DNA of 64,000 nt, taken from contig NZ_FNPB01000001.1 of assembly GCF_900107195.1 (NCBI RefSeq), positions 434,001 to 498,000 on the forward strand, written 5' to 3'. This DNA comes from Halobellus clavatus. Lineage in GTDB: Archaea > Halobacteriota > Halobacteria > Halobacteriales > Haloferacaceae. Within the stretch, counting starts at the first letter, position 1, and every line of letters starts with the position of its first letter. The position numbers were made by a program, and so were the translations under genes. Positions 1 to 64,000 of the stretch are shown here, in pieces. The notes under the pieces are model-generated. The model did not search any database and was not told where the DNA came from. It worked only from the letters and a program-made list of their open reading frames with translations.

Positions 1-216
1 GCGGGGCCAGCGTGCACAGTTGCGGCGCCAGCTCGGATCGAATCCGACGGTCGTCGATCCCACCGCCGGCATCGGGTTTCAGTAGTTCAGGTGGCGGACG
101 GGCAGTCGCGGAACGCGCCACGGCGCTGAGAGGCGTCGCCGTCCGAACCGGTGCCTCCGTCGCGACGAGGCCGCGTTCAGGCCGGTCCAGCCTCGGAACC
201 CGCCCCCTGCCGCCGG
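1..216. other. Left edge, no supported gene
   Basis: I see no convincing coding frame here. Open frames on the plus strand have Arg/Ser-rich translations unlike haloarchaeal proteins and look like shadows of GC-rich DNA. The stretch lies downstream of the minus-strand Rieske gene and could hold its terminator or the end of a gene lying mostly outside the window. Confidence 0.4.
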
Positions 217-627
217 TCAGAAGTCGATCCGGCTACCCGAGGAGAGGTCGCGCTCCGCCGAGAGGCCCGGCTCGGCGCTGTCCCAGTCGTCGTCGGTGAG
301 GTACACCGCCCCGTCTTCGACGGTCACCTCGAAGGTATCGAGGACGGCCCCTTCGCAAGGCCCGAAGTTGCAGCGGCCGCCGGTCTTCTCGAACGTCGCA
401 CCGTGTTTCCCGCAGACGAGTTCGCCGTTTCTGACGAGCGCACCCGACCCTTTGTCGAAGCGGACGTCCCGCCAGTGTGGGCAGTAGTTCGTGTACGCGA
501 CGACCGCGCCGTCGTCGTCTCGCGTGAGAATCCCTTCGGTGGTCTCGAACCCCCGCTCGGCGGTGAACACGAACGTCTCGTCGGCGGCGACTGCATCGGC
601 GGCGGCGATACGTCGATCCTCGTCCAT
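217..627 (-). CDS. Rieske [2Fe-2S] ferredoxin-like protein
   Basis: A 136-residue stand-alone Rieske domain. The cluster-binding boxes are C49-P-H51 and C72-G-K-H75, followed by a Gly/Cys segment (GGRCNFGPCEG), the classical C-x-H ... C-x2-H arrangement. There is no signal peptide or membrane anchor, so it should be a soluble cytoplasmic electron carrier like the small ferredoxins of Rieske oxygenase or nitrite-reductase systems. No oxygenase or reductase partner is adjacent, so its redox partner is unknown. The rest of the protein is acidic, typical of halophiles. Confidence 0.85.
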   Translation of the reverse strand: MDEDRRIAAADAVAADETFVFTAERGFETTEGILTRDDDGAVVAYTNYCPHWRDVRFDKGSGALVRNGELVCGKHGATFEKTGGRCNFGPCEGAVLDTFEVTVEDGAVYLTDDDWDSAEPGLSAERDLSSGSRIDF

Positions 628-709
628 ATCGGCGCTGAGGACCAGTGCGGTTCAAGCGTAACGGTTCGAGCCGGACGCCACGGGCAGGTCTCGGTCCCTC
701 GTTCCCGAT

Positions 710-1642
710 TCAGGCGGTGTCGTCCTCGTCCGCGGCTCCGGCCCGCTCGCCGTCGTCGGAGAGCCGTTCGCCGTCGTAGAACTCGCGTTCGACACGTGCG
801 TCGTAGACGCGCTGAAACAGCGTCGTGAGCGGACCGCCCCCGACGTCGATCCCGTCGACGCTTTCCACGGGACGGACCTCCCAGGTCGTGTTCGTGACGA
901 ACGCCTCTTCTGCGCCCCGGAGGTCGTCCAGCGTGAACGAGCCCTCGTTGACCGGAATCCCCTCCTCGCCGGCGATGTCGATGACCTCCTCGCGAGTGAT
1001 TCCCGGAAGGACGGGGCCGTCGAGACTCGGGGTACAGAGTGCCTCGCCGTCGACGAAGAAGAGGTTGCTCGTCGCGCCCTCGGCGAGGTGCCCGTCGCCG
1101 TCGAGCATCACTGCCTCGTCGGCGTCGGAGACCCGGAGTTCGAGACGGGCGAGGATCCCGTTGAGGTAGTTGTGCGTCTTCGCGCGAGACGGGAGCGCGG
1201 CGTCGGGAATCCGGCGCGTCTTCACCGTCTGGAGCGTCGCCGGGGCGTCCCAGATCGGGTCGGCCGCGACGCCGCCGCGCGGAAGCGGTTTCACCTGGAT
1301 CACGACAGTCGGATCGACGTCGGTCCCCGGCGTGAGTTTGCCCGGCTGGACGCCGCGCGTGATCGAGAGTTTCACGTAGGCGTCCCGGAGGTCGTTCGCG
1401 CGGAGCGTCTCCGCGATCCGCCGCTGTAACTCGTCGTGCGTGAGCCCGTGATCGAGCGAAATCGCCGCTGCGGAGTTGGCGAGGCGCTCGGCGTGGGCCG
1501 CCCAGCGGAATACCTCGCCGCCGTACGCCCGGAGCGTCTCGAAGACCGCGTCGCCGTACATAAATCCCCGATCACGGACGCTCACGGTCGCCTCGTCGAC
1601 GGGGACGAGGTCGCCGTCGACGTGGTACTGACGGTCGGACAT
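710..1642 (-). CDS. pabC: Class IV PLP aminotransferase, probable aminodeoxychorismate lyase
   Basis: A 310-residue fold-type IV PLP enzyme. The N-terminal motif RGFMYGDAVFETLRAY (about 25-40), the PLP lysine K155 in PSRAKTHNYLNG and the EGATSNLFF motif (E188) match the branched-chain aminotransferase/PabC family. Family members either transaminate branched-chain or D-amino acids or release pyruvate from aminodeoxychorismate to make p-aminobenzoate. The PabC assignment rests on its similarity to the protein usually paired with PabAB in haloarchaea and on the nearby pterin gene mptD. PabA and PabB are not in the window, so a BCAT-like role cannot be excluded. It lies 18 bases after the HhH gene on the same strand. 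Confidence 0.75.
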   Translation of the reverse strand: MSDRQYHVDGDLVPVDEATVSVRDRGFMYGDAVFETLRAYGGEVFRWAAHAERLANSAAAISLDHGLTHDELQRRIAETLRANDLRDAYVKLSITRGVQPGKLTPGTDVDPTVVIQVKPLPRGGVAADPIWDAPATLQTVKTRRIPDAALPSRAKTHNYLNGILARLELRVSDADEAVMLDGDGHLAEGATSNLFFVDGEALCTPSLDGPVLPGITREEVIDIAGEEGIPVNEGSFTLDDLRGAEEAFVTNTTWEVRPVESVDGIDVGGGPLTTLFQRVYDARVEREFYDGERLSDDGERAGAADEDDTA

Positions 1643-1660
1643 ATGGTGGAAACCGTGGCC

Positions 1661-2425
1661 TCAGGACTGCTCGTTCGCGCGCTCGATCCAGGTCCCGACG
1701 CGCGACTCTGAGACGTTGATTCCCTCGGAGACGTCGGCGGCGTCGGCGGCCGCCAGGTCGGCGACCGTCTCGATGCCGATGCCCGCGAGGCGTTCGCCGT
1801 AGGCCGGACCGATTCCCTTGACCGTCTCGACGGACTCGGAGCCGGGGCCCTCAGCGGATTCGTCGGACTCGTCGGCGGCTTCGTCTGTTTCGGGAGCCTC
1901 CGGTTGCGCGACGGTCTCGCCGGGCTCTTTCCCGGTTTCCTCGTCGACGAGCGTCTCCGTCGATGCCGACGCGTCGCTTCCGGCGGCGACCGCGTCGTCT
2001 CTCGTCTCGGCGTCGTCGGCATCGTCGGCGTCGGGGATGTCGTCGACGCTCTCGTCGCCCTCGTCGGCGGTCTCGACGACCTCAGCCGGCTCTTTCCCGG
2101 CTTCCTCGTCGACGAGCGTCTCCGAGGAGGCCGACGCGTCGCTCCCGGCGGCGGCCGCGTCGTCGGACGCCGCGGAATCGGCTGACACTGCGGCGTCGTC
2201 CGATGCCGTCGTCTCGGAATCGCCGACAGCAGCGTCGTCGGTGCCTTTGACGGCCGCCTCGGTCGAGGCGTCGGCCGCCGAGCGGTCCGTGTCGACGTCC
2301 GATTCACGCTCGACGGATACGGTTCCCGTCGACTGGGAGCCGGCCGCAGCGGAGGATTCCGACTGGTCGGTCCCGCCGCCAATCAGCGATCGCAACGACG
2401 ACAGAATCGTGTCGAGGATACTCAT
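1661..2425 (-). CDS. Acidic low-complexity protein with C-terminal helix-hairpin-helix
   Basis: A 254-residue protein. The first ~195 residues are Ala/Asp/Glu/Ser-rich and disordered-looking. They contain two near-identical copies of a ~25-residue block centred on GSDASAS-ETLVDEE-GKEP (about 90-118 and 146-174). The C-terminal ~55 residues form a helix-hairpin-helix domain (VKGIGPAYGERLAGIG and EGINVSESRVGTWIERA), as in DNA-binding or protein-docking modules of the Rad51/PolX kind. It is probably co-transcribed with the downstream class IV aminotransferase. Function is unknown; the HhH suggests nucleic-acid contact, with the acidic tail as a spacer. Confidence 0.8.
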   Translation of the reverse strand: MSILDTILSSLRSLIGGGTDQSESSAAAGSQSTGTVSVERESDVDTDRSAADASTEAAVKGTDDAAVGDSETTASDDAAVSADSAASDDAAAAGSDASASSETLVDEEAGKEPAEVVETADEGDESVDDIPDADDADDAETRDDAVAAGSDASASTETLVDEETGKEPGETVAQPEAPETDEAADESDESAEGPGSESVETVKGIGPAYGERLAGIGIETVADLAAADAADVSEGINVSESRVGTWIERANEQS

Positions 2426-2562
2426 CGATTTGCGCGTACGGTCGTCGAATAGTTAAAAGCCCCTGCGTCGTCGGGTGAACGCACGCGCGATTCGAGGGTG
2501 CGACTGGTGCCGGAGGTGGCGTCGTGCCCCGCTCCGAGCGTGAACAGCGGGTCTGGGATCGC

Positions 2563-3015
2563 TTACGACTCCGCGTCGGCTTCCGCGGCGTCCGCGTCGG
2601 TCGGCGAATCGTCGTCCGCCGCGTCGGCGGCGTCCTGGAGTTGGCTCCGGAGTTGGGGCATCGTCCCGGTGAGGTCGCCGACGAGGTCGCCGGCCTCCTC
2701 GATCGAACCGAGCAGCGCCTCGACCGATTCGAGTCGGGCTTCCAGCGACTCCGGATCGTCGAACGCCTCGGCACGCTGGCCGACGATGAACGTCTTTTTC
2801 GCCTGGCGGAGGTGTTCGGCCGCGTCGCCGACGTCGAGGGTCGATTTGAGCGCGTTGAGGACGCCGAGGACGTTGTCCGCGTCGGCGTCCCACACGTCGT
2901 CGGGATCTGGGAGCGCGGCTTCGGCGTCCTCGAGGTGGGCCTCCACCTCTTCGCGCATCTCCGCGGCGGCCTCGCCGAACAGGTCGTCGTCCGCGAGCGT
3001 GCTCTGACTGCTCAT
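2563..3015 (-). CDS. Conserved haloarchaeal protein, DUF5790-type
   Basis: A 150-residue, very acidic, largely helical protein beginning MSSQSTLADDDLFGEAA. It has repeated amphipathic helices, a basic spot (HLRQAKKTFIVGQRAE) and an acidic low-complexity tail. It looks like the haloarchaeal family I know as DUF5790, whose function is not established. No signal peptide, membrane segment or metal-binding motif is visible. It sits alone between the HhH gene and mptD on the same strand. A coiled-coil or scaffold role would fit its composition, but that is speculation. Confidence 0.7.
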   Translation of the reverse strand: MSSQSTLADDDLFGEAAAEMREEVEAHLEDAEAALPDPDDVWDADADNVLGVLNALKSTLDVGDAAEHLRQAKKTFIVGQRAEAFDDPESLEARLESVEALLGSIEEAGDLVGDLTGTMPQLRSQLQDAADAADDDSPTDADAAEADAES

Positions 3016-3096
3016 ACAACTTGATTCGGAGGCAGAGGGGTTAAAAACACGCCCGAAAGTGAAAGTGAAATTCCCGCGAGACCGACGGGTCGGTCC

Positions 3097-3441
3097 TCAC
3101 TCCTCGACGGTGAGGAGTTTCATCAACGGGTAGTCGTCCTCCATCTCCATCGCCGTCCGGACGGTCACGCCCGCGTACTGGATGCGCATCTCGACGTCCA
3201 GGAACCGACCCGTGAGTTCGGTGTAGTCCGCCGACTGTGCGGCGAGTTCGTCGGCGATCCGATCGGTCCGCACGTCGACCGTGACGTCGACGCAGTGGGG
3301 TTGGTTCTCGATCGCTTCCTCCATCGCCTGCCCCAGGCTCTCGGCGCTGTCGGGGCTGACGGGCGTCCCCGCGAACTGGTGATAGAGCGATCCGAACTTG
3401 ATTCCGGCCTCGAAGCACGCGCGCTCGGCGTCAGTCGGCAT
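3097..3441 (-). CDS. mptD: Archaeal dihydroneopterin aldolase (MptD family)
   Basis: A 114-residue protein matching the small archaeal MptD family, known from Methanocaldococcus to cleave 7,8-dihydroneopterin to 6-hydroxymethyl-dihydropterin plus glycolaldehyde. Supporting features are the opening ERACFEAGIKFGSLYHQF, the conserved QPHCVDVTVDV strand region and a length typical of the family. In haloarchaea the pathway would feed pterin cofactor synthesis. The nearby class IV aminotransferase at 710-1642 (p-aminobenzoate) strengthens a pterin/folate neighbourhood. The ATG start is clear, and it is transcribed away from azf. Confidence 0.8.
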   Translation of the reverse strand: MPTDAERACFEAGIKFGSLYHQFAGTPVSPDSAESLGQAMEEAIENQPHCVDVTVDVRTDRIADELAAQSADYTELTGRFLDVEMRIQYAGVTVRTAMEMEDDYPLMKLLTVEE

Positions 3442-3575
3442 ACTCGTCTCTCGTCCGCAGTGCCAAAGGACGTTTCTGTCGAGGGATGCGCGGAGCGGCT
3501 CCGACTGCGTCGTGTTGTCGTACTGCAGGGACGAATCGGACGTTTCTTGGCCTCCCTGTGCGGAGAGTGGGCTGA

Positions 3576-4364
3576 ATGGACGAACCGGTTCTCCTGACGG
3601 GGGCGGTCGGACGGGTCGGGCAGGCCATCCTCCGGCACATCGGGACGGACTACGAGTGGCGGTTGCTGGACCGCGCGCCGATGTCGTCGTCGAAGCGCCC
3701 GGAGGGTATCGACGCGGACGACATCTACATCGGGGACGTCACCGACGCGGACGACGTCCGGGAGGCGATCGACGGCTGTCGGGCCGTGGTCCATCTGGCG
3801 GGCGACCCGCGTCCGGAAGCGCCCTGGGACAGCGTCCTCCAGAACAACATCGACGGGACGCAGACGATGTTCGAGGCCGCCGTCGAGGCGGGCGTCGAGA
3901 AGTTCGCGTTCGCCTCCTCGAACCACGCCGTCGGCGCGTACGAGACGGAGTCGCGGACCCCGGACCTGTACCGCCCCGACGACGATTACCGGCTCGACGG
4001 GACGGAGCCGCCGCGACCGACCAACCTCTACGGCGTGAGCAAGGCCACGGGCGAGGTACTCGGGCGATACTACCACGATCACCACGGCCTCTCGGTCGTG
4101 AACGTCCGGATCGGGAACCTCACCGAGGGTCACCCGCCGATCGACTACGAGCGCGGGCAGGCGATGTGGCTCTCGTATCGCGACTGCGCGCACCTCTTCG
4201 AGCGGTGTCTCCTGGCCGACTACGACTACGAGACGATCTACGGCATCTCCGACAACGACCGGAAGTACTACTCGATCGAGGGTGCGAGAGAGGCGCTCGG
4301 CTACGATCCCCAGGACAACTCCGCCGAGTGGGACGGCGACGACCACGTCGACGGCGAGCGGTGA
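3576..4364 (+). CDS. azf: NAD-dependent glucose-6-phosphate dehydrogenase Azf
   Basis: A 262-residue extended SDR protein that closely resembles the archaeal zwischenferment described in Haloferax volcanii, which oxidises glucose-6-phosphate with NAD in the oxidative pentose-phosphate route. It has a dinucleotide-binding TGAVGRVG at residues 8-15, the HLAGDPRPEAPWDS segment, SSNHAVGAYE, and the catalytic Y152-x3-K156 in LYGVSKATGE. The C-terminus ends with SDNDRKYYSIEGAREALGYDPQDN-like sequence that is characteristic of Azf. It is a single gene read divergently from mptD. Identity is confident; substrate preference within epimerase-like SDRs is by family resemblance. Confidence 0.88.
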   Translation: MDEPVLLTGAVGRVGQAILRHIGTDYEWRLLDRAPMSSSKRPEGIDADDIYIGDVTDADDVREAIDGCRAVVHLAGDPRPEAPWDSVLQNNIDGTQTMFEAAVEAGVEKFAFASSNHAVGAYETESRTPDLYRPDDDYRLDGTEPPRPTNLYGVSKATGEVLGRYYHDHHGLSVVNVRIGNLTEGHPPIDYERGQAMWLSYRDCAHLFERCLLADYDYETIYGISDNDRKYYSIEGAREALGYDPQDNSAEWDGDDHVDGER

Positions 4365-4418
4365 GGCGTCTGACGTGCGAGTGAGACTCGCCTGCGCCAC
4401 GAGGCGGCCGGAGTCAGG

Positions 4419-4715
4419 TCAGTACGTGGGGTCGTAGTCCGCGCACACCTCGGCGAGGAACGCCTCGTGGACCGTCGCCACGTGTTTGCTCGCGGTGCTC
4501 TCGGTTCGGCGCGTCTCGTAGATCCGCCGGACCTCTTCGATGTGCCCCAGGAGTCGGGCCTCCGAGACGGGGTAGGTGTTCAACAGGTGATCGAGCGCAG
4601 CGATGAGATAGCGGTCGTCCGGCGTCGCCGGCTCGTCACCATCGCTGCGGGCCGATTCGATGACCGCGCGCTCGAGGTCGACGAGGTCGTCTTCGAACGC
4701 CTCCGAGTAGTTCAC
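4419..4715 (-). CDS. Small conserved haloarchaeal protein of unknown function
   Basis: A 98-residue acidic, helix-rich protein with no recognisable domain. It starts at a GTG whose last two bases overlap the TGA stop of the upstream gene (4712-4996), a typical translationally coupled pair. No metal-binding cysteine pairs and no membrane segments are visible; it has a single Cys near the C-terminus. Conservation of the coupled pair would be the main evidence that both proteins act together. I do not recognise the family. Confidence 0.6.
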   Translation of the reverse strand: MNYSEAFEDDLVDLERAVIESARSDGDEPATPDDRYLIAALDHLLNTYPVSEARLLGHIEEVRRIYETRRTESTASKHVATVHEAFLAEVCADYDPTY

Positions 4716-4996
4716 GCGTCCCAGGCGTCGTGTCCTCGAATTTCCTCCCGTATGGCCTCGCAGTCGTCTTCCGACCGGAGTTCGAGCGCGTCGACGACCT
4801 GCGAGCGCGTCTGTCGATCGGCGACGCTCGTTCCGTCGGGCGTCTCGATGCGGAACGTGGGTGTCGAGGATCCGAGGAGATCCGAGCCGGACGATTCCGC
4901 CACGACGGTCGGAAGGGCCCGGTTCGTGGCGAGAACACGAACGAGTTCACTCCGACCCTCGTCGAGCGCGTCTTTGATGTCGTCTTGGATCACCAT
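4712..4996 (-). CDS. Small conserved protein of unknown function, coupled pair
   Basis: A 94-residue protein beginning MVIQDDIKDALDEGRSELVR. The frame stays open further upstream, but that extension overlaps the DUF309 gene and reads as unusual Ser/Thr/Asn-rich sequence, so I prefer the ATG at 4996. It has an alpha/beta appearance (LVRVLATNRALPTVV; PTFRIETPDG) and an acidic C-terminal helix. Its stop overlaps the GTG start of the next gene. Function unknown. Confidence 0.6.
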   Translation of the reverse strand: MVIQDDIKDALDEGRSELVRVLATNRALPTVVAESSGSDLLGSSTPTFRIETPDGTSVADRQTRSQVVDALELRSEDDCEAIREEIRGHDAWDA

Positions 4997-5048
4997 AGCC
5001 GACTGGACGTACGCAGCGGAATTCGTATCAGTGTTTTGTCCGCTGTGC

Positions 5049-5693
5049 TCACTCGAACAGGCCGTCGACGTCGCGCTCACGACTCCGCCGGCGCTCGACG
5101 TGCCTCGAGAGCCGATCGTAGACGACTGCCCGCCCGTCGCGGGTGTCGGCGAAGTCGAACAGCATCCCGACGAACCCGCGCGAGCGAGTCGCGGTTACCT
5201 CCGGTGGCGAGTCGTCGTCGCCGAGTTCGCCACGCGCGTACCGGATCGCGTCGTCGACGACCGTCGCATCGAAGGCCTCGTACTCCTCAGCGAGGAGTGT
5301 CGCGACCGATGCGAGCTGCTCGAACGACAGATCTGCCGGGGTGAGGGCGGCTCCGTCGTGCTGGAGCGAGAGCGGCCGGCGGCGCTCGGCGAATTCGGGG
5401 TCGGCCGCGAGACGGCGGAGGTGCGTCCGGACAGCGGCGACGTTCATCTCCCGATATCCGTCGTCGAGGGCCGAAAGGTACGCCGCGGCACTCGCGGCGA
5501 GTCGTCGTGCGCCGCTCCAGTTGCGCAGTCGGGCGTGATGCGTCGCGGCGGCGTACTGGATGAGGCCGTGGAGCAGGCGCTCGTCAGCCGTTCCGGATTC
5601 GAGCGCGAGCCACGGCTCCTCCCAGGCCTCGTGCGCGGCGCGGTGGTCGCCGGCGTTGAACGCGGCGGTGCCGATTCGGAGGGCGCCCTGCAC
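5049..5693 (-). CDS. DUF309 family protein
   Basis: A 214-residue protein whose N-terminal ~65 residues carry the DUF309 signature: helical AAFNAGDHRAAHEAWEEPW followed by LLHGLIQYAAATHHA. Small helical DUF309 proteins are widespread in bacteria and archaea, and their function is unproven. The C-terminal half (about 100-214) is an acidic helical extension ending in a basic patch (SRHVERRRSRERD). It is the first gene of a minus-strand run of three, with the coupled small pair downstream. Confidence 0.75.
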   Translation of the reverse strand: MQGALRIGTAAFNAGDHRAAHEAWEEPWLALESGTADERLLHGLIQYAAATHHARLRNWSGARRLAASAAAYLSALDDGYREMNVAAVRTHLRRLAADPEFAERRRPLSLQHDGAALTPADLSFEQLASVATLLAEEYEAFDATVVDDAIRYARGELGDDDSPPEVTATRSRGFVGMLFDFADTRDGRAVVYDRLSRHVERRRSRERDVDGLFE

Positions 5694-5829
5694 GGACGCT
5701 CGTCGGCGACGCGGAAGTAAATACCCGGCGTCCCGTCGGTGTGAGCGGTGACGGACTTATCCGCGTGCAGGCCCTCTATGCGGATGAACAGCCAATGACT
5801 GACCGTGCCCCCACCCCGCCCCAGAGACG

Positions 5830-6057
5830 ATGACCCGCTCGCACGTGACCTGCCTCGACTGCGGTACGGAGTTCGTCCGCCCGACCGGCTACCAGGGGAA
5901 CTACTGCCCCGAGTGCCACGAGGCGTGGGCCGCCGAGGCCGACGGCCGAGAGGACGCCGGACCGCGACGGCTCGGCGGCCGGACGAAACCGTCGGTTCGG
6001 CACCGCGACGACGCGGAGGCCGACGCTCCCCCGCGGTACGATGAGCGCGACGAGTGA
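5830..6057 (+). CDS. Small zinc-ribbon protein
   Basis: A 75-residue protein. Two CxxC knuckles, CLDCG (residues 8-12) and CPECH (26-30), are separated by a short loop containing FVRPTGYQGNY. This is a minimal zinc ribbon, followed by a disordered Arg/Asp-rich tail of about 40 residues. Such tiny CPxCG-type proteins are abundant in haloarchaea and some have regulatory phenotypes, but no function can be assigned from sequence. It is followed by a nine-T tract at 6086-6094. Confidence 0.7.
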   Translation: MTRSHVTCLDCGTEFVRPTGYQGNYCPECHEAWAAEADGREDAGPRRLGGRTKPSVRHRDDAEADAPPRYDERDE

Positions 6058-6085
6058 CGGTCTGGACGGCGAACTCACACACTGC

Positions 6086-6094
6086 TTTTTTTTT
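6086..6094 (+). terminator. Poly-T transcription terminator
   Basis: A run of nine T residues about 30 bases after the stop codon of the plus-strand zinc-ribbon gene. Short oligo-T tracts are the usual intrinsic termination signal in archaea, and such a run stands out in this GC-rich DNA. Confidence 0.6.
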
Positions 6095-6201
6095 GATGCT
6101 GAGCCGGTGCTGTGTCGAGCGTTGGGCTGCTCGGTGACTCGGTCGAGAGATCCCTTCCAGTCAGGATAGTGTTCGGGGCGACTGAGCGAACTGAGAGGCG
6201 A

Positions 6202-6648
6202 TCAGTCCTCAGACAGTCGTGCACGGGCGATAGCGGCTTCAGATACACGTGTCTCCGAGAGGACAGCCTCTCGTAGGTCCGCCCCGCTGAGATCAGCCCC
6301 GCGGAGATCCGCCCGCGAAAGGTCCGCACCGTACAGGTCTGCGTCCGAGAGGTCAGCACCACGAAGATCAGCCCCCGAGAGGTCAGTCCGACGCAGATTG
6401 AGCCCTGCTACGGTAATCCCAAAGAGGGTCGCTGCAGCGAGGTCGGCGTCCCGCAAGTCCGCCCGCGAGAGCTGAGCCTCGCGGAGGTCCGCTCCGGAGA
6501 GATCGGCGCGTTTCAGGTCCGCGTCCGAGAGCGTCGCACGGAACAGGTCGGCCTCGGAGAGGTCGGCGTCGCGGAGGTCAGCGTTGGGCCGGATAGCGTC
6601 GGCTGTAACCGCATCGTCGTTGGGGATACGGTACGGGCCATCGCTCAT
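6202..6648 (-). CDS. Pentapeptide-repeat protein
   Basis: A 148-residue protein composed almost entirely of tandem A(D/N)L-x-x pentapeptides, interrupted once by AAATLFGITVAGLNL near the middle. About 24 repeats would build a right-handed quadrilateral beta-helix. I start it at the ATG at 6648 (MSDGPYRIPNDDAV); an ATG three codons upstream at 6657 is also possible. Pentapeptide proteins include DNA mimics that protect gyrase (Qnr/MfpA) and many of unknown role. The strongly acidic faces here would suit DNA mimicry, but that is inference. No membrane or channel domain is attached. Confidence 0.8.
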   Translation of the reverse strand: MSDGPYRIPNDDAVTADAIRPNADLRDADLSEADLFRATLSDADLKRADLSGADLREAQLSRADLRDADLAAATLFGITVAGLNLRRTDLSGADLRGADLSDADLYGADLSRADLRGADLSGADLREAVLSETRVSEAAIARARLSED

Positions 6649-6657
6649 ACCCGGCAT

Positions 6658-6973
6658 TACGGTGGAACGAAGTAAGTATGCTCTCCCGCTTGTCGCCGCC
6701 GGAGACTCGGATCGTGGGTGGCTGGAGAGCCGTGATCGAGTCCTGACGGAGTCCACGCGAGCAGCGCGAGCGTGGGCCCGTCGAGACGTGAACGGAATGT
6801 GTGGACTGACTCGTCAGCAACGGCTGGCGAGTCAGTTCTCGAATGAAGTGAGCGTCCTGACGGAGATTTGAACTCACTCGCTCCTGCCAGTCGCTCGCTG
6901 CTCAAATCTCCTCTTTGGCGTTCTGCGAGACGTAGACTCCTCGCTGCGCTCGTCGTGTAGCGTCTCGCAGAAA
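6658..6973. other. Non-coding stretch with tRNA-Arg 3' end copies
   Basis: No gene is supported here. The stretch holds an exact 23-bp copy of the tRNA-Arg 3' end (6853-6875), a shorter 12-bp copy (6740-6751), an inverted repeat CTGACTCG/CGAGTCAG around 6808-6837, and a long-armed inverted repeat next to the tRNA (6921-6932 with 6961-6972, perfect 12-nt arms TTCTGCGAGACG/CGTCTCGCAGAA). This looks like the scar of past recombination at the tRNA gene. Confidence 0.6.
6853..6875 (-). repeat. Direct repeat of tRNA-Arg 3' end (att-like scar)
   Basis: These 23 bases are identical to 6974-6996, the last 23 bases of the tRNA-Arg gene including the discriminator position; bases on either side differ. 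Integrases that target tRNA genes leave exactly this kind of duplication. Only 98 bp separate the copies and no integrase is present, so any element has been lost. Confidence 0.65.
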
Positions 6974-7046
6974 CGTCCTGACGGAGATTTGAACTCCGGT
7001 CCCTGGCTCCGCAAGCCAAGAGGATAGTCCACTACCCTATCAGGAC
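6974..7046 (-). tRNA. tRNA-Arg (anticodon GCG)
   Basis: Read on the minus strand, the gene starts GTCCTGA and ends TCAGGAC plus discriminator G, a perfect 7-bp acceptor stem. The anticodon arm is TTGGC-TTGCGGA-GCCAG with anticodon GCG in the loop, decoding CGC/CGU arginine codons. The T arm contains GTTCAAATC. CCA is not encoded, consistent with the cca gene at 14106-15482. No intron is seen. Confidence 0.93.
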
Positions 7047-7185
7047 TCACTCTCCCGTACTGCGGGTTCACTTATCAGGGTTACGATGCGGACAGGCCGC
7101 GACACCGACACGCACGGGACCCGAAGCACAAGGGGGTGTTTGAGCCTCCGGTAGCGCTTTTTGTACGAGCGTCGTCGGCATACAT

Positions 7186-7674
7186 ATGCGCCGCCGAGCG
7201 GTCCTCACGGGCGTCGCCGTCGGACTCACCTCGATACTGGCCGGGTGTACCGGGAGTTCCGGCAGCGGGGCAGACGCGACAGACGCCCCGACGACGACCG
7301 ATACGACCGACGAGACGGACGAGACCGCGGGTCTCGTGAGCGGGAGCCTCATCCCGCGCGAGGAGTGCCCGAATCCCGGTGAGGCGACAGTCGATCTCGG
7401 AACCGGATCGGCCACGGTCCGTGGCTGTGTCGTCGGCAAGAACGGGTGCACGGTCCCGCGGTTGCGGGACGTGACCCTCGATGCCGAAACCGACGTGGCG
7501 ACCGTCACCGTGGCCAGCATCGAAGAGCGCGAGGATGACGAGGCCTGCACCGAGGCGCTCGTGAACCTCGGTTACCAGGCCCGAGTCGACACCGGGGGCG
7601 CGACACTGACTGGACTCGAAGTCGTCCACGACGACGTGGAGGGGCGACGCGTCGTCGTAGACGTGACGCGGTGA
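7186..7674 (+). CDS. Secreted lipoprotein of unknown function
   Basis: A 162-residue protein starting MRRRAVLTGVAVGLTSILAGC: a twin-arginine-like N-region, hydrophobic core and LAGC lipobox with C21 as the lipidation site. A Ser/Thr/Asp-rich linker follows to about residue 50, then a compact domain (about 55-162) with four cysteines (EECPNP, RGCVVG, NGCTVP, EACTEA) that could form two disulfides outside the cell. Haloarchaeal lipoproteins with this layout are often Tat exported. The domain is not recognised, and the gene appears to be transcribed alone. Confidence 0.75.
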   Translation: MRRRAVLTGVAVGLTSILAGCTGSSGSGADATDAPTTTDTTDETDETAGLVSGSLIPREECPNPGEATVDLGTGSATVRGCVVGKNGCTVPRLRDVTLDAETDVATVTVASIEEREDDEACTEALVNLGYQARVDTGGATLTGLEVVHDDVEGRRVVVDVTR

Positions 7675-7805
7675 CTGGAAGCCGGAGGTTCATATCCGAG
7701 GACGGGACCACAGCCGTCGTGTCTCGACGACGAACTGAGGGCCGAACCGCCGGACAGCGGGGTGAGACCGCCCGTATCGTAGACAGCGCGACCAGCGACA
7801 AGACA

Positions 7806-7893
7806 ACGCTTAAGCGGCGGCCTGCCTTGGCTGTGGATATGCCTGTGGCCGTATTCGCTCGACCCGCCGGGTTCTCATTCGCACCCGCGGGTC
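7806..7893 (+). promoter_or_regulatory. rpa2 promoter and structured leader
   Basis: A TATA-like GCTTAAGC is centred near 7811, 28 bases before an ATG at 7839, the spacing of a leaderless transcript. Between that ATG and the rpa2 start lies a GC-rich inverted repeat, GACCCGCCGGGT (7861-7872) with ACCCGCGGGTC (7883-7893), pairing with one bulged base. The hairpin sits inside the leader ORF and could control rpa2 translation or transcription. Confidence 0.5.
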
Positions 7894-7913
7894 ACCGGGG
7901 GGGTGTCGCGTAG
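7839..7913 (+). CDS. Possible leaderless 24-residue leader peptide before rpa2
   Basis: An ORF of 24 codons runs from the ATG at 7839, predicted to be at or very near the transcript 5' end, and stops with TAG directly against the rpa2 ATG (TAGATG). The peptide MPVAVFARPAGFSFAPAGHR is not acidic like host proteins and contains the codons that form the GC-rich hairpin. Direct abutment of stop and start suggests termination-reinitiation coupling. It could instead be non-coding leader; conservation would decide. Confidence 0.4.
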   Translation: MPVAVFARPAGFSFAPAGHRGGVA

Positions 7914-9410
7914 ATGGGCGCCATCGAGGAGGTGTACGAGGACCTCGAGACCGACGTGGACTTCGAGGAGTTCGAGGCCGCCGTCGAGGACAAAGTCGAA
8001 CAGATGGGGGGCCTCGCCGACGAGGAGACCGCCGCGATGCTCATCGCCCACGAACTCCGCGACGAGGAAGTCGAGGGAATCGCCGACATCGCGCCGGGGA
8101 TGGACGACGTGAAGTTCCTCGCGAAGGTGATGCAGATCGGGGAACTGCGGACGTTCGACCGCGACGGCGAGGACGACGACGGACGGGTCGTGAACGTCGA
8201 GGTCGCCGACGAGTCGGGGCGCATCCGGATCGCGATGTGGGACGATATGGCCGAAGACGCTGTCGAGCGCCTGGAGGCCGGACAAGTGCTCCGGGTCGCC
8301 GGCCGCCCGAAAGACGGCTACAACGGCGTCGAGGTCGACGTCGACAAGGTCGAACCCGCGCCGGACGCCGAGGTCGACGTGGACACCCAAGACACCTACC
8401 GGGTCGAGGATCTCGCGCTCGGACTCTCGGACGTGAACCTCGTCGGGCGCGTCCTCAGCACCGACAGCGTGCGGACGTTCGACCGCGACGACGGCTCCGA
8501 GGGCCGCGTGTCGAACCTGACGCTCGGCGATCCGACCGGCCGGATCCGGGTGACGCTGTGGGACGAGAAGGCCGATCTCGCGACCGAGTTCGAGTCCGGC
8601 GAGTCCGTCGAGGTCGTCGACGGCTACGTCCGCGAGCGAGACGGGACCCTCGAACTCCACGTCGGGAACCGAGGCGCGGTCGACGCGGTGGACGAAGACG
8701 TCGAGTACGTTCCCGAGACGACCGACATCGGAGCGCTCGAACTGGGCGAGACCGCCGACATCGCCGGCGGCGTCATCGAGACCGACCCCAAGCGGACGTT
8801 CGACCGCGACGACGGCTCCGAGGGACAGGTCAGAAACGTCAGGATCAAAGACGAGACGGGGGACATCCGGGTCGCGCTGTGGGGCGACAAGGCCGATCTC
8901 GACGTCGACCTCGCGGACTACGTCGTCGTCACCGACGCCGAGATCCAAGACGGCTGGCAGGACGACCTCGAGGCCTCCGCCGGGTGGCAATCGGCGGTCA
9001 GCGTGATGGACGACGCGCCCGCCGGCGGGCCGGACGCTGGCGGCGAAGCGAGCACCGGCGACGCCCAGTCGACCGGACTGGGTGCGTTCGCGGACGGGGA
9101 CGACCCCGAAGACGCCGGAGCGAAATCGAGCGCCGAGGGGTCGGGCGCGGACGGGAGTGCCAGATCCGGCGGGAGCGCGGCCGCAGCGGTGACAGAGCGC
9201 GCAGAGCACGAGGGCACCGACGGGGAACCGGCCACGGAGACGTTCACGGGCACCGTCGTTCAGGCGGGCAGTCCGGTCGTCCTCGACGACGGGACCGAGA
9301 CCCGGAGCGTCGAGACCGACGAGTCGCTGCGGCTGGGCGAGGAAGTGACCGTCAGCGGGCCTGTCGACGACGGAACCATCAGCGCCACCGACGTCGAGCG
9401 GGCGAACTGA
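7914..9410 (+). CDS. rpa2: Single-stranded DNA-binding protein Rpa2/RpaC, triple OB fold
   Basis: A 498-residue replication protein A homologue. There is a conserved acidic N-terminal helical domain (about 1-60) and three OB folds (about 65-150, 170-250 and 265-340). Each fold is marked by the strand pair pattern V-N-x-D-x-G-x-IR-x-W: SGRIRIAMWDD, TGRIRVTLWDEKA and TGDIRVALWGDKA. A low-complexity Gly/Ser/Glu linker follows, then a C-terminal small beta domain from about residue 425 (FTGTVVQAGSPVVLDDGTET). The triple-OB haloarchaeal RPA is the one reported essential in Haloferax volcanii and active in replication and repair. There is no zinc finger, which separates it from the Rpa1/Rpa3 type. 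The histone gene follows about 110 bases on. Confidence 0.88.
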   Translation: MGAIEEVYEDLETDVDFEEFEAAVEDKVEQMGGLADEETAAMLIAHELRDEEVEGIADIAPGMDDVKFLAKVMQIGELRTFDRDGEDDDGRVVNVEVADESGRIRIAMWDDMAEDAVERLEAGQVLRVAGRPKDGYNGVEVDVDKVEPAPDAEVDVDTQDTYRVEDLALGLSDVNLVGRVLSTDSVRTFDRDDGSEGRVSNLTLGDPTGRIRVTLWDEKADLATEFESGESVEVVDGYVRERDGTLELHVGNRGAVDAVDEDVEYVPETTDIGALELGETADIAGGVIETDPKRTFDRDDGSEGQVRNVRIKDETGDIRVALWGDKADLDVDLADYVVVTDAEIQDGWQDDLEASAGWQSAVSVMDDAPAGGPDAGGEASTGDAQSTGLGAFADGDDPEDAGAKSSAEGSGADGSARSGGSAAAAVTERAEHEGTDGEPATETFTGTVVQAGSPVVLDDGTETRSVETDESLRLGEEVTVSGPVDDGTISATDVERAN

Positions 9411-9487
9411 GCGGCGCCGATCGCCTCGGCTGAACGGGTGCCTGGGCGTTCGCGGAGGCAGCGGGCCTCACAGTAGCGCTACGGAAA

Positions 9488-9498
9488 GGATTATACGC
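9488..9498 (+). promoter_or_regulatory. Histone promoter TATA box
   Basis: The sequence GGATTATACG is centred about 30 bases before the ATG at 9522, with a purine-rich BRE-like stretch (GGAAA) just upstream. The spacing predicts a leaderless histone mRNA and supports the ATG at 9522 over the in-frame GTG at 9516. Confidence 0.6.
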
Positions 9499-9521
9499 CG
9501 GTCGAACAGGATATAGTGGTA

Positions 9522-9953
9522 ATGAGTGTCGAGTTGCCGTTCGCCCCCGTGGACGATATCATCCGACGGAGAGCCGGCGACCTCCGGGTCAGCTCTGGGG
9601 CTGCAGAGGAGCTCGCTCGCCGCGTTCAAGAACACGGGGCGACGCTCGCCGTCGACGCCGCCGAACGAGCGGCTGCCGACGGTCGCAAGACGCTGATGGC
9701 CGAGGACTTCGACGTCCAACAGGTCGTGAGCCGACGCGACCTCGAACTGCCGATCGCACCGATCGACCGTATCGCCCGCCTGAAGATCGACGACCGCTTC
9801 CGCGTCTCGATGGACGCCAGAATCGCACTGGCGGATATCCTCGAGGACTACGCCGATAACGTCGCGAGCGCGGCCGCGACGCTCGCCCGACACGCGGACC
9901 GGCGGACGGTCCAGGCCGAAGACATCGAGACGTACTTCGCGCTCTTCGAGTAG
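9522..9953 (+). CDS. hstA: Archaeal histone, fused doublet
   Basis: A 143-residue protein with two histone folds in one chain, as in haloarchaeal histones. Fold 1 begins LPFAPVDDIIRRRAG (about 5-70) and fold 2 begins LPIAPIDRIARLKID (about 76-141). Each ends in a helix after the L2 loop (DGRKTLMAEDFD; DRRTVQAEDIE). The doublet would act as an internal heterodimer. In haloarchaea these histones behave more like sequence-selective regulators than bulk chromatin. It is co-transcribed with the deacetylase-like gene two bases downstream. Confidence 0.93.
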   Translation: MSVELPFAPVDDIIRRRAGDLRVSSGAAEELARRVQEHGATLAVDAAERAAADGRKTLMAEDFDVQQVVSRRDLELPIAPIDRIARLKIDDRFRVSMDARIALADILEDYADNVASAAATLARHADRRTVQAEDIETYFALFE

Positions 9954-9955
9954 CG

Positions 9956-10972
9956 ATGCAGTTCGGCTACAGCGAGACCTGTCTCGCACACGACACCGGT
10001 GAGCGCCACCCCGAGACGGCCGATCGACTCCGGGCGATCAAGCGCGCGCTCGCGAAGCGTCACGGCGTCGAGTACGTCGAGGCCGACGCTGCGACCGACG
10101 AGTCGGTCGCGTCCGTCCACGAAGACGACTACGTCGCGGAGATCCGCGAGTTCTGCGAGGACGGCGGCGGCAACTGGGATCCCGACACCGTCGCCTCCGG
10201 AGACACCTGGGACGCCGCACTCACCTCTGCGGGTCTCGCGCAGTGGGCCGCCGAGGCGGCAGTCTCGGGAGCCGACGGTCGGGACACGCCGTTTTCGATC
10301 GGCCGGCCGCCAGGGCATCACGCCGTCGCGGACGACGCGATGGGGTTCTGTTTCATCAACAACGCGGCCGTCGCCGCCCAGACGCTCCTCGACGACCCCG
10401 AGGCCGACGTCGACCGGGCGGTCATCTTCGACTGGGACGTCCACCACGGCAACGGCACACAGGACATCTTCTACGAGCAGGGCGACGTCCTCTACGCGTC
10501 GCTCCACGAGGAGGGGCTCTACCCCGGAACCGGCGAGGTCGACGAGACCGGCCTCGGCGACGGCGAGGGCTCGACGCTGAACGTGCCCCTCGCAGCCGGG
10601 GCCGGCGACGCGGACTATCTGCTGGTCGTCGAGGAACTCCTCCGACCGGTGGTCGAGCGCTACGATCCTGATCTCTTCATCGTCAGCGCCGGGTTCGACG
10701 CGCACCGCCACGATCCCATTTCGCGGATGCGCGTCTCGACGGAGGGGTACGCGCTCCTGACCGACCGCGTTCGCTCGCTCGCCGACGACGTCGACGCGGG
10801 CCTCGCGTTCGTGCTCGAAGGCGGCTACGGACTCGACACGCTCTCTGAGGGCGTCGCGATCGTCCACGAGACGTTCGACGGGCGGGAGGCGATGGAGCCA
10901 GACGACGATCCAGAAGCGCAAACCGAACGACTCGTCGAGGACGTCCGCGAGGCGCACGACATCGACGGGTGA
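9956..10972 (+). CDS. Histone deacetylase / AcuC family hydrolase
   Basis: A 338-residue class I/II HDAC-fold enzyme. The catalytic tandem histidines lie in GRPPGHHAVADDAMGFCF. Zinc ligands are in FDWDVHHGNGTQDIFY (Asp and His) and SAGFDAHRHDP (Asp), and the transition-state Tyr lies in LEGGYGLD. Relatives remove acetyl groups from protein lysines or act on acetylpolyamines. It starts two bases after the histone stop, so histone and deacetylase form a bicistronic operon; a role in deacetylating the histone or other proteins is plausible but unproven. Complete, no signal peptide. Confidence 0.88.
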   Translation: MQFGYSETCLAHDTGERHPETADRLRAIKRALAKRHGVEYVEADAATDESVASVHEDDYVAEIREFCEDGGGNWDPDTVASGDTWDAALTSAGLAQWAAEAAVSGADGRDTPFSIGRPPGHHAVADDAMGFCFINNAAVAAQTLLDDPEADVDRAVIFDWDVHHGNGTQDIFYEQGDVLYASLHEEGLYPGTGEVDETGLGDGEGSTLNVPLAAGAGDADYLLVVEELLRPVVERYDPDLFIVSAGFDAHRHDPISRMRVSTEGYALLTDRVRSLADDVDAGLAFVLEGGYGLDTLSEGVAIVHETFDGREAMEPDDDPEAQTERLVEDVREAHDIDG

Positions 10973-11047
10973 GTTGACGAGGGGATCCGTCCCGGCAGCG
11001 TACGCACCCCGCGATCGATACACGTCCTGAGCCGTCGCGGAACCGCG

Positions 11048-11779
11048 TCACTCCGAATCGCTGGAGTCGGTGTTGCGAACGACCAGCACCGGGCGATCGA
11101 CGTTCTGGACCACCCGCGTCGGCACGTCGCCGAGGATGTGCTCGATCAGCGACGGCTCGGTCTCGCCGATGACGAGGACGTCGTGGTTCGCCGCGGCGTC
11201 GATGATGTCGTCTGCGGGCGACTCGCTCTCGACGACCGCGGTATCGACGCGGTCGGCGGCGACACCCGCGTCGACCAGATGATCGACCGCGCCGTCGAGC
11301 AGCGTGCGCCCGACCGAGACGTCTTCGTCGCCGGACGGGACGGCGTGAAACAGCGTCACCGTCGCCTCGCTCTCTTCTAAGAGCGTCCCGACGACAGCGA
11401 GGATGCGGTCGATGTTCGCGTCGCCGCGGATGGGCACCAGCACCCGTTCGACGGGGCGCACGTCCCGGGGAACGACGACGACCGCCGCGTGGTAGTCGTC
11501 GGCGACGCGGTCGATGGTCGTCGAGCGGTCGGGCGTGAACACCACGAGCGTCTCGACGTCGGTCTCAGCGGGGAAGTCTGCGGCGACGTCCTCGATGCGC
11601 TCGACCGCGTCGGACTCGTACTCGTCTCGCATCTGCTCCGGGGTGACCTGATCGGGAACGGGGTACCAACCGACCAGGACGATCCTCGCCGGCCGGAGCA
11701 AGTCCAGGAGGTCCGGGTCCGGGCGCTCCTCCGACGAGACGTCGACCGGAACCAGCACCGTGAGGGCAGTGTCACTCAT
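11048..11779 (-). CDS. Universal stress protein-like protein (UspA), copy 1
   Basis: A 243-residue protein with an N-terminal LTVLVPVDVSSEE strand and a C-terminal half carrying a Usp core: VLVPIRGDANIDRILAVV, TLFHAVP, and ANHDVLVIGETEPSLIEHI followed by RPVLVVRNTDSS. The usual ATP-binding G-x2-G-x9-G(S/T) loop is degenerate. Usp proteins modulate stress responses and often accompany transporters in haloarchaea. Its start overlaps the stop of the second Usp gene (ATGA), and both lie downstream of an APC permease, suggesting they regulate that transporter. Confidence 0.8.
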   Translation of the reverse strand: MSDTALTVLVPVDVSSEERPDPDLLDLLRPARIVLVGWYPVPDQVTPEQMRDEYESDAVERIEDVAADFPAETDVETLVVFTPDRSTTIDRVADDYHAAVVVVPRDVRPVERVLVPIRGDANIDRILAVVGTLLEESEATVTLFHAVPSGDEDVSVGRTLLDGAVDHLVDAGVAADRVDTAVVESESPADDIIDAAANHDVLVIGETEPSLIEHILGDVPTRVVQNVDRPVLVVRNTDSSDSE

Positions 11780-12495
11780 ACGGATCGCTCCTTGCGGACG
11801 ACGACCACCGGACGTCCGGTACGGTCGTGGATGCGGTCCGGAACCGTGCCGACGACGCGCTCGCGAATATCGGGTTCGTACTCGCCCGTCACGACGAGGT
11901 CGTGCGATTCAGCCAGGTCGAGCAGCGCGCTCTCCTGAGTCTCGGCGGTCGGTTCCTCCCAGGAGATGGCCTCGCGGTCGAGGCCCCGTTCGGTCAGCCA
12001 GTCGGTCGCCCCGCGGAGGTACAGTTCCGACTTGGCACTCCCCTTTTCGATACTCTCGGCGTGGTAGAGCGTCACTTCGAGATCGTTGGACGCCATCAGG
12101 GACTCGACGACGCCCAGAACGCGGAACATATTCTGTTCGTCTTTCAGCGAGACCAGGACGCGCGCGATCTCGCCGGTGACTCCGGAGACGAGTACCGAAT
12201 CGCAGTCGTACTCGTTGGCGACGCGGTCGATCGACTGCGCGCTGTCGCGAGTGAACACGAGCACCGATTGGACGTCGGCGTCGCTGCCGGCGAACTGCTG
12301 AACGATAGTCTCCAGGTCGTCTTTCGCTTCCTGTTCGTACTCGTCGCGGATCTGCTGCGGGGCCGTCTGGTCCGGGACGGGGTAGTACCCGAGGACGACG
12401 ACCCGGAGCGGCCGTAGCACCTCGATGAGATCCAGCGACGGATCCTCTTGCGCCGATACGTCTACCGGGACGAGCAGTGTCGGATTTTCGATCAT
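11776..12495 (-). CDS. Universal stress protein-like protein (UspA), copy 2
   Basis: A 239-residue paralogue of the next gene, beginning TLLVPVDVSAQEDPSLDLI and ending AESHDLVVTGEYEPDIRERVVG plus RPVVVVRKERSV. The two share the opening Y-PVPDQ-x2-PQQ-like segment, so they arose by tandem duplication. Both are about 100 residues longer than single-domain UspA and look like two-domain forms with a degenerate first domain. It is coupled to copy 1 by a 4-base overlap and lies about 70 bases after the permease, with a 25-codon ORF bridging the gap. Confidence 0.8.
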   Translation of the reverse strand: MIENPTLLVPVDVSAQEDPSLDLIEVLRPLRVVVLGYYPVPDQTAPQQIRDEYEQEAKDDLETIVQQFAGSDADVQSVLVFTRDSAQSIDRVANEYDCDSVLVSGVTGEIARVLVSLKDEQNMFRVLGVVESLMASNDLEVTLYHAESIEKGSAKSELYLRGATDWLTERGLDREAISWEEPTAETQESALLDLAESHDLVVTGEYEPDIRERVVGTVPDRIHDRTGRPVVVVRKERSV

Positions 12496-12561
12496 ACGTC
12501 GGATCCTCCGTCGGTCGCAGTCGTCAGCCTGTGCGAGATCGAAGGTGCCGCCGCCGCGGAA

Positions 12562-14058
12562 TCAGTCATTAGCACCACCCCCGTGGCCGGCCGTCGTGCT
12601 GTCGTCCGCCGGGATGTCCTCCGCCGGGATGTCGTCCGGGCCGACGTCGAAATCGACCGCGACCTCAACCTCGACGGCTGGCGGTGAGCGGTATTGCGCC
12701 AGCGCACTGGTGTCTTCGACGCGCTTGCGGACGTAGACGAAGTACCAGACGATCCCGGCAACGACGAGCGTGCCCGCGAGCAGGATCTGTTGCAGATCCA
12801 TGAATCCGATGAGGGCGAACGACAGCAGCGCGCCGAGCGCCGGGACGACCGGGTAGCCGGGCAACTCGAACTCCGGATCGTAGCCCATCGCCTCGGTCTC
12901 GCGCATCACGATGAGCGAGACGTTCAACAGCCCGTAGACGAGCAGGTGGAGCACGCTCCCGGCCTTCGCCAGCGCGTTGACCTGCCCGGCGACGATGAAG
13001 AGCAGAATGAGCCCCCCGGTCAGCGCGATCGAGCGGTACGGCGTGTTGAATCGGTCGTGGATCTTCGAGAGTCGCTTGTCCATCAGGCCGTCTCGACCCA
13101 TTGCGTAGTTGATCCGAGAGGCCGACAGGACCGACGCGTTAGCCGACGACGCTGTCGCCAGCAGCCCACCGAACGTCAGCAGCCCGACGCCGATGAGTCC
13201 GATCCCGAAGCCGCCGAAGATCGCCTCCGCGCCGATCGCGATCGCCGTCCCCTCGCCTGCGACCTGATCGAGCGGGACGACGCCGAGCAGGATGAGGATC
13301 GACGCCGCGTAGATGAGCGTCACCAGCAGGACGCCGCCGACCATCGCCCGCGGGAGGTTCTTGCCGGGGGCTTTGATTTCACCGGCGACCGTGGCCACCT
13401 GAGCGAACCCCAGATACGAGACGAACACCAGCGCGGTCGTCGGGAGAATCGAACCCGGACCGGACCCCTGCGGGAAGAACGGCAGTAGTTCCGCCGGCCG
13501 GGCCTGCGTCGCCCCCAGCGCGATGAACGCCCCCAGAATGACGAGCAGGACGATGACGATGACGTTCTGGAGATCCCCGGTCCCGTCCGTGCTGAGGTAG
13601 TTGACCACGATGAACGCGGCGGCGGCGGCGAGGCCGCCGATCTGTGGCCCCGAGAGAGGGACCGCAGCGACGATGCCGAGGTTCAACTCCAGGCTCGCCA
13701 TCAGCGGATCGACGTAGTTCCCGAAGCCGACGGCGTAGAACGCCGTGGCGAACGCCAGCCCGAGCCAGTTACCGAGGCCGGCGATCGATCCGAAGAGGGG
13801 GCCGAGCCCCTTGTTGATGAAGTGATAGGGCCCGCCGGAAGCCGGCATCGCCGTCGCCAGTTCGCTGGCCGACAGTGCGGTCAGCATCGCGATCCCGCCC
13901 GCGAGGACGAACGCGATGGCCGATGCGGGACCAGATAGCGCCGCCGCCGCGCCCGGGAGGACGAAGATGCCGGCGCCGACCATCGTCCCGATACCGATCA
14001 TCAATGCCTCTGTCAGGCCGAGCGTCCGCTCGAGTTGCGTCTCGGTCTCCGATCCCAT
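12562..14058 (-). CDS. APC superfamily amino-acid permease
   Basis: A 498-residue polytopic membrane protein with about 12 membrane helices, starting MGSETETQLERTLGL at 14058 (an ATG four codons earlier is also possible). The first helix motif IGIGTMVGAGIFVLPG and the third-region PASGGPYHFINKGLGP are diagnostic of amino acid/polyamine/cation antiporters. A hydrophilic acidic tail after VWYFVYVRKRVED is unusually long. In haloarchaea this family is often followed by or fused to Usp domains; here the two Usp genes follow as separate cistrons. Substrate cannot be told from sequence. Confidence 0.87.
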   Translation of the reverse strand: MGSETETQLERTLGLTEALMIGIGTMVGAGIFVLPGAAAALSGPASAIAFVLAGGIAMLTALSASELATAMPASGGPYHFINKGLGPLFGSIAGLGNWLGLAFATAFYAVGFGNYVDPLMASLELNLGIVAAVPLSGPQIGGLAAAAAFIVVNYLSTDGTGDLQNVIVIVLLVILGAFIALGATQARPAELLPFFPQGSGPGSILPTTALVFVSYLGFAQVATVAGEIKAPGKNLPRAMVGGVLLVTLIYAASILILLGVVPLDQVAGEGTAIAIGAEAIFGGFGIGLIGVGLLTFGGLLATASSANASVLSASRINYAMGRDGLMDKRLSKIHDRFNTPYRSIALTGGLILLFIVAGQVNALAKAGSVLHLLVYGLLNVSLIVMRETEAMGYDPEFELPGYPVVPALGALLSFALIGFMDLQQILLAGTLVVAGIVWYFVYVRKRVEDTSALAQYRSPPAVEVEVAVDFDVGPDDIPAEDIPADDSTTAGHGGGAND

Positions 14059-14105
14059 CGCATCCTCCAATGCAGGCGACGGCTAAATAACTGCGTCTCG
14101 TCCGT

Positions 14106-15482
14106 TCAGGGTCGAGGGTCGAAATACGTCGCGAGCGAGGAGCCGAACGCCGGCGCAAGCTCGGCAACCTCCTCGCCGACCAAGACCGCATAGTCGTCTT
14201 CCAGTGCGGTCTCGATCTGTGCGCCGAGACCGACCCCGAACAGTTCCTCGGACTCCAGAAAGTCGACCGCGTCGGTGAAGTCGCGCTGGCGCTCGACGAC
14301 GTACCGGTCGCCTGCGAGGAACGGCCCGTACGGTGCCGTTTCCGCATCGTCGGCCTGCCCGGCGTAGGCCTCGAAGAAGCCTTCGGCGTGCTGCCGGACG
14401 TGGACAGGCGGGCCGTCGTGGCGCTCGATCGCCGGCAGCGAACGGTGGGCCAGTTCGACGAACAGGACGGCCCGGTCGTCGGCGAACGTCGTCGCGCGGA
14501 TCGGTCCGAAGCCGCGTCGGTCGAGCGCATCGCGGACGCCCGACAGCGACTTCTCGAGTTGGGGATAGAGCTGGTCGTCGACGAGGTCGGGAGCGTCGAA
14601 CACGATCGCGACGGGGACCGTACCGCGGCGCTCGATGTGCGCCCGCACGGCGTCGGCGTCCAGCGGTTCTGGCGATCGCGGCTCGAACAACCCCTCACTC
14701 GGCGCGTCGAGGAACGCCCGTGCGTAGTGCTGGAGGCGAGCAACGTTCTCGGCCGCGCAGACCGCGGCGACGTTCCGGTCCGCGTCGGTGGGATCGACCA
14801 CCACAAGCGGGTCGTCGTGGTCGGTGCTCCCGTGGGCTTCGGGATCGAACGCGACGGGCGGGTGCCAGTCGGCGGCCGATTCGAGGAGGGCCTCGAACCC
14901 GCCGGCTTCGAGGACGAGCAGTTCGGCGAGGTAGCCCGAGAACCCCCGCGTTCTGAGGTCGCTGCCGTAGGCGCCGATCCCCTTGAGAAACTGCTTGAAC
15001 ACGCGGACCTCGCTTGCGAGGTCGTCGTCGATCCGCTCCCGGAGGTAGGCGTTGTGGTGCGGCGTCCGGTCGACCGCCGACTGGAGCGACGCCCCGTCGT
15101 CGACGTCGTAACAGGGCACGAGGTCGACGTCGAAGCCCTCGAACTCGCCAGTGACGTAGGGGTGCTCGGCGTACTCCTCGTGGCCGTCCGGCAGGACGGC
15201 GTTCCCGATCTCGAGGCCGTAGCGCTCCAAGGTGTCGCGTTCGATCGAGGGCGGGAAGCGGACGAACAGATCGATGTCGCGGTCGCCCGCGAGCCACGTG
15301 CCCCGGGCGGTCGAGCCGACCTGGACGATGTCGGCGTCCACGGACAGCGAGTCGAGTTCGGCCTCGACCCGCGCGGTGAGCGCCGCCACCGCGTCCCGCA
15401 TCGCCGCGCGCTCGGCGGCGTCGGGCGTGACGCGATCGCGAACGGTCTCGATCACCCGGCGGCGGTCCTCGGCGTCGGCCAT
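14106..15482 (-). CDS. cca: tRNA CCA-adding enzyme, archaeal class I
   Basis: A 458-residue nucleotidyltransferase. The catalytic motif GSTARGTWLAGDRDIDLF (about 56-73) gives carboxylates D69 and D71, with a third in FDVDLVPCYDV. This is the class I archaeal arrangement, followed by the central domain (TPHHNAYLRERI; FLKGIGAYGSDLRTRGFSGY) and C-terminal tail domains. It adds CCA to tRNA 3' ends, consistent with all three tRNA genes in this window lacking encoded CCA. Length fits the family. The neighbouring tRNA-Asn is read in the other direction. Confidence 0.95.
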   Translation of the reverse strand: MADAEDRRRVIETVRDRVTPDAAERAAMRDAVAALTARVEAELDSLSVDADIVQVGSTARGTWLAGDRDIDLFVRFPPSIERDTLERYGLEIGNAVLPDGHEEYAEHPYVTGEFEGFDVDLVPCYDVDDGASLQSAVDRTPHHNAYLRERIDDDLASEVRVFKQFLKGIGAYGSDLRTRGFSGYLAELLVLEAGGFEALLESAADWHPPVAFDPEAHGSTDHDDPLVVVDPTDADRNVAAVCAAENVARLQHYARAFLDAPSEGLFEPRSPEPLDADAVRAHIERRGTVPVAIVFDAPDLVDDQLYPQLEKSLSGVRDALDRRGFGPIRATTFADDRAVLFVELAHRSLPAIERHDGPPVHVRQHAEGFFEAYAGQADDAETAPYGPFLAGDRYVVERQRDFTDAVDFLESEELFGVGLGAQIETALEDDYAVLVGEEVAELAPAFGSSLATYFDPRP

Positions 15483-15626
15483 CGTTGTCGCGGCTTCGCG
15501 GGGCGGCGGCGAAAGGGTGTCGGTCCGGCGGCCGAGGGGGGGAGAGGCCGGTGTGGCCCGTCACCGTGCGGTGAAAACGAAATCCTTATCATAGTACCTC
15601 GGTCTACGAACGTGTGCACGCAGTGA

Positions 15627-15699
15627 GCCGTCGTAGCTCAGTTGGTAGAGCACCTCGCTGTTAACGAGGTGGTCCCAGGTTCGAGCCCTGGCGACGGCG
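15627..15699 (+). tRNA. tRNA-Asn (anticodon GTT)
   Basis: The acceptor stem GCCGTCG pairs with CGACGGC, with discriminator G. The anticodon arm has loop CTGTTAA with anticodon GTT, and the T arm contains GGTTCGAGCC. It is 73 nt, with no intron and no encoded CCA. A TATA-like CTTATCATA lies about 40 bases upstream. Confidence 0.95.
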
Positions 15700-15755
15700 T
15701 GGCCCCTTCTCTCTCGCGATGTGTCGCACCCGTGGATACCCACCCCCGAGGTCGT

Positions 15756-15767
15756 ACACATATACCG
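15756..15767 (+). promoter_or_regulatory. TATA box for the ABC exporter operon
   Basis: ACACATATACC lies about 27 bases before the GTG at 15789. This fits a leaderless mRNA and is the reason I choose that GTG (MSRHSETPASD) rather than the upstream in-frame start inside the tRNA gene. Confidence 0.5.
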
Positions 15768-15788
15768 CCGCCGCCGCTACGGGTGAAC

Positions 15789-16856
15789 GTGTCACGACAC
15801 TCGGAGACGCCGGCCAGCGACCCGTCGGCAGCGGCAGCCGATGCAGACGAGACGCAGCGGACGACGACAGCTCAGCGGGACGCTCCGCGTGCGATCGACG
15901 TCGACGGATTGGAACTGACGTACGGCGACGGAACCGAGGCGGTCAGCGGCGTCGAGATGTCGATTCCCCGCGGGGAGTTCTTCGGCTTCTTGGGGCCGAA
16001 CGGCGCGGGCAAGACGACGACGATCAAGGTGCTCGCGACGTTGCTGTCGCCGACGGCGGGCGAGGTCCGGGTCAACGGCTTCGACGCCCGCACCGAGGGG
16101 CGAAAGGTGCGGTCGTCGATCGGCTATATGCCCCAGGAGACGAGCATCGATCCGGAACTCACCGCTCGCGAGAACGTCCGCTTCGCCTGTGAGGCCTACG
16201 GCGTTCCGCGGGGCGAACGGGCCGACCGAACCGACGAGTTGCTCGATCTGGTCGACCTCGTCGACGTCGCCGACAAGGAGGCAGAGGAGTTCTCCGGCGG
16301 GATGAAAAAGCGACTGGACGCCGCGACGGCACTCGTCCACGAGCCGCCGCTGGTCTTCCTCGACGAGCCCACGACCGGCCTCGATCCGAAGGCGCGCAAC
16401 CGCCTGTGGGAGTACTTCCGTCGGATCAACGACGAGGGGACGACGATCTTCCTGACGACGCAGTACCTCGAAGAGGCCGACCAGCTCTGTGACCGTCTGG
16501 CGGTCATCCTCGACGGGGAGATCGTCATCGAGGGGACGCCCGCCGAACTGAAACGGGAGGTCGGCGGCGAGGTGCTGGATATCGACGTCGCCGGCGACGC
16601 CCACGCCGAGACCGCGGCAATCGCGCGCGACTTCGAGCCCTTCGCCGATGCGACCGTCGAGACGACCGACGAGGGCATCAGCGTGACCGCGCGGTCGGCC
16701 CGCCAGCACGGCACTGACTTGCTCGTCGCCCTCAGGGACGCGGGCGTCACGGTCACCGGGTTCAACGTCCGGGAACCGACGCTCGACGACGTCTTCCTCG
16801 CGATCACCGGCGAGCCACTCGACGAGGAGACGCCCGACGAGGAGGGCGGGTCGTGA
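15789..16856 (+). CDS. ABC-2 type exporter ATP-binding protein
   Basis: A 355-residue DrrA/NodI-like ATPase. There is an N-terminal disordered acidic stretch (about 40 residues). Walker A is FLGPNGAGKTTTIK, the Q-loop region is YMPQETSIDPELT, the ABC signature is FSGGMKKRLD, Walker B is LVFLDEPTTGLDPKAR and the switch region is TIFLTTQYLEEAD. A C-terminal DUF4162-like domain ends IREPTLDDVFLAITGEPL-style sequence. It would energise export of lipid, drug or polysaccharide with the downstream permease, whose GTG overlaps its stop. Confidence 0.92.
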   Translation: MSRHSETPASDPSAAAADADETQRTTTAQRDAPRAIDVDGLELTYGDGTEAVSGVEMSIPRGEFFGFLGPNGAGKTTTIKVLATLLSPTAGEVRVNGFDARTEGRKVRSSIGYMPQETSIDPELTARENVRFACEAYGVPRGERADRTDELLDLVDLVDVADKEAEEFSGGMKKRLDAATALVHEPPLVFLDEPTTGLDPKARNRLWEYFRRINDEGTTIFLTTQYLEEADQLCDRLAVILDGEIVIEGTPAELKREVGGEVLDIDVAGDAHAETAAIARDFEPFADATVETTDEGISVTARSARQHGTDLLVALRDAGVTVTGFNVREPTLDDVFLAITGEPLDEETPDEEGGS

Positions 16857-17740
16857 GCGCGCGCGAGGATCGAGCGGTCGGCGGCGGTGTCGGCCCGTCC
16901 GTCGAGCGCTCTACGAACACGTTCCTCGGGGACGTCTGGGTCAACTTCAAGCGCTGGAACCGCAAGGCCGTCCGCAACCCGTTCGTTCTGGTCATCTCGC
17001 TCGTCCAACCGATCATCTTCCTGTTTCTCTTCACCGAGGTGTTCGGCACCGTCGCGGGCGACGCCGTCAACCGCGGGATTCCGGGGATTTCCTACGAGAC
17101 GTATCTCGTTCCGGCGATCGCGATCCAGGTGGCGCTGGCCGCCGCGGTCACCTCCGGCGTCGGCCTCGTGAACGACATCGAGAACGGGATGTTCGAGAAG
17201 GTGCTCGTCTCGCCGATGAACCGGGCGGCCGTGTTCGCGGGGAAGACCGCCGCCGAGGTGTTCCGGATCGCCGTCCAGGTATCGATCATCCTCGGACTCG
17301 GCGTCCTCCTCGGGGCCGAAATCGCGACCGGAGTCGTCGGTGCCGCCGGGATCGTCGCGGTCGGGGTGCTGTTCTCGCTGTGGTTCGTGGCCTTCTCGAA
17401 CGTGCTGGCGGTCGTCACGCGCGATCAGGAATCGACGATCATCGGCGCGAACCTGCTGCAGTTCCCCCTCCTATTCCTCTCCAGCGCGTTCCTTCCGCTG
17501 TCGGTGTTGCCGCCCTGGATCCAGACCTTCGCCGCACTGAACCCCGTCACGTACGGCGTGGATGCGGCGCGAGCGCTGATGCTCGACCGCGACGTGATGA
17601 CCGTCGTGGAGACGTCGGTGTTCGAGGGCACGTTGAACGCCGTGGTCCCGGGCGTCGCCGTCCTCACAGCACTGGCGATCGGCCTGGGAGCCGTCGCGGT
17701 GACGCTCCTCTCGCGGGCGACCAGTTCGGACGTGCAGTGA
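16853..17740 (+). CDS. ABC-2 type exporter permease
   Basis: A 295-residue membrane protein with six predicted helices, starting at a GTG that overlaps the ATPase stop. It carries the ABC-2 hallmarks: an N-terminal cytosolic coupling segment (VNFKRWNRKAVRNPF), a long first loop, LVNDIENGMFEKVLVSPMNR, and a C-terminal LNPVTYGVDAARALMLD. Together with the ATPase it forms a DrrAB-like exporter. Substrate is unknown; no regulator or biosynthetic genes are adjacent. Confidence 0.9.
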   Translation: MSAREDRAVGGGVGPSVERSTNTFLGDVWVNFKRWNRKAVRNPFVLVISLVQPIIFLFLFTEVFGTVAGDAVNRGIPGISYETYLVPAIAIQVALAAAVTSGVGLVNDIENGMFEKVLVSPMNRAAVFAGKTAAEVFRIAVQVSIILGLGVLLGAEIATGVVGAAGIVAVGVLFSLWFVAFSNVLAVVTRDQESTIIGANLLQFPLLFLSSAFLPLSVLPPWIQTFAALNPVTYGVDAARALMLDRDVMTVVETSVFEGTLNAVVPGVAVLTALAIGLGAVAVTLLSRATSSDVQ

Positions 17741-17929
17741 GCCGAGAAGAAGAAATATCTTATTTCTGTAACAGTATGCTATAGATAAGTTATCTTATGT
17801 AATATGTACTTTTAGAGTTGTTTCTACGAACCCCGACATCCGCTGTAAATCTGTTTCGCTCAGAAGATAGCGATATTGTACTATCTCGATAATTGATTGC
17901 TTTCAGATAGTTCGACGCCGAGAGAGGAT
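17741..17929. other. AT-rich intergenic boundary
   Basis: This AT-rich gap separates the housekeeping block from the catabolic island. It contains an inverted repeat AGAAATA/TTATTTCT-like (about 17750-17770) and a 19-nt motif (17780-17798) that recurs with two changes at 25311-25329 in another island gap. No gene is seen. Two genes converge here, so termination signals are expected. Confidence 0.5.
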
Positions 17930-19261
17930 TCAGGACTCGTGGGGAGTCGGTGCCACGAACTGCCCGTCTTCGAACTCGATAGGGGTGGCCTCGGCTGCGA
18001 CCCGGAGGTCGTCGCGTTCGCGGGCTTCCGCGAGGAGAGCGGGCGAGGCGTACATCCGATCGAGGCGCATCGTGTCCGTCACCCGCAGGACGCGGGCGTC
18101 CTCGGGGCTGACGACGCCGCCGGTCGAGAGCGCGACGAGCAGGCCGGCCCGGTCGGTCTCGACGACCGGCGGGAGCCGCACCCCGCGGACGGTGCTGGCC
18201 GTGATGGCGTTGATCAGCGTCTTGTCGGGTTCGAGTCCCGTGAGGACGTCCTCGTGGACGACGTCGGCGGAGCCCATCCCCATCGCGTTGCCGTGAGTCG
18301 TCTCGGTGAGGCCGCGGGTGAAGATCCGCTTGATGTCGGGCGTCTCCGGGGCGGGTTCGTTGATCGCGAACGGCCGGCGGCCGATCACGTTCGTGTCCAT
18401 CCCCTGCCCGCTGACGTCCTTGCCCATCCGGTCGATGACGACGGCGTCGAGTTCGTCGAACGGCAGCGTGGGCATCAGTTCGTAGGCCGTCTCGAGAAGT
18501 TCGGCTTCGCGGTCAAGGAACCCCTCGGGTCTGATCCCCTCGATTATCCCCGTGTCGTCGTGCTGGTCCTCGACGATCGCGACGCCGCCGACGACCGGGA
18601 GCTCGGCGAGGAGTCGCTCGGTGATCTCGGGGATCATCTCCCGGAGGCTCCAGTCGACGGCCCAGTCGTGGGCGATCTTCGCGCCGCGCTGCTTGCCCAT
18701 TCCGATCACGAGCATCTTCGAGAGCCCGCTCTCGACTCGTCCGTCGAAGTCGGTGTGCGGCTTGACGCGGTTGACCGGGAGGATCGCGTCCGCACCCGCG
18801 GCGTTCGCGTCGGCCACGACGGCGACGTCGCGCTCGTCGGTGCGTCCGATCTCGACGACGTCCATACTCGACCGGATCTCACAGCCGACGCTCGACTCGG
18901 TGACACCCAGCGCTGCGAGTTTCGCTCGCTGGCCCTCACCCGTCGCGCCGCCGTGGCTCCCCATCGCGGGAAAGACGAACGGCTCGTAGCCCAGGTCCCG
19001 CACAGCGGCGACGACGCCGGCGACGATCGTCGAGAGGTTGGCGATGCCGCGACTCCCCGCGCCGACGGCGACCTCGCCGCCGTCGGGGACGCCGGACCAG
19101 TCGAGCGACTCGACCGCCTCGCGCGTCGCCGCGTCGAGGTCGGCCGGGTCGATCGGATCGGTCTCCCACACCTGCTCGAGGACGCCCATCTCGGGCAGCG
19201 CCTGGTCGCCGGTCGCGTCGCGAACGACCGTCTCGGGCACCGACAGCGAATCGCGTTCCAT
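17930..19261 (-). CDS. LarA-like (DUF2088) hydroxyacid racemase-family protein
   Basis: A 443-residue protein starting MERDSLSVPETVV at the ATG at 19261; the longer open frame upstream covers the promoter. The N-terminal domain resembles the lactate-racemase fold domain: VAVGAGSRGIANLSTI, then FVFPAMGSHGGATGEGQ and LPVNRVKPHTDFDG. LarA enzymes racemise 2-hydroxyacids with a nickel-pincer cofactor; many homologues act on other hydroxyacids or are untested. No larB/C/E cofactor genes are adjacent. Divergence from glycerate kinase over a shared operator suggests a role in hydroxyacid (glycerate or similar) catabolism. Confidence 0.7.
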   Translation of the reverse strand: MERDSLSVPETVVRDATGDQALPEMGVLEQVWETDPIDPADLDAATREAVESLDWSGVPDGGEVAVGAGSRGIANLSTIVAGVVAAVRDLGYEPFVFPAMGSHGGATGEGQRAKLAALGVTESSVGCEIRSSMDVVEIGRTDERDVAVVADANAAGADAILPVNRVKPHTDFDGRVESGLSKMLVIGMGKQRGAKIAHDWAVDWSLREMIPEITERLLAELPVVGGVAIVEDQHDDTGIIEGIRPEGFLDREAELLETAYELMPTLPFDELDAVVIDRMGKDVSGQGMDTNVIGRRPFAINEPAPETPDIKRIFTRGLTETTHGNAMGMGSADVVHEDVLTGLEPDKTLINAITASTVRGVRLPPVVETDRAGLLVALSTGGVVSPEDARVLRVTDTMRLDRMYASPALLAEARERDDLRVAAEATPIEFEDGQFVAPTPHES

Positions 19262-19282
19262 ACCCACAGTGGTTCCGGTGCG

Positions 19283-19392
19283 GGTATAAACGTACGTTCC
19301 GGCCGGGCGTCCCGAACGTACGTTCCGGCCGGAGTGGCCGTTCCGTCCGAAACGGCCGTTCCGAACCCACACCGCGCCGTGGGAGTTTATAT
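19283..19392. promoter_or_regulatory. Divergent promoter with repeated operator-like palindromes
   Basis: Both flanking genes have TATA boxes at leaderless distance: GGGTATAAA (minus strand, about 26 bases from 19261) and TTTATAT (plus strand, about 28 bases from 19416). Between them an 18-bp sequence containing the perfect palindrome AACGTACGTT occurs twice, at 19289-19306 and 19315-19332, 26 bp apart. A second type follows: inverted GGCCGTT/AACGGCC arms and two copies of GGCCGTTCC at about 19337-19362. The spacing of 2.5 helical turns suggests cooperative binding of one regulator controlling both genes. Confidence 0.65.
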
Positions 19393-19415
19393 CCGCCGGG
19401 GCGACGTACGGACCG

Positions 19416-20801
19416 ATGATACGGAATCGCGAGTCGCTCGCGACGACGGACGCCGAGGAACTCGCGCTCGAATGCGTCGAAGCCGGGATCGACGCCGCGA
19501 CGCCGCGCCGCGTCGTCGATGCCGCAGTGGAGTCGTCGGGCGAGTGGCTCCGGATCGCCGACGACGAGTACGACCTGAGCCGATACGAGCGCGTGTTGGT
19601 CGTCGGTGGCGGGAACGCCGCGGGGCACGCGGCCGCAGCGATCGAAGACGTGCTGGGTGATCGGATCGACGACGGCCTCGTCGTGACCGACAACCCCGTC
19701 GACACCGACGTCGTGAGGACCGCGCCCGGGGGTCACCCGGTCCCGACTGCGGAGGGAGTCGAGAGCACCCGCAGGCTGCTGGAGTTGGCCGCGGAGGCCG
19801 GTGCCGAGGATCTCGTGCTCGCCCCGATCACCGGCGGCGGGAGCGCGCTACTGGCGGTACCCGCTGATCCGGTCGGGCTCGAGGACCTCCAGCAACTCAC
19901 CGAGTCACTGCTCGATGCCGGCGCGACGATCCACGAGATCAACGCGGTCCGGAAGCACCTCTCGGCGATCAAGGGCGGCCGACTCGCCGAGCGCTTCGGT
20001 GACGCGACCGTGGCCGGACTGCTCTTCAGCGACGTCGCCGGCGACGATCGCAGCGTGATTGCCAGCGGGCCGCTCGTCGCCGACGGGACCACCTACGCGG
20101 ACGCGGTGGCCGTCCTCGAGGAGTACGGCATCGACGCGCCGGACCGCGTCGAGCGCCGGCTCCGTGGTGGGGTCGACGGCGACTACCCGGAGACGCCCGG
20201 CCCATCCGATCCGGCGTTCGAGACCGTCCGCACGTCCGTCATCGCCAGCAACGATACGGCGCTGTCGGCGGCCGCCGAGACGGCACAGTACCGCGGGTTC
20301 GAACCGCTGCGGCTCGGGTCGCGGATCCGCGGCGAGGCCAGGGAAGCGGCGAAAGCCCTCGTGGGGATCGCGGAGTCGGCCGCGGCGACCGGGACGCCGA
20401 TCGAACCGCCGGCGGTACTCCTCTCGGGCGGCGAGACGACCGTGACGATCCGCGGCGACGGAACGGGCGGACCGAACCAGGAGTTCGCTCTGAGCGCGGC
20501 GCTCGAATTGGCACGGTCCGGGGAGGTTCGGAGTGGTGACGAAGGCGGAGAGACGGCGCAGGACGACGAGCGCGCGCGGGTGACAGTCGTCAGCATGGAC
20601 ACCGACGGCATCGACGGCAACGCCTCGGCGGCCGGTGCGCTCGTCTCCTCGCGGACGGTCGCCGACGAGCGTCGGGCGCGGGCGGCGCTCGCCGACAACG
20701 ACGCGACGGCGTACCTCGACGCCCGAGACGCCCTCGTCGAGACGGGCGCGACGACCACGAACGTCAACGACCTGCGAGTGATCGTCGTCGAGGCCCCCTG
20801 A
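19416..20801 (+). CDS. Glycerate 2-kinase (GckA/MOFRL family)
   Basis: A 461-residue protein with the N-terminal DUF4147 Rossmann-like domain (VLVVGGGNAAGHAAAA; LVVTDNPVDTD; APGGHPVPTAEG; ITGGGSALL; EINAVRKHLSAIKGGRLA) and the C-terminal MOFRL domain (LLSGGETTVTIRGDGTGGPN and STDTDGIDG-type sequence near 400). It phosphorylates D-glycerate to 2-phosphoglycerate for glycolysis. This supports an island route from glyoxylate via serine and hydroxypyruvate to glycerate. It is divergent from the LarA-like gene over a shared operator region. Confidence 0.9.
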   Translation: MIRNRESLATTDAEELALECVEAGIDAATPRRVVDAAVESSGEWLRIADDEYDLSRYERVLVVGGGNAAGHAAAAIEDVLGDRIDDGLVVTDNPVDTDVVRTAPGGHPVPTAEGVESTRRLLELAAEAGAEDLVLAPITGGGSALLAVPADPVGLEDLQQLTESLLDAGATIHEINAVRKHLSAIKGGRLAERFGDATVAGLLFSDVAGDDRSVIASGPLVADGTTYADAVAVLEEYGIDAPDRVERRLRGGVDGDYPETPGPSDPAFETVRTSVIASNDTALSAAAETAQYRGFEPLRLGSRIRGEAREAAKALVGIAESAAATGTPIEPPAVLLSGGETTVTIRGDGTGGPNQEFALSAALELARSGEVRSGDEGGETAQDDERARVTVVSMDTDGIDGNASAAGALVSSRTVADERRARAALADNDATAYLDARDALVETGATTTNVNDLRVIVVEAP

Positions 20802-20813
20802 CGCCGAGGCGAG

Positions 20814-22364
20814 TCAGTCCAGCCCCAGCCGGTCTTTCGTGCTCTGTCGGTCGAGCTTTCCGCTCGGTGTCCGATCGATGGCGTCGACGAACTCGTACGT
20901 CCGCGGCCGCTCGTGGTCGGCGACGCGGTCGCTCTCGAGCATCCACGCGTCGAGGTCCTCCGCCGACAGCGCGTCAGACGCCCGCTCGACGATGGCGGTG
21001 ACCTTCTGCCCGTACTCGGGGTCCTCGACGCCGACCACGGCCGCGTTGACCACTTCGTCGTGGTTCTCGAGCGCCTCCTCGATGCTCTCGGGGGTGATCT
21101 TCACGCCGCGCGATTTGATCTGGAAGTCGATGCGGCCCTCGATGTAGAGGAAGCCCTCCTCGTCGAGCCGTCCCCGGTCGCCCGAACGCCACCAGCCGTC
21201 CTCGAAGGCGGCGGCCGCGCGCTCGTCGTCGCCCCACATCCACGGCGGCGACTGGTAGCTCTTGACCGCGATCTCGCCGTACTCGTTCGGCGGGCGTTCG
21301 TCGTCGATCGAGCCGTTGGGGTCGACGATCCGGACTTGGGTGCCCGCCTGAGGCTTGCCGACGCTCTCGATCCGCTCCTCGGTGAGTTCGTTGTTGTAGA
21401 GGATCGTCGAGTGGATCTCCGTCGACCCGTAGGACTGGGTGACGTTCCCGCAGATCTCCGAGCGGAGCCGGCGCAGGGTTTCGGGGTTCAGTTTCTCGCC
21501 CGTCGAGGCGATACTCGACAGCGAACTGAGGTCGTAGGCGTCGGGATCGCTGTCGAGCACTTCCTTCCACATCGTCGGGACGAGCACCGCGCGGGTGATC
21601 CCGCGCTCCTCGACGACGTCGAGCCAGCGCTCGGGGTCCCAGTCGGCCATATAGTACGTCGCCTCACAGCCGAGCAGCGACCGCGTCAGGAAGCTCGTCC
21701 AGATGAGAAACGAGGGCCGATTGACCACGAGCTGCTTGTCGTTCCGGGAGTAGCCGGACCGCGTGGCCAGCTCTCGTCCCTTCAGGAACATCGTGCGGTT
21801 CGTGTGACACCACCCCTTCGGACGGCCCGTGCTGCCCGACGTCCACGCGACGGTCACGATGTCGTCTTCCTCGGCGAGCACGTCTGGCTCTGTCGGCGTC
21901 GCATCCGCGAGGGCCGGAGCCAGCGGCCGCTCGTAGGCGCGTTCTGCGTCTCCCGTCGTGAACACGGTCGAAACGGGGGCGAGCACGTCTTCGCTCACGC
22001 TCGCCGCAAACGAATCGGCGATGTCGCCGTCGACGACGATGACCTTCGGCTTCGTCTGGTCGATGGCGTACCGGAACGCCTCGGGAGCGATACGTCGATG
22101 CAGGTTCGTCGTCACGGCACCCGCCTTCAGCGCCCCGTTGAACAGCACCGCGTGCTGGACGGACGGTTTGCTGTAGAAGGCGATCCGGTCGCCCTTGCTG
22201 ACGTAGTCGCTGAACAGGTCCGCGACGCGCTTACTCCGCTCGTCGAACTCGCCCCACGTCACCGATTCGGTGGCGTCCTCGAAGGCGATTGCGTTCGCGC
22301 TCTTTTTCGCGTTGTGCGCCGAGAGATCCTTCAGCGCCGGCAGTTCGTTGTGGATTCGCTGCAT
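20814..22364 (-). CDS. Class I adenylate-forming acyl-CoA ligase, module copy 1
   Basis: A 516-residue AMP-forming ligase starting MQRIHNELPALKDL at 22364, one base after the upstream amidohydrolase stop. The P-loop-like A3 motif is WTSGSTGRPKGWCHTNR, A5 is QSYGSTEIH, A7 is WWRSGDRGRLDEEG, A8 is GRIDFQIKSRGVKI, and the catalytic lysine lies in RTPSGKLDRQ. It activates a carboxylic acid to acyl-AMP and probably acyl-CoA. It is more divergent than the other three copies (for example PSFLIWTSFLTRSL). Always paired behind an amidohydrolase in this window, it likely acts on that enzyme's product or substrate. Confidence 0.88.
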   Translation of the reverse strand: MQRIHNELPALKDLSAHNAKKSANAIAFEDATESVTWGEFDERSKRVADLFSDYVSKGDRIAFYSKPSVQHAVLFNGALKAGAVTTNLHRRIAPEAFRYAIDQTKPKVIVVDGDIADSFAASVSEDVLAPVSTVFTTGDAERAYERPLAPALADATPTEPDVLAEEDDIVTVAWTSGSTGRPKGWCHTNRTMFLKGRELATRSGYSRNDKQLVVNRPSFLIWTSFLTRSLLGCEATYYMADWDPERWLDVVEERGITRAVLVPTMWKEVLDSDPDAYDLSSLSSIASTGEKLNPETLRRLRSEICGNVTQSYGSTEIHSTILYNNELTEERIESVGKPQAGTQVRIVDPNGSIDDERPPNEYGEIAVKSYQSPPWMWGDDERAAAAFEDGWWRSGDRGRLDEEGFLYIEGRIDFQIKSRGVKITPESIEEALENHDEVVNAAVVGVEDPEYGQKVTAIVERASDALSAEDLDAWMLESDRVADHERPRTYEFVDAIDRTPSGKLDRQSTKDRLGLD

Positions 22365-22365
22365 C

Positions 22366-23460
22366 CTACTGCTCGAGGAACTGGGGGAACAGGCGCTTGT
22401 GCGGCGGCTCGATGTCGTACACCTCACAGAAGTTCCCGCCGAGGATCTTGTTGAGTTCGTCCTGCGGGACGCCGTGGTCCATCGCATACTTGTTGAGCAT
22501 CCGGAGCGACGTGCCCCAGTAGTCGGGCTGGTGCGCCGGGAGGCCCTTGCTGCTGTACTGCTCCCAGCGGATCGACGGGAAGTCGTTCGGGCTCTGTGGA
22601 TCGTGGGAGTTCGCGACCATCGACGCGCCCCAGTCGGTGCCCCACATCAGTTGATCGGGGCCGATGTCGGGGTCGTTCATCGGTCGGTTGAGGATGTCGT
22701 CCCACCACAGACCGACTTCCAGATAGACGTTGTCGTGCTGTTCGGCCACCAGACAGGCCCGCTCGACGTTGTACTTCCAGTGGCCCTGGATGCCGCCGTG
22801 CTCGAAGACGAGGTCGACGTCGGGGTACTCCGCGAGGATGTCGGTCGCGTTGAGCGGATCCCGCCAGTCGGGGAGTTTGTCCTGTTCGCGGAGTCCGCCG
22901 GCCTGGTAGCCCGAAGCCGCGCCGGGATGCCACCGGATCGGGACGTCGTGCTTGGCGGCGACGTCGAAGTACTGGCGGATCTCCTTCTTGCGCTCGCGCC
23001 AGGTCATCCGCTCTTCGAGCGTCGGGTCCGACGGCATGAACTCGCCGATACCGACCATCCCGTCGTGTTCGAGCACCTCGTCGAGTTCGGCAGCGGCGCG
23101 CTCGGTCGACCACTCTTCCTCTCCGCGCAGCGCGGCCTTCTTCGTCTGGACGGGGTATGCACAGGAGACGAACCGGTCGGGATGCTCGTCCATAATTTTC
23201 ATATTGATCTCGTTGGTCATCCCGAAGGCGGGGAGGAGGAGACACATATCGACCCCGTAGCTGTCCATATCGTAGACGAGCCGCTCGGAGTTGTCGTAGA
23301 CGACGACCGGATCGTCGTCGGTCGCCTCGTCGGCCGGGGTGGCGGTGTGCATCAGTTCCCCGAGCCGGGCGTACTCTGCGTCCTCGTCGTTCTCGTCGAA
23401 CTGGACGGCGTGGCGCTGTGGGTGAACGTGCGTGTCGACGACGAATCGTCCTAACTTCAT
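22366..23460 (-). CDS. Metal-dependent amidohydrolase (ACMSD/COG2159-like), module copy 1
   Basis: A 364-residue TIM-barrel hydrolase or decarboxylase starting MKLGRFVVDTHVHPQRHA at 23460. Metal-binding elements in order are D9-T-H11-V-H13, a His in VPIRWHPGAASGY, a His in LVFEHGGIQGHW, and the catalytic Asp in LMWGTDWGASM. This layout matches the family containing ACMSD, resorcylate and 5-carboxyvanillate decarboxylases and some hydrolases. A TATA-like TTATTATCGC lies 28 bases upstream. It forms a two-gene operon with the ligase behind it, spaced by one base. Substrate unknown. Confidence 0.85.
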   Translation of the reverse strand: MKLGRFVVDTHVHPQRHAVQFDENDEDAEYARLGELMHTATPADEATDDDPVVVYDNSERLVYDMDSYGVDMCLLLPAFGMTNEINMKIMDEHPDRFVSCAYPVQTKKAALRGEEEWSTERAAAELDEVLEHDGMVGIGEFMPSDPTLEERMTWRERKKEIRQYFDVAAKHDVPIRWHPGAASGYQAGGLREQDKLPDWRDPLNATDILAEYPDVDLVFEHGGIQGHWKYNVERACLVAEQHDNVYLEVGLWWDDILNRPMNDPDIGPDQLMWGTDWGASMVANSHDPQSPNDFPSIRWEQYSSKGLPAHQPDYWGTSLRMLNKYAMDHGVPQDELNKILGGNFCEVYDIEPPHKRLFPQFLEQ

Positions 23461-23600
23461 ACAGCCACCGACGGCGAGGTAGCGATAATAAGCTTTCCGT
23501 GCTTTATCCGTGTGCGAGCGCGCCGAAACGGCGTTACGGATATGAAACAGCGCGGGACACCACCGTCGCGGGCCCACTCGCGCGGAACGGCGCTGCCGAT

Positions 23601-24410
23601 TCAGCAGCGATCGACGAACGCGCCGATGACCGCGAGTTCCTCGTCGTCGCTGATGCGGTCAGATTCGAGACAGGCGTGAATCACCTTCCGGACGAGTTCG
23701 GGGTCGTCGAGCGGCGGGTCGGATCGGCACGTGTCGTCGGACGCTCCAGTCCCGTCGCTCTCGGTGGATGGTCCGTTCTCATCGATGTCGGTCGCTGCGC
23801 CGTCCGATGCCGGGAGGTCGCGGTCAGCGAAGAGCGACTCGACGAAGGACTGGCGGTCCGCCCAACAGAGCCCCTCGACGGCGCTGACGCGGCGGTTCAC
23901 GGTCGCACAACTCACCCCGAGGACGTCCGCCAGCTCGCGCTGGGTGGCCTGAGGGTGCTCGGCGACGGCCGTCAGCGTCTCCAGTTCCGTCTCGGTGAGG
24001 GCTGCCACGTCGGGTACCTCGTGCTGCGCGTCCGTGACCGATTCCGGTTCGGGTTCGGCCGATGGCACCGGATCCGCCGGTGTCGTGTCGGCGTCGTCGG
24101 ACGGCGCTGTGGAGTCCGACGCGTCGGTGTCGGGCGACGCGGACCGGTCCTCGGCATCCGAGTCCGTCGGTTCCGCGTCGGCGTCTCGGTCCGGTGTTTC
24201 GCCGACGTGTCGCTCCGCCGGGTCGCCGTAGTTCTCCAGAACGCGCTCGACGAGTTCCACGGAGGCACCCGACACGACGTTCGAGATCTCCGTCAGCGAC
24301 GCACCCGGATCGTTCCGCGCGGCGTCGAGAATCTTCTTGTGGATCATCGCCGTCGGGAGACCGGGACGAGGGCCGCTCTCGACGTTGTCGGCCTGCGGTG
24401 AGTTGCTCAT
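23601..24410 (-). CDS. Winged helix-turn-helix regulator with acidic linker
   Basis: A 269-residue DNA-binding protein. The N-terminal helical domain (about 22-64: MIHKKILDAARNDPGASLTE) resembles a short HTH. An acidic Asp/Ser/Thr linker spans about 70-128. A second HTH follows (about 135-180: LTETELETLTAVAEHPQATQ, then RELADVLGVSCATVNRRVSAV), of the ArsR/MarR/Lrp type. The C-terminus is a short helical tail. No ligand domain is recognised. It lies between module copy 1 and a Bat-type regulator, all on the minus strand, and probably governs island genes. Confidence 0.7.
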   Translation of the reverse strand: MSNSPQADNVESGPRPGLPTAMIHKKILDAARNDPGASLTEISNVVSGASVELVERVLENYGDPAERHVGETPDRDADAEPTDSDAEDRSASPDTDASDSTAPSDDADTTPADPVPSAEPEPESVTDAQHEVPDVAALTETELETLTAVAEHPQATQRELADVLGVSCATVNRRVSAVEGLCWADRQSFVESLFADRDLPASDGAATDIDENGPSTESDGTGASDDTCRSDPPLDDPELVRKVIHACLESDRISDDEELAVIGAFVDRC

Positions 24411-24508
24411 CGTCGGTCGAAGTCGAGTGGGGGTTGCCGGTTGTACACGATCATTGTTTATCGATTGAGACTCAGGTGCATCAGCATACCCATTGATAAT
24501 GCAAGTCT

Positions 24509-25153
24509 TTAATCACCCGCCACGGTGTTGCCGAGGAGCTTCTCCAACCCGCGACGGAGCCGGTCGGCGAACGCCTGTCGGGAGATGTCGAGTTCGGCCG
24601 CGAGTTCAGCCAGTGAGACCTCGCGGTCGGGGCCGTAGTATCCCCGTTCGTGCGCCAACACGAGCGCCTCTCGCTGTCGATCGGTCAGTCCGTACTGATC
24701 GGCGGCGTCGTCGCCCTCCTGGTAGATCCGATCGAGACTGAACGACAGCCCCTTGGCCTCGCAAGTGCGCCGGAACTCCGAGAGGGCGTCGCGAGTCGGG
24801 ACCTGCGTGCGGAAGTGGACGCCTTCCGTCGTCGAGGTCGCCCCGAGGAAGACGATGTCGAACCGGGAGGCCTCCGGGTAGGTCATCATCTCCTTGGCCT
24901 CCTGGGTGAAGTTGAGTCGGTAGAGGCGTCGCTGACCGACCGTCGTGAGATGCGAGAAGCTGATGACGTAGGGGTCTTCCCCCAGTACCGTTTCGAGACG
25001 GTCGAAATCCCCGCCCGTCGCCCAGAACACGTACTTCGGCTGGGTGCCCTCGAGCAACTGGAGGTCCTCCATCTCGAAGCGCATCTCCGGGACGGCCTCG
25101 TGGGTATCTTTCAACATCGGAGAGTCGATCGTGTACTCCGCGATGAAGCTCAT
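24509..25153 (-). CDS. Bat-type helix-turn-helix regulator (HTH_10)
   Basis: A 214-residue haloarchaeal regulator. The N-terminal ~150 residues form a sensor-like alpha/beta domain (FEMEDLQLLEGTQPKYVFWA; YVISFSHLTTVGQRRLYRL; VHFRTQVPTRDALSEFRRTC). The C-terminal HTH_10 domain reads YGLTDRQREALVLAHERGYY, then SLAELAAELDISRQAFADRL and RRGLEKLL, which is the bacterio-opsin activator signature. Such proteins activate specific catabolic or stress operons. No PAS or GAF domain is present. It is followed by the second regulator gene about 100 bases downstream. Confidence 0.85.
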   Translation of the reverse strand: MSFIAEYTIDSPMLKDTHEAVPEMRFEMEDLQLLEGTQPKYVFWATGGDFDRLETVLGEDPYVISFSHLTTVGQRRLYRLNFTQEAKEMMTYPEASRFDIVFLGATSTTEGVHFRTQVPTRDALSEFRRTCEAKGLSFSLDRIYQEGDDAADQYGLTDRQREALVLAHERGYYGPDREVSLAELAAELDISRQAFADRLRRGLEKLLGNTVAGD

Positions 25154-25682
25154 ACGGGCCCCTGCACCTACAGCGAATTAACGCCCGCGACTGCACCCGG
25201 GGGTCGCGAAACCGCAGTGAGACGACGGTCGGCCGGCGGCCGTCCGGACTGCTGCGGGTGCAGCCGTAGTCGGTCGAAGCTCAGACTTGATTAGTCAAAT
25301 TTGAATATATTATAGATAAATTACCTTATTGTGACGTTATATTTATCTAAGGCTATTCTGCCCCTAAAGAGACAGATCTCACTGATAATCTATTCGATTA
25401 CTCTGGTACTTTTTGTTTCCTCCATAGGAGTGTATGTTTTCTATTGACTTGTTTGCGTAGTAATCAAGCGTTTGGACTGACACCAGCGGATCGACGTCCA
25501 GTCGCTCCTCACAGCCGTCAGGAGTCGGATGAGGAGCGCAAACAGTTTGCCGGGCGTGGGAGCTACGACATCGAGGGGTCGCTGCCGCGCCAGGACCGCC
25601 GACCTCGCCCGGTGGGGCGTTCCATCACTCAAATAACACTGACAAAATTCATTATGTATGGTATGCTGCGTTACGGTGTCTT
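25154..25682. other. Intergenic region before GMC oxidoreductase 1
   Basis: No gene is supported in these 529 bases. The stretch from about 25280 to 25440 is markedly AT-rich and holds a near-palindrome TTGATTAGTCAA (25288-25299) and the 19-nt motif at 25311-25329 shared with 17780-17798. A TATA-like TTCATTATG near 25650 lies about 30 bases before the GMC start at 25683, so that gene is probably leaderless. Confidence 0.5.
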
Positions 25683-27206
25683 ATGACGAGCACCTACGAC
25701 TACGTGATCGTCGGCGCGGGATCGGCGGGTTGTGTCCTCGCGAATCGGCTGTCAGAAGCCGAGGACAACGACGTGCTGCTTCTCGAGGCCGGCAAGCCGG
25801 ACGAGAGACCGGAGATTCACAACCCGACGGCGTTCCCCCAACTGATGCGGTCGGAAGTCGACTGGGACTACTGGACGGTCCCGCAGGAAGGGCTCAACGG
25901 TCGCGAGGAGTACTACGCCCGCGGCAAGACCCTCGGTGGCTCCTCGGCGATCAACGCGATGATGTACGTCCGCGGGAATCCGCGGGACTTCGACGAGTGG
26001 GCGGACCTCGGCAACGACGGCTGGGGCTACGAGGAGATGCTGAAGTACTTCAAGCGGATGGAGGATTTCGAGGGCGGTGAGACCGAGTACCACGGGGCTG
26101 GCGGTCCCCTGCGGGTCGAGCGGGAGGACCCGTACGGCGAAGTCACCGAGGCGCTGATCGACGCCGCCGTCGAGGTGGGCTTCGACCGCAACGAGGACGT
26201 CAACGCCGGTAAACAGGAGGGGATGGGGCCCATCCACCTCACCGTCGAAGACGGGACGCGGCAGAGTACGGCCGTCTCGTACCTCCATCCGGTCCTCGAC
26301 CGGGAGAACCTGACCGCACAGACCGGCGCGCAGGTCACCCAGATCAAGTTCGACGGCGACACGGCCACGGGCGTCACGTACCTGCAGGAGGGATCCGCAC
26401 ACAGCGTCGAGGCCGCCGAAGAAGTCGTCCTCTCGGCCGGCGCAGTCGACACGGTGAAACTGCTCCTGCTGTCGGGCATCGGCCCGGCCGACGAACTCGC
26501 AGCGCACGGGATCGAGGTCAAACACGACCTCCCCGGCGTCGGAAAGAACCTCCAGGATCACCTTGTCGCGTCCGCCTCCTACGAGTTGGAGGCCGATCCC
26601 GAGATCCAGGACGGCGAAGTCCTCTGTCAGGTCACGGGATTCGAACGGATCAGTCCCGACCTCGCCAGGCCCGACATGCAGTACTTCCTCGCCCGAGTGT
26701 ACTTCATGCGGCACGGCTTCGACAACCCCGACGGCCGGGGGATGACGCCCAGCGCGGTGCTGCTTCACCCGGAGAGCACCGGCGAGATCACGCTCGCCTC
26801 GGATGATCCCTTCGACGATCCGCGCATCGACCCGAATTTCCTGGCGGAAGAAGAAGATCTCGACACGCTCGTCGAGGGGCTCAAGCGAGCCCGCGAGATC
26901 GGCCACGCGAGCGCTCTCGACGAGTACCGCGGTGAGGAAGTCTGGCCCGAGGCTCCGGTCGAGCACGACGAAGACCTCCGGGAGCACATCCGTGAAACGG
27001 CGCAGACGAACTACCACCCCGTCGGGACGTGCAAGATGGGCGACGACGAGATGGCCGTCGTCGACGACGAACTCCGCGTCCACGGCCTCAACGACCTCCG
27101 CGTCGTGGACGCGTCGATTATGCCCGAGATCACGAGCGGGAACACTAACGCACCGACGATCGCGGTCGCGGAGAAGGGCGCCGATCTGATCCGCGGACGG
27201 GACTGA
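25683..27206 (+). CDS. GMC-family FAD oxidoreductase 1
   Basis: A 507-residue glucose-methanol-choline oxidoreductase. The N-terminal FAD-binding YVIVGAGSAGCVLANRLSE is followed by the GMC signature GKTLGGSSAINAMMYVRG and the second signature LSAGAVDTVKLLLLSGIGP. The C-terminal catalytic region contains NYHPVGTCKMG and ITSGNTNAPTIAVAEKGADL. Family members oxidise primary alcohols such as choline, aliphatic alcohols or polyethylene glycols to aldehydes. There is no signal peptide, so it acts in the cytoplasm. It is paralogous to 33281-34873; an alcohol dehydrogenase role in the island is likely. Confidence 0.9.
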   Translation: MTSTYDYVIVGAGSAGCVLANRLSEAEDNDVLLLEAGKPDERPEIHNPTAFPQLMRSEVDWDYWTVPQEGLNGREEYYARGKTLGGSSAINAMMYVRGNPRDFDEWADLGNDGWGYEEMLKYFKRMEDFEGGETEYHGAGGPLRVEREDPYGEVTEALIDAAVEVGFDRNEDVNAGKQEGMGPIHLTVEDGTRQSTAVSYLHPVLDRENLTAQTGAQVTQIKFDGDTATGVTYLQEGSAHSVEAAEEVVLSAGAVDTVKLLLLSGIGPADELAAHGIEVKHDLPGVGKNLQDHLVASASYELEADPEIQDGEVLCQVTGFERISPDLARPDMQYFLARVYFMRHGFDNPDGRGMTPSAVLLHPESTGEITLASDDPFDDPRIDPNFLAEEEDLDTLVEGLKRAREIGHASALDEYRGEEVWPEAPVEHDEDLREHIRETAQTNYHPVGTCKMGDDEMAVVDDELRVHGLNDLRVVDASIMPEITSGNTNAPTIAVAEKGADLIRGRD

Positions 27207-27279
27207 TCGGGGCAGCGCGTCGAACCCGAACAGTTCACCGACCGAACGGGACACGACGCCGTCGACGGTCACCTCGCCG

Positions 27280-27474
27280 GTGTGCTACTTGCCGACAGGC
27301 ACGGAGCAGTGGTACATCCGCGACCCCTCGGAGAACCCGATCGAAATCAACGATCCGGAGGTCGACGACATCGACGAGTCGCTCGTCCGCATCATCGTCG
27401 AACGGGAGGACGTAGAACCGGGTGGCGGGGGCGACAACTACGGCGAGTGCGAGTGCCACTCAGCGGAGGACTGA
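27280..27474 (+). pseudogene. C-terminal remnant of a VOC/glyoxalase-like protein
   Basis: The frame encodes CYLPTGTEQWYIRDPSENPI followed by EINDPEVDD, which matches the last strands of vicinal-oxygen-chelate proteins, where D-P-x-x-N-x-I-E precedes the final metal-binding Glu. The normal ~100 upstream residues are missing; the frame is open upstream but without recognisable domain sequence before it collides with the GMC gene. The tail is Gly/Cys-rich. I read it as a truncated relic rather than a working enzyme, with a small risk that a GTG-initiated short protein is made. Confidence 0.45.
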
Positions 27475-27579
27475 CCAGGCGACCGCCACGCCGCGCGGCC
27501 GACGGCCGCCAAATCGAAGCACTGGTCGGCCGAGCACGTCGACCGTACTTTTAACCGGTGACTGACAGAGTACTCGAAT

Positions 27580-28347
27580 ATGATTCCGATCGATATGGAC
27601 GGCGAGACCGCTATCGTCACCGGCGCCGCACAGGGGATCGGTCGCGGGATCGCGTCGCGCTTGGGCGAGGCCGGAGCGAACGTGGTACTCGCGGACATCC
27701 AGTCGGACGAAGTCGCCACCGCCGCCGACGAACTCGCGGCCGACGGCGCCACCACCGAGGCAGTGACCTGTGACGTCACCGACCCGGACGACGTGGAGGC
27801 GATGGTCGCGGCGACCGAGGAGTCCTTCGGCTCGGTCGAGATCCTCGTCAACAACGCCGGCGGGGCGGGCGGCCAGGCGCTACAGGACCTCGAACGCGAC
27901 GCGTGGGAGGACGCGATCGACCTGAACCTCACGGGGACGTACAACTGTACGCAGGCGGTGATGCCCGGGATGCGAGAACGCGGCGAGGGCCGGATCGTGA
28001 ACATCTCCTCGATGGCCGGCCGGAACGTCAGCGTCAACGGCGGGATCCACTACACCGCCGCCAAGTGGGGCGTCATCGGGTTCACCAAGCACGCCGCACG
28101 GGACCTCGCGCCCGACGTCCGCGTCAACGCCGTTTGCCCGGGCGGCACGCTCACACCGATGCTGGAGGAGGACATCGACGAGGCGTGGCACGAGGAGTAC
28201 ACCTCCCGCATCCCGCTCGGGCGGCTGGGGCACGTCGAGGACCAGGCCAACGGCGTCCTCTTTCTCGCCTCGGAGCTATCCGCGTATATGACGGGGACGG
28301 TGCTCGAGATCGACGGGGGCGGACAGCTCGCGGCAGGCCGGGACTGA
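27580..28347 (+). CDS. Short-chain dehydrogenase/reductase
   Basis: A 255-residue classical SDR. The cofactor motif is TGAAQGIGRGIA, with acidic DIQSDE after strand 2 (favouring NAD over NADP). It has LVNNAGGAG, catalytic Ser in IVNISSMAGR, Tyr-Lys in HYTAAKWGVIGF, and a C-terminal LEIDGGGQ typical of FabG-like enzymes. It probably oxidises or reduces a hydroxy/keto intermediate; hydroxypyruvate or tartronate-semialdehyde reduction would suit the neighbouring glycerate kinase, but this is inference. A TATA-like TACTTTTAAC precedes the ATG at about 30 bases. Confidence 0.88.
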   Translation: MIPIDMDGETAIVTGAAQGIGRGIASRLGEAGANVVLADIQSDEVATAADELAADGATTEAVTCDVTDPDDVEAMVAATEESFGSVEILVNNAGGAGGQALQDLERDAWEDAIDLNLTGTYNCTQAVMPGMRERGEGRIVNISSMAGRNVSVNGGIHYTAAKWGVIGFTKHAARDLAPDVRVNAVCPGGTLTPMLEEDIDEAWHEEYTSRIPLGRLGHVEDQANGVLFLASELSAYMTGTVLEIDGGGQLAAGRD

Positions 28348-28913
28348 GCGACCCGGTGACGCGTCGTCCACCAGCCCGTGACTGGCGATAAGCGAAACGG
28401 ACTGCAGGCCAGTTTTGTGCCGATATTATTGTGAATCTACTACAATATACTACGCCGGCGTACACTGCTCGTCACCGGTCTTTTCGACCGGAAACGTCCC
28501 GATCGACGTCGGAAATCCTCGGCTTGATGATAAGATATTTGATCTATATTTTCGTAGATCGTTCGTCGAACGAGCCGCTATTTCGACGTATCTACCCCGA
28601 TTAGAATCACGGGACTATTTCGACTCCGTCGATCGGGCCCCGCAAATCGCGATGGGAGACGCACAGAACGAGGGTCGATCTCCGCCCGGACTCCGGGTCG
28701 TAGCGCTGTTCGACCGCAGTTGATATTGTGATATTTTTGTATTTCTATAGCCGTCGATGACTGCCGGGACCTAGCCTATTGAGGACGAACTGAGGCGTTC
28801 GTTCAGGCGGTTCGGGTTCGAGCGAACCGTGGTTCGTGGCCGTGGGGATCGCTGCCACACCCGAGCGTTCCGGATCCTACGGTTTTATTTTGCCGTGCTC
28901 ATTGCGCGAATGT
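28348..28913. other. 566-bp intergenic region before the aminotransferase
   Basis: No coding frame has a halophile-like translation. The middle is AT-rich and contains two back-to-back inverted repeats, GATCTA/TAGATC (28541-28546 with 28555-28560) and CGTTCG-T-CGAACG (28560-28572), which could be operator or terminator elements. A TATA-like GGTTTTATTTTG near 28887 sits 27 bases before the ATG at 28914. Confidence 0.5.
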
Positions 28914-30056
28914 ATGCTGACACCACCGGAGACGGAACCGCTGACTCCCGAGGATCGAACGCTGATGGGCCCCGGCCCGAGCGAAGTCCATCCGCGCGTG
29001 CTCCGCGTGATGAGTGCCCCGCTCGTCGGGCACCTCGACGACTCGTTCATCGAGATTATGAACGAGGTACAGGACCTTCTGCGGTACGTCTTCCAGACCG
29101 AGAATCAGTGGGCCATTCCCGTGAGCGGGACAGGTTCGGCCGCGATGGAGGCCGCGTTCGCGAACGTCGTCGAACCGGGCGACACCGTCCTCGTGCCGAC
29201 GAACGGCTACTTCGGTGGGCGGATGGCCTCGATGGCCGAGCGCGCCGGTGGGGAGGTCGCGTACGTCGACGCGCCGTGGGGGGAACCGCTCAAGCCCGCT
29301 GTCGTCGAGGACGCGTTCCACCAGCACGACCCCGACATCTTCGGGTTCGTCCACGCCGAAACGAGCACGGGGGCGCTCCAGCCGAACGTCCCGGAACTGA
29401 CCGATATCGCACACGAGCACGGCGCGTACGTCATCGCCGACTCGGTCACGTCGCTGGGCGGCGTCGAGTTCCGCGTCGACGAGTGGGACATCGACGTCGC
29501 CTACTCCGGTGCACAGAAGTGCCTCTCGTGTCCCCCGGGCGCGAGTCCGCTCACGCTCAACGATCGGACGATGGAGAAGGTCCTGAACCGCGACACCGAA
29601 GTCCGGTCGTGGTACCTCGATCTCTCCCTGCTGGAAGGCTACTGGGGCGACGACCGCTCGTATCACCACACGGCCCCGATCACGAACATCTACGCGCTCC
29701 GTGAGGCGCTCCAGTTGGTCGCCGAGGAAGGCCTCGAAGCGCGCTGGGAGCGCCACGAGGCGATGGCGACCCAACTCAAGCAGGGCCTCGAAGCGCTCGG
29801 CCTCGAATTGAACCCCGAGGACGAGTACTGGCTCCCGTCGCTGAACGCGGTGCGCATCCCCGACGGGATCGACGAGTCAGCGCTGCTCAGCGATATGCAG
29901 GCCGATCACAACCTCGAAGTCGCGAGCGGCCTGGGCGACCTCGAAGGCGAGATCATTCGGATCGGCTGTATGGGGTACTCCGCGCGCACCAGCAACATCG
30001 AACTGGTCCTGTACGCACTCGAAGACGCGCTGCGGAACCAGGGCTACGAGCCGTAA
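28914..30056 (+). CDS. Class V aminotransferase, serine/alanine-glyoxylate type
   Basis: A 380-residue PLP enzyme starting MLTPPETEPLTPEDRTLMGP at the ATG at 28914, which fits a leaderless promoter. It has family hallmarks of alanine/serine-glyoxylate and serine-pyruvate aminotransferases: GPGPSEVHPRVL, SGTGSAAMEAAFANVVEPGD, ADSVTSLGGVEF, and the PLP lysine in YSGAQKCLSCPPG. The C-terminal arginine region is IRIGCMGYSAR. It would convert glyoxylate to glycine using serine or alanine, producing hydroxypyruvate or pyruvate. This links with glycerate kinase and malate synthase in the same island. It converges on the FAD/Fe-S oxidase gene. Confidence 0.87.
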   Translation: MLTPPETEPLTPEDRTLMGPGPSEVHPRVLRVMSAPLVGHLDDSFIEIMNEVQDLLRYVFQTENQWAIPVSGTGSAAMEAAFANVVEPGDTVLVPTNGYFGGRMASMAERAGGEVAYVDAPWGEPLKPAVVEDAFHQHDPDIFGFVHAETSTGALQPNVPELTDIAHEHGAYVIADSVTSLGGVEFRVDEWDIDVAYSGAQKCLSCPPGASPLTLNDRTMEKVLNRDTEVRSWYLDLSLLEGYWGDDRSYHHTAPITNIYALREALQLVAEEGLEARWERHEAMATQLKQGLEALGLELNPEDEYWLPSLNAVRIPDGIDESALLSDMQADHNLEVASGLGDLEGEIIRIGCMGYSARTSNIELVLYALEDALRNQGYEP

Positions 30057-30137
30057 GTCGAGCGGGAACCGCCCGCGTCGGTCGTCCGTGCTGATTTCTC
30101 GAACCGTTGTCGACGACCTCACCGCCGCGCTCGCCGG

Positions 30138-33100
30138 TCAGTCGTCGAGCGCCTCGGCGACCTTCTCGATCGGATGCGGTGGCTGTGACTCTCCGGGGCG
30201 GTCACCGAGTTGGGAGCGACACGACGCCCCCGGGGCGGTGACGACCTCGCCGTCGCTCTGTTCGACCTGTCTGAACAGGATCCGACCGATGGCCTGCGAG
30301 ATGTCGTAGTGCTCGGCCTCGTAGCCGAAACTGCCGGCCATCCCGCAGCATCCCGAGTCGAGCGGGTCGACGTCGTACCCCGATCGCCGGAGGACGCCGA
30401 CCGCGTGGTGGTCCTTGTTGGTCGCCTTCTGGTTGCAGTGACCGTGGTAGGTCAGCGATTCCGCCGGGGCGTCGACGTCGAGGCGGTCGTCGGCCCGCGT
30501 CAGGTCGAGGTACTCCATCACCCCGTAGGCGGCGGCCGCCACGGCCTCGACGTCCGGGCCGTCGAGGAGGTCCAGGTACTCGTCTTGGAACATCACGGCG
30601 TCAGAGGGCTCGATGAACGCGACGTGCCAGCCGTCGTCGACGAACGGACGCAGCGCCTCGACGTTGTGGCGGGCCCGCGACGTGGCCTCGTCCAGCAGGC
30701 CGGTTGAGAAGGCGGCGCGCCCGCTCGGTTCGAGGTCGTCTGGCACCCGAACGTGGACGTTCGCGGCCTCCAACACGTCGACCGCGGCCTTGCCGGCCTC
30801 CGGGTACGTGTAGTTGGTGTAGGTGTCGGGGAACAACAGCACCTTCCCGTCTGCCTCGTCGGCGGGGACGGCCGCGCCGCCGCGGCGGTCGAACCACGCC
30901 TCGAACGACTCGCTGCGGAACGTCGGCAGTTCGCGCTCGGGAGCGATCCCGAAGACGCGCTCCAGCAGGCGGCGACTGCCGGGGACGCTCGACGCGAGAT
31001 TGGAGAGCGGGGCGAGTCGGCTGCCGAGCGCCGAGAGCGCATCGATGTTTCCGAACAGTCGCGAACGGAGGCTAGCGCCCTTCTCCTCGTGGTACTGGTG
31101 CTTTGCTTCCGCCTTCAGTTTCGCCAGGTCGACGCCGGTGGGGCAGTCGCTCTTGCAGCCTTTACAGCCGACACAGAGGTCCAGCACCTCGCGCTGGAAC
31201 CGCTCGGAGTGGATTTCGTCCTCGCCGAGTTCGCCCGAGATGGCGGCTCGGAGCATATTCGCCCGACCGCGGGTCGTCTGGAGTTCCTCCTTCGAGGCGC
31301 GGTACGTCGGACACATCACGTCGGAGTCGGTCTGGCGGCACGTCCCGCACCCATTGCACAGTTCGACGAGTTCGGAGAACCCGCCCTCGTCTTCGAAATC
31401 GAGTTCGGACTGCGGTTCGATCGACTGGTACTCCGGACCGTACCGGAGGTTGTCGCGCATATCCGCGCCGACGCCGCGGTCGGCCTCCGGCCCGGGGTCG
31501 CTCGAATCCGATCGATAGACCACGTTCCCGGGGTTCAACAGCCACTCGGGGTCGAACGCCGTCTTCAGTTGCTTGAACGCCCCCCAGAGGTCCTCACCGT
31601 ACATCTTGGGGTTGAACTCCGTCCGGGCCATCCCGTCGCCGTGCTCCCCGGAGAACGCGCCGTGGTGCTCGACGACGAGGTCTGTCACGTCGTCGGCGAT
31701 GGAGTGCATCTTCTCGATGCCCTCGTTCGCTTTGAGGTTGAGGATCGGTCTGATGTGCAGCGTGCCGACGCCGGCGTGCGCGAAGTACGCCGCCGAGGTA
31801 CCGTGCGCGTCGAGGACGTCCTCGAACTTCCCGACGTACTCGGCGAGCTCTTCGGGCGGCACCGTCGCGTCCTCGATGAACGGGTATGGCTTGGGGTCGC
31901 CATCCAGACTCATCAGGAGTGGAATCGCCGCCTTGCGGAGCTTCCACAGCCGATCTTGGTCCGACTCCGAGTACGCTTCGAGGACGTCGAACGCGGCACC
32001 CGACTCGACGAAGTGCGCGTTCGTGTCGTCGATGGCAGCCGAAAAGTCGGCGACGAGTTCGTCGTCCCACTCGAGCATCAGCGCCGCCGTCGTGCCGTCG
32101 GGGATCGGTTCGGCGTACTCGGCGTACCCCTCTGATTCGCGGGCCAGTCGGAACACTTCGTCGTCCATCAACTCCACCGCGCTGACCGGGAACTCGAGGG
32201 CCTCGGGGACCGCCTCCATCGCGTCGACGAGGTCGTCGAAGCAGTAGAGCGCCAGCGCGGTCTCCTCGGGCTTGGTCACGAGCGAGACGGTCGCCTCGAC
32301 GATCACGCCCAGCGTGCCCTCGCTCCCGACGAACAGCTTCGAGAGATTGATCACCGTCTCGCCCGCGTCGTTCTCGTAGATGACCTTCTGGAGGTTGTAG
32401 CCCGACACCGAGCGCTTGAGGTTGGGGTAGCGCGCCTCGATTTCGTCCTTGTGAGTCTCGACGAGGTCGCGGACAGTCTGATAGATTCGCGCCTCCGCGT
32501 CGTCCTTCGCGACGATGGCGTCGTACTCGTCGCTGTCGAGGACGACCTCGCGGGTGTGGATCAGCGAGCCGTCCGCGAGGACGACCCGTAGTTCCTCGGT
32601 GTAGGCGTCAGTGATCCCGTAGCGGACCGAATGCGCGCCGGTGGAGTTGTTGCCGATGCCGCCGCCGATGGTCGCGCGGTTCGAGGAGGCGGGGTCGGGC
32701 GCGAACTGCAGTCCGTCGCGGGCGAGCCGGTCGTCGAGGTGGTCCTGAACGACCCCCGGCTGGACCGTCGCCCGCTTCGCGTCGGCGTCGACCTCGACGA
32801 TGTCGTCCAGATACTTCGTGAAGTCGATGACGACGCAGCCGTTGCCGACCGTCTGCCCCGCCAGCGAGGAGCCGGTGCCGCGCGGGAGGATCGGGACATC
32901 GTACGATCGGGCGATCTCGACGGTCGCTTGGACGTCCTCGATCCGCGTCGGCAGTACCACGCCCGCGGGCCGGGCCTGGTAGATGCTGCCGTCCGTCGCG
33001 TAGAGGACCTGTGCGTACTCGTCGAACTGGACGTCACCGGCCACTCGGTCCCGGAGGTCCGCCGCCAGGGCCGCGTAGCGCTCGTCGTCTGGGCGGTCTG

Positions 33101-33164
33101 TCGACAGTGCCGCTGCCGACGTCTCCAACCCGGGCGGATCGTAGAACTCGTCTTCGACTGCCAT
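30138..33164 (-). CDS. Fused FAD-linked and Fe-S 2-hydroxyacid oxidase (GlcD-GlcF type)
   Basis: A 1008-residue fusion. N-terminal FAD-binding_4 domain (about 40-270, PILPRGTGSSLAGQTVGNGC) and FAD-oxidase C domain (to about 530, ending WLLNPGNVV) resemble GlcD/D-lactate dehydrogenase. Two [4Fe-4S] motifs follow: CNGCGTCRQTDSDVMCP and CVGCKGCKSDCP, then CCG-type domains with HGHCNQKATNKDHHA and LDSGCCGMAGSFGYE, as in GlcF. Relatives oxidise glycolate, D-lactate or D-2-hydroxyglutarate, and PEG-carboxylate dehydrogenases are glycolate-oxidase-like. It likely passes electrons to the membrane quinone pool. Here it is the obvious source of glyoxylate or a related 2-oxoacid. Confidence 0.9.
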   Translation of the reverse strand: MAVEDEFYDPPGLETSAAALSTDRPDDERYAALAADLRDRVAGDVQFDEYAQVLYATDGSIYQARPAGVVLPTRIEDVQATVEIARSYDVPILPRGTGSSLAGQTVGNGCVVIDFTKYLDDIVEVDADAKRATVQPGVVQDHLDDRLARDGLQFAPDPASSNRATIGGGIGNNSTGAHSVRYGITDAYTEELRVVLADGSLIHTREVVLDSDEYDAIVAKDDAEARIYQTVRDLVETHKDEIEARYPNLKRSVSGYNLQKVIYENDAGETVINLSKLFVGSEGTLGVIVEATVSLVTKPEETALALYCFDDLVDAMEAVPEALEFPVSAVELMDDEVFRLARESEGYAEYAEPIPDGTTAALMLEWDDELVADFSAAIDDTNAHFVESGAAFDVLEAYSESDQDRLWKLRKAAIPLLMSLDGDPKPYPFIEDATVPPEELAEYVGKFEDVLDAHGTSAAYFAHAGVGTLHIRPILNLKANEGIEKMHSIADDVTDLVVEHHGAFSGEHGDGMARTEFNPKMYGEDLWGAFKQLKTAFDPEWLLNPGNVVYRSDSSDPGPEADRGVGADMRDNLRYGPEYQSIEPQSELDFEDEGGFSELVELCNGCGTCRQTDSDVMCPTYRASKEELQTTRGRANMLRAAISGELGEDEIHSERFQREVLDLCVGCKGCKSDCPTGVDLAKLKAEAKHQYHEEKGASLRSRLFGNIDALSALGSRLAPLSNLASSVPGSRRLLERVFGIAPERELPTFRSESFEAWFDRRGGAAVPADEADGKVLLFPDTYTNYTYPEAGKAAVDVLEAANVHVRVPDDLEPSGRAAFSTGLLDEATSRARHNVEALRPFVDDGWHVAFIEPSDAVMFQDEYLDLLDGPDVEAVAAAAYGVMEYLDLTRADDRLDVDAPAESLTYHGHCNQKATNKDHHAVGVLRRSGYDVDPLDSGCCGMAGSFGYEAEHYDISQAIGRILFRQVEQSDGEVVTAPGASCRSQLGDRPGESQPPHPIEKVAEALDD

Positions 33165-33280
33165 TGTCGATGATAGTCGATGTAGAAATTAAAGCCTCGG
33201 GTGAAACGACGCGGTCGTCGCGGGGGCGTGTCCGCCGCCGACCGAAAGATATAGTGCGAGTTGCTAATCAGTGTCAATCT

Positions 33281-34873
33281 ATGACGGAGCCAAGCGAGTC
33301 CTACGATTACGTAGTCGTCGGTGCGGGGACGGCAGGCTGTGCAGTCGCCACGCGGTTGTCCGCAGCCCCAGACAGGAGCGTGTTGGTGCTCGAAGCGGGC
33401 AAGCCGGATCACGAGCGCTCGATCCACGTGCCCAGCGAGGTCGGACAGCTGTTCAAGACCGACGTCGACTGGGAGTACTACACCGAGCCCCAGGAGGAAC
33501 TGCACGGCCGGGAACTCTTCTGGCCACGCGGGAAGGTCCTCGGGGGATCCAGTTCGATCAACGCGATGATCCACATCCGGGGGCATCCCGCGGACTTCGA
33601 CGGGTGGGCGGCGATGGGCAACGAAGGGTGGAGCTACGACGACCTCCTCCCGTACTTCAAGCGGAGCGAGAACAATCAGCACCGGCGAAACGAGTACCAC
33701 GGGGTCGGCGGTCCGTTGAACGTCACCGACCTCGAGTCGCCGTACGACCTCTCGCGGGTCTTCGTGGACGCCGCCGCCGAAGTCGGCCACCAGCGCAACC
33801 ACGACTTCAACGGCGAGCGGCAGGAAGGCGTTGGCCTCTTCCAGGTGACCCAAAAGGACGGCCAGCGCCACAGCGCGGCGGCGGCCTACCTCAAACCCGC
33901 GCTCGTCGAGCGGTCGAATCTCGACGCGCGGACGGGGGCACAGGTGACCGGTCTCCGGTTCGATGGCGACACTGTCGTCGGGGTCGAGTACGAGACCGAC
34001 GGCGAGCGGCGGGCGGTGGCGGCCGCCGAGGAGGTCGTGCTCTCGGCGGGCACGATCAACTCCGCACAACTGCTGATGCTCTCGGGGATCGGCCCCACCG
34101 ACCACCTCAAGGCGCACGGGATCGACGTCCGCGCGGACCGTCCGGGCGTCGGCCGCAACCTCCAGGATCACCTGTTCATCACCACGCACTACGAGGCCAC
34201 GGGCGCGGAGACGCGTGACGACGTGGGGACGCTCGACGACGTCGTCGAGTTCCACACCCAGCGGTCGGGTCGCCTGACGTCCAACGGCGGCGAGGCCGGG
34301 CTGTTCTTCCGAACTGACCCGGACCTCGACCGCCCCGACGTGCAGTTCCACTTCGGGCCGGGATTCTTCATGCGGCACGGGTACGAGAACCCCGACGAGG
34401 GACGGGGGTTCTACATCGGCGCGACGCAACTCCGGCCCGACAGCCGTGGGCGGATCACGCTTCGCTCGGCGGACCCCTTCGACGATCCGGCGATCGATCC
34501 GCGGTATCTGACGGCTCCGGGCGACGTGGAGACGCTCGTGGAGGGCGTTCGCGAGGCGCGGCGGGTGGCACAGGCTGAGCCATTCGACGAGTACCGTGGC
34601 GAGGAACTCTGGCCCGGCGAGGACGCGCAGACCGACGAGGAGCTTGCCGAACACGTCCGGGAGAAGGCTCAGACGATCTATCACCCCGTCGGGACGTGCA
34701 AGATGGGCGACGGCGAGATGGCCGTCGTCGACGACAGGCTCCGCGTCCACGGCGTCTCGGGGCTGCGCGTCGCCGACGCCTCGGTGATGCCACAGATCGT
34801 CAGCGGCAACACGAACGCGGCGACGCTCGCGATCGGCGAGAAGGCTGCGGATCTCATCGCGGCGGACGAGTGA
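33281..34873 (+). CDS. GMC-family FAD oxidoreductase 2
   Basis: A 530-residue paralogue of GMC 1, starting MTEPSESYDYVVVGAGTAGC at 33281, about 30 bases after a TATA-like AAGATATAGTG; the longer frame runs through the divergent promoter. It has signature 1 GKVLGGSSSINAMIHIRG, signature 2 LSAGTINSAQLLMLSGIGP, and C-terminal IYHPVGTCKMG and IVSGNTNAATLAIGEKAADL. It is read divergently from the FAD/Fe-S oxidase, sharing about 116 bases of control region. The two GMC enzymes probably oxidise related alcohols, perhaps different ends or chain lengths of one substrate. Confidence 0.9.
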   Translation: MTEPSESYDYVVVGAGTAGCAVATRLSAAPDRSVLVLEAGKPDHERSIHVPSEVGQLFKTDVDWEYYTEPQEELHGRELFWPRGKVLGGSSSINAMIHIRGHPADFDGWAAMGNEGWSYDDLLPYFKRSENNQHRRNEYHGVGGPLNVTDLESPYDLSRVFVDAAAEVGHQRNHDFNGERQEGVGLFQVTQKDGQRHSAAAAYLKPALVERSNLDARTGAQVTGLRFDGDTVVGVEYETDGERRAVAAAEEVVLSAGTINSAQLLMLSGIGPTDHLKAHGIDVRADRPGVGRNLQDHLFITTHYEATGAETRDDVGTLDDVVEFHTQRSGRLTSNGGEAGLFFRTDPDLDRPDVQFHFGPGFFMRHGYENPDEGRGFYIGATQLRPDSRGRITLRSADPFDDPAIDPRYLTAPGDVETLVEGVREARRVAQAEPFDEYRGEELWPGEDAQTDEELAEHVREKAQTIYHPVGTCKMGDGEMAVVDDRLRVHGVSGLRVADASVMPQIVSGNTNAATLAIGEKAADLIAADE

Positions 34874-35194
34874 CGGACGGCTCGCACGGACCGGCCTCGC
34901 CGGGGGGAGTGTGGTCGCCGCGGGAGTCGGCGCGGCCGTCGCGCTGCTCGTTGGGGCGGCGAGCGGGTGGGCCAGCGGGCTGTCCGTCGCCTTCCTGCCG
35001 CTCGCGTTCGCCGGGAGGACCCGCGCCGTCGTGCTCACCCATCTCCTCGCGGACCCGCTCGGGGCGAGTCGGCGCCCAGCCTCGCGGCGGGGTCGGCGAC
35101 GACTGCCCCCGGCGCAGCGTTTCGGCGGACCGCGTCCTGGTCTCTGTGTTCGTACCGCAAAGAGCTTAAGAGCCTCCGTGGAGTGGCGGAGCGT
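34874..35194. other. Intergenic region with possible decayed membrane-protein fragment
   Basis: One frame (about 34905-35050) encodes a hydrophobic Ala/Val/Gly/Leu-rich stretch (VAAGVGAAVALLVGAASGWA, then LSVAFLPLAFAG) before turning into Arg-rich nonsense. This may be the debris of a transporter gene removed in the same event that gutted the amidohydrolase next door. A TATA-like GAGCTTAAGAG at about 35162-35172 lies 28 bases before the ATG of the relic at 35195. Confidence 0.35.
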
Positions 35195-35365
35195 ATGAAA
35201 CCCGGCCGGTTCATCGTCGAGCGTCTGCGGGCCCCCGAGCGGTACACCGACGAGAGCGAGTTGCGCCAGGACGGCCTGCCCCCGATCCTCGGCGGCGACG
35301 TCGTCCGGCTGTTCGACCACGAGGCGCCGCACGCGCGACTGTTCTCGCAGGTCGTCCAGGCATAA
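35195..35365 (+). pseudogene. Internally deleted amidohydrolase relic, 56 codons
   Basis: The frame starts MKPGRFIVE, identical to the first nine residues of amidohydrolase copy 2. It ends ILGGDVVRLFDHEAPHARLF plus a short tail, which aligns with the last ~25 residues of the full enzymes (ILGGNAVRLFDIEVEDDRMF). About 300 central residues with all metal ligands are gone; the bridging residues RLRAPERYTDESELRQDG are unrelated or degenerate. The leaderless promoter is retained and the TAA stop overlaps the ligase ATG (TAATG). It cannot be an enzyme; it may persist as a leader that keeps the ligase expressed. Confidence 0.75.
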
Positions 35366-36930
35366 TGCACACTCACGCTACCCACGACGTTGCGACGCTC
35401 AAAGAGATCTCGACGATCGCCGCCGAGAACAACCCGAACCGGGTCGCGTTCGCGGACGCGGCAGGGGGTCGGGAGTTGACGTGGTCGGAGTACGACGAGC
35501 GAAGCCGTCGGGCGGCGAACGCACTCTTCGAACACCTCCGACAGGGCGACCGCGTCGCGTTCCTGTGTGAGGCGTCGGTCGATCACGTCACGCTGTGGAA
35601 CGGCGCGCTGAAGGCCGGGGCGATCGTGACGAACCTCCACACCAAGTCCTCGGCGGAGATGATGCGGTACTGCATCGACGAGGTTCGACCCGCGGTGCTG
35701 GTCCTCGACGAGGAGTACGCGGCGTTCTTCGAAGAGCGTGTCGCAGACGAGATCGACACGGATCTGGAGGCGATCGTCACCACAGGCGAACCGCAGGCCG
35801 AGTACGAACAGTCGATCGCGACGTTCCTCGACGGTCGCGACGCCACCGAGCCAGACGTTCGCGTCGAGGCCGACGACGTGGCCGCGATCCTCTGGACCTC
35901 GGGGACCACCGGACGACCGAAGGGCTGGTGTCACACCAACCGGGGGTTGCTCCTGAAAGGAATGAAAGAGCTGGCCCCGCTCCGGATCACGCGGGTCGTT
36001 CGGATGTTGATGGTGTTCTCGCCGTCGTTCGGCGCGTGGTACTCCTCGACGGTCCCCGCGATGCTCACGAACGCGAGTACGTACTTTATGCGCCACTGGG
36101 ATCCCCGGGCCTGTCTCGAACTGATCGACCGGGCGTCGCTGACGAACGCCACCGCCGTCACGACGATGTGGCGGGAGGTGCTCCGAGTCGACGGCATCGA
36201 GGAGTACGACCTGGATTCGCTGCGTACCGTCGGCGTGACCGGCGAACCCGTCGACGAGGCGACGCTGTCGGCGATCCGCGAGCAGATCTGCGACTACCTG
36301 ATCAACGGCTACGCCGCCACCGAAGTGGTCGCGACGTCGATCCACGATCCCGAGATGCGCGGGCAGCGACGCAAAAGCGTCGGCAAACCGGTCGCCGGAA
36401 CGCAGGTCAAGGTGATCGAGGATGGCGGCGGTCTCGACGACGAACTCCCGCCGGGCGAGACCGGCGAGATCGTGATCAAGGGCGAGGACTGCGCCGTCTG
36501 GGCCTGGGGAGACACCGAGAAGACCGAATCCGCGTTCGAGGACGGGTGGTGGTTCTCGGGTGACCTCGGCTACAAGGACGAGGACGGCTACCTCTTCTTG
36601 GAGGGCCGGTCCGACTTTATGATCAAATCGAAGGGAGTGAAGGTGTTCCCCAGTCCGATCGAGGAGCGGCTCACGGAGCACCCGAGCGTCTCCGAAGCGG
36701 CCGTCGTCGGCGTCGACGACGAGGAGTACGGACAAATGGTGACTGCGATCGTCGCCCGGGGAGACGACGGCGTCACGAGCGAAGATTTAGACGAGTGGTG
36801 TCTCGAGAGCGACGAGATCGCGCGGTTCGAGCGGCCCCGCGAATACTACTTCGTCGATGGATCGCTCCCACGGACGGCGAGCGGGAAACTCGACCGGATG
36901 GACGCCGAGGCGATGATCGACGACGAGTGA
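35365..36930 (+). CDS. Class I adenylate-forming acyl-CoA ligase, module copy 2
   Basis: A 521-residue ligase whose ATG overlaps the stop of the amidohydrolase relic. Motifs are A3 WTSGTTGRPKGWCHTNRG, A5 INGYAATEVVATS, A7 WWFSGDLGYKDEDGYLFLEG, A8 GRSDFMIKSKGVKV, and the C-terminal lysine in RTASGKLDRMD. It shares the unusual VAFLCEASVDHVTLWNGALK and SPSFGAWYSSTVPAML segments with copies 3 and 4. It probably makes acyl-CoA from a polar carboxylic acid. It is the only ligase here without an intact amidohydrolase partner directly in front, so it may rely on paralogues in trans. Confidence 0.88.
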   Translation: MHTHATHDVATLKEISTIAAENNPNRVAFADAAGGRELTWSEYDERSRRAANALFEHLRQGDRVAFLCEASVDHVTLWNGALKAGAIVTNLHTKSSAEMMRYCIDEVRPAVLVLDEEYAAFFEERVADEIDTDLEAIVTTGEPQAEYEQSIATFLDGRDATEPDVRVEADDVAAILWTSGTTGRPKGWCHTNRGLLLKGMKELAPLRITRVVRMLMVFSPSFGAWYSSTVPAMLTNASTYFMRHWDPRACLELIDRASLTNATAVTTMWREVLRVDGIEEYDLDSLRTVGVTGEPVDEATLSAIREQICDYLINGYAATEVVATSIHDPEMRGQRRKSVGKPVAGTQVKVIEDGGGLDDELPPGETGEIVIKGEDCAVWAWGDTEKTESAFEDGWWFSGDLGYKDEDGYLFLEGRSDFMIKSKGVKVFPSPIEERLTEHPSVSEAAVVGVDDEEYGQMVTAIVARGDDGVTSEDLDEWCLESDEIARFERPREYYFVDGSLPRTASGKLDRMDAEAMIDDE

Positions 36931-37290
36931 GGGGCCATCGCAAGTGATCGGCGATCCGATCCACGTCGAGATCGTGCGTTCCGACGTTTCGTCCCGGCGT
37001 TTCGCCGGTGTTCGATGCGTTCCGTCTGTTACACGCGCGGGGTTTCGTCTCGGCACAGAGACGGGTGCCCGTCCGCCGACTGCGACGACCGAAAGAGCGT
37101 CTCGGTCGACGACGAAAACGACCCGAAGACAGACCACGAGAGCGCGCGCTCAGAGATATTTTATGATACAAAATCCGGATCCGACGCTCGCAGCTCGACC
37201 GGAGTCGGTCAGGGCAGACGAGCAGCGATAGTAACACGTGTACGTTTGGTATAGTTATTCCAGTAGCCGGCCGGTACCGGCGGACAGCCC
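36931..37290. other. 360-bp intergenic region, convergent genes
   Basis: The ligase (plus strand) and the IclR gene (minus strand) converge here. I see no supported gene and no RNA gene. Local AT-rich patches (AGATATTTTATGATAC near 37155 and GTATAGTTATTCC near 37250) could contain terminators. Confidence 0.5.
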
Positions 37291-38055
37291 TCAGGAGTAC
37301 GTGAGTCTGAGTTCGATCAGATTCGCGACGTTCTTGATCTGACTGACGTACTCCTCGCGGTCCTCGTCGCTGTCGATGCGGTTTTTCGGGACCGAGAGGC
37401 TGATCGCACCCGCAACCGCGCCCGCTTCGGTGAGGATCGGAGCGCCGATGCACCGCAGGCCCCGCCAGTTCTCCTCGTCGTCGAAGGCGTGCCCACGCTC
37501 TTCGATCTGGTCGAGTTCGGCGGACAGTTCGGCCCTGTCGGTGATCGTATTCTCCGTGATTGCGGGGAGTCCGCGATGATCGATGATCGCCTCGATTCGC
37601 TCGTCTGGGAGGTGCGCCAGAATCGCCTTCCCGAGCGCCGAGTTGTGCAGCGTGACCTGACTTCCGACGTGAGTGTCGATGTCGACGGCGCTTTCGCCCT
37701 TAGCTCGATGGAGGACGACTGCCAAGCCCCGTTCGTGCGTCGCGAGCGTCGCCAACTCCCCGGTGTCGGCCGCCAGTTGGTCGACGTTCGGCTTCGCCGC
37801 CTCGTACAACGGCTCGTCGTTCCTGAGAACCCCACCGACGTTGAGGAACTTGAGACTCAGCCGGTACGTGTCGCCCTCCTTCACCACGTACTCGTGTTCT
37901 CGGAGCGTACTCAGGTGGTTGTGCACCGTGCTGTTGTGCAGTTCGACGTCCGCCGCCAGCGTCTGGAGGGTGGCCGAGCGGAGTCGCTTCAGCGACTCGA
38001 CGATGGCCACCGTCTTCTCCAGAGATTTGATCGGGTGATTTGCTTTCTCGGTCAT
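37291..38055 (-). CDS. IclR-family transcriptional regulator
   Basis: A 254-residue IclR protein starting MTEKANHPIKSLEKTVAIVE at 38055. The N-terminal winged HTH (about 10-70: LQTLAADVELHNSTVHNHLS) is followed by the effector-binding GAF-like domain, with NSALGKAILAHLP, GLRCIGAPILTEAGAVAGAI and SLSVPKNRI typical of the family. IclR proteins sense small organic acids (glyoxylate, pyruvate and aromatic acids among them) and control catabolic operons. It is divergent from malate synthase, with a strong palindrome between them, so regulation of aceB and wider island genes is likely. Confidence 0.9.
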   Translation of the reverse strand: MTEKANHPIKSLEKTVAIVESLKRLRSATLQTLAADVELHNSTVHNHLSTLREHEYVVKEGDTYRLSLKFLNVGGVLRNDEPLYEAAKPNVDQLAADTGELATLATHERGLAVVLHRAKGESAVDIDTHVGSQVTLHNSALGKAILAHLPDERIEAIIDHRGLPAITENTITDRAELSAELDQIEERGHAFDDEENWRGLRCIGAPILTEAGAVAGAISLSVPKNRIDSDEDREEYVSQIKNVANLIELRLTYS

Positions 38056-38205
38056 ACCACAGCCCACCGCGGGCGGACACATTAGTTTTTACATTAGAAA
38101 ATCTGAACGTTCCGGGTTCGAAACAGTAGTCTGTCCGGAGGAAAGCCTTCATATCGGCCATAGTGTACCGAAATCAGCCACGGATCACGACGCTATTGGG
38201 CGGAC

Positions 38206-38226
38206 AAATTTGGTGTCACTAAATTT
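38206..38226. promoter_or_regulatory. Operator-like palindrome between iclR and aceB
   Basis: A 21-bp near-perfect inverted repeat with half-sites AAATTTGGTG and CACTAAATTT around a central T; nine of ten base pairs match. It is AT-rich at both ends in GC-rich DNA. It lies 94 bases before the aceB start and about 150 before the iclR start, where IclR-type operators are expected. The aceB TATA-like ACTTTTAATAAG is centred near 38288. Confidence 0.55.
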
Positions 38227-38319
38227 CGCCACACCCGACGCGCAAACGGCGAGCCGCCGGGAGACTGCCGGTCGGCGCAGTACTTTTAATAAGATTCGTG
38301 GAGTGGTTCGAGGTGGATT

Positions 38320-39636
38320 ATGAGTCTCGACACCACTGACAGGCACTACGAGCGCGAGTTCGTACGGACGTTCTTCACGTCGCCGACGGCCGTGGAAGGT
38401 GAAGACGACTCGGCGAAGATGCTCCGGAGCGCGGCGCAGCTTCGGGGGATGCAAGCGCCCGACGTCTGGGTCCCGGACAACGAGGACGCCACTGCCCCGT
38501 CGATGCGCGCGGAGGGGATCGGAAACATCATCGACGTCGTCGCCGAGCACGGTGCGGATTTCCCTGGTGAGATCCACCCGCGGGTCGTCTGGCACCGCGA
38601 GGATCCGGCGCTCCGCTATCAGGGGTTCCAGCAAATGCTGCGGATTGCCACGGACGACAGCGACGCGATCGAGCACCTCGACGGGTTCGTCATCCCGGAA
38701 GTTGGCGACATCGACGACTGGAAGAAGGCCGACGAGTTCCTCACTATCGTCGAACACGAGGCCGGCCTCGAGACGGGCTCGCTCTCGATGTCCGTGATCG
38801 TCGAGTCCGGCGAGGCCGAGTTGGCGCTCGGAGACCTCCGCGCGGAGATGGGGAAACCCGCGAACAACCTCGAACGGCTGTTCCTGCTCGTCGACGGCGA
38901 AGTCGACTACACCAAGGATATGCGTGCGATGACGCGCACCGGCGGACTGCCGCCGTGGCCGGAACTCCGGCACAACACCTCCCGCGGGGCCAGCGCGGCC
39001 GGACTGATCGCCGTCGACGGCCCCTACGACGACATCCGTGACGAGGCGGGCTACCTCGCCCGGATGCGTGAGAACCGCGAGAAGGGGATGACGGGGATCT
39101 GGTCGCTGACGCCCGGCCAGGTCGTCGCGGCGAACACCGCGCCGCTCCCGCCCGAGGACGGCAGTTGGCTGTTGGAAGTCGACGGCGAGGAGATCGACCT
39201 CACGGAGGCGGACGGGAACCACGTCTACGACGGCGACGCGGTCGCCATCGAAAAGGCCGGCGAGGACGACTACGTGCTGTCGACCGGGAGCGACACACGC
39301 GAACTCGACGCGGACGAACTCCGCGAGGAAGTCGTGAATATGGCGGCGTACGTCCCCGGGATGGACGACATTGTCGACTCGATGGAGGAGTTCGAGGCCG
39401 CCAAGGAGGCCGGTCGCGGCGCGATCGCGATGACGCAGTCGGCGACGCTCGTGATCGACGGCGTGGAGATCGAGATCAGCAGGGACCGGATGTGGGACGA
39501 GGCGACCTACCAGGCCGCACAGACCCCGATCACGCTCTTCCAGGACGTCTACGAGCACCGGCCCGACCAGCACGAGGCACTCGAGGAGATGTACGGCGAG
39601 GACGTCGTCGAGCGCGCGACGGCCGTCGGCTCCTGA
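38320..39636 (+). CDS. aceB: Malate synthase, haloarchaeal type
   Basis: A 438-residue protein closely matching the haloarchaeal malate synthase characterised in Haloferax volcanii, a CitE/HpcH-like TIM barrel (isoform H) distinct from bacterial MS-A/MS-G. Conserved segments include FVRTFFTSPTAVEGEDDSAK, QAPDVWVPDNEDATAPSMR, FVIPEVGDIDDWKKADEF, LRHNTSRGASAAGLIAVDGP and the C-terminal MWDEATYQAAQTPITLFQDV. It condenses glyoxylate with acetyl-CoA to malate. Isocitrate lyase, its usual neighbour, is absent here, so glyoxylate is expected from island catabolism rather than from isocitrate. It has a leaderless promoter and a divergent IclR gene. Confidence 0.95.
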   Translation: MSLDTTDRHYEREFVRTFFTSPTAVEGEDDSAKMLRSAAQLRGMQAPDVWVPDNEDATAPSMRAEGIGNIIDVVAEHGADFPGEIHPRVVWHREDPALRYQGFQQMLRIATDDSDAIEHLDGFVIPEVGDIDDWKKADEFLTIVEHEAGLETGSLSMSVIVESGEAELALGDLRAEMGKPANNLERLFLLVDGEVDYTKDMRAMTRTGGLPPWPELRHNTSRGASAAGLIAVDGPYDDIRDEAGYLARMRENREKGMTGIWSLTPGQVVAANTAPLPPEDGSWLLEVDGEEIDLTEADGNHVYDGDAVAIEKAGEDDYVLSTGSDTRELDADELREEVVNMAAYVPGMDDIVDSMEEFEAAKEAGRGAIAMTQSATLVIDGVEIEISRDRMWDEATYQAAQTPITLFQDVYEHRPDQHEALEEMYGEDVVERATAVGS

Positions 39637-39734
39637 GCGCGGCGGCGAAACGCGGCGTTCCGTCGCGTTCCGGGGCGGAACGGTGTTCCGGTCGCGGCGG
39701 GAGCGTGGCGGTTTCAGCCCGGTCGCGATCGGGG

Positions 39735-40457
39735 TTACGCGTCGCCGGCGACGACCTCGTTTCGGAGGGTGCCAACGCCCTCGTAGGTGATCTCGACCTC
39801 GTCGCCCGGTTCGATCAGGCCCGGGTTCGCCGGACTGCCGAAGGCGACGACGTCGCCGGGGTGGAAGGTGAACCGCTGTGAGAGGAACGACACGATCTCG
39901 CTGGGACCAAACAGCATCAGTTCGGTGTTCGCATCCTGCCGGACCTCGCCGTTGATCGTCGTCTCTATGTCGATGGCCGACGGATCGAGATCGGTCTCGA
40001 TCCACGGGCCCAGCGGCCCCGATCCGTCGAAGGCCTTCCGGGCGGTCCGACCGCCCTGATCGAGGGCGTCGACGTCGTTCATCATCGTGTACCCGCGGAC
40101 GACCTGGGGGACCTCGTCGACGGCGACATCGCGGCACCGCTCGTCGATCACGGCCGCGAGTTCGCCAGCGTAGGTGAGTTCGTCCGTCCAGTCGGGATAC
40201 CGGATCGGCGCACCGGGCCCTGCGAGCGAGGTTCGAGGTTTGATGAAGAAGTCCGGTTCGTCTGGCCGCTCGTAGTCCATCTGGTCCAGCGTCTCTGCGT
40301 AGTTCCGTCCGACGCAGTACATCGCCGACGGCGCGCAAGGGGCGACGAGCGAGCCGTCCCGTCCCACGACGTACTCGCCGTCGTCGGCGACGAGGACGCC
40401 ATCGCTGTAGCGGCCGCGAACGATTCCGTCTGGCGTCTGCATCCGCGCGAGTCGCAT
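39735..40457 (-). CDS. Fumarylacetoacetate hydrolase (FAH) family protein, divergent active site
   Basis: A 240-residue FAH-fold protein with YCVGRNYAETL, PDFFIKPRTSLAGPGAPIRY, the metal region LTYAGELAAVID, and GYTMMNDVDALDQ. Normal family members have E-x-E in the metal motif (YExEL) and NDVSARD; here the first Glu is Ala and the Arg is Leu. Typical activities are acylpyruvate hydrolysis, oxaloacetate decarboxylation or 2-hydroxyhepta-diene-dioate isomerisation. The changes may alter chemistry or metal use. It is divergent from the ABC substrate-binding protein gene, sharing its control region, so both may be induced together. Confidence 0.82.
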   Translation of the reverse strand: MRLARMQTPDGIVRGRYSDGVLVADDGEYVVGRDGSLVAPCAPSAMYCVGRNYAETLDQMDYERPDEPDFFIKPRTSLAGPGAPIRYPDWTDELTYAGELAAVIDERCRDVAVDEVPQVVRGYTMMNDVDALDQGGRTARKAFDGSGPLGPWIETDLDPSAIDIETTINGEVRQDANTELMLFGPSEIVSFLSQRFTFHPGDVVAFGSPANPGLIEPGDEVEITYEGVGTLRNEVVAGDA

Positions 40458-40583
40458 ATCGGACGGTCACGGAGCCGAAATAAATGTCTACTGTCCTGCG
40501 TCGACCGGTCGCGGTATCGATTCGTTCGGGCCGAGCATCGACCGTCGGTGATCGATCCAGTGGCAGACTCGCGATAAGTGTAA

Positions 40584-40608
40584 AAAATTATAATAAATCT
40601 TTTAATAT
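40584..40608 (+). promoter_or_regulatory. AT-rich promoter of the substrate-binding protein gene
   Basis: A 25-base AT-only-like stretch containing TTATAATAAATC and TTTTAATATG. The second box is centred about 26 bases before the ATG at 40629, supporting that start over the in-frame GTG at 40611. Confidence 0.5.
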
Positions 40609-40628
40609 GCGTGTCTTGTTCATCAACG

Positions 40629-42092
40629 ATGAAGATGGTTCGATACCTAGATACTGTCTCCCGACGTGACGCACTCAAGGCCGTCGGTGGCGCGTCGACC
40701 GTCGGGATCGGCGCGTTAGCGGGGTGCTCAGGAAACGGGGGCGATGATACCGAGACCAGCGGGGGTGGCGACAGTACCACGAGTAGTGGGACATCCGCCT
40801 CGACCGATAACGGGATGCCCGACCTCTCGGGTGAGGACATTCACTTCATCACCGTCGCACAGGTCGACAACATTCAGGAACTGTGGCGGAGCATCGCCTC
40901 GGACTTCGAGGACGCTACCGGGGCGAATATGGAGGTCGAGTTCGTGACGACCGGGGTCAGCAGCCTCGATCGGATCATCCAGTTGATCCAGGCGGGCGAC
41001 CCGCCGGAGGTCAGTATCCAGTCGTTCGGGGAGGCGATGATCCTCCGGAACCGTGGCGTGCTCACGCCCCTCAGCGGCACCTACGACCGGGTGGCCGAGT
41101 CCCTCGGGGACGCGACCGACGTCGTCCAGAACATCATCGAGGTCGAGGGCGAGCGGTGGATGCTGCCGTTCCTCCACAACATCTCGACGTTCAGCTACCG
41201 GAGCGACCTCAGCGACACCGTCCCCGACACGTGGGAGAAGGCCACGCAGTACGCCCGCGAGGTCGATCAGATGGACAGCGACATCCGCGGCACGTACGTG
41301 CCGATTATGACCGGCAGCGCCTCGACGGTCCGGTTCCTCGCGTGGTTCTGGATGAACGGCGGCTCGATCACCGAGTGGGAGGACGACCGCGTCAGGATCA
41401 ATATGGGCGACGACCCCTACCGCGGACGGGTGATCGAGATGCTGAACTTCTTCGCCGACCGCCAGCAGTACTCGCCGCCGGGCGAGGGCTCGGGGTGGGC
41501 GACCACGCAGAACATTCTCCAGTCCGAGCAGGCCGCGAGTACGTGGTACGCCGGCGTCCGAACGAAGAACGCGGCGATCCGGAACGATCGGCCGTTCGCA
41601 GAGGACATCGAGCTCGTGCCGGGGATGCCTGCCAAGCGGCGCGACGACGCCGCCGAGGGCAGTGCGGAGGGCTTCGTCGCCTACGAGAACGCCAACACCG
41701 AGGCGGCGAAGGCGTTCATCAGGTACGCGACGAACCAGGAGTTCGTGACTAACCTCCTCCTGGAACTGTCGCCGGTGCAGAACATTCCGTCGTGGCCCAC
41801 GGTCAAGCAGAGCGACCGGTACCGCGAGGGCATCTTCTCGACGGACCTGTTCCAGCAGGGGTGGACCGAAGAGCAGTTCAACTCCTACCAGGACGAGGCC
41901 TTCTCGAAGCTCACGCACAAGACGGTGGAGGCCGGGACGACCGAGCCGCCGAACCCCTACACCTCGGTGTACTACTCCGAGCCGATCTGGAACCTCCAAA
42001 ACGACGTGTTGCTCAACGACGAGAACCCAGCGGACGTCATCGACGGGCGGATCGAAGAGCTCCGGCAGGTCGCCGAAGACGCACAGGGCTGA
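40629..42092 (+). CDS. ABC transporter substrate-binding lipoprotein, carbohydrate-uptake type
   Basis: A 487-residue extracellular solute-binding protein. The N-terminal Tat-like SRRDALKAVGGASTVGIGA leads to a lipobox LAGC (C33), then a Ser/Thr/Gly linker to about residue 60. The mature protein has the family-1 pattern: MEVEFVTTGVSSLDRIIQLI, QAGDPPEVSIQSF, and a C-terminal PVQNIPSWPTVKQSDR region. It should bind the imported substrate outside the cell. Its permease and ATPase genes lie downstream on the opposite strand (42252-45394), a convergent layout. Ligands of this family include sugars, glycerol-3-phosphate and other polyols. Confidence 0.87.
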   Translation: MKMVRYLDTVSRRDALKAVGGASTVGIGALAGCSGNGGDDTETSGGGDSTTSSGTSASTDNGMPDLSGEDIHFITVAQVDNIQELWRSIASDFEDATGANMEVEFVTTGVSSLDRIIQLIQAGDPPEVSIQSFGEAMILRNRGVLTPLSGTYDRVAESLGDATDVVQNIIEVEGERWMLPFLHNISTFSYRSDLSDTVPDTWEKATQYAREVDQMDSDIRGTYVPIMTGSASTVRFLAWFWMNGGSITEWEDDRVRINMGDDPYRGRVIEMLNFFADRQQYSPPGEGSGWATTQNILQSEQAASTWYAGVRTKNAAIRNDRPFAEDIELVPGMPAKRRDDAAEGSAEGFVAYENANTEAAKAFIRYATNQEFVTNLLLELSPVQNIPSWPTVKQSDRYREGIFSTDLFQQGWTEEQFNSYQDEAFSKLTHKTVEAGTTEPPNPYTSVYYSEPIWNLQNDVLLNDENPADVIDGRIEELRQVAEDAQG

Positions 42093-42251
42093 GCCGCTCC
42101 GCGTTGGGGATCCTTCTCAATCACCCGAATTCGTGTTTGCCGTCTCTCGAACCGCGGTAGCGACGTGATCGCCACTCGGAGGGCATCGCGAAGCGAGTTG
42201 CATCCCGAGAGTGCTGGAGCGCCGCGAAAACAGCCGGCCGTGAGCGCCCGT

Positions 42252-43124
42252 TCAGATGCGCGTGGCGCGGAACCCGCGCAGGATGTACTTCTGCAGGTAG
42301 TAGACGAAGGCGAAGGTCGGCAACACCAGCATCGTCGACGCCGCCATAATCTGCCCCCAGAGGACGGACTCCTGCTGGGTGAAGCTGTACAGCCCGAGCG
42401 TGAGCACCCACTTCGAGTTGCTCGTGAGCAGGACCGTCGGAATCGTGTACGCGCCCCAGGCGATGGCGAACGAGAAGATGGCCACAGCGATCATTCCCGG
42501 CTTCGCCAGCGGGAGGGCGATCTCGTAGAATGCCTGGAACCGCGAGCAGCCGATGATCCGGGCGGATTCCTCATAGGAGTACGGCACCGTCTGGAAGAAC
42601 TGCCACATCAGCCACAGCGAGAAGGGAAGCGTCGTCGCAGTCTGGGCAATGATGACGCCAGGCAGGCTGTTGATGATCCCGATCTGCCGCCAGAAGATGA
42701 ACATCGGGATCGAGAGCAGGATCGGCGGGAACATATACCCGAAGAGGATGACCCGCGCGAACGTCTTCTTGAACGGGATGTCGAGCCGCGCGAGGCCGTA
42801 GCCGCCAAGCGTCGCCGCGACGGTGGTCAGGCCCACGACGCCCGCGGCGAGGAAGATCGTGTTACGGTACCACAGCAGCACGTCGGTTTCCAGCACCGAC
42901 CGATACGTTTCGAGCGTGACGTCAGTCGGTACCAGCGGATTCGGGAGCGAAAACAACCCCTCCGGGGACATCAGCGAGGTCGCGACCATCCAGTAGATGG
43001 GGAACAGGATCAACACGAGGCCGATCGACAGCACCAGATTCAGCGCCCAGTTGTAGTACTTCTCCCGCTGACTGTACGGGAGCCGATACCAGAACTCCAT
43101 CGGCGTCGCGGCGTCGCTGCTCAT
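42252..43124 (-). CDS. ABC transporter permease, MalG/UgpE-like
   Basis: A 290-residue inner permease subunit with six predicted membrane helices. The EAA coupling loop is EESARIIGCSRFQAFYEIAL, followed by PLAKPGMIAVAIF. The N-terminal segment MSSDAATPMEFWYRLPYSQR precedes the first helix. It starts inside the last bases of the MalF-like gene (4-base overlap), so the two are coupled and form the heterodimeric channel. The order on the minus strand is ATPase, MalF-like, MalG-like. Confidence 0.9.
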   Translation of the reverse strand: MSSDAATPMEFWYRLPYSQREKYYNWALNLVLSIGLVLILFPIYWMVATSLMSPEGLFSLPNPLVPTDVTLETYRSVLETDVLLWYRNTIFLAAGVVGLTTVAATLGGYGLARLDIPFKKTFARVILFGYMFPPILLSIPMFIFWRQIGIINSLPGVIIAQTATTLPFSLWLMWQFFQTVPYSYEESARIIGCSRFQAFYEIALPLAKPGMIAVAIFSFAIAWGAYTIPTVLLTSNSKWVLTLGLYSFTQQESVLWGQIMAASTMLVLPTFAFVYYLQKYILRGFRATRI

Positions 43125-44068
43125 TCGACACGCACCTCCTGGGACGGCTCAAAGAAGTAGAAGTACACGATCGCTGCCCCGACCAGAAGGACGAACAGCA
43201 GCGTCGAGACGGCCGCCGCCTCACCGAGGTTGAAGTCGGAGAACGCGGTCCGGTAGGCGTAGATCGACGCGGTCGTGGTGGTGTTTATCGGGCCCCCGTT
43301 CGTCAGAATGAAGATGATGTCGAATTTGTTGAACATCCAGACGCCACGCAGCAGCACCACGATGAAGAGCACGCCTTTGAGATTCGGGAGCGTGATGTCT
43401 TTGAAGCGGTCCCACCGCGAGGCACCCGAAACCGTCGCGGCCTCGTAGATGCTCGCCGGGATGCTCTGGAGTCGTGCCAGGACGATGATCGTCACGAAGA
43501 TGGTGAACTTCCAGCTACTGGTGACGATCACCGACAGCATCGCCAAGTCGGTCGTCCCGTACCACGCGATGAATTCGGAGATCAGCCCGACCTCGACGAG
43601 CAGCTGATTGATGATTCCGTACCGGGCGTTACCCATCCACAGCGCGACGAAGCTCAAGACGGCCGTCGGGACGATGTAGGGAACGAGCGCGATCGCGCGG
43701 ATCACGCGCTTGAAACTGAATTTCCGATCGAGGAGGATCGCCAGTGCGGTCCCCGTGGTGACCTGGAGCACGACGGAGCCGGCCGCGAAGATCACCGACC
43801 GACGGATACTGGCCCAGAAATCGCTGTTTGCGAGGACTGTCTCGAAATTCTCGATGCCGGCCCAGGTCCAGGACGGCTGAAACGCCCCGACCTCGAAGAA
43901 CGAGGCCGCCAGCGCCCACAGCATCGGGAACATATTCACGAACCCGAACACGGCGAGCGCGGGGACCACGGTCAGAGCGACGAACACCCATCGTTTAGAC
44001 AGCATCCCGAACAGATCCTGGCGATATCCGTGTAATTGGCCCGATGCCAGGGACTCTCGAAGAGACAT
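43121..44068 (-). CDS. ABC transporter permease, MalF/UgpA-like
   Basis: A 315-residue permease with about six helices. The EAA loop reads YEAATVSGASRWDRFKDITL, then PNLKGVLFIVVLLRG; the C-terminal segment LTNGGPINTTTTASIYAYRT is typical of sugar permeases. It has its own promoter: a minus-strand TATA-like ATTAAAATTAAG near 44098 lies about 30 bases before its ATG. So although it follows the ATPase gene by 192 bases it may be transcribed separately. It pairs with the MalG-like protein. Confidence 0.9.
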   Translation of the reverse strand: MSLRESLASGQLHGYRQDLFGMLSKRWVFVALTVVPALAVFGFVNMFPMLWALAASFFEVGAFQPSWTWAGIENFETVLANSDFWASIRRSVIFAAGSVVLQVTTGTALAILLDRKFSFKRVIRAIALVPYIVPTAVLSFVALWMGNARYGIINQLLVEVGLISEFIAWYGTTDLAMLSVIVTSSWKFTIFVTIIVLARLQSIPASIYEAATVSGASRWDRFKDITLPNLKGVLFIVVLLRGVWMFNKFDIIFILTNGGPINTTTTASIYAYRTAFSDFNLGEAAAVSTLLFVLLVGAAIVYFYFFEPSQEVRVE

Positions 44069-44260
44069 ACCGCTCTATGTGCGCAGCCTGCACTTAATTT
44101 TAATGTACAATGCTTCGGGATATGACGGCCGAAACAGAGGCTGAGAAGCGCGTTCCACGTAGACAGGGGCTGGTGACTCGGGTCGAAAACGGCGTTCGAA
44201 GCGTCGTCGCTGCCGTCAATCTCGAATGCGGTCGCTCCGACCGGCCGGTGACTGTGCCCC

Positions 44261-45394
44261 TCACACCGACTCGGTCGGTTCGTTGCGCTGGACGTCCGCG
44301 ATCGGGTGGGCGAGCGCTTCGCCCGACTCGCCGTCGAAGAGGTGGACGTCGGCCCAGTCGAAGGCGACCGACACGGTGCTCCCCTCGGCGAGGGTGTCCG
44401 TGCTGAGGTTCAGTGCGCGGATCTCGCCGTCGTCGATGTCGACGGTCGCGAGCCGCCGGTCGCCGATCCGCTCGATCAGTTCGAGCGTCCCGGTGAGTTT
44501 GCCCGCGTCGGGATCCGGGAGGACGTCGACGCGCTCGGGGCGGATACCGACCTCGACGTCGGTACCCACCGGCCGGCCCTCGGTGAGTTCGCGTTCCGTC
44601 GCCTCCCCGCCGAGATCGACAGTGACCCGGTCACCGCCCCCGTCGCCGAGTGTCGCCGGCACGAGATTTATCGACGGATTGCCGATGAACGCCGCGACGA
44701 AGGTGTTCTCGGGCGATTCGTAGAGTTCGTCCGGGGACCCGATTCCCATCACGTGCCCGTCGTTCATCACCGCGATCCGGTCGCTCATCGAGAGGGCTTC
44801 GCTCTGGTCGTGCGTGACGTAGATTGTCGGCACGCCGGCCCGCTCGTGGATCCGCTGGATCTCCTTGCGGATCTCGACCTTCAGTTGTGCGTCGAGGTCC
44901 GAGAGCGGCTCGTCCATCAGGAGCGCGCTCGGATTGTACACGATTGTCCGAGCGATGGCCGTCCGCTGCCGCTGGCCGCCGCTCAGTTCGCCCGGATACT
45001 TGTTGAGCAGTTCGGGGATCTGCATCAACTCTGCGACCTCGCGGGCGCGTTCCTGACGCTCCGTCTTGTCGACACCGCGGACCTTCAGGGGGTACGCGAT
45101 GTTCTCGACGACGTTCATATGCGGGTACAGCGCGATGTCCTGGAACATCATCGCCAGCCCGCGGTTGTTCGGGGCCGTCTGCGTGACGTCCTCGCCGTCG
45201 ACCAGGATCTGCCCGCTGGTGGGCGTTTCGAGCCCGGCGATACAACGCAGCGTGGTCGACTTCCCGCAGCCCGAGGGCCCGACGAGCGTGAAGAACTCGT
45301 TGGCGCCGATCTCGAAGTCGATGCTGTCGACGGCGAGTTCTTCGCTCGAGCCGACCTGATATATTTTGGTTAGCGATTTCACTTCGACAGTCAT
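44261..45394 (-). CDS. ABC transporter ATPase, MalK/UgpC-like
   Basis: A 377-residue carbohydrate-uptake ATPase starting MTVEVKSLTKIYQVGSSEEL at 45394. Walker A is LVGPSGCGKSTTLRCIAG, the Q-loop is MMFQDIALYPHMNV, the signature is LSGGQRQRTAIARTIV, Walker B is LLMDEPLSDLDAQLK and the switch His is in YVTHDQSEAL. The C-terminal regulatory domain (about 235-377) is the TOBE/OB type, with GIRPERVDV. It energises the MalF/MalG-like permease downstream. It is divergent from amidohydrolase copy 2, linking transport with the module. Confidence 0.92.
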   Translation of the reverse strand: MTVEVKSLTKIYQVGSSEELAVDSIDFEIGANEFFTLVGPSGCGKSTTLRCIAGLETPTSGQILVDGEDVTQTAPNNRGLAMMFQDIALYPHMNVVENIAYPLKVRGVDKTERQERAREVAELMQIPELLNKYPGELSGGQRQRTAIARTIVYNPSALLMDEPLSDLDAQLKVEIRKEIQRIHERAGVPTIYVTHDQSEALSMSDRIAVMNDGHVMGIGSPDELYESPENTFVAAFIGNPSINLVPATLGDGGGDRVTVDLGGEATERELTEGRPVGTDVEVGIRPERVDVLPDPDAGKLTGTLELIERIGDRRLATVDIDDGEIRALNLSTDTLAEGSTVSVAFDWADVHLFDGESGEALAHPIADVQRNEPTESV

Positions 45395-45496
45395 TGACTT
45401 TCGTGGGGATTCCGCGGTATCGGATAATAATCTTGCGGAGGGCGCGATGGCGAGCAGCCGTGATCCGGCGAGCGAGGCGCTGTTCCGGGCACCACA

Positions 45497-45508
45497 ATCA
45501 TTATAGGC
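45497..45508 (+). promoter_or_regulatory. TATA box of amidohydrolase copy 2
   Basis: AATCATTATAGG is centred about 27 bases before the ATG at 45530. Equivalent boxes precede copy 1 (minus strand, about 23488), copy 3 (TTAATATAC, about 46686), copy 4 (GTTTATGAAC, about 50437) and the relic (GCTTAAGAG, about 35168), so every module has its own leaderless promoter. Confidence 0.55.
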
Positions 45509-45529
45509 GGCGGTAGCCACCATCGGGCT

Positions 45530-46606
45530 ATGAAACCTGGGCGATTCATCGTCGAGACCCACTGTCACGCACAGCGTCACGCGGTGAACATACAAAAAGA
45601 GGGAGATTCGAGTTATGGGAACCTCGCGGACAAGATGAAACTCGCCGTTCCGGCCGACGAGGCCGACGGCGACGAGGACGTCGTCATTTACGACAACTCC
45701 GATCGGGTGCTCCGCGATATGGACACCTATGGCGTCGATATGGCGGTGCTCCTCTCGGGATTCGGGATGACCAACGAGATCAACAAACAGATCATCGACG
45801 AGAACCCAGACACGTTCATCGCGGCCGCAGCACCCGCGCAGACGAAGAAGAAGGCCCTCCGCGGCGAAGAGGAGTGGACCTGGGAGGCCGCGGCCGCCGA
45901 ACTCGACGAGTGGCTCTCGAAGGACGGCTTCCGGATGACCGGCGAGGGGATCCGCGGGGACCCCACGCGGACCGAGCCGATCGAGTGGTCCCAGCGGAAG
46001 AAGGACATGCGTCACGTCTTCGACGTCGCCGCGAAACACGACGTTCCGGTCCGCTGGCACACCGGCTACGCCTCCGGCTACGGGGGAAATCACCTGTTCA
46101 ACCTCTATCCAGACTGGTCGGATCCGACGCTCGCCTCGCAGTTGAAGGCCGAGTACCCCGAGGTCCCGATCATCTTCGATCACGGCGGCATGCAGGCCGG
46201 CTGGCAAGAGGACTACGTCGACAAGTGCTGTCAGGTGGCCGCGACCTTCGACGACGTGTATATCGAGATCGGCCTCTACTGGAAGGACCTGATGAAGAAG
46301 CCGCTGAACGATCCGAACATCAGCATCGAGCAGATCCTGTGGGGCAACGACTGGGGCGCATCGATGGTCCAGCACAGCCAGCCGAACGAGGACCCGCCGG
46401 TCTTCTGGGAACAGATCGAGTCGCGTGGGCTCCCCGCCCATCAGCCCGATTACTGGGGTGCTGGACTCCGGCAACTCCAGAAGTTCGCGATGGAAGAGGA
46501 CCTGCCGCAGGAGGAACTCAATCTCATCCTCGGCGGCAACGCGGTCCGGCTCTTCGACATCAAGGTCGAGGACGATCGGATGTTCCGAAACTACATCGAC
46601 ATCTGA
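45530..46606 (+). CDS. Metal-dependent amidohydrolase, module copy 2
   Basis: A 358-residue ACMSD/COG2159-like TIM barrel beginning MKPGRFIVETHCHAQRHA, so the metal pair is H-C-H with Glu instead of Asp before it. Further ligands are His in VPVRWHTGYASGYGG, His in IIFDHGGMQAGW, and Asp in ILWGNDWGASM (the usual T-D is N-D here). It is very similar to copy 4 and clearly a recent duplicate. No ligase follows directly; the next gene is copy 3 and then ligase 3, so this looks like an enlarged module of two hydrolases and one ligase. Confidence 0.85.
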   Translation: MKPGRFIVETHCHAQRHAVNIQKEGDSSYGNLADKMKLAVPADEADGDEDVVIYDNSDRVLRDMDTYGVDMAVLLSGFGMTNEINKQIIDENPDTFIAAAAPAQTKKKALRGEEEWTWEAAAAELDEWLSKDGFRMTGEGIRGDPTRTEPIEWSQRKKDMRHVFDVAAKHDVPVRWHTGYASGYGGNHLFNLYPDWSDPTLASQLKAEYPEVPIIFDHGGMQAGWQEDYVDKCCQVAATFDDVYIEIGLYWKDLMKKPLNDPNISIEQILWGNDWGASMVQHSQPNEDPPVFWEQIESRGLPAHQPDYWGAGLRQLQKFAMEEDLPQEELNLILGGNAVRLFDIKVEDDRMFRNYIDI

Positions 46607-46715
46607 CCAGTCGAGCGGTTTTTTCCGGGACTGGCGGAACACCGTTTCGGGGCGAGTGCCGAACTGCGGGGTGACAGTACATTAATATACGGCCGTGACA
46701 ATCTCGGGGTAAGCT

Positions 46716-47819
46716 ATGAGAATGGGTCGATTCGTCATCGATACGCACGTGCACGGACAGCGGGTCGCGGTCAACTTCCAAGACCGCGAAGAGCGGCCGG
46801 ACTACGCCACGCTGAGCAAGCTGATGTGGAACGCGGAGGACGCCGATCAGGCGGACGACGACGCCGAGATCGTCACCTATCGCAACACCGACCGGCTCCT
46901 GTACGACATGGACCTCTACGACATCGATATGGTCTGTCTCCAGCCCGGCTTCGGATTCAGCGACCGCCTCCACGGGAAGATGGTCGAAGAGCACCCCGAC
47001 AAGTTCGTCGCGTTCGCGCACCCGTACGAAACGAACCGGAAAGCGGTCGCGGGCGAAGAAGAGTGGGACATCGACCGCGCCTGTGAGGAACTCGACGAGC
47101 GACTGAGCCAGGACGGGTTCGTCGGCATCGGAGAGATGCTCCCGTTCGATCCGACGATCGTCGACCGCGCCGAGCGCGTCCCGTGGGAGGAGCGACACGA
47201 TCAGCTCCGGAAGATCTACGACGTCGCCGCGAAGCACGACGTGCCGGTCCGGTGGCACCCCGGATCGGTCAACGGCGGCTACGAACGCGACCCGAGTACC
47301 CTGCTGCCGGATCGCCGCAGCATCAAGTACGCCGTCGATCTCCACCTCGAATATCCCGACGTCCCGATCATCATCGATCACGGCGGCGTCCAGGGCAACT
47401 GGCGGAAGAACGTCGAGGAGTCCTGTAACGTCGCAGCCACCTACGACAACGTCTATCTCGAGATCGGGAACTACTGGTCGGATCTGATCAAACGGCCGAT
47501 GAACGATCCGAACATCGGCGCGGATCAGCTGATCTACGGCACCGACTGGGGCGCCTCGTGGATCGCCGAGAACAACCCGGCGAACCGCTCGACCGGCGAG
47601 TACGACTACCCGCCGCAGCGGTGGACGCAGATCAAAGAGCGCGGGCTGCAGGCGCATCAGGCCGACGCGTGGGGGAGCTCCCAGCGGCAGATCGACAAGT
47701 ACGCCCGTGAGATGGACCTCCCGGCCGACGACCTCAATCTCATCATGGGTGGAAACGTCTGCCGACTGCTCGACATCGATCCGCCACACAAGCGGCTGTT
47801 CCCGAAATACATCGACTGA
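46716..47819 (+). CDS. Metal-dependent amidohydrolase, module copy 3
   Basis: A 367-residue enzyme beginning MRMGRFVIDTHVHGQRVA. Ligands are D-T-H-V-H, His in VPVRWHPGSVNGGY, His in IIIDHGGVQGNW and Asp in LIYGTDWGASW. It is nearer to copy 1 than to copies 2 and 4 in having a D-T-H-V-H motif and an IDPPHKRLFPKYID C-terminus. The stop lies two bases before the ligase 3 ATG, so the pair is tightly coupled. The divergence between copies 1/3 and 2/4 suggests two substrate classes or two steps of one pathway. Confidence 0.85.
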   Translation: MRMGRFVIDTHVHGQRVAVNFQDREERPDYATLSKLMWNAEDADQADDDAEIVTYRNTDRLLYDMDLYDIDMVCLQPGFGFSDRLHGKMVEEHPDKFVAFAHPYETNRKAVAGEEEWDIDRACEELDERLSQDGFVGIGEMLPFDPTIVDRAERVPWEERHDQLRKIYDVAAKHDVPVRWHPGSVNGGYERDPSTLLPDRRSIKYAVDLHLEYPDVPIIIDHGGVQGNWRKNVEESCNVAATYDNVYLEIGNYWSDLIKRPMNDPNIGADQLIYGTDWGASWIAENNPANRSTGEYDYPPQRWTQIKERGLQAHQADAWGSSQRQIDKYAREMDLPADDLNLIMGGNVCRLLDIDPPHKRLFPKYID

Positions 47820-47821
47820 CG

Positions 47822-49390
47822 ATGGAGTCGTCCGCAACCTCGGAGATGCCGACCATCCGGGAACTGTCCAGCATCGCCGTCGAGAACAACCCCAACAAGG
47901 TCGCCTACGCCGAGGGGATCGACGGGCGAGAGATCACCTGGGCGACGTTCGACGAGCGGAGCAAGCGGGCCGCGAACGGGCTTCGCGAGCACGTCGGTCA
48001 GGGCGATCGCGTCGCGTACCTGTGTGAGGGGAGCGTTTCGCACGTTACGCTGTGGAACGGCGCGCTGAAGGCTGGCTGTATCGTTTCGAACCTCCACGTT
48101 CGCGAATCGCCGGAGACGACGCGGTCCTGTATCGACTCGCTCCGCCCGCGAGTGCTCGTCGTCGACGAGGCGCGCTCGGCGTTCGTCGAAGCGCACGTCT
48201 ACGACCGGATCTCGACGGACCTCGCGGCCGTCGTGACGACGGGCGAACCCCAGACGGACTACGAGGTCTCGATGGACGATCTGCTGGCGGACCAGCCGGC
48301 CGAAGAACCCGACGTCAACGTCGGTGCGGACGATCCCGCCGCGGTGATCTGGACGTCCGGGACGACCGGGGAGCCGAAGGGCTGGACGCACACCAACCGA
48401 GCCCTGATGCATCGGGGATCGAAACTCGCCCACAAGAAGGGAATGACCCGTCGGACCCGAGTGCCGAACGTGTTTTCACCGTCGTTCGCGGCGTGGTACT
48501 CGACGACGCTGCCAGCGCTGCTCTCGAACGCCTCCTCGTACTTCCTGCCCGACTGGGAGCCCGAGCGGTACGTGCAGTGCCTCGAAGAACGGTCGATCAC
48601 GACCGCGAACCTCGTGCCCACGATGTGGCGTGAGATCCTCCGGTTGGAGAACCTAGACGAGTACGACCTGAGCAGCCTCCGGGAGATCGAGGCGGCGGGG
48701 GAGACGCTCGATGCGACGACGCTGACGAACCTCCGTGAGCACATCTGCGAGACCGTCTCGCAGTCGTACGCCGCGACAGAGACCTGTGGGACGAACATCG
48801 CGAACGACGAGATCGGCGACGATCGGCTCGAGAGCGTCGGCAAACCGCTCTTGGGCATCCAGATCCGAGTGGTTCAGGAGGGCGGCGATCCCGACGACGT
48901 GCTGGAACCCGGGAAGATCGGCGAAGTGATCGTCAAGAGTAGCGACTCGGCCGCGTGGGTGTGGGGAGATACGGCGAAAACCGACGACGCCTTCCAGGAC
49001 GGCTGGTGGTACTCGGGCGATCTCGGGTACAAAGACGAGGACGGCTACCTCTACATCGAGGGTCGCGACGACAATATGATCCTCTCGAAGGGGCTCAAGG
49101 TGTTCCCGACGCCTATCGAAGAGCGGCTCAACACCCATCCGGACGTCGTCGAGACCGGCGTCGTCGGCGTCGATGACGAGGAGTACGGCGAGAAGGTGAC
49201 CGCCGTCGTCACCCGGAGCGATCCGGAGCTGACAGCCGAAGAACTCGACGAGTGGTGTCTCGAGAGTGACAAGCTGTCACGCTTCGAGCGACCGCGGACG
49301 TATCACTTCCGCGACGAGACGCTCCCACGGACCTCCAGCGACAAACTCGATCGGCAGACGATCAGAGAGCAACTGGAAGCCGAGCGCTGA
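47822..49390 (+). CDS. Class I adenylate-forming acyl-CoA ligase, module copy 3
   Basis: A 522-residue ligase directly behind amidohydrolase 3. A3 is WTSGTTGEPKGWTHTNR, A5 is QSYAATETCGTNI, A7 is WWYSGDLGYKDEDGYLYIEG, A8 is GRDDNMILSKGLKV, and the C-terminal catalytic lysine is in RTSSDKLDRQ. It shares VAYLCEGSVSHVTLWNGALK with copies 2 and 4. The A8 Asp/Asn change (DDNMI for SDFMI) near the hinge is a copy-specific feature. It probably activates the same carboxylate handled by the adjacent hydrolases. Confidence 0.88.
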   Translation: MESSATSEMPTIRELSSIAVENNPNKVAYAEGIDGREITWATFDERSKRAANGLREHVGQGDRVAYLCEGSVSHVTLWNGALKAGCIVSNLHVRESPETTRSCIDSLRPRVLVVDEARSAFVEAHVYDRISTDLAAVVTTGEPQTDYEVSMDDLLADQPAEEPDVNVGADDPAAVIWTSGTTGEPKGWTHTNRALMHRGSKLAHKKGMTRRTRVPNVFSPSFAAWYSTTLPALLSNASSYFLPDWEPERYVQCLEERSITTANLVPTMWREILRLENLDEYDLSSLREIEAAGETLDATTLTNLREHICETVSQSYAATETCGTNIANDEIGDDRLESVGKPLLGIQIRVVQEGGDPDDVLEPGKIGEVIVKSSDSAAWVWGDTAKTDDAFQDGWWYSGDLGYKDEDGYLYIEGRDDNMILSKGLKVFPTPIEERLNTHPDVVETGVVGVDDEEYGEKVTAVVTRSDPELTAEELDEWCLESDKLSRFERPRTYHFRDETLPRTSSDKLDRQTIREQLEAER

Positions 49391-49447
49391 GGCGAGCGTC
49401 ACTTCGCGGTCCGTGCGCTATCGACGGGACCGAACAATCGTTTGTGC

Positions 49448-50356
49448 TCACCCCGAGACAGTGATGAGTGCGACGCCCGCGACGACGACGGCCGACGCCG
49501 CGAGGAGTTGCCAGGAGACGCGCTCTAAGCGCTCGGGCATAAACAGCGCCGAGAGGACCACGACGAACAGCGTGTTCGTCACGATCAGCGGACTCACCAC
49601 GTTCACCGGCGCGATCGTGAGCGCGACGTAGTACCCGAGCAGGAAGAGCGTGTTCGTGACGCCGGCGAAGACGAACCACTGGGCGTTCTGCCCGCGGAGC
49701 GTCGTCGCTGCGGGCAGCGCACCGCGCCACCACAGGTAGCCGGCGATCCCCGTGACCGCGGCGATCGACTTGAGCAAGAGGCCGACCAGCGCCGGCGTCC
49801 CCTCGTCGAAGCCGACGTTCGCGAAGATGGGCTCCCAGCCGACTGCGACGGCAGCCAGAAACGGAATCGAGAGGCCGATCAGGAGTTCGCGCCGCGAGAG
49901 GGCTGCGGCGTTGTCGTTGCTGGTCCGCCAGGCGATGACGGCGATGCCCGAGACGACGAGCACCACCCCGACGCCGTGGGTGAGAGAGAGCGTCTCGTCG
50001 AGGAAGATGACGCCGAGTCCAGTCGAGATCAGCGCCCACGAGGCGATGATGGGCGCGGTTCGGCTCGCGCCGATCCGGTCGATGCTCGTGAACATCAGCG
50101 CGCGGCCGATCAGCGTCCCCAACACCCCCGCAACGACGAACGACAGCAGGGAGGTTCGCGTCAGGCCGTAGTCCGGATAGTAGACGACGGCGACGATCGG
50201 CAGCAGGATCGCGACGTTGCAGACGGCGACGAGGAGAATCGCATCGGAGGTGCGACCGCCCTCGGTTCCTTTCCGTACCGAGAGGTTCGAGACCGCAGAA
50301 CAGACCGCCGCCCCGATCGCGAGTCCAATCCCTGCGAGGTGAGCGCCCACGACCAT
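49448..50356 (-). CDS. EamA/DMT-superfamily transporter
   Basis: A 302-residue membrane protein with ten helices in two EamA repeats, starting MVVGAHLAGIGLAIGAAVCS at 50356. A minus-strand TATA-like ACTATATCGC about 29 bases upstream supports this start. The conserved first-repeat region includes GRALMFTSIDRIGASRTAPI and the second LGYYVALTIAPVNVVSPLIV. DMT proteins export or import metabolites such as amino acids or organic acids. It lies between two module copies on the opposite strand and may move the substrate or a pathway by-product. Confidence 0.87.
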   Translation of the reverse strand: MVVGAHLAGIGLAIGAAVCSAVSNLSVRKGTEGGRTSDAILLVAVCNVAILLPIVAVVYYPDYGLTRTSLLSFVVAGVLGTLIGRALMFTSIDRIGASRTAPIIASWALISTGLGVIFLDETLSLTHGVGVVLVVSGIAVIAWRTSNDNAAALSRRELLIGLSIPFLAAVAVGWEPIFANVGFDEGTPALVGLLLKSIAAVTGIAGYLWWRGALPAATTLRGQNAQWFVFAGVTNTLFLLGYYVALTIAPVNVVSPLIVTNTLFVVVLSALFMPERLERVSWQLLAASAVVVAGVALITVSG

Positions 50357-50464
50357 CGTCGACCCATTGCGCCAGGGGCGATATAGTTGTTGAGGTGTGG
50401 CGTGGGGTGTACTGCACCATTTCACCCGAACGTTTATGAACGATCCCCGAACACTCAGGGCCAT

Positions 50465-51547
50465 ATGAAATTAGGACGATTCATCGTCGAAACGCACTGC
50501 CACGCGCAGCGCCACGCCGTCCGGATCCAGGACCACGGCGACGACTCGGCGTACGAGACCCTGCCGGACAAGATGAAGATGGCCGTCCCCGCCGAGGAGT
50601 CCGACGGCGAAGACGACGTCATCGTCTACGACAACTCCGATCGGGTGCTCCGCGATATGGACACCTACGGCGTCGATATGGCCGTCCTGCTCCCGAGTTT
50701 TGGGATGACCAACGAGATCAACAAACAGATCATCGACGAGAACCCAGACACGTTCATCGCGGCTGCTGCGCCCGTCCAGACGAAGAAGAAGGCCCTCCGC
50801 GGCGAGGAGGAGTGGTCCTGGGAGGCCGCAGCCGCCGAACTCGACGAGTGGCTCTCGAAGGACGGCTTCCGGATGACCGGCGAGGGAATCCGCGGGGACC
50901 CCACCCGGACCGAGCCGGTCGAGTGGTCCCAGCGGAAGAAGGACATACGTCACGTCTTCGACGTGGCAGCCGATCACGAGGTTCCGGTCCGCTGGCACAC
51001 GGGCTACGTGTCCGGCTACGGCGGCGCGCACGGCCTGTTCAACATCTTCCCCGACTGGTCGGACCCGACACTCGCCTCACAGATGAAAGCGGAGTATCCC
51101 GAGGTGCCGATCATCTTCGATCACGGTGGGATGCAGGCCGGCTGGCAGGAACACCACGTCGAGAAGTGTTGTCAGGTGGCCGCGACGTTCGACGACGTGT
51201 ACCTGGAGATCGGTCTGTACTGGCCGGAACTGATGAAGAAGCCGCTGAACGATCCGAACATCAGCATCGAGCAGATCCTGTGGGGGACCGACTGGGGCGC
51301 CTCGATGGTCGAACACAGCCAGCCGAACGAGGACCCGCCCTACTACTGGGAGCAGATCAACGAGCGGGGACTGCCCGCGCACCAGTCAGACTACTGGGGG
51401 CCGAGTCTGCGCCAACTCCAGAAGTTCGCGATGGAACAGGATCTGCCGCAGGAGGAACTCAATCTCATCCTCGGCGGCAACGCGGTCCGGCTCTTCGACA
51501 TCGAGGTCGAGGACGACCGGATGTTCCGGAACTACATCGACGTCTGA
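50465..51547 (+). CDS. Metal-dependent amidohydrolase, module copy 4
   Basis: A 360-residue near-duplicate of copy 2, beginning MKLGRFIVETHCHAQRHA. Ligands are in H-C-H, VPVRWHTGYVSGYGG, IIFDHGGMQAGW and ILWGTDWGASM (the canonical T-D is kept here). The start at 50465 fits a TATA-like GTTTATGAAC about 28 bases upstream. The stop lies 18 bases before ligase 4. Intact ligand residues argue that this is a working enzyme; the reaction (hydrolysis or decarboxylation) cannot be told from sequence. Confidence 0.87.
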   Translation: MKLGRFIVETHCHAQRHAVRIQDHGDDSAYETLPDKMKMAVPAEESDGEDDVIVYDNSDRVLRDMDTYGVDMAVLLPSFGMTNEINKQIIDENPDTFIAAAAPVQTKKKALRGEEEWSWEAAAAELDEWLSKDGFRMTGEGIRGDPTRTEPVEWSQRKKDIRHVFDVAADHEVPVRWHTGYVSGYGGAHGLFNIFPDWSDPTLASQMKAEYPEVPIIFDHGGMQAGWQEHHVEKCCQVAATFDDVYLEIGLYWPELMKKPLNDPNISIEQILWGTDWGASMVEHSQPNEDPPYYWEQINERGLPAHQSDYWGPSLRQLQKFAMEQDLPQEELNLILGGNAVRLFDIEVEDDRMFRNYIDV

Positions 51548-51565
51548 GCCGGAGGCACCAAGTCG

Positions 51566-53125
51566 ATGCACACCACCGCCAGGGTCGATCTTCCGTCGCT
51601 CAGGGAGCTATCGAGTCTCGCCGCCGAGAGCAATCCGAGCGGGGAAGCGTTCGCCGACGGTGTCGACGGACGGTCGATCACGTGGGACGCATTCGACGAG
51701 CGGAGCGCCCGCGCGGCCAACGCGCTTCGCGAGCACGTCGGTCAGGGCGATCGCGTCGCGTTCGTCTGTGAGGGGTCAGTCGATCACGTCACGCTGTGGA
51801 ACGGCGGACTGAAGGCCGGCTGTCTGGTCTCGAACCTCCACGTCCGCTCGTCGCCGGAGACGATGCGCGACTGCATCGATCGGCTCCGCCCGCGCGTGGT
51901 GGTCTTAGACGAGGAGTTCTCCGAGTTCTTCGAAGAGCGCGTCTACGGCGACATCACCACGGACCTCGACGCGGTAATCACCACGGGCGACCCACGCGCC
52001 GACTACGAGACGTCGATCGAATCGGCGCTGGCGGGACAGCCGGCGACCGAGCCGGACGTCCGCTCGCGCGAGGAGGACCTCGTCAGCGTCGTGTGGACGT
52101 CGGGCACGACTGGGCAGCCGAAGGGGTGGTGTCTCTCGAACCGCGCGGCGGTGTTACGCGGGGTGAAACTGATGGGGGCGTTGAACATCAGTCGGACGAC
52201 GCGACGGGTCCAGGTCCTCTCGCCGTCGTTCGCGGCGTGGTTCACCGGGACCGTGCCCGCGATGCTGACGGCATCGGCGACGTGCTTCCTCCGCACGTGG
52301 GACCCGGAGACGTATCTGCGCGTCATCGACGAGCGCGAGCAGACGATGGCGACGCTAGTGCCGACGATGTGGCGCGAGGTGCTCGATTTGGACGCGTTCG
52401 GGGCGTACGACCTCGGATCGCTGGAGCGGATCACCGCCGCCGGTGAGCAACTCGATGCGACGACGCTCGAACGCCTGCGGGACCACGTCTGCGAACGCGT
52501 CTACAACGCCTACGCTGCCACGGAGATGATGGTGACGTCGATCTCCGAGCGGGAGATGGACGACGAGCGGATCGGGAGCGTCGGAAAGCCCGCCGTGGGC
52601 ACGCAGGTCAGAATCGTTCCGGAGGGCGGCCCGCCGGACGCCGAACAGCCGCCCGGCGAGGTCGGCGAAGTCATCGTCAAGGGACCGGACTGCCCGCTGT
52701 GGGCGTGGGGTGACACCGAAACGACCGAGGCGGCGTTCGAGGACGGCTGGTGGTACTCCGGCGACCTCGGCTACAAGGACGACGAGGGGTATCTCTTCTT
52801 GGAGGGGCGGAGCGATTTCGTGATCCTCTCGAAGGGGATCAAGATCTCGCCGGTGCCGATCGAGGAGCGACTCGACGCGCATCCCGACGTCGAAGCGTCG
52901 GCGGTCGTCGGGGTGGACGACGAGGAGTACGGCGAGAAGGTGACCGCCGTCGTCCACCGTGGAGATCCGGAACTGACCGCCGCGGAACTCGACGAGTGGT
53001 GCCTCGAGAGCGACGAACTCGCGCGGTACGAGCGACCGCGGGCGTATCACTTCCGCGACGAACCGCTCCCGCGGACGGCCACGAACAAACTGGACCGACA
53101 GGGAGCCCGCTCGACGATCGAGTGA
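51566..53125 (+). CDS. Class I adenylate-forming acyl-CoA ligase, module copy 4
   Basis: A 519-residue ligase. A3 is WTSGTTGQPKGWCLSNR, A5 is NAYAATEMMVTS, A7 is WWYSGDLGYKDDEGYLFLEG, A8 is GRSDFVILSKGIKI, and the C-terminal lysine is in RTATNKLDRQ. The acyl-pocket region SPSFAAWFTGTVPAMLTASA differs from the other copies, hinting at altered substrate preference. It forms the last module of the island; the tRNA-Met gene and mobile element begin about 260 bases downstream. Confidence 0.88.
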   Translation: MHTTARVDLPSLRELSSLAAESNPSGEAFADGVDGRSITWDAFDERSARAANALREHVGQGDRVAFVCEGSVDHVTLWNGGLKAGCLVSNLHVRSSPETMRDCIDRLRPRVVVLDEEFSEFFEERVYGDITTDLDAVITTGDPRADYETSIESALAGQPATEPDVRSREEDLVSVVWTSGTTGQPKGWCLSNRAAVLRGVKLMGALNISRTTRRVQVLSPSFAAWFTGTVPAMLTASATCFLRTWDPETYLRVIDEREQTMATLVPTMWREVLDLDAFGAYDLGSLERITAAGEQLDATTLERLRDHVCERVYNAYAATEMMVTSISEREMDDERIGSVGKPAVGTQVRIVPEGGPPDAEQPPGEVGEVIVKGPDCPLWAWGDTETTEAAFEDGWWYSGDLGYKDDEGYLFLEGRSDFVILSKGIKISPVPIEERLDAHPDVEASAVVGVDDEEYGEKVTAVVHRGDPELTAAELDEWCLESDELARYERPRAYHFRDEPLPRTATNKLDRQGARSTIE

Positions 53126-53386
53126 AGCAGTAGAACCATCATTCAAATATATAGAACAGATTTTTTATCTAAATAATATTTGACTATTCAGTGTAGATCT
53201 CTGTCGATTCAGTGATTTTCTTAGATATTTAGCTGTATTAAAAATAAATTATATGAATCGAGAACTACTAGTTCGAGTAGGATTCACAGCAGTCAGTTGG
53301 GTACTGAGATGACTGTCGGTGCCGTCACATCGTCGGGCGGTCCCAACGGTAACGTCTAAGAGGGAGACAGCGGAACCGTAGTTCAC
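53126..53386. other. AT-rich gap before tRNA-Met
   Basis: A very AT-rich stretch (about 53145-53285) without coding potential. It marks the end of the catabolic island. The last 50 bases should contain the tRNA-Met promoter; I see no strong TATA box, only AACGTCTAAG at about 53351-53360. Confidence 0.45.
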
Positions 53387-53461
53387 GGGCCCTTAGCTCA
53401 GTCTGGTTAGAGCGCTCGGCTCATAACCGAGTGGTCGATGGTTCGAATCCGTCAGGGCCCA
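53387..53461 (+). tRNA. tRNA-Met (anticodon CAT)
   Basis: The acceptor stem GGGCCCT pairs with AGGGCCC, with discriminator A. The anticodon arm CTCGG-CTCATAA-CCGAG gives anticodon CAT. The T arm has GGTTCGAATCC. It is 75 nt, intronless, without encoded CCA. The D arm contains AGTCTGGTTAGAG. The acceptor start is not the initiator type, so this is an elongator-type Met tRNA (a lysidine/agmatidine-type Ile tRNA cannot be excluded). Its 3' end forms the left attachment site of the integrated element. Confidence 0.92.
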
Positions 53462-53463
53462 TC
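53449..53463 (+). repeat. attL: 15-bp direct repeat in the tRNA-Met 3' end
   Basis: CCGTCAGGGCCCATC covers the last bases of the T stem, the acceptor strand, the discriminator and two bases beyond. The identical sequence recurs at 61253-61267 just beyond the integrase gene; flanking bases differ on both sides. This is the standard signature of tRNA-targeted integration that leaves the tRNA intact. Confidence 0.85.
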
Positions 53464-53503
53464 CAGAGAACCCGCGTTTTCGAGCCGTTCAATAAATCGG
53501 TTT

Positions 53504-53531
53504 TACAAGGCTTGTAGACACCAATCTCGGC
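53504..53531 (+). promoter_or_regulatory. Candidate rolling-circle origin: palindrome plus TCTCGGC
   Basis: A perfect odd palindrome TACAAG-G-CTTGTA (53504-53516) is followed 9 bases later by TCTCGGC (53525-53531). TCTC/GGC is the nick sequence reported for a group of haloarchaeal rolling-circle plasmids. Its position in non-coding DNA at the left end of an element that encodes an HUH Rep makes it the best double-strand-origin candidate, though a chance match is possible. Confidence 0.35.
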
Positions 53532-53647
53532 GTTTCAACTACCATCAGATAACCCCCTCTGAGACGAATGTCAACTGTTCGCCTGTTGGGGGCCTCCGCC
53601 GTGGAGCAAACTCGCGAGCCGATTCGCCGTCTGTCGCGCGCCGGTCG

Positions 53648-53657
53648 GGAGGTGATC
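53648..53657 (+). promoter_or_regulatory. Perfect Shine-Dalgarno sequence
   Basis: GGAGGTGATC is fully complementary to the archaeal 16S rRNA 3' end and lies four bases before the GTG at 53662, fixing that unusual start. Most host genes here are leaderless, so this strong site is a distinctive property of the element. Confidence 0.6.
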
Positions 53658-53661
53658 CGAC

Positions 53662-53997
53662 GTGAGCTCCACTCTCGGAGAATACACTGTTGGAGAACCG
53701 AACAGTGGTCACCTTCAGCTCGCCGTCTCTGCGGCACCCTTCGAGTACCTTGAACTGGAACACAAGGATGGAATCAAAGCACTGGACTTCCAAGGAGATG
53801 TTCTAGTTGTTCCTGCATCTCACCAGTCGTCAGCTACGATTCTTGCTGAATACAGTGTCTATGATTCCGGTGGTATCCTCCAAACGAAGCTCTTTACTCC
53901 CGCTTTAGAGCCTCTAAACGTAAGTCCCGGTGACAAAGTAGAGGCTGTCGAACGCCCGGTCGGGTTCCTTCTCACTACCAAAGGTGATGAGCCGTGA
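53662..53997 (+). CDS. Element-encoded small protein of unknown function
   Basis: A 111-residue protein from a GTG start with a perfect Shine-Dalgarno. It appears all-beta: HLQLAVSAAPFEYLELEHKD, LDFQGDVLVVPAS, ATILAEYSVYDSGG, then VSPGDKVEAVERPVGFLL. No cysteines or membrane segments. The next gene starts at a GTG overlapping its stop, so the two are coupled. I do not recognise the family. A beta-rich DNA-binding or capsid-like fold are both open possibilities. Confidence 0.65.
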   Translation: MSSTLGEYTVGEPNSGHLQLAVSAAPFEYLELEHKDGIKALDFQGDVLVVPASHQSSATILAEYSVYDSGGILQTKLFTPALEPLNVSPGDKVEAVERPVGFLLTTKGDEP

Positions 53998-54518
53998 ACT
54001 CCAACAGCATCGCTCAAAATCTACAAGATCGGGTTGTCAAACCGGGCAACGCGATAGTCCCTAATCTGGATAACTGGGTTCACTACTTCTGTACCCAGTG
54101 CTCCCACGGCTGTGCAAATCACAAGGATTCGGCAGCAGCACAGTTCCGACAGTGCTGGTCGTGTCTTGCGATGCCTTCTCTTGACGAGCACATCGGACGC
54201 TTTCGGTTTCTGTTCGGCGTCGAACCTGCCTGTCGATCGTGGTATCATCCGATCGAGGAGTTCGATTTCGTCGGCCGATACCGTGAGCGCGGACCTCACC
54301 CGATCTGGCTGATGGCTCAACAACTCGAACGCCGCGACACTACCCACCCGTCTCCCGACTCCTCGGATGGTGGTGTGAAATCCACCGCAAGCGGCGGAGG
54401 ACCCCCTCACATGGGGGTCCGGAGGCGCGCACGCCGCCGACCGGAGGGCGGCGGCAAACGAGATGCGGTGCGGCGCGGTGCCGTTGCTGTCGACGCCTCG
54501 GAGTCATCCAGTGACTAA
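53994..54518 (+). CDS. Element-encoded cysteine-rich protein with abnormal C-terminus
   Basis: A 174-residue frame starting at a GTG overlapping the previous stop. Residues 1-115 look genuine: WVHYFCTQCSHGC plus FRQCWSCLAMPS give a likely zinc site, then EHIGRFRFLFGVEPACRSWY. After about residue 120 the translation becomes Gly/Arg-rich and basic, unlike any neighbour, and coincides with three consecutive DNA hairpins (54369-54453). The natural C-terminus may have been lost by insertion or frameshift. Function unknown; zinc-dependent nucleic-acid binding is plausible. Confidence 0.55.
   Translation: MNSNSIAQNLQDRVVKPGNAIVPNLDNWVHYFCTQCSHGCANHKDSAAAQFRQCWSCLAMPSLDEHIGRFRFLFGVEPACRSWYHPIEEFDFVGRYRERGPHPIWLMAQQLERRDTTHPSPDSSDGGVKSTASGGGPPHMGVRRRARRRPEGGGKRDAVRRGAVAVDASESSSD
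54369..54453. other. Cluster of consecutive stem-loops upstream of rep
   Basis: Three perfect hairpins in 85 bases: GGTGG/CCACC (54369-54373 with 54382-54386, 8-nt loop), GGACCCCC/GGGGGTCC (54399-54406 with 54413-54420, 6-nt loop) and CGCCGCC/GGCGGCG (54432-54438 with 54447-54453, 8-nt loop). The density suggests a single-strand origin, a structured RNA or an attenuator before the rep gene at 54576. Confidence 0.5.
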
Positions 54519-54575
54519 TTCGACTGGTCCGGTATCGGATCAGTCGCACGCCCTTCGTGAGTCGCTACTACACTG

Positions 54576-56615
54576 ATGAGTACCGCTGGCTCCATCTCCG
54601 ACGGATGTAACACATCTTCCCTCAGGGACTACCTTCTCGAAGAGTTGGAGTCAGAGGGCTTGCTCGGCCGTGGCCAACTACTCGACGGATCATACACTGA
54701 TCGCGACGAGGACCGCGCACGTCTTCTCCAATTGGTTGCAGAACATCCAGAGGGCATCATACGCTCTCGTCTTGTTCACGTCGGCCTATATGGAGTCAGA
54801 CTCTACGGGACGGATCCCTGGCGAAACACGGTCGGTTTCGCTGATCTCGACTGGTACAACGCGGAAGAGCGTCACGACGCTGCGCTCGATAAGATCTCAG
54901 AGAAAACTTCGACCGTCGATCAGCTCGACGGCAGTGATTCGGAGTATCAGTTTACATATAGATTCACGAAAGCCGCTGAAGAGGCCGGTTTCGTACGTCT
55001 CGAATCCTCTGGCTCGACAACTACCGTCCACCCGACACTGCGGCTTCTTGACTTGATTTCGTCAGGCATTAGTGAAACAGAGAGCCCGGACGATGGGACC
55101 ATCTCGGATCGGGCTTTCGTCCGTAGAATGCTGTCTGCCGTGGATTCGCACCTTTCAGACGCTCAGAAGTCGGCCTCCGCCGAGGGACTTCTTCGTTACA
55201 TTCGGCGCATCGACGATTACCGACTGGCCTTTGATGTTCACGTTCGCTCCCGGAAAGGAACCGAGACGCGCCGGATGACCAAGGAGTACAAAACGCGGTT
55301 CAACTCCGAGGATCGGCACGGCCGATCGTTCGCTCGCCTCCAGGATGCGCTGGACGCACGCGCTGAGCCGGGCGCTACGGCGGCCTTCACGACGCTCACA
55401 ACGGATCCTAAACGGCACGACTCCCTGCTCGATTCGATACAGAACATCAATCCGAACTTCCACCGGCTTCAACAGTACCTCTCGTCGGATCCGTCGACAA
55501 AAGACGACACGCGAGAATCGAGCGTTTCTGGCTGGCGTCCGGATTTAGATAGCGAGGTCACCGGTCGACCCCGTGAAACGCTCGACTATCTGAAGGTCCT
55601 CGAATTCGCTTCTGGCGGTCTGCCCCACCTGCATACGCTCTATTTCGACCCTCCACGGCGTGAATCCGACAGGATGCCGTGGCTGATCGACAAAGGAGAG
55701 CTGTCGAAGAAGTGGTCCGACTACGACCAGGGCTCGGTCGTCGACGTTCGCCCGCTCGTGTTCCGCGACGATCTCCGCCCAGCTGGTGATCCGGACGATC
55801 CCGACGACGGTCTCCTGGATCTGGTACCCTTCGTTGGATCCTCGCTCGACGACCTCGGAGCATCGACCTTCGTCCAAGAGTGTACCGAGGATACGATTCT
55901 CAACTGGTACCGGCGAGAGCACGATCTCAACGGCGTGCGGTTCAATTCTTCTGAGGGATGGGTCGACTGGTACCGATACGGAGAGAACGATCTCTCCCGC
56001 GAAGAGGCCGCCGAACGCGCCGGACAGCACGATCTCGTAGATATGGAAGGCGATGATGAGATTATCTTTCAGAAGACGGCCGGTTCCTATCTCGGAAAGT
56101 ACTTGAGCGCAACATATGGGGCGCTCTCTAACGTTGCTGAGTCCTTTGAGGACCGGAAGACGCTCACTTCTGGAGAAGACGACTCGAAAGAGGCCGTCTG
56201 GAAACTGGCGCTCTACTGGGCGACCGACAAGCAGTTCTGGTCGACCTCTCGAGATATTGAGCGAGCGATTGACCCTGAGGAGGCCGAACTAGAAGGTGGG
56301 CCTCGGGAAGCCGCTGAGTGGGCTTCGCAGGATACAATTCTCGAACTCTCTCGTGAATACGCTGAGACGTGGGTTCACGAGCCCGATCTCAACGAACTCA
56401 CCGAATCTGGTCGGGCGCAGTCAACGCTTCGGGAAGTGCATACAGATTACTGGGTGTCTGTTGACTATCTTGGTGCATATTCATACTGGGATATGCCAGT
56501 GAACACTTCGGCTTCCTTTTCTCTTAAGAATATGGAAATCTGTAACAACTCCTCGGAGATTATATCACTTTCTGGAGATTCTGATCGACCACCCCCCACT
56601 ATGATCAACAATTGA
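54576..56615 (+). CDS. HUH-type rolling-circle replication initiator (Rep)
   Basis: A 679-residue protein with ordered Rep motifs: motif 1 FTTLTTDP (271-278), the HUH motif 2 in GGLPHLHTLYFD (H351 and H353), and motif 3 YLGKYLSATYG with Y505 and Y509 around K508. The long N-terminal region (1-250) may bind origin DNA. It would nick the double-strand origin and stay covalently attached. Similar large HUH Reps occur in haloarchaeal plasmids and pleolipovirus-like proviruses. The last ~40 codons (from about 56500) are AT-rich and Ser/Asn-rich, unlike the rest, which suggests the end of the gene was replaced when the adjacent AT-rich cargo arrived. Confidence 0.82.
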   Translation: MSTAGSISDGCNTSSLRDYLLEELESEGLLGRGQLLDGSYTDRDEDRARLLQLVAEHPEGIIRSRLVHVGLYGVRLYGTDPWRNTVGFADLDWYNAEERHDAALDKISEKTSTVDQLDGSDSEYQFTYRFTKAAEEAGFVRLESSGSTTTVHPTLRLLDLISSGISETESPDDGTISDRAFVRRMLSAVDSHLSDAQKSASAEGLLRYIRRIDDYRLAFDVHVRSRKGTETRRMTKEYKTRFNSEDRHGRSFARLQDALDARAEPGATAAFTTLTTDPKRHDSLLDSIQNINPNFHRLQQYLSSDPSTKDDTRESSVSGWRPDLDSEVTGRPRETLDYLKVLEFASGGLPHLHTLYFDPPRRESDRMPWLIDKGELSKKWSDYDQGSVVDVRPLVFRDDLRPAGDPDDPDDGLLDLVPFVGSSLDDLGASTFVQECTEDTILNWYRREHDLNGVRFNSSEGWVDWYRYGENDLSREEAAERAGQHDLVDMEGDDEIIFQKTAGSYLGKYLSATYGALSNVAESFEDRKTLTSGEDDSKEAVWKLALYWATDKQFWSTSRDIERAIDPEEAELEGGPREAAEWASQDTILELSREYAETWVHEPDLNELTESGRAQSTLREVHTDYWVSVDYLGAYSYWDMPVNTSASFSLKNMEICNNSSEIISLSGDSDRPPPTMINN

Positions 56616-56650
56616 TCATCTAGATCAGAACAGCAGCCTGCAAGCCTTCC

Positions 56651-59164
56651 TTAGTCTATTATTTCCGCAAATTCACTATTATTCTCTAATTCGCTGAATT
56701 CGTCAGATTCCCTAATACTTTTCTTGACGTTTTCTTTATTTTCTACTTGTAGCATTTTCCTTATACAATCCAAACACTCCTCCTCATTGCCTGCTTCAAG
56801 TTCACAAACCGCCCAATCCTGATAAAGACCACCAAGTCTAGTATGTGAGATATTGCTTCGGTATATTTTCACGGCCCGAACATAATTCTCTCTTACCTTT
56901 TCTACTTGTGCAAAGATGTGATGCGCTTGGTTTTCCCATTCATCTATTTCTGGATAATCGACGTCGTTTGAGTCATCTTTTATTGTGCTAATTCTTTCTT
57001 TCATTTGATAAGCAACACTACTTGCCTTTTCAGGATTATTTTGTTTGATATGTGCATCTGCGATATGATACATAACGTGTAGATTATCTTCATCAACTTC
57101 TTTTCCTTTCATTCCGAATTCAATAGCCTCATCATACATCTCATTGTTTGCAAGCATATGACAGGACGCAGCCCATATATCTGGACTACTCCTGTCAAAC
57201 GAAGTGGCTTGTCTAAGAGATTCGATAGCATCTTGATGTCTTTCAGTATCAAATAAAATCTGACTTTGTAGCAGATACGCGTCTGTATAATTTGGACGCA
57301 TTTCGATAACTCTTCGTACAGTTTCTAAACTCTTCTCAACAGAATCCTTATAATACTCAAATTCTGCTTTTAACTCCCACGCTTCTGGAAGATCTTCATT
57401 TCGGTTAATTACTTCATCCACGATATCGAGCGCTTCATCGTACTGGTGATTTTGCGCTAATTCAACGGCGTTTGATAATAATGTAGAATCGCCAGGAGTC
57501 ACCAGATTGTAACCGAATTTGTTGAGATCATTCGATATTTCTTCAACTTTCTCCAATAGTCTGGTCTCTTGTTCATCATTCTGAGAGTGTACAAAAAGTA
57601 GGAGACCACTATCTAACCATTCAACGTTACATCTTATATCAGTTATTTTATTATTGTGTGAATGCGATTGGTGTGATATAGAACTCTTTTCATACTGACC
57701 ACGATGATCTCTGACAGAAACATATAGTTCGCTTAGTACATTGTCCCGTTCATCCCGTGCTGCTTCGCTATTTTCTGTATATGATAAGCTATATGAAGTA
57801 TATTCAGAAGAGTCTGGGGATAGTGAGTAGATATACTGGTCGTCCGCGAAGGAAGTTAATAATGAGTCAAGCTGATAAGCAATATTTGCTAGCAGCGCTG
57901 ATTTACTATCTAATGATGTCCCTCCAAGCTGCTCAAGAGTCCCTGTTGAGTATGCGAGATATTTTGTATAGGCCATTTCGTAAATTCCACCGGAAAAAGA
58001 AATACTACTATCTTCGTTTTCCTCCAAGATCCCCTTACTAATCAACGAGTCGAGAGTTGCATCCAGTACATCCGAGACATCATCAAAGCTTTTTGATCGG
58101 TATTTTTTAAAGTTCGATAGGATATGATAATTAACAAGCCAATCGCGATGGATACTAGGGCACTCAATTGAGGAGATGACTAGCTTCAGTTCACGATCAT
58201 CCAGACTAGATATTTCATCACATAAACCACCGTAAACTGAACGTCTCCAAGTATCCATTTGTTCGATTACCGTATCGATTACTTCAGGAGTTAACTTTAT
58301 TTCATCATAGTCGTTACTTCTATACCTTCTATACATATAGTCGGCTATGAGATTAATTTCATAGGGTCGTCCCTCAGTCAATTGATGAATTTCCCTCACT
58401 GTCTGGTCTGAGATTAGATCAGATTCTTCTGGAGGAAGCGGCTTAATCAAGCAGGCTTTTGTTTCTTCAAGCGATTCAAACGGTTCCAATTCTACTTTTG
58501 TAAACATCCGAGCAACAGGAGAAAAGGCATCAGTAATATTTGAAAATGTATCTTCAGTACCAACAAGTACTAGATTATAACCTTCAATATCTCCAAATAT
58601 GTTTTTAAGCCTCTGAAGAACTACCTCGTTTGTTGATAGATGTTGAGCGTTATCGACTATAATCGCGATTGAGGATTCTTGTGCTTCCCTAATGAGTTCT
58701 TGTAGTGTCCCTCGAACAATACCTTCAGAAACGTTCTGCTCAGCAGAATCATTACTATCTGGACTAAGATATACCCTTACAAAGTTTAAGTCGAGCTCAA
58801 CTTGATCAGTCTTCCCTGCTAATTTTTGAATATACCCTTCTCTAGTCGATCCACCAATTGCCTTCGTTACCTCGTCAATTAATTCTTTAAATAAGGAAAC
58901 TTCATCTGAAGCATTCGCTTTATTGAGTCTAACAAAGACCGGAAGAATATTCATATCCTTACATTTCTTCTCTACCATATTCCCTAGACTAGTTTTACCA
59001 GATCCTTCTGCCCCCGTGATACCGATATTCCTGAATTGGGGTCGGTCGGTAAGTGCTTGACCTAGTTCATACTCAATCTTTTCAAGTTCATTGTCTCTGC
59101 CCACAAAATATTCTGGATTTCGCACAGAATCCTGGTGGTTATAGGGATTTCCCACTCTATTCAT
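56651..59164 (-). CDS. AAA+/STAND-like NTPase with winged helix and TPRs, candidate defence gene
   Basis: An 837-residue AT-rich gene. The N-terminus YFVGRDNELEKIEYEL (19-34) precedes a P-loop GAEGSGKTS (51-59), Walker B IAIIVDNAQHL (167-177, with Asn where Glu is usual), sensor 1 NLVLVGTEDTF (197-207) and a GRPYEINLIA sensor-2 region (265-274). A winged-helix-like segment (about 345-405) and a long linker follow. At least five tetratricopeptide repeats (about 560-800) end the protein. This AAA+/wHTH/TPR order is that of STAND NTPases such as antiviral Avs-like or signalling proteins. No nuclease or TIR effector is recognisable. It could alternatively regulate the element. Confidence 0.7.
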   Translation of the reverse strand: MNRVGNPYNHQDSVRNPEYFVGRDNELEKIEYELGQALTDRPQFRNIGITGAEGSGKTSLGNMVEKKCKDMNILPVFVRLNKANASDEVSLFKELIDEVTKAIGGSTREGYIQKLAGKTDQVELDLNFVRVYLSPDSNDSAEQNVSEGIVRGTLQELIREAQESSIAIIVDNAQHLSTNEVVLQRLKNIFGDIEGYNLVLVGTEDTFSNITDAFSPVARMFTKVELEPFESLEETKACLIKPLPPEESDLISDQTVREIHQLTEGRPYEINLIADYMYRRYRSNDYDEIKLTPEVIDTVIEQMDTWRRSVYGGLCDEISSLDDRELKLVISSIECPSIHRDWLVNYHILSNFKKYRSKSFDDVSDVLDATLDSLISKGILEENEDSSISFSGGIYEMAYTKYLAYSTGTLEQLGGTSLDSKSALLANIAYQLDSLLTSFADDQYIYSLSPDSSEYTSYSLSYTENSEAARDERDNVLSELYVSVRDHRGQYEKSSISHQSHSHNNKITDIRCNVEWLDSGLLLFVHSQNDEQETRLLEKVEEISNDLNKFGYNLVTPGDSTLLSNAVELAQNHQYDEALDIVDEVINRNEDLPEAWELKAEFEYYKDSVEKSLETVRRVIEMRPNYTDAYLLQSQILFDTERHQDAIESLRQATSFDRSSPDIWAASCHMLANNEMYDEAIEFGMKGKEVDEDNLHVMYHIADAHIKQNNPEKASSVAYQMKERISTIKDDSNDVDYPEIDEWENQAHHIFAQVEKVRENYVRAVKIYRSNISHTRLGGLYQDWAVCELEAGNEEECLDCIRKMLQVENKENVKKSIRESDEFSELENNSEFAEIID

Positions 59165-59229
59165 ATCAAACAGGTGTCTCGATACCCGTAAAAACCCTAT
59201 TATTGAAAATCTTATATAATTAATAAAAA

Positions 59230-59463
59230 TTATGTGGAAATGGTTTTATTACCATCCTCCGTTATTTTGTACTTTCCTCGATCCACTTTTTTAACTAAAC
59301 CACCTGCTTGCAGTGAACTCAATCGCTGATTGACTCCCGTTCTAGATCGGTCGATGTTTTCAGCGATTAGACTAGGAGTTAAGACCAAACCCTTAGATAG
59401 AACTTCCAAGATATCGCGATCTAATTCGGTTAGCCACTCAGGATCCCCGCTTTCAGATGCCAT
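59230..59463 (-). CDS. PhiH1-like winged-helix repressor
   Basis: A 77-residue winged helix: WLTELDRDILEVLSKGLVLT, PSLIAENIDRSRTGVNQRLS, SLQAGGLVKKVDRGKYKIT. This is the layout of small haloarchaeal virus repressors of the phiH1 type. It lies upstream of the NTPase gene on the same strand and divergent from the zinc-ribbon/integrase genes. The divergent gap contains two CTAATTAG sites, likely its operators, so it probably keeps the integrase genes silent and controls its own strand. Confidence 0.82.
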   Translation of the reverse strand: MASESGDPEWLTELDRDILEVLSKGLVLTPSLIAENIDRSRTGVNQRLSSLQAGGLVKKVDRGKYKITEDGNKTIST

Positions 59464-59509
59464 TAATGTTAAACTATTTCACGTCCGGAAAGACGTTTCT
59501 CCCTGATGT

Positions 59510-59534
59510 GTTCTAATTAGGTCGTTCTAATTAG
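59510..59534. promoter_or_regulatory. Paired CTAATTAG operators
   Basis: GTTCTAATTAG occurs at 59510-59520 or its near copy at 59524-59534, 14 bp apart; each contains the perfect palindrome CTAATTAG. A degenerate third TTCTAAGTGG starts near 59556. They lie 47-71 bases upstream of the repressor start, in the divergent control region. Confidence 0.55.
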
Positions 59535-59620
59535 TACGAAGATTTAACACACTTCGTGCGAAACGTTCTAAGTGGAGCCACAGAGTTGGCTACTGAAGAT
59601 TTGTCGGGCGGTGTGATGAG

Positions 59621-59681
59621 GGGTCGCGGTGAGGCGCGACCCTTAGAGGTGGTTCCCAGGAGTGCAAATGCACGGAACCAC
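59621..59681 (+). promoter_or_regulatory. Two hairpins, one enclosing a ribosome-binding site and ATG
   Basis: Hairpin 1: GGGTCGC/GCGACCC (59621-59627 with 59636-59642). Hairpin 2: outer stem GTGGTTCC/GGAACCAC (59649-59656 with 59674-59681) and inner stem GTGC/GCAC around loop AAAT (59662-59673). The GGAG and the ATG at 59668 of the zinc-ribbon gene lie inside hairpin 2, so translation from that start would be blocked unless the structure opens. Confidence 0.55.
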
Positions 59682-59979
59682 AGCGGGGCCTTCCAGCCCC
59701 AGACGTTCGGACGTATTGCTTAGTGAAAACTCCGACGGGACGTGTTCTTACTGCGGGAGTTACGCAGACGGGATTGATGCGAAACGACAGACTGCAGTCT
59801 GTGAGCGATGCGCGCAAATTCTCTCTGGTTGGCGCTTCTGTAAGGAGTGCGGCGAGGTCATCAAACCCATAGCTCCCGAAGAGCTGTCCTTCCAGTCCCG
59901 GATGATTCGGGGCTACTTCGCTCATCTCGCTGAGACGCATCCTGATCACGCCGTATGGGATCCGCTGGAGAACCGATGA
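59668..59979 (+). CDS. Small zinc-ribbon protein upstream of the integrase
   Basis: A protein of up to 103 residues from the ATG at 59668. Three cysteine knuckles (GTCSYCGS, AVCERCAQ, RFCKECGE) form one or two zinc ribbons, followed by a helical tail (RMIRGYFAHLAETHPDH). The first ~20 residues look unconstrained, and a later TTG start near 59717 (LLSENSDGTCSYC) is possible. In the SNJ2 system small accessory proteins encoded near the integrase assist recombination; this one may act similarly as a directionality or accessory factor. Confidence 0.6.
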   Translation: MHGTTAGPSSPRRSDVLLSENSDGTCSYCGSYADGIDAKRQTAVCERCAQILSGWRFCKECGEVIKPIAPEELSFQSRMIRGYFAHLAETHPDHAVWDPLENR

Positions 59980-60021
59980 TCCTCAGACAGCCGTCTCGAT
60001 CTCGGAGAAATCCCAGTCTTA

Positions 60022-60082
60022 GTGAAAGTGGTCAGCAATTTAGAAAAAAATCGGAACACTGCGTAGGATCGACTACTTTCAC
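60022..60082. repeat. Inverted repeat before the integrase gene
   Basis: GTGAAAGTGGTC (60022-60033) and GACTACTTTCAC (60071-60082) are inverted with 11 of 12 positions matching, separated by 37 bases. It could be a pair of integrase arm-type sites, an operator or a transcript hairpin. A TATA-like TGTATTATAGG follows at about 60093-60103. Confidence 0.45.
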
Positions 60083-60144
60083 CCGGGTTAAGCTGTATTA
60101 TAGGCGATTTCGCACGTCACCGTTTGATATCGGAGCTGCCTAAG

Positions 60145-61182
60145 ATGACAGACGAACTCCAACCCCTCTCCCCCGCTGAGGGAATCGAGATGTACCTCGA
60201 AGCTCGGCGTGACGAGTTGAGCAAGGAAACCCTGAGCGGACAGAAGTACCGTCTTCAATCGTTCCTCCAGTGGTGCGAGGAGGAAAACTTGAACAACCTG
60301 AACGATCTCGACGGCCGCGATCTCTACCAGTTCCGCGTCTGGCGTCGAGAAGGTCACGGCGAAGGCCGAGAGCCGATCGAACAGGTGACTCTTCGGGGTC
60401 AGCTCTCGACACTCCGTGCGTTCCTTCGCTTCGCCGAGGAGGTCGACGCAGTACGTGAAAGTCTCCGCGAGGACGTTCCGCTCCCGACTGTGAGCGGCGG
60501 CCAGAACGTGAGTGATACGACGCTCGACCCAGATCGAGCGGGCGAGATTCTGGAGTATCTGAATCGCTATCACTACGCGAGCCGCACACACGGGATTCTC
60601 CTCTTGATGTGGCACACCGGCTCACGAGTCGGTGCGATTCGCTCGCTGGATTTGGCCGATGTTGATCTCAGTAACGATCGACCAGGCATCCAGTTCCGAC
60701 ACCGACCAGAGACCGACACGCCACTGAAGAACAAGGAGAACGGCGAGCGGTGGAATGCAATCAGCCCGAACGTGGCTCGGGTTCTCCAAGACTACATCGA
60801 CGGTAAGCGTGATGACGTTCGCGACGATCACGGCCGTCATCCGCTGTTTACCACCGAATACGGGAGACCGTCTCTGACGACCTTCCGAGATGCAGTGTAT
60901 CGAGTAACTCGTCCCTGCTGGCGTGGTGCCGAGTGCCCCCACGACAGGGACGTAAATGCTTGTGAGGCGACCGAGTTGGTACACGCCAGTAAGTGCCCCT
61001 CGTCTCGATCTCCGCATGACGTACGGAGCGGACGGGTGACCGCCTACCGGCGCAGCGACGTACCCCGGCGGGTTGTCTCCGACCGACTGAACGCGAGTAG
61101 CGACATCCTCGACGAGCACTACGACCGGCGGAGTGCTCGCGAGAAAGCAGAGCAGCGACGCGATTACCTCAGAGACCTATGA
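60145..61182 (+). CDS. int: Tyrosine integrase of the haloarchaeal SNJ2 type
   Basis: A 345-residue site-specific recombinase from the ATG at 60145, preceded by GGAG at nine bases; an in-frame TTG at 60124 is an alternative. The SAM-like N-terminal domain spans about 1-120. Catalytic residues are R161 in WHTGSRVGAIRSL, K195 or K197, H291 and R294 in SPHDVRSGRVTAY, and nucleophile Y326 in ILDEHYDRRS. Between Lys and His there is a four-Cys insertion (C258, C264, C273, C284) typical of haloarchaeal viral integrases. It lies 70 bases from attR and should act on the tRNA-Met attachment site. Confidence 0.92.
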   Translation: MTDELQPLSPAEGIEMYLEARRDELSKETLSGQKYRLQSFLQWCEEENLNNLNDLDGRDLYQFRVWRREGHGEGREPIEQVTLRGQLSTLRAFLRFAEEVDAVRESLREDVPLPTVSGGQNVSDTTLDPDRAGEILEYLNRYHYASRTHGILLLMWHTGSRVGAIRSLDLADVDLSNDRPGIQFRHRPETDTPLKNKENGERWNAISPNVARVLQDYIDGKRDDVRDDHGRHPLFTTEYGRPSLTTFRDAVYRVTRPCWRGAECPHDRDVNACEATELVHASKCPSSRSPHDVRSGRVTAYRRSDVPRRVVSDRLNASSDILDEHYDRRSAREKAEQRRDYLRDL

Positions 61183-61252
61183 CCGATCAAACTTCGAACC
61201 GTCAGGAGTACAGTAGACAAGTGAGAGGTAGTGGAATCGCAGTACTGCGCTC

Positions 61253-61267
61253 CCGTCAGGGCCCATC
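61253..61267 (+). repeat. attR: 15-bp direct repeat
   Basis: CCGTCAGGGCCCATC is identical to the tRNA-Met 3' end at 53449-53463. The chromosome beyond it (GAAACCCGCCGGTTT) resembles the sequence after attL and contains an AAACC/GGTTT hairpin, probably the original terminator of the tRNA-Met gene before the element separated them. Confidence 0.85.
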
Positions 61268-61317
61268 AGAAACCCGCCGGTTTGGAGCGGATATCGACGG
61301 TCTGAGTCGCGTTCGCC

Positions 61318-61848
61318 TCACTCGTCGATTCCGCCGACCCGTCCGACGGCTCGGACCAGCGCGTGGGGATCAACCGAGGTCACGACGAGCGTCCGCCCGC
61401 CGTCTCGTTCGATCCGGACGGCTTGCGTCCCCTCGACGATGTAGCCGAGCGGGCCGTCGAATCGAACGCCCCAGCGAGAGACCGTGGGCTGGAGTCGCAC
61501 GCCCACGCCCCCGAACTCGCCCAGCGGGGAGATCTCCGTGGCAGTGATCGAGGCGATGTCTGCGTAGGGGACCGTCCGCGCACGGAGGTGAAACGGCCAC
61601 AGGCGCAGTCGCAAGCCGGTATCACGGACTTCGATTCGGAGGTTCGCGCGGGAGAGGACGACGAACGGTCCGACGACGAGTGCGAGGATGATTCCGGTCC
61701 ACAGCGGGACGTTGGTGCCGGCGTCGGCGTCGGTGACGACGGCCGTGACACCCAGCAGCGCGGCGGGCACGCCCCCGATCACCAGCAGTGCCCACAGCCA
61801 GGTCTGCCGAAAGTACTGAGTCTCCTCGTAGTGCGTCGTCGATGCCAC
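61318..61848 (-). CDS. Membrane protein with C-terminal PH-like domain
   Basis: A 176-residue protein from a GTG at 61848 (MASTTHYEETQYFRQTWLWA); the longer open frame upstream is Cys/Ser-rich and unlikely. Two membrane helices (about 13-32 and 45-68) are followed by a cytosolic beta-rich domain with LRIEVRDTGLRLRLWPFHLR, IASITATEISPLGEFGG, and DGPLGYIVEGTQAVRIERDG, the bacterial/archaeal PH-like layout. Function unknown; it is a chromosomal gene just outside attR. Confidence 0.72.
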   Translation of the reverse strand: MASTTHYEETQYFRQTWLWALLVIGGVPAALLGVTAVVTDADAGTNVPLWTGIILALVVGPFVVLSRANLRIEVRDTGLRLRLWPFHLRARTVPYADIASITATEISPLGEFGGVGVRLQPTVSRWGVRFDGPLGYIVEGTQAVRIERDGGRTLVVTSVDPHALVRAVGRVGGIDE

Positions 61849-61979
61849 ACGGGGGATACAGCGGGGAGAAACAAAAACCGGGTCGGTCAGCGACGGCGAT
61901 CCGCTAGTATCGCCAGCTGCACCGACGGCGACGGTGGCGGTGTCAGATTCCGAGCGAACCAGTTCCTCGTCGCAGTGGG

Positions 61980-62279
61980 GTGAACACCCGGAACGGGACT
62001 GACGGCAGCAGTCGGGATCCATCAGACGACCCCGTCGTCGACGCGAAGAACGACTACTGGGGAGCTCCGGCCGGCCCCGAGGAAGCGGCGTTCAATCAGG
62101 ATGCCGACGGCGACGAACAAAGCGACGTTGTCGGGACTGTGGACTTCGAACCGTTCCTGCGTAACCCACCGGGTGCCAAGGGCGGCGCCAACGGGAACAG
62201 TGGCGGCAGTGAAAATCGGAACGGAAACGCGAATGGAACTAGCAACGGAAACGGGAACAACAGCGGCACGGGCACCTGA
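61980..62279 (+). pseudogene. C-terminal remnant of a beta-helix (NosD-like) protein
   Basis: The frame gives DAKNDYWGAPAGPEEAAFNQ followed by DADGDEQSDVVGTVDFEPFL, the typical end of right-handed parallel beta-helix surface proteins (N-x-W-G-x-x-x-G-P ... V-x-F-x-P-F-L), then an Asn/Gly-rich tail. The repeat-bearing N-terminal part and any signal peptide are missing, and no frame upstream supplies them before the divergent gene. I read it as a decayed fragment. Confidence 0.55.
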
Positions 62280-62544
62280 TCGCGAGCGTCTCGCTGTGAC
62301 ACGCTCGGCTGCGTGCTATCGCGACGGTCGTCTCCCGCTCCGGTTTCCCACCCCGACGACGGCGGCCTCTCCAATACGGAGGCGGAACCCGGGGGCCGAT
62401 CTCGAGACGCGCGGTGATGTCAGCGTCACGGGGCGCGGCCAGCCGTAGATGACGCAACAGCCTGGCGAGTTGGGAGCCGGTAGCTCGACGGAGCCCGATC
62501 CACATATTTATAAAAAATTTGTTCGTACCCCGTGCTTGTCTTGA

Positions 62545-63207
62545 GTGGTGACGACGATGGATGATCGGCCGTTTCCGGCGCTGTTGAATCAGGTGACTAT
62601 CGCGATAATTATGTCCGGCTTCGTGTTGCTGCTTGGACTGTGGCCAATCTATCCGGTGGGTTCCCAGATCACGAACTTCCGGATATCTGCTGTCGTGATC
62701 TCGCTTCTACTCTCGTTCTTTCTCGGGATAATCGTATACATACTCACCAGAACAGGAGAGGCCGTTCTAGTCCAGCGAGGCGTGATGAAGGGCCACAAGG
62801 AGGTCTTCGAAGAGATACTTCGCGATCCGGAGAAATTGAGCGAGGAGAGTACGAAGGTATTCTACTCGATACTGGAGAGTCAGTACGACACCGAGAGAGA
62901 AAATGTGAAAGATAATTTGGCCGATTTCTACAATTTAGTACTCAGCACGGTTCTCCAATCTCAGTACGGGCTGTCTCAGACTTTGTTAGGAATCTACATA
63001 TTGTCCCGAGGAGTGCTACTTGTCTTTCCGGCGCTGATCGTGATCTATGCGATATTCCCGACCCAGTATCCGTCCAGCACGTTGTCTGCGCTGTGTCTCG
63101 GATTACTGATCGTCTTTTTCTTTGGCTATCAGCGGTTCCAGAAATACTACGTGCAGCTGCTCATCACCGACTTTGTAGTTACAGGGAATGCGCTAGCCGA
63201 TCAGTGA
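62545..63207 (+). CDS. Membrane protein with central helical domain, unknown function
   Basis: A 220-residue protein (GTG at 62545; an ATG at 62557 is equally possible). Two N-terminal membrane helices (about 15-35 and 45-68), a charged cytosolic helical domain (about 75-130: VMKGHKEVFEEILRDPEKLS), and two or three C-terminal helices ending FFGYQRFQKYYVQLLITDFV. A strong TATA-like ATATTTATAAAAAATTT lies at about 62504-62520, so a short 5' leader is expected. The composition is more AT-rich than average for the host. Family not recognised. Confidence 0.65.
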   Translation: MVTTMDDRPFPALLNQVTIAIIMSGFVLLLGLWPIYPVGSQITNFRISAVVISLLLSFFLGIIVYILTRTGEAVLVQRGVMKGHKEVFEEILRDPEKLSEESTKVFYSILESQYDTERENVKDNLADFYNLVLSTVLQSQYGLSQTLLGIYILSRGVLLVFPALIVIYAIFPTQYPSSTLSALCLGLLIVFFFGYQRFQKYYVQLLITDFVVTGNALADQ

Positions 63208-63460
63208 CTCCCCGTCTCTGGGACTGCGGAAAGATCGAGGACACGGGAGGTGCACCCGAGTCTCCGTCCGGACACAACGTGCAATTCGAGGACGGATTCG
63301 AACACGACGGGCCTGGGCAAGACCCGTCATCACGGGAGAGAGCGAGTCCCGTAGAGACCACAGCGGAGGGACGACGAGTCACCCGACGCCTCGCTGCGTT
63401 CGAGTCGTGCGACGAGCGAGACGCGACGACGTTTTGGTCACGACTCACATATGCGGGAGT

Positions 63461-63784
63461 ATGTCGGAGATCGACGTCAGCGACCTGCTGCCGAACGAGC
63501 GCGTCCAACAGTCCGTCCTCGATGGAACCGTGACACAGTTGACCCGCGGAGCGAGCAACCGCTACGCCGAGGAGGGTGACACCTTCGAGATTGATGGCGA
63601 GACGTTCGAGGTGACGAGCGTCGAACACCGGACGCTTGGCGACTTCACCGACGCCGACGCACAGCGGGAAGGGTCCGAATCACTGGCGGCGTACAAACAG
63701 CGGATGGAACACGTGCATCCGGGGACCTTCGAGTGGGACGACAGCGACGAGGTACTGACCTACCAGTTCGAGAAGCGCGAGTGA
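63461..63784 (+). CDS. ASCH-domain protein
   Basis: A 107-residue protein starting MSEIDVSDLLPNERVQQSVL at 63461. The ASCH fold is suggested by the N-terminal helix, the VTQLTRGASNRYAEEGDTFE strand-turn, VTSVEHRTLGDFTDADAQRE and a C-terminal FEWDDSDEVLTYQFEKRE. ASCH domains bind RNA or hydrolyse modified nucleosides in characterised bacterial cases. Haloarchaeal copies are common and uncharacterised. It appears monocistronic. Confidence 0.78.
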   Translation: MSEIDVSDLLPNERVQQSVLDGTVTQLTRGASNRYAEEGDTFEIDGETFEVTSVEHRTLGDFTDADAQREGSESLAAYKQRMEHVHPGTFEWDDSDEVLTYQFEKRE

Positions 63785-63840
63785 AGTCTCGGGACGGAGC
63801 GGCCACGACGGGGCGTGAGCGTCTCCGAGAACCCGAGCGC

Positions 63841-63999
63841 TCACTCGCCGCCGTCGGTGACGATCTCGACGTCCTCGGCCTCCTCCATCTCGGTGAAGCC
63901 GGGGTCCTCTTCCGCTTCGTCTTCAGTCGTATGCTCCGCGAGCAGTTCTTCGAGCGATTCGTGCGTCGGTTCGCGCGGGCGGTCACTGTAGTGGCACAT
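63841..63999 (-). CDS. Very small acidic protein at the window edge
   Basis: A 52-codon frame, MCHYSDRPREPTHESLEELL to a DVEIVTDGGE end. It is too short to have been listed by length, but its composition is strongly halophilic (many Glu/Asp), its start ATG (63999) is one base inside the window, and its TGA stop is at 63841. It may start further upstream, outside the window. No domain recognised. Confidence 0.5.
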   Translation of the reverse strand: MCHYSDRPREPTHESLEELLAEHTTEDEAEEDPGFTEMEEAEDVEIVTDGGE

Positions 64000-64000
64000 C

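Follow-up and report, generated by a model that had tools for sequence, protein, structure and literature searches.

A predicted leaderless upstream reading frame abutting rpa2 in Halobellus clavatus, with counterparts in other Haloferacaceae

The rpa2 locus

The window analyzed here is a 64-kb stretch (64,000 nucleotides) of the Halobellus clavatus genome, and all coordinates refer to it. One of its genes encodes an OB-fold ssDNA-binding protein that scores 780 bits (cut-off 575) against the corresponding archaeal family. Judging from this family membership and from the label given in an earlier note on the sequence, the gene is the likely counterpart of H. volcanii RPA2 (HVO_0519), which is stated to be essential (PMC6237752). 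The features at the locus are:

7186-7674 (+): lipoprotein-like ORF
7800-7815 (+): predicted rpa2 promoter core, BRE/TATA-like, AAGACAACGCTTAAGC, a motif common to 128 training leaders
7839-7913 (+): predicted leaderless upstream ORF (uORF), 24 sense codons MPVAVFARPAGFSFAPAGHRGGVA, from ATG 7839-7841 to TAG 7911-7913
7861-7893 (+): inverted repeat, GACCCGC (7861-7867) and GCGGGTC (7887-7893), judged incidental
7899-7905 (+): SD-like GGGGGTG in the 3' end of the uORF, 8 nt 5' of the rpa2 ATG
7911-7916 (+): stop-start junction TAG/ATG, gap 0, the uORF TAG abutting the rpa2 ATG at 7914
7914-9410 (+): rpa2, 498-aa OB-fold ssDNA-binding protein, NF005551/PRK07211
9522-9950 (+): archaeal histone, NF043032, PF00808
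9956-10972 (+): histone-deacetylase-like gene, PF00850

The histone gene and the histone-deacetylase-like gene after it, both 3' of rpa2, give the locus a chromatin-flavoured setting. On the 5' side, the lipoprotein-like ORF has a LAGC lipobox recognized by eye and matches nothing in Pfam or NCBIfam. In those relatives whose upstream frames were inspected, rpa2 is likewise preceded by a similar ORF. An Rfam search of positions 6500-8500 (E up to 1) gave no match to the leader, which is thus not a known structured RNA leader; the matches in that interval were a tRNA (6974-7046, minus strand) and a sub-threshold match overlapping it. Searched against its own genome, the leader matches itself alone.

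The promoter was scored with a PWM trained on 128 leaders in which the motif lies 33-37 nt 5' of leaderless rpa2 starts. The window core scores 22.4 (training mean 21.9), and the best score 24-44 nt 5' of rpa2 is -24.9, so that no second promoter is seen there. The core includes a TATA-like CTTAAG at 7809-7814, and the uORF ATG lies 30 nt from its C (7809), a spacing identical in sequence comparison to that of leaderless rpa2 orthologues. The earlier note had described a 24-codon ORF ending in TAG directly before the rpa2 ATG, and its coordinates were confirmed in the sequence; its prediction that the transcript begins at the uORF ATG is consistent with the leaderless distance between that ATG and the promoter.

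The gap of 0 between the uORF stop and rpa2 falls within the arrangement of coupled haloarchaeal pairs, which overlap or lie within about 10 nt. When the body of the window uORF was shuffled, an early stop appeared in 14% of cases, so an open frame alone is unremarkable; a stop at the rpa2 start appeared in 1.1%. A script that searched both strands of the window for the whole arrangement (a TATA element, an ATG at 30, 33 or 36 nt, a uORF of at least 8 codons, a stop at -10 to +1 and a GC3-rich ORF of at least 100 codons) returned one case, the rpa2 uORF.

Leaders of rpa2 in related archaea

Starts of rpa2 were taken from 80 GTDB-220 contigs and from GTDB-232 genomes. The GTDB-232 set comprises 105 leaders from 104 genomes (one with two copies), after removal of six rows: L159, L164, L170 and L171, whose starts were not alignable, and L112 and L113, each a second piece or paralogue. 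The spacing between promoter core and rpa2 is bimodal. The core lies 33-42 nt 5' of rpa2 in 57 of the 105 leaders, making rpa2 itself leaderless by prediction, and 74-274 nt 5' of it in 45; three are unassigned. Of the 80 GTDB-220 leaders, whose genomes are partly repeated in the other set, 72 belong to the short class and 6 to the long class, with 2 left unassigned.

In each of the 45 long leaders an ATG lies 29-36 nt from the core, matching the placement of the rpa2 start in the short class. In every case this ATG opens an ORF of 15-82 codons, and the ORF stops between 10 nt inside rpa2 and 1 nt before its start. The junctions vary in frame and in stop codon across lineages (TAG/ATG in 16, TGATG in 15, TGA-G-ATG in 5, a 10-nt overlap in 4, ATGA in 3 and TAA/ATG in 2), and the uORFs are distributed as follows:

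Halobellus type: 9 of the 105-leader set, 24-28 codons, TAG/ATG
Halogeometricum type: 7 of the 105-leader set, 24-28 codons, TAG/ATG
Haloquadratum-like: 2 leaders, 27 codons, TAA/ATG
Genus g43 (by inference, probably Haloferax): 15 of 15 leaders, 19 codons, TGATG
Genus g10: 5 of 5 leaders, 17 codons, TGA-G-ATG
Overlap type: three Halobellus-like leaders and one g20 leader, stop 10 nt inside rpa2
Haloquadratum walsbyi-like: 3 leaders, 76-82 codons, ATGA

Length differences are multiples of three both among the nine TAG-type Halobellus relatives (3 and 6 nt) and in the Haloquadratum group, whose uORFs measure 80, 80 and 74 codons from a shared ATG. In the Haloquadratum walsbyi-like leader L105, ATA stands in place of the first of the two ATGs, and the frame has 80 codons.

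A second promoter adjoining rpa2 was considered and rejected, since none was seen in the PWM scan. In the uORF leaders, the best score 24-44 nt 5' of rpa2 was 2.8, compared with a training minimum of 10.4; the scan took in 200 nt of each of the three Haloquadratum leaders, and their distant promoter lay beyond it.

Stop placement was compared with dinucleotide-preserving shuffles of the uORF bodies, in which stops at -10 to +1 were counted. Their frequency was 0.011 for the window, 0.018 for Halogeometricum, 0.061 for the Haloquadratum-like type, 0.142 for g43 and 0.015 for g10. For two overlap types it was 0.81 and 0.84; these 4 of the 45 stops arise nearly by default, since they are provided by the sequence GGTGTGA or GGCGTGA of rpa2 itself. 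With the overlap types omitted and Halobellus and Halogeometricum counted once, the combined chance is about 1.4e-6, assuming independent lineages, an assumption that holds only partly because most uORF lineages fall in one clade.

Three sets of leaders merit separate mention. The metagenome-like genome G019 carries rpa2 twice (L104 and L148), once with a uORF and once as a leaderless gene, and is probably a mixed assembly. A record titled Halobellus captivus (L006) has a leaderless leader, but its rpa2 falls inside the Halorubrum group; the record is possibly misnamed or the carrier of a transferred gene. Natrinema-type leaders, such as L041, have an in-frame ATG 15 nt 5' of the annotated-style rpa2 start (ATGCACGAGCATAGAATGAGC) and 18 nt from the TATA core.

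SD-like motifs

All 45 uORF leaders contain, within their final 18 nt, an SD-like motif from a list drawn up after inspection of the leaders, compared with 1 of 60 others. In all 45 it lies inside the upstream frame, a placement that is common but not essential in coupled pairs. Duplex energies, calculated with an assumed anti-SD, average -12.0 kcal/mol for the uORF leaders and -2.5 kcal/mol for the others; all 45 uORF leaders reach -6 or lower, as do 7 of the 60 others. An SSU rRNA was sought in the Halobellus clavatus assembly and none was found. SD motifs in 5'-UTRs are reported to be non-functional in H. volcanii (PMC3986360), whereas they contribute to reinitiation in most of the overlapping pairs tested there, to an extent that varies by pair (PMC6728339). 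The motif in the rpa2 leaders thus fits reinitiation better than a de novo start.

RNA structure

The inverted repeat within the window uORF was pointed out in the earlier note, which proposed an autoregulatory leader and suggested aligning rpa2 leaders for conservation of the ORF and the hairpin. The alignment found that the position of the ORF is conserved, that the hairpin is not, and that the peptide is barely so. It remains plausible that uORF translation sets rpa2 output, given the architecture in 45 of 45 long leaders. The hairpin part of the proposal is not supported, nor is Rpa2 autoregulation through it. Folding of the predicted transcript (7839-7913) gives z = -0.37, with 66 of 200 shuffles folding equally well, and that of 7839-7933 gives z = +0.45 (129 of 200); the full interval of the earlier note gives z = -2.2, but includes promoter bases 5' of the predicted transcript start. 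Among nine aligned Halobellus leaders, the arms are kept clearly in the closest relative, L082, alone. With folding no better than in shuffles and arms poorly conserved, the hairpin was rejected as a conserved element. The combination of a conserved peptide or codon run with a switchable RNA structure, which would mark a leader peptide or attenuator, was not found.

A different hairpin, absent from the window, holds the rpa2 start in g43. This structure, GGTGACGCC-TGAT-GGGCGTCATC, was found in 10 of 10 tested leaders (15 fetched), with z from -2.5 to -5.0 against shuffled uORF ends; L132 and L137 preserve it by means of G-U pairing. In L121, L124, L129 and others it has 9-10 bp, and its loop contains or adjoins the rpa2 start codon. 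The g43 hairpin may make coupling stricter. With this lineage excepted, transcript folding energies of the relatives are no better than those of shuffles, and among 27 tested non-g43 leaders a start-site hairpin was not significant in 25 (P 0.03 in L089 and L131).

Evolutionary origin

A quick tree was made from 117 Rpa2 proteins, with L104 and L111 omitted as short and L132-L191 omitted for lack of a full-length protein. On this tree, at least two changes are required to explain the uORF state. The main uORF group contains Halobellus, Haloquadratum, Halogeometricum and g43, and g10 branches within a set of leaderless relatives; L100 sits on a long branch and its position is uncertain. The g10 uORF and the leaderless rpa2 of g18, its neighbour in the tree, both begin CACGATTATGGGTGT, and this shared beginning suggests that the old leaderless start codon was kept as the g10 uORF start. 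A mobile or repeated origin of the insert was rejected: beyond short weak hits, the g10 leader matches rpa2 leaders only, and the window leader has no match but itself.

It may be, although we put this forward only tentatively, that a route from leaderless to coupled translation was taken at least twice in the Haloferacaceae, with the old start kept for a disposable uORF and a new, SD-assisted start gained downstream. Rpa2 would then be made solely via leaderless initiation and reinitiation, gated by conditions affecting either step.

Coupling of the uORF to rpa2

Leaderless initiation is the commonest start mode in haloarchaea. Leaderless transcripts make up 72% of the protein-coding transcripts of H. 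volcanii (PMC4983044). In the same organism, reinitiation was strict in nine of nine tested pairs (PMC6728339) and was strongly reduced at spacings of 13-23 nt, approaching zero by 22-23 nt (PMC10666635); the uORF stops at -10 to +1 fall in the range reported there to support termination-reinitiation. Taken together with the reported disuse of SD motifs at 5'-UTRs, these findings are best fitted by a leaderless uORF start that delivers ribosomes to rpa2 by termination-reinitiation, and we regard this as the probable explanation. The comparison of leaders contributes the placement of the uORF start and stop codons, the accompanying SD motif, the weak constraint on the peptide and the lack of a second promoter near rpa2. 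The 5' end of the rpa2 mRNA would coincide with the uORF ATG (7839) or lie no more than a few bases from it, and ribosomes would start on this leaderless ATG, translate about 24 codons, terminate at the TAG (7911-7913) and reinitiate at the abutting rpa2 ATG, presumably assisted by the GGGGGTG in the uORF end. The uORF would thus be a delivery track with a dispensable peptide, its start the retained leaderless start codon of rpa2, whose own start would have shifted 35 to 240 nt downstream. An effect on the level of Rpa2 may follow.

An ordinary 5'-UTR, with an incidental uORF and a de novo rpa2 start via the SD-like motif, is unlikely. The motif 8 nt 5' of rpa2 is a good one, and openness of the uORF is in itself expected in GC-rich DNA; in the GC-rich genomes compared, the frame is frequently open far upstream. 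Against this reading stand the finding that all 45 long leaders combine a leaderless-position ATG with a stop at the rpa2 start, the reported disuse of SD motifs at H. volcanii 5'-UTRs (PMC3986360) and the overlapping pairs that showed no de novo start when tested (PMC6728339). More doubtful still is a regulatory leader in which Rpa2 or uORF translation alters the hairpin, with feedback on rpa2. The window does contain a GC arm pair of 7 bp, and all ten tested g43 leaders have their different start-site hairpin, but the window hairpin is at shuffle level and not conserved, and 25 of 27 tested leaders outside g43 lack a significant one.

A functional micropeptide, made from the uORF alongside Rpa2, also seems improbable. 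Some motifs recur, for example ART.GF..........GGVA in Halobellus and Halogeometricum, and the 76-82 codon Haloquadratum uORF retains its N- and C-terminal ends. However, pN/pS, calculated for six groups and a single pair, is 0.61-1.46, the three codon positions show similar variation with third positions not favoured, the Haloquadratum pair gives 0.61 in frame against 0.72-0.73 in shifted frames, and peptides of 15-82 codons are unrelated between lineages; constraint on the peptide thus appears weak at most. Least credible, and rejected, is the reading in which the uORF forms the 3' end of a longer genuine gene that shares an operon with rpa2. The 80-aa ORF 7671-7913 does begin at a GTGA overlap with the lipoprotein-like gene, but it has no Pfam match, the promoter intervenes, and in relatives in-frame stops occur 9 nt (L108, L110) or 33 nt (L099, L105, L106) 5' of the uORF ATG or, in others, at scattered upstream positions. 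Readthrough to an N-extended Rpa2 was rejected; it would be in frame for the TAG/ATG and TAA/ATG types only and is not a shared mechanism, because TGATG, ATGA and TGA-G-ATG place rpa2 in another frame.

Relation to known systems

The component parts of the preferred reading are already known. The overlapping H. volcanii pairs (Huber 2019, PMC6728339; 2023, PMC10666635) come from the same class of organisms, and their stops and starts likewise touch or overlap, with SD-like motifs in the upstream frame. Their upstream frame is described as an annotated operon gene, whereas the rpa2 uORF has 15-82 codons, little constraint and a position at the predicted transcript start, and coupling was measured in those pairs (PMC6728339) but is inferred at rpa2. 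ORFs of 15-31 aa are reported in long H. volcanii leaders (Babski 2016, PMC4983044, Table 2), but these concern 5'-UTRs of 150-250 nt only, and rpa2 (HVO_0519) is absent from the 16 cases listed. The E. coli 5'-terminal uAUG ORFs (Beck 2016, PMC4965119) also combine a 5'-end AUG with a main gene that has an SD, and some affect the downstream gene. They differ in being bacterial, with a canonical SD start at the main gene, and the abstract mentions neither stop-start abutment nor conservation. Delivery of a ribosome by a short coupled uORF, rather than production of a peptide, is proposed in a review (PMC12548453) as an idea with bacterial examples, the available text naming no archaeal case. 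No earlier report of the rpa2 leader uORF was found in the part of the literature searched, and prior detection of the peptide is possible.

The rpa2 gene offers a natural comparative experiment, in which closely related archaea differ in whether one essential gene is preceded by a uORF. If the proposed coupling is correct, haloarchaea use leaderless uORFs as delivery devices, which would account for SD motifs in the leaders of organisms reported not to use them at 5'-UTRs, and constructs carrying the rpa2 upstream region would also carry a translated frame.

Follow-up and report, generated by a model that had tools for sequence, protein, structure and literature searches.

A 56-codon remnant of an amidohydrolase gene as a likely translational leader of an acyl-CoA ligase in Halobellus clavatus

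Translational coupling of closely spaced genes has been described in detail for the haloarchaeon Haloferax volcanii, where leaderless mRNAs make up 72% of the coding transcripts (PMC4983044). In Haloferax, SD motifs within 5′-UTRs do not initiate translation, and coupling was strict in each of nine close pairs examined (Huber et al. 2019, PMC6728339). When tested in E. coli, 15 nt of upstream gene were enough for coupling; gaps near 20 nt almost abolish coupling (Huber et al. 2023, PMC10666635). Here we describe a short ORF (the stub) and an acyl-CoA ligase gene in a 64,000-nt stretch of DNA (the window) from the draft genome of Halobellus clavatus (3.75 Mb in 30 contigs, completeness 99%). 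Like the H. volcanii coupled pairs, the stub-ligase pair is haloarchaeal, and it has a -1 nt TAATG overlap and a second gene that lacks its own promoter. The upstream genes of the H. volcanii pairs are working genes, whereas the first ORF of the H. clavatus pair is what is left of a gutted enzyme, and its coupling to the ligase is predicted only.

Homology and coding signal of the stub

The pair consists of the following features.

35195..35365, + strand: stub ORF of the gutted hydrolase, 56 codons, by HMM, codon and homology evidence (first nine codons at 35195-35221, C-terminal part at 35222-35362, TAA at 35363-35365)
35365..36930, + strand: intact AMP-forming acyl-CoA ligase, 521 aa (Pfam AMP-binding, 218 bits, plus the C-terminal domain)

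The stub (35195-35365) translates as MKPGRFIVERLRAPERYTDESELRQDGLPPILGGDVVRLFDHEAPHARLFSQVVQA followed by the stop. In an HMM built from 32 intact hydrolases of the window and related genomes, stub residues 1-9 aligned with model positions 1-9 and residues 10-54 with positions 314-358 (E 2e-12 for one comparison), and the two pieces abut with no filler between them. A tail-only HMM gave the stub 45 bits, and the anchored tail score was reached by 0 of 2,000 shuffles. The nine N-terminal residues by themselves are too short for significance (E 0.036), yet they are correctly positioned and identical to the N terminus of the intact hydrolase H2 (45530). The stub stops where the intact H2 and H4 proteins stop, and about 304 codons are absent relative to H4. 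This collinear, in-frame homology to both ends of Amidohydro_2 (PF04909) confirmed that 35195-35365 is an in-frame remnant of a PF04909-type amidohydrolase, consisting of its first 9 and last ~47 residues. The sequence-only reading had recognized an amidohydrolase gutted to a 56-codon frame before a ligase, and its nine N-terminal residues stand; its estimate of ~25 residues for the tail was too short by the HMM.

Residues H11, H13, H178, H220 and D276 (H4 numbering; the HxH motif, two His and an Asp) are invariant in the aligned intact copies and all lie in the deleted part. We take them to be the usual metal ligands of the amidohydrolase superfamily. Pfam assigned the stub to no family, compared with 39 to 62 bits for intact PF04909 copies. 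With all inferred metal ligands deleted and the Pfam barrel match absent, the stub cannot be an Amidohydro_2 enzyme.

The stub frame nevertheless looks like coding DNA. Its codon score was +0.67 bits/codon, against -0.54 just upstream in the same frame, so that the signal begins at the ATG; GC1/2/3 was.79/.41/.93, against a flat 76% GC in the upstream intergenic DNA. Ranked by codon score among genuine coding windows, the stub tail came at the 37th percentile, and it contained no indel or stop. The 321 nt between the upstream GMC oxidoreductase gene and the stub (34874-35194; 76% GC) are also open in the stub frame but carry neither a codon signal nor a Pfam match.

At the protein level the tail has diverged. 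Three of its eight invariant columns were changed, while intact copies lose at most one of nine; median identity to intact copies was 38%, while these share at least 43% among themselves, and the hydrolase tail pattern was present at only 38 to 45% identity. The changed residues include the N of GGN and the N of LN, motifs kept even in a Desulfatiglandales relative that is 44 to 47% identical. (That relative, a hydrolase from a metagenome-assembled genome [L135, 4001-5026], shows this identity to the haloarchaeal proteins, a hint of cross-domain transfer.) We simulated neutral decay of an H2 or H4 tail to the divergence of the stub (~50 substitutions), ignoring indels and taking the ancestor to be H2/H4-like and the equilibrium GC to be 76%: 44% of runs remained without a stop, 3% kept stub-like codon usage, and 2% did both. 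These results speak less for long neutral decay than for a stub that is still translated and constrained as coding sequence, or for a recent deletion that hit a gene already adrift.

Intact modules, the ligase and the TAATG overlap

Four intact PF04909-type hydrolases lie near the stub, three of them directly followed by an AMP-forming CoA ligase.

20814..23460, - strand: intact module H1 (23460-22366) and L1 (22364-20814), gap +1 nt
33281..34873, + strand: GMC oxidoreductase, 5′ of the stub (domain match)
45530..46606, + strand: intact hydrolase H2 (PF04909), with the same first nine residues as the stub
46716..49390, + strand: intact module H3 (46716-47819) and L3 (47822-49390), gap +2 nt
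50465..53125, + strand: intact module H4 (50465-51547) and L4 (51566-53125), gap +18 nt

The PF04909-ligase modules of Halobellus (in the window and in H. rufus CBA1103, H. captivus, H. rarus and H. limi) and the stub-ligase pair are alike in gene order, strand and the place of the stop codon, and they have in common the start motif M(K/R)xGRF and the C-terminal pattern GGxxxRLFD. The stub differs in having no catalytic barrel and in that a gap of +1 to +37 nt is closed to -1. Intact modules abound in the window and in sister species. Since full modules are the general state, descent of the pair from a full hydrolase-ligase module, as originally proposed, is well supported.

The stub TAA (35363-35365) overlaps the ligase ATG as TAATG. 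We found no TAATG or other overlap in intact hydrolase-ligase modules, whose stop-to-ATG gaps were +1 (H1-L1), +2 (H3-L3), about +7 to +12, +18, +24 and +37 nt. The idea that the TAATG had been retained from the ancestral module is thus contradicted: the -1 overlap is peculiar to the stub and, with that qualification, a derived or unique feature rather than one simply kept. A derived -1 overlap should strengthen coupling, since coupling in H. volcanii falls steeply with distance (PMC10666635).

For the ligase (35365-36930), no other ligase in the genus, family and order searched exceeded 59% identity. In a tree of 47 ligases it stood alone on a long branch, separate from the L3, L4 and orphan groups (fork support 91/31), so that its closest intact module cannot be named. 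No orthologue of the stub or the ligase above 59% was found in 17 genus, 170 family and 392 drawn order genomes, in plasmids or in a pattern scan of GTDB contigs. The proposed comparison with related strains for an intact copy at the locus therefore yielded no orthologous locus in the genus, family or order genomes, and without an orthologue the deletion cannot be dated or polarized and dN/dS is impossible. The case that would have spoken against a gutted gene, relatives that encode this short protein but have no full-length ancestor for it, was also sought and not found, including in the 392 order-level genomes. Conservation of the frame is accordingly assessed indirectly, by codon usage and the neutral-decay simulation (P 0.02 to 0.03, one genome).

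Gene order in relatives differs from that in the window. A GMC orthologue lies directly 5′ of an intact H1-L1 module in several sister species: H. rarus, H. limi and a further genome (G007) have the order aceB-GMC-H1-L1, divergent from an IclR gene, and H. captivus has GMC-H1-L1. In the window, GMC is followed by the stub and ligase instead, and H1-L1 lies ~10 kb away. This gene order suggests that rearrangement has brought together in the window two clusters that lie apart in relatives. The region 30138-39636 is a glyoxylate-type neighborhood comprising a GlcD-GlpC-like fusion, the GMC oxidoreductase, an IclR regulator (37291) closest to BhcR, and malate synthase; its order is kept in several Halobellus species and rearranged in the window. 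Between the window modules and those of relatives, H3 was conserved at 91 to 95% and L3 at 67 to 77%, and H1 at 85 to 88% and L1 at 74 to 75%, suggesting that ligase specificity may diverge while hydrolase chemistry stays fixed.

The stub promoter and an element shared with aceB

35161..35170, + strand: TATA-like element AGAGCTTAAG, 34 nt before the stub ATG (PWM)
35177..35186, + strand: element CGTGGAGTGG, 11 nt from the start of TTAA, with the same spacing as before aceB
38297..38306, + strand: second copy of CGTGGAGTGG, in the aceB promoter (exact 10-mer match)
38320-39636: aceB, haloarchaeal malate synthase (NCBIfam NF041315, 821 bits)

Promoter-like sites were scored with a TATA-type PWM built from the promoters of 20 first genes, which gives a consensus scan and not a transcript map. 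The element before the stub scored 6.1, a value equaled or exceeded at 4% of window positions, while the sequence before the ligase ATG scored -6.6, a value equaled or exceeded at 68% of positions. Other second genes also scored low (L3, -5.7; L1, -5.5). By this consensus scan, a promoter-like site is present only at the stub start and the ligase has no promoter of its own. Retention of promoter, start codon and frame in the stub thus holds, with a TATA-like site at -34 and an open, coding-like frame from the ATG.

The 10-mer CGTGGAGTGG has only two exact matches in the window, and the composite TTAANAGNNTNCGTGGAGTGG, with at most one mismatch allowed, occurs only before the stub and aceB in the whole 3.75-Mb genome. 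Given the 10-mer and TTAA spacing common to both promoters, the stub-ligase unit is probably regulated together with the malate synthase gene. An origin of the shared element as a tandem duplicate of the aceB promoter was considered and set aside, as by eye there was no similarity beyond the TATA and the 10-mer. The 10-mer was absent from the aceB promoters of sister species. Those of H. limi, H. rarus and G007 (L073, L074 and L075) have in common a TATA-centered near-palindrome, GCGGTAATTTTAATACCGC in two of them, which is missing from the aceB of the window, where CGTGGAGTGG is found; this may reflect a regulatory switch.

A proposed leader role for the stub and its alternatives

The most likely present role of the stub, one we consider rather probable, is that of a short leader cistron for the ligase. 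In this proposal, an in-frame deletion of ~304 codons would have stripped out the hydrolase while the ligase, itself promoterless, stayed connected. Transcription would begin at or next to the stub ATG to give a leaderless mRNA, on which ribosomes would start at the 5′ AUG, translate the 56 stub codons, stop at the UAA overlapping the ligase AUG, and reinitiate there (a UAAUG hand-over). A frame-breaking deletion would instead have left the ligase AUG ~170 nt into the transcript with no effective start signal. We infer the leaderless transcript, the reinitiation and the selection for frame. With haloarchaeal mRNAs mostly leaderless and close pairs strictly coupled in Haloferax, the simplest account is that ribosomes are loaded at the stub AUG and handed to the ligase at the UAAUG. 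The pair has two features of a termination-reinitiation pair, namely, the -1 nt overlap and no promoter-like site of the ligase's own by PWM.

A parallel case is found in H. captivus ZY21 (G003, L079), where an H3 hydrolase has been reduced to 76 codons before the orthologue of the window L3. Its N part matches H3 residues 1-44 (E 2.8e-10) and is joined in frame to a C part of ~32 residues (~333-364; E 0.005; 0 of 4,000 anchored shuffles), and its stop lies 5 nt before the intact ligase. Both stubs thus join N and C ends in frame before an intact ligase; the H. captivus stub differs in hydrolase type, in the absence of an overlap and in having lost its coding signature (-0.42 bits/codon; GC.68/.55/.66). 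H. captivus retains another H3 elsewhere. In-frame gutting before a retained ligase has therefore occurred at least twice, and the second stub is decaying, which indicates that ligases can survive a decaying leader.

Other truncated hydrolases were set aside or are recorded only as observations. In G006, a 63-codon ORF between an H2 gene (TGATG) and a ligase (TAATG) (L080, reverse strand, ~6323-6525) may be a bridge ORF. We did not count it as another case of gutting: the resemblance of its last ~20 residues to the H3 tail is weak (HMM E 0.003 to 0.2; 18 of 4,000 in a 12-residue shuffle), and its codons look noncoding. An H2 truncation in G003 adjoins a run of N and was left out. The H. captivus H4 (L079, 10233-11320) is split over two frames beside a run of N and may be a scaffold-gap artifact. 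In H. rarus YC21, an isolated C-terminal hydrolase fragment of ~82 residues (L086, 4079-4321; G011:C6:21078-21323) has no barrel or ligase match nearby and lies near a gene homologous to that of the HTH_10 regulator in the window.

Ligases of the same family also occur with no hydrolase at all. Fifteen ligases, drawn from several families, form a clade (support 100/100; e.g., G000:C18:250677-252221) with no hydrolase within 1.4 kb upstream. Most of these, unlike the stub's ligase, have a TATA-type promoter directly before the ATG and no leader ORF; among the Halobellus members (L039, L040, L049, L051, L052, L053, L057 and L083) this promoter is near identical, with TCTCAAATTATAAG directly before the ligase ATG. 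To judge from these sequences, orphan ligases would have met the expression problem through a promoter of their own. Hydrolase and ligase are thus demonstrably separable, so that the uncoupling raised in the sequence-only reading is possible but, with a whole clade lacking the hydrolase, already common and not new.

Several explanations compete with the leader. The stub might be a plain recent pseudogene, with a deletion in frame by chance, a ligase that is simply still expressed and a remnant under no selection. One deletion in three falls in frame; a high-GC frame of 47 codons often stays open (P 0.44, simulation); other intact hydrolases in the genome would make the loss cheap; and the H. 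captivus H3 stub, with its neutral composition and lost coding signal, fits such a course. Against this, codon usage here is not eroded even though invariant residues have changed (neutral P ~0.02 to 0.03), the tail is free of indels and stops, the tight -1 overlap is unlike intact modules, and the promoter element is common to aceB. We regard this account as possible but doubtful. The earlier suggestion that the deletion was selected to preserve ligase expression is accordingly favored but not proven: the stub-only promoter, the element shared with aceB, the neutral-decay P of 0.02 to 0.03 and the H. captivus parallel speak for it, whereas the evidence comes from one genome with no orthologue of the locus, and the H. 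captivus stub is decaying.

How the join arose is a separate matter. Unequal recombination between tandem modules, uniting the start of one hydrolase with the end of another, concerns mechanism only and is compatible with the leader. Tandem modules exist in the window (H2-H3-L3-H4-L4) and in relatives, and the first nine stub codons are close to those of H2 (24 of 27 bases by eye), but the stub tail is about equidistant from every hydrolase type, so that no donor can be named; we consider this origin unlikely. A functional 56-residue peptide, for instance one that partners or regulates the ligase, would account for coding-like codon usage from the ATG, yet it belongs to no Pfam family, has no copy in 392 order-level genomes and carries the hydrolase tail pattern at only 38 to 45% identity, which makes it improbable. 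An assembly or sequencing artifact is least credible of all: the genome is a draft of 30 contigs, but neither end of the stub nor the ligase has a DNA-identical counterpart in the window to collapse with, the promoter and the codon signal are as expected of a genuine ORF, and completeness is 99%.

The stub is thus a clear gene relic whose role as a leader is likely but unproven; its parts are ordinary, their combination is moderately interesting, and the locus is a good natural test of coupling. Our incomplete literature search found no paper on a gutted gene kept as a coupling leader, which is weak evidence of novelty. Tentatively, enzymes in the multicopy hydrolase-ligase operons of haloarchaea may repeatedly have been hollowed out in frame, with the stub kept as a translated leader feeding the ligase. 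Strict haloarchaeal coupling predicts constrained loss of a first gene, since the second would fall silent if the first were deleted whole or out of frame. Within one gene family three natural outcomes are seen: the stub still looks coding, the stub is decaying, or the ligase has its own promoter. They make the prediction directly testable. For annotators, such short ORFs may be regulatory leaders and not noise. If such repeated hollowing is real, translational coupling would channel gene decay into bridge ORFs that are short and keep the frame, in this case with the gap drawn in to a -1 overlap.
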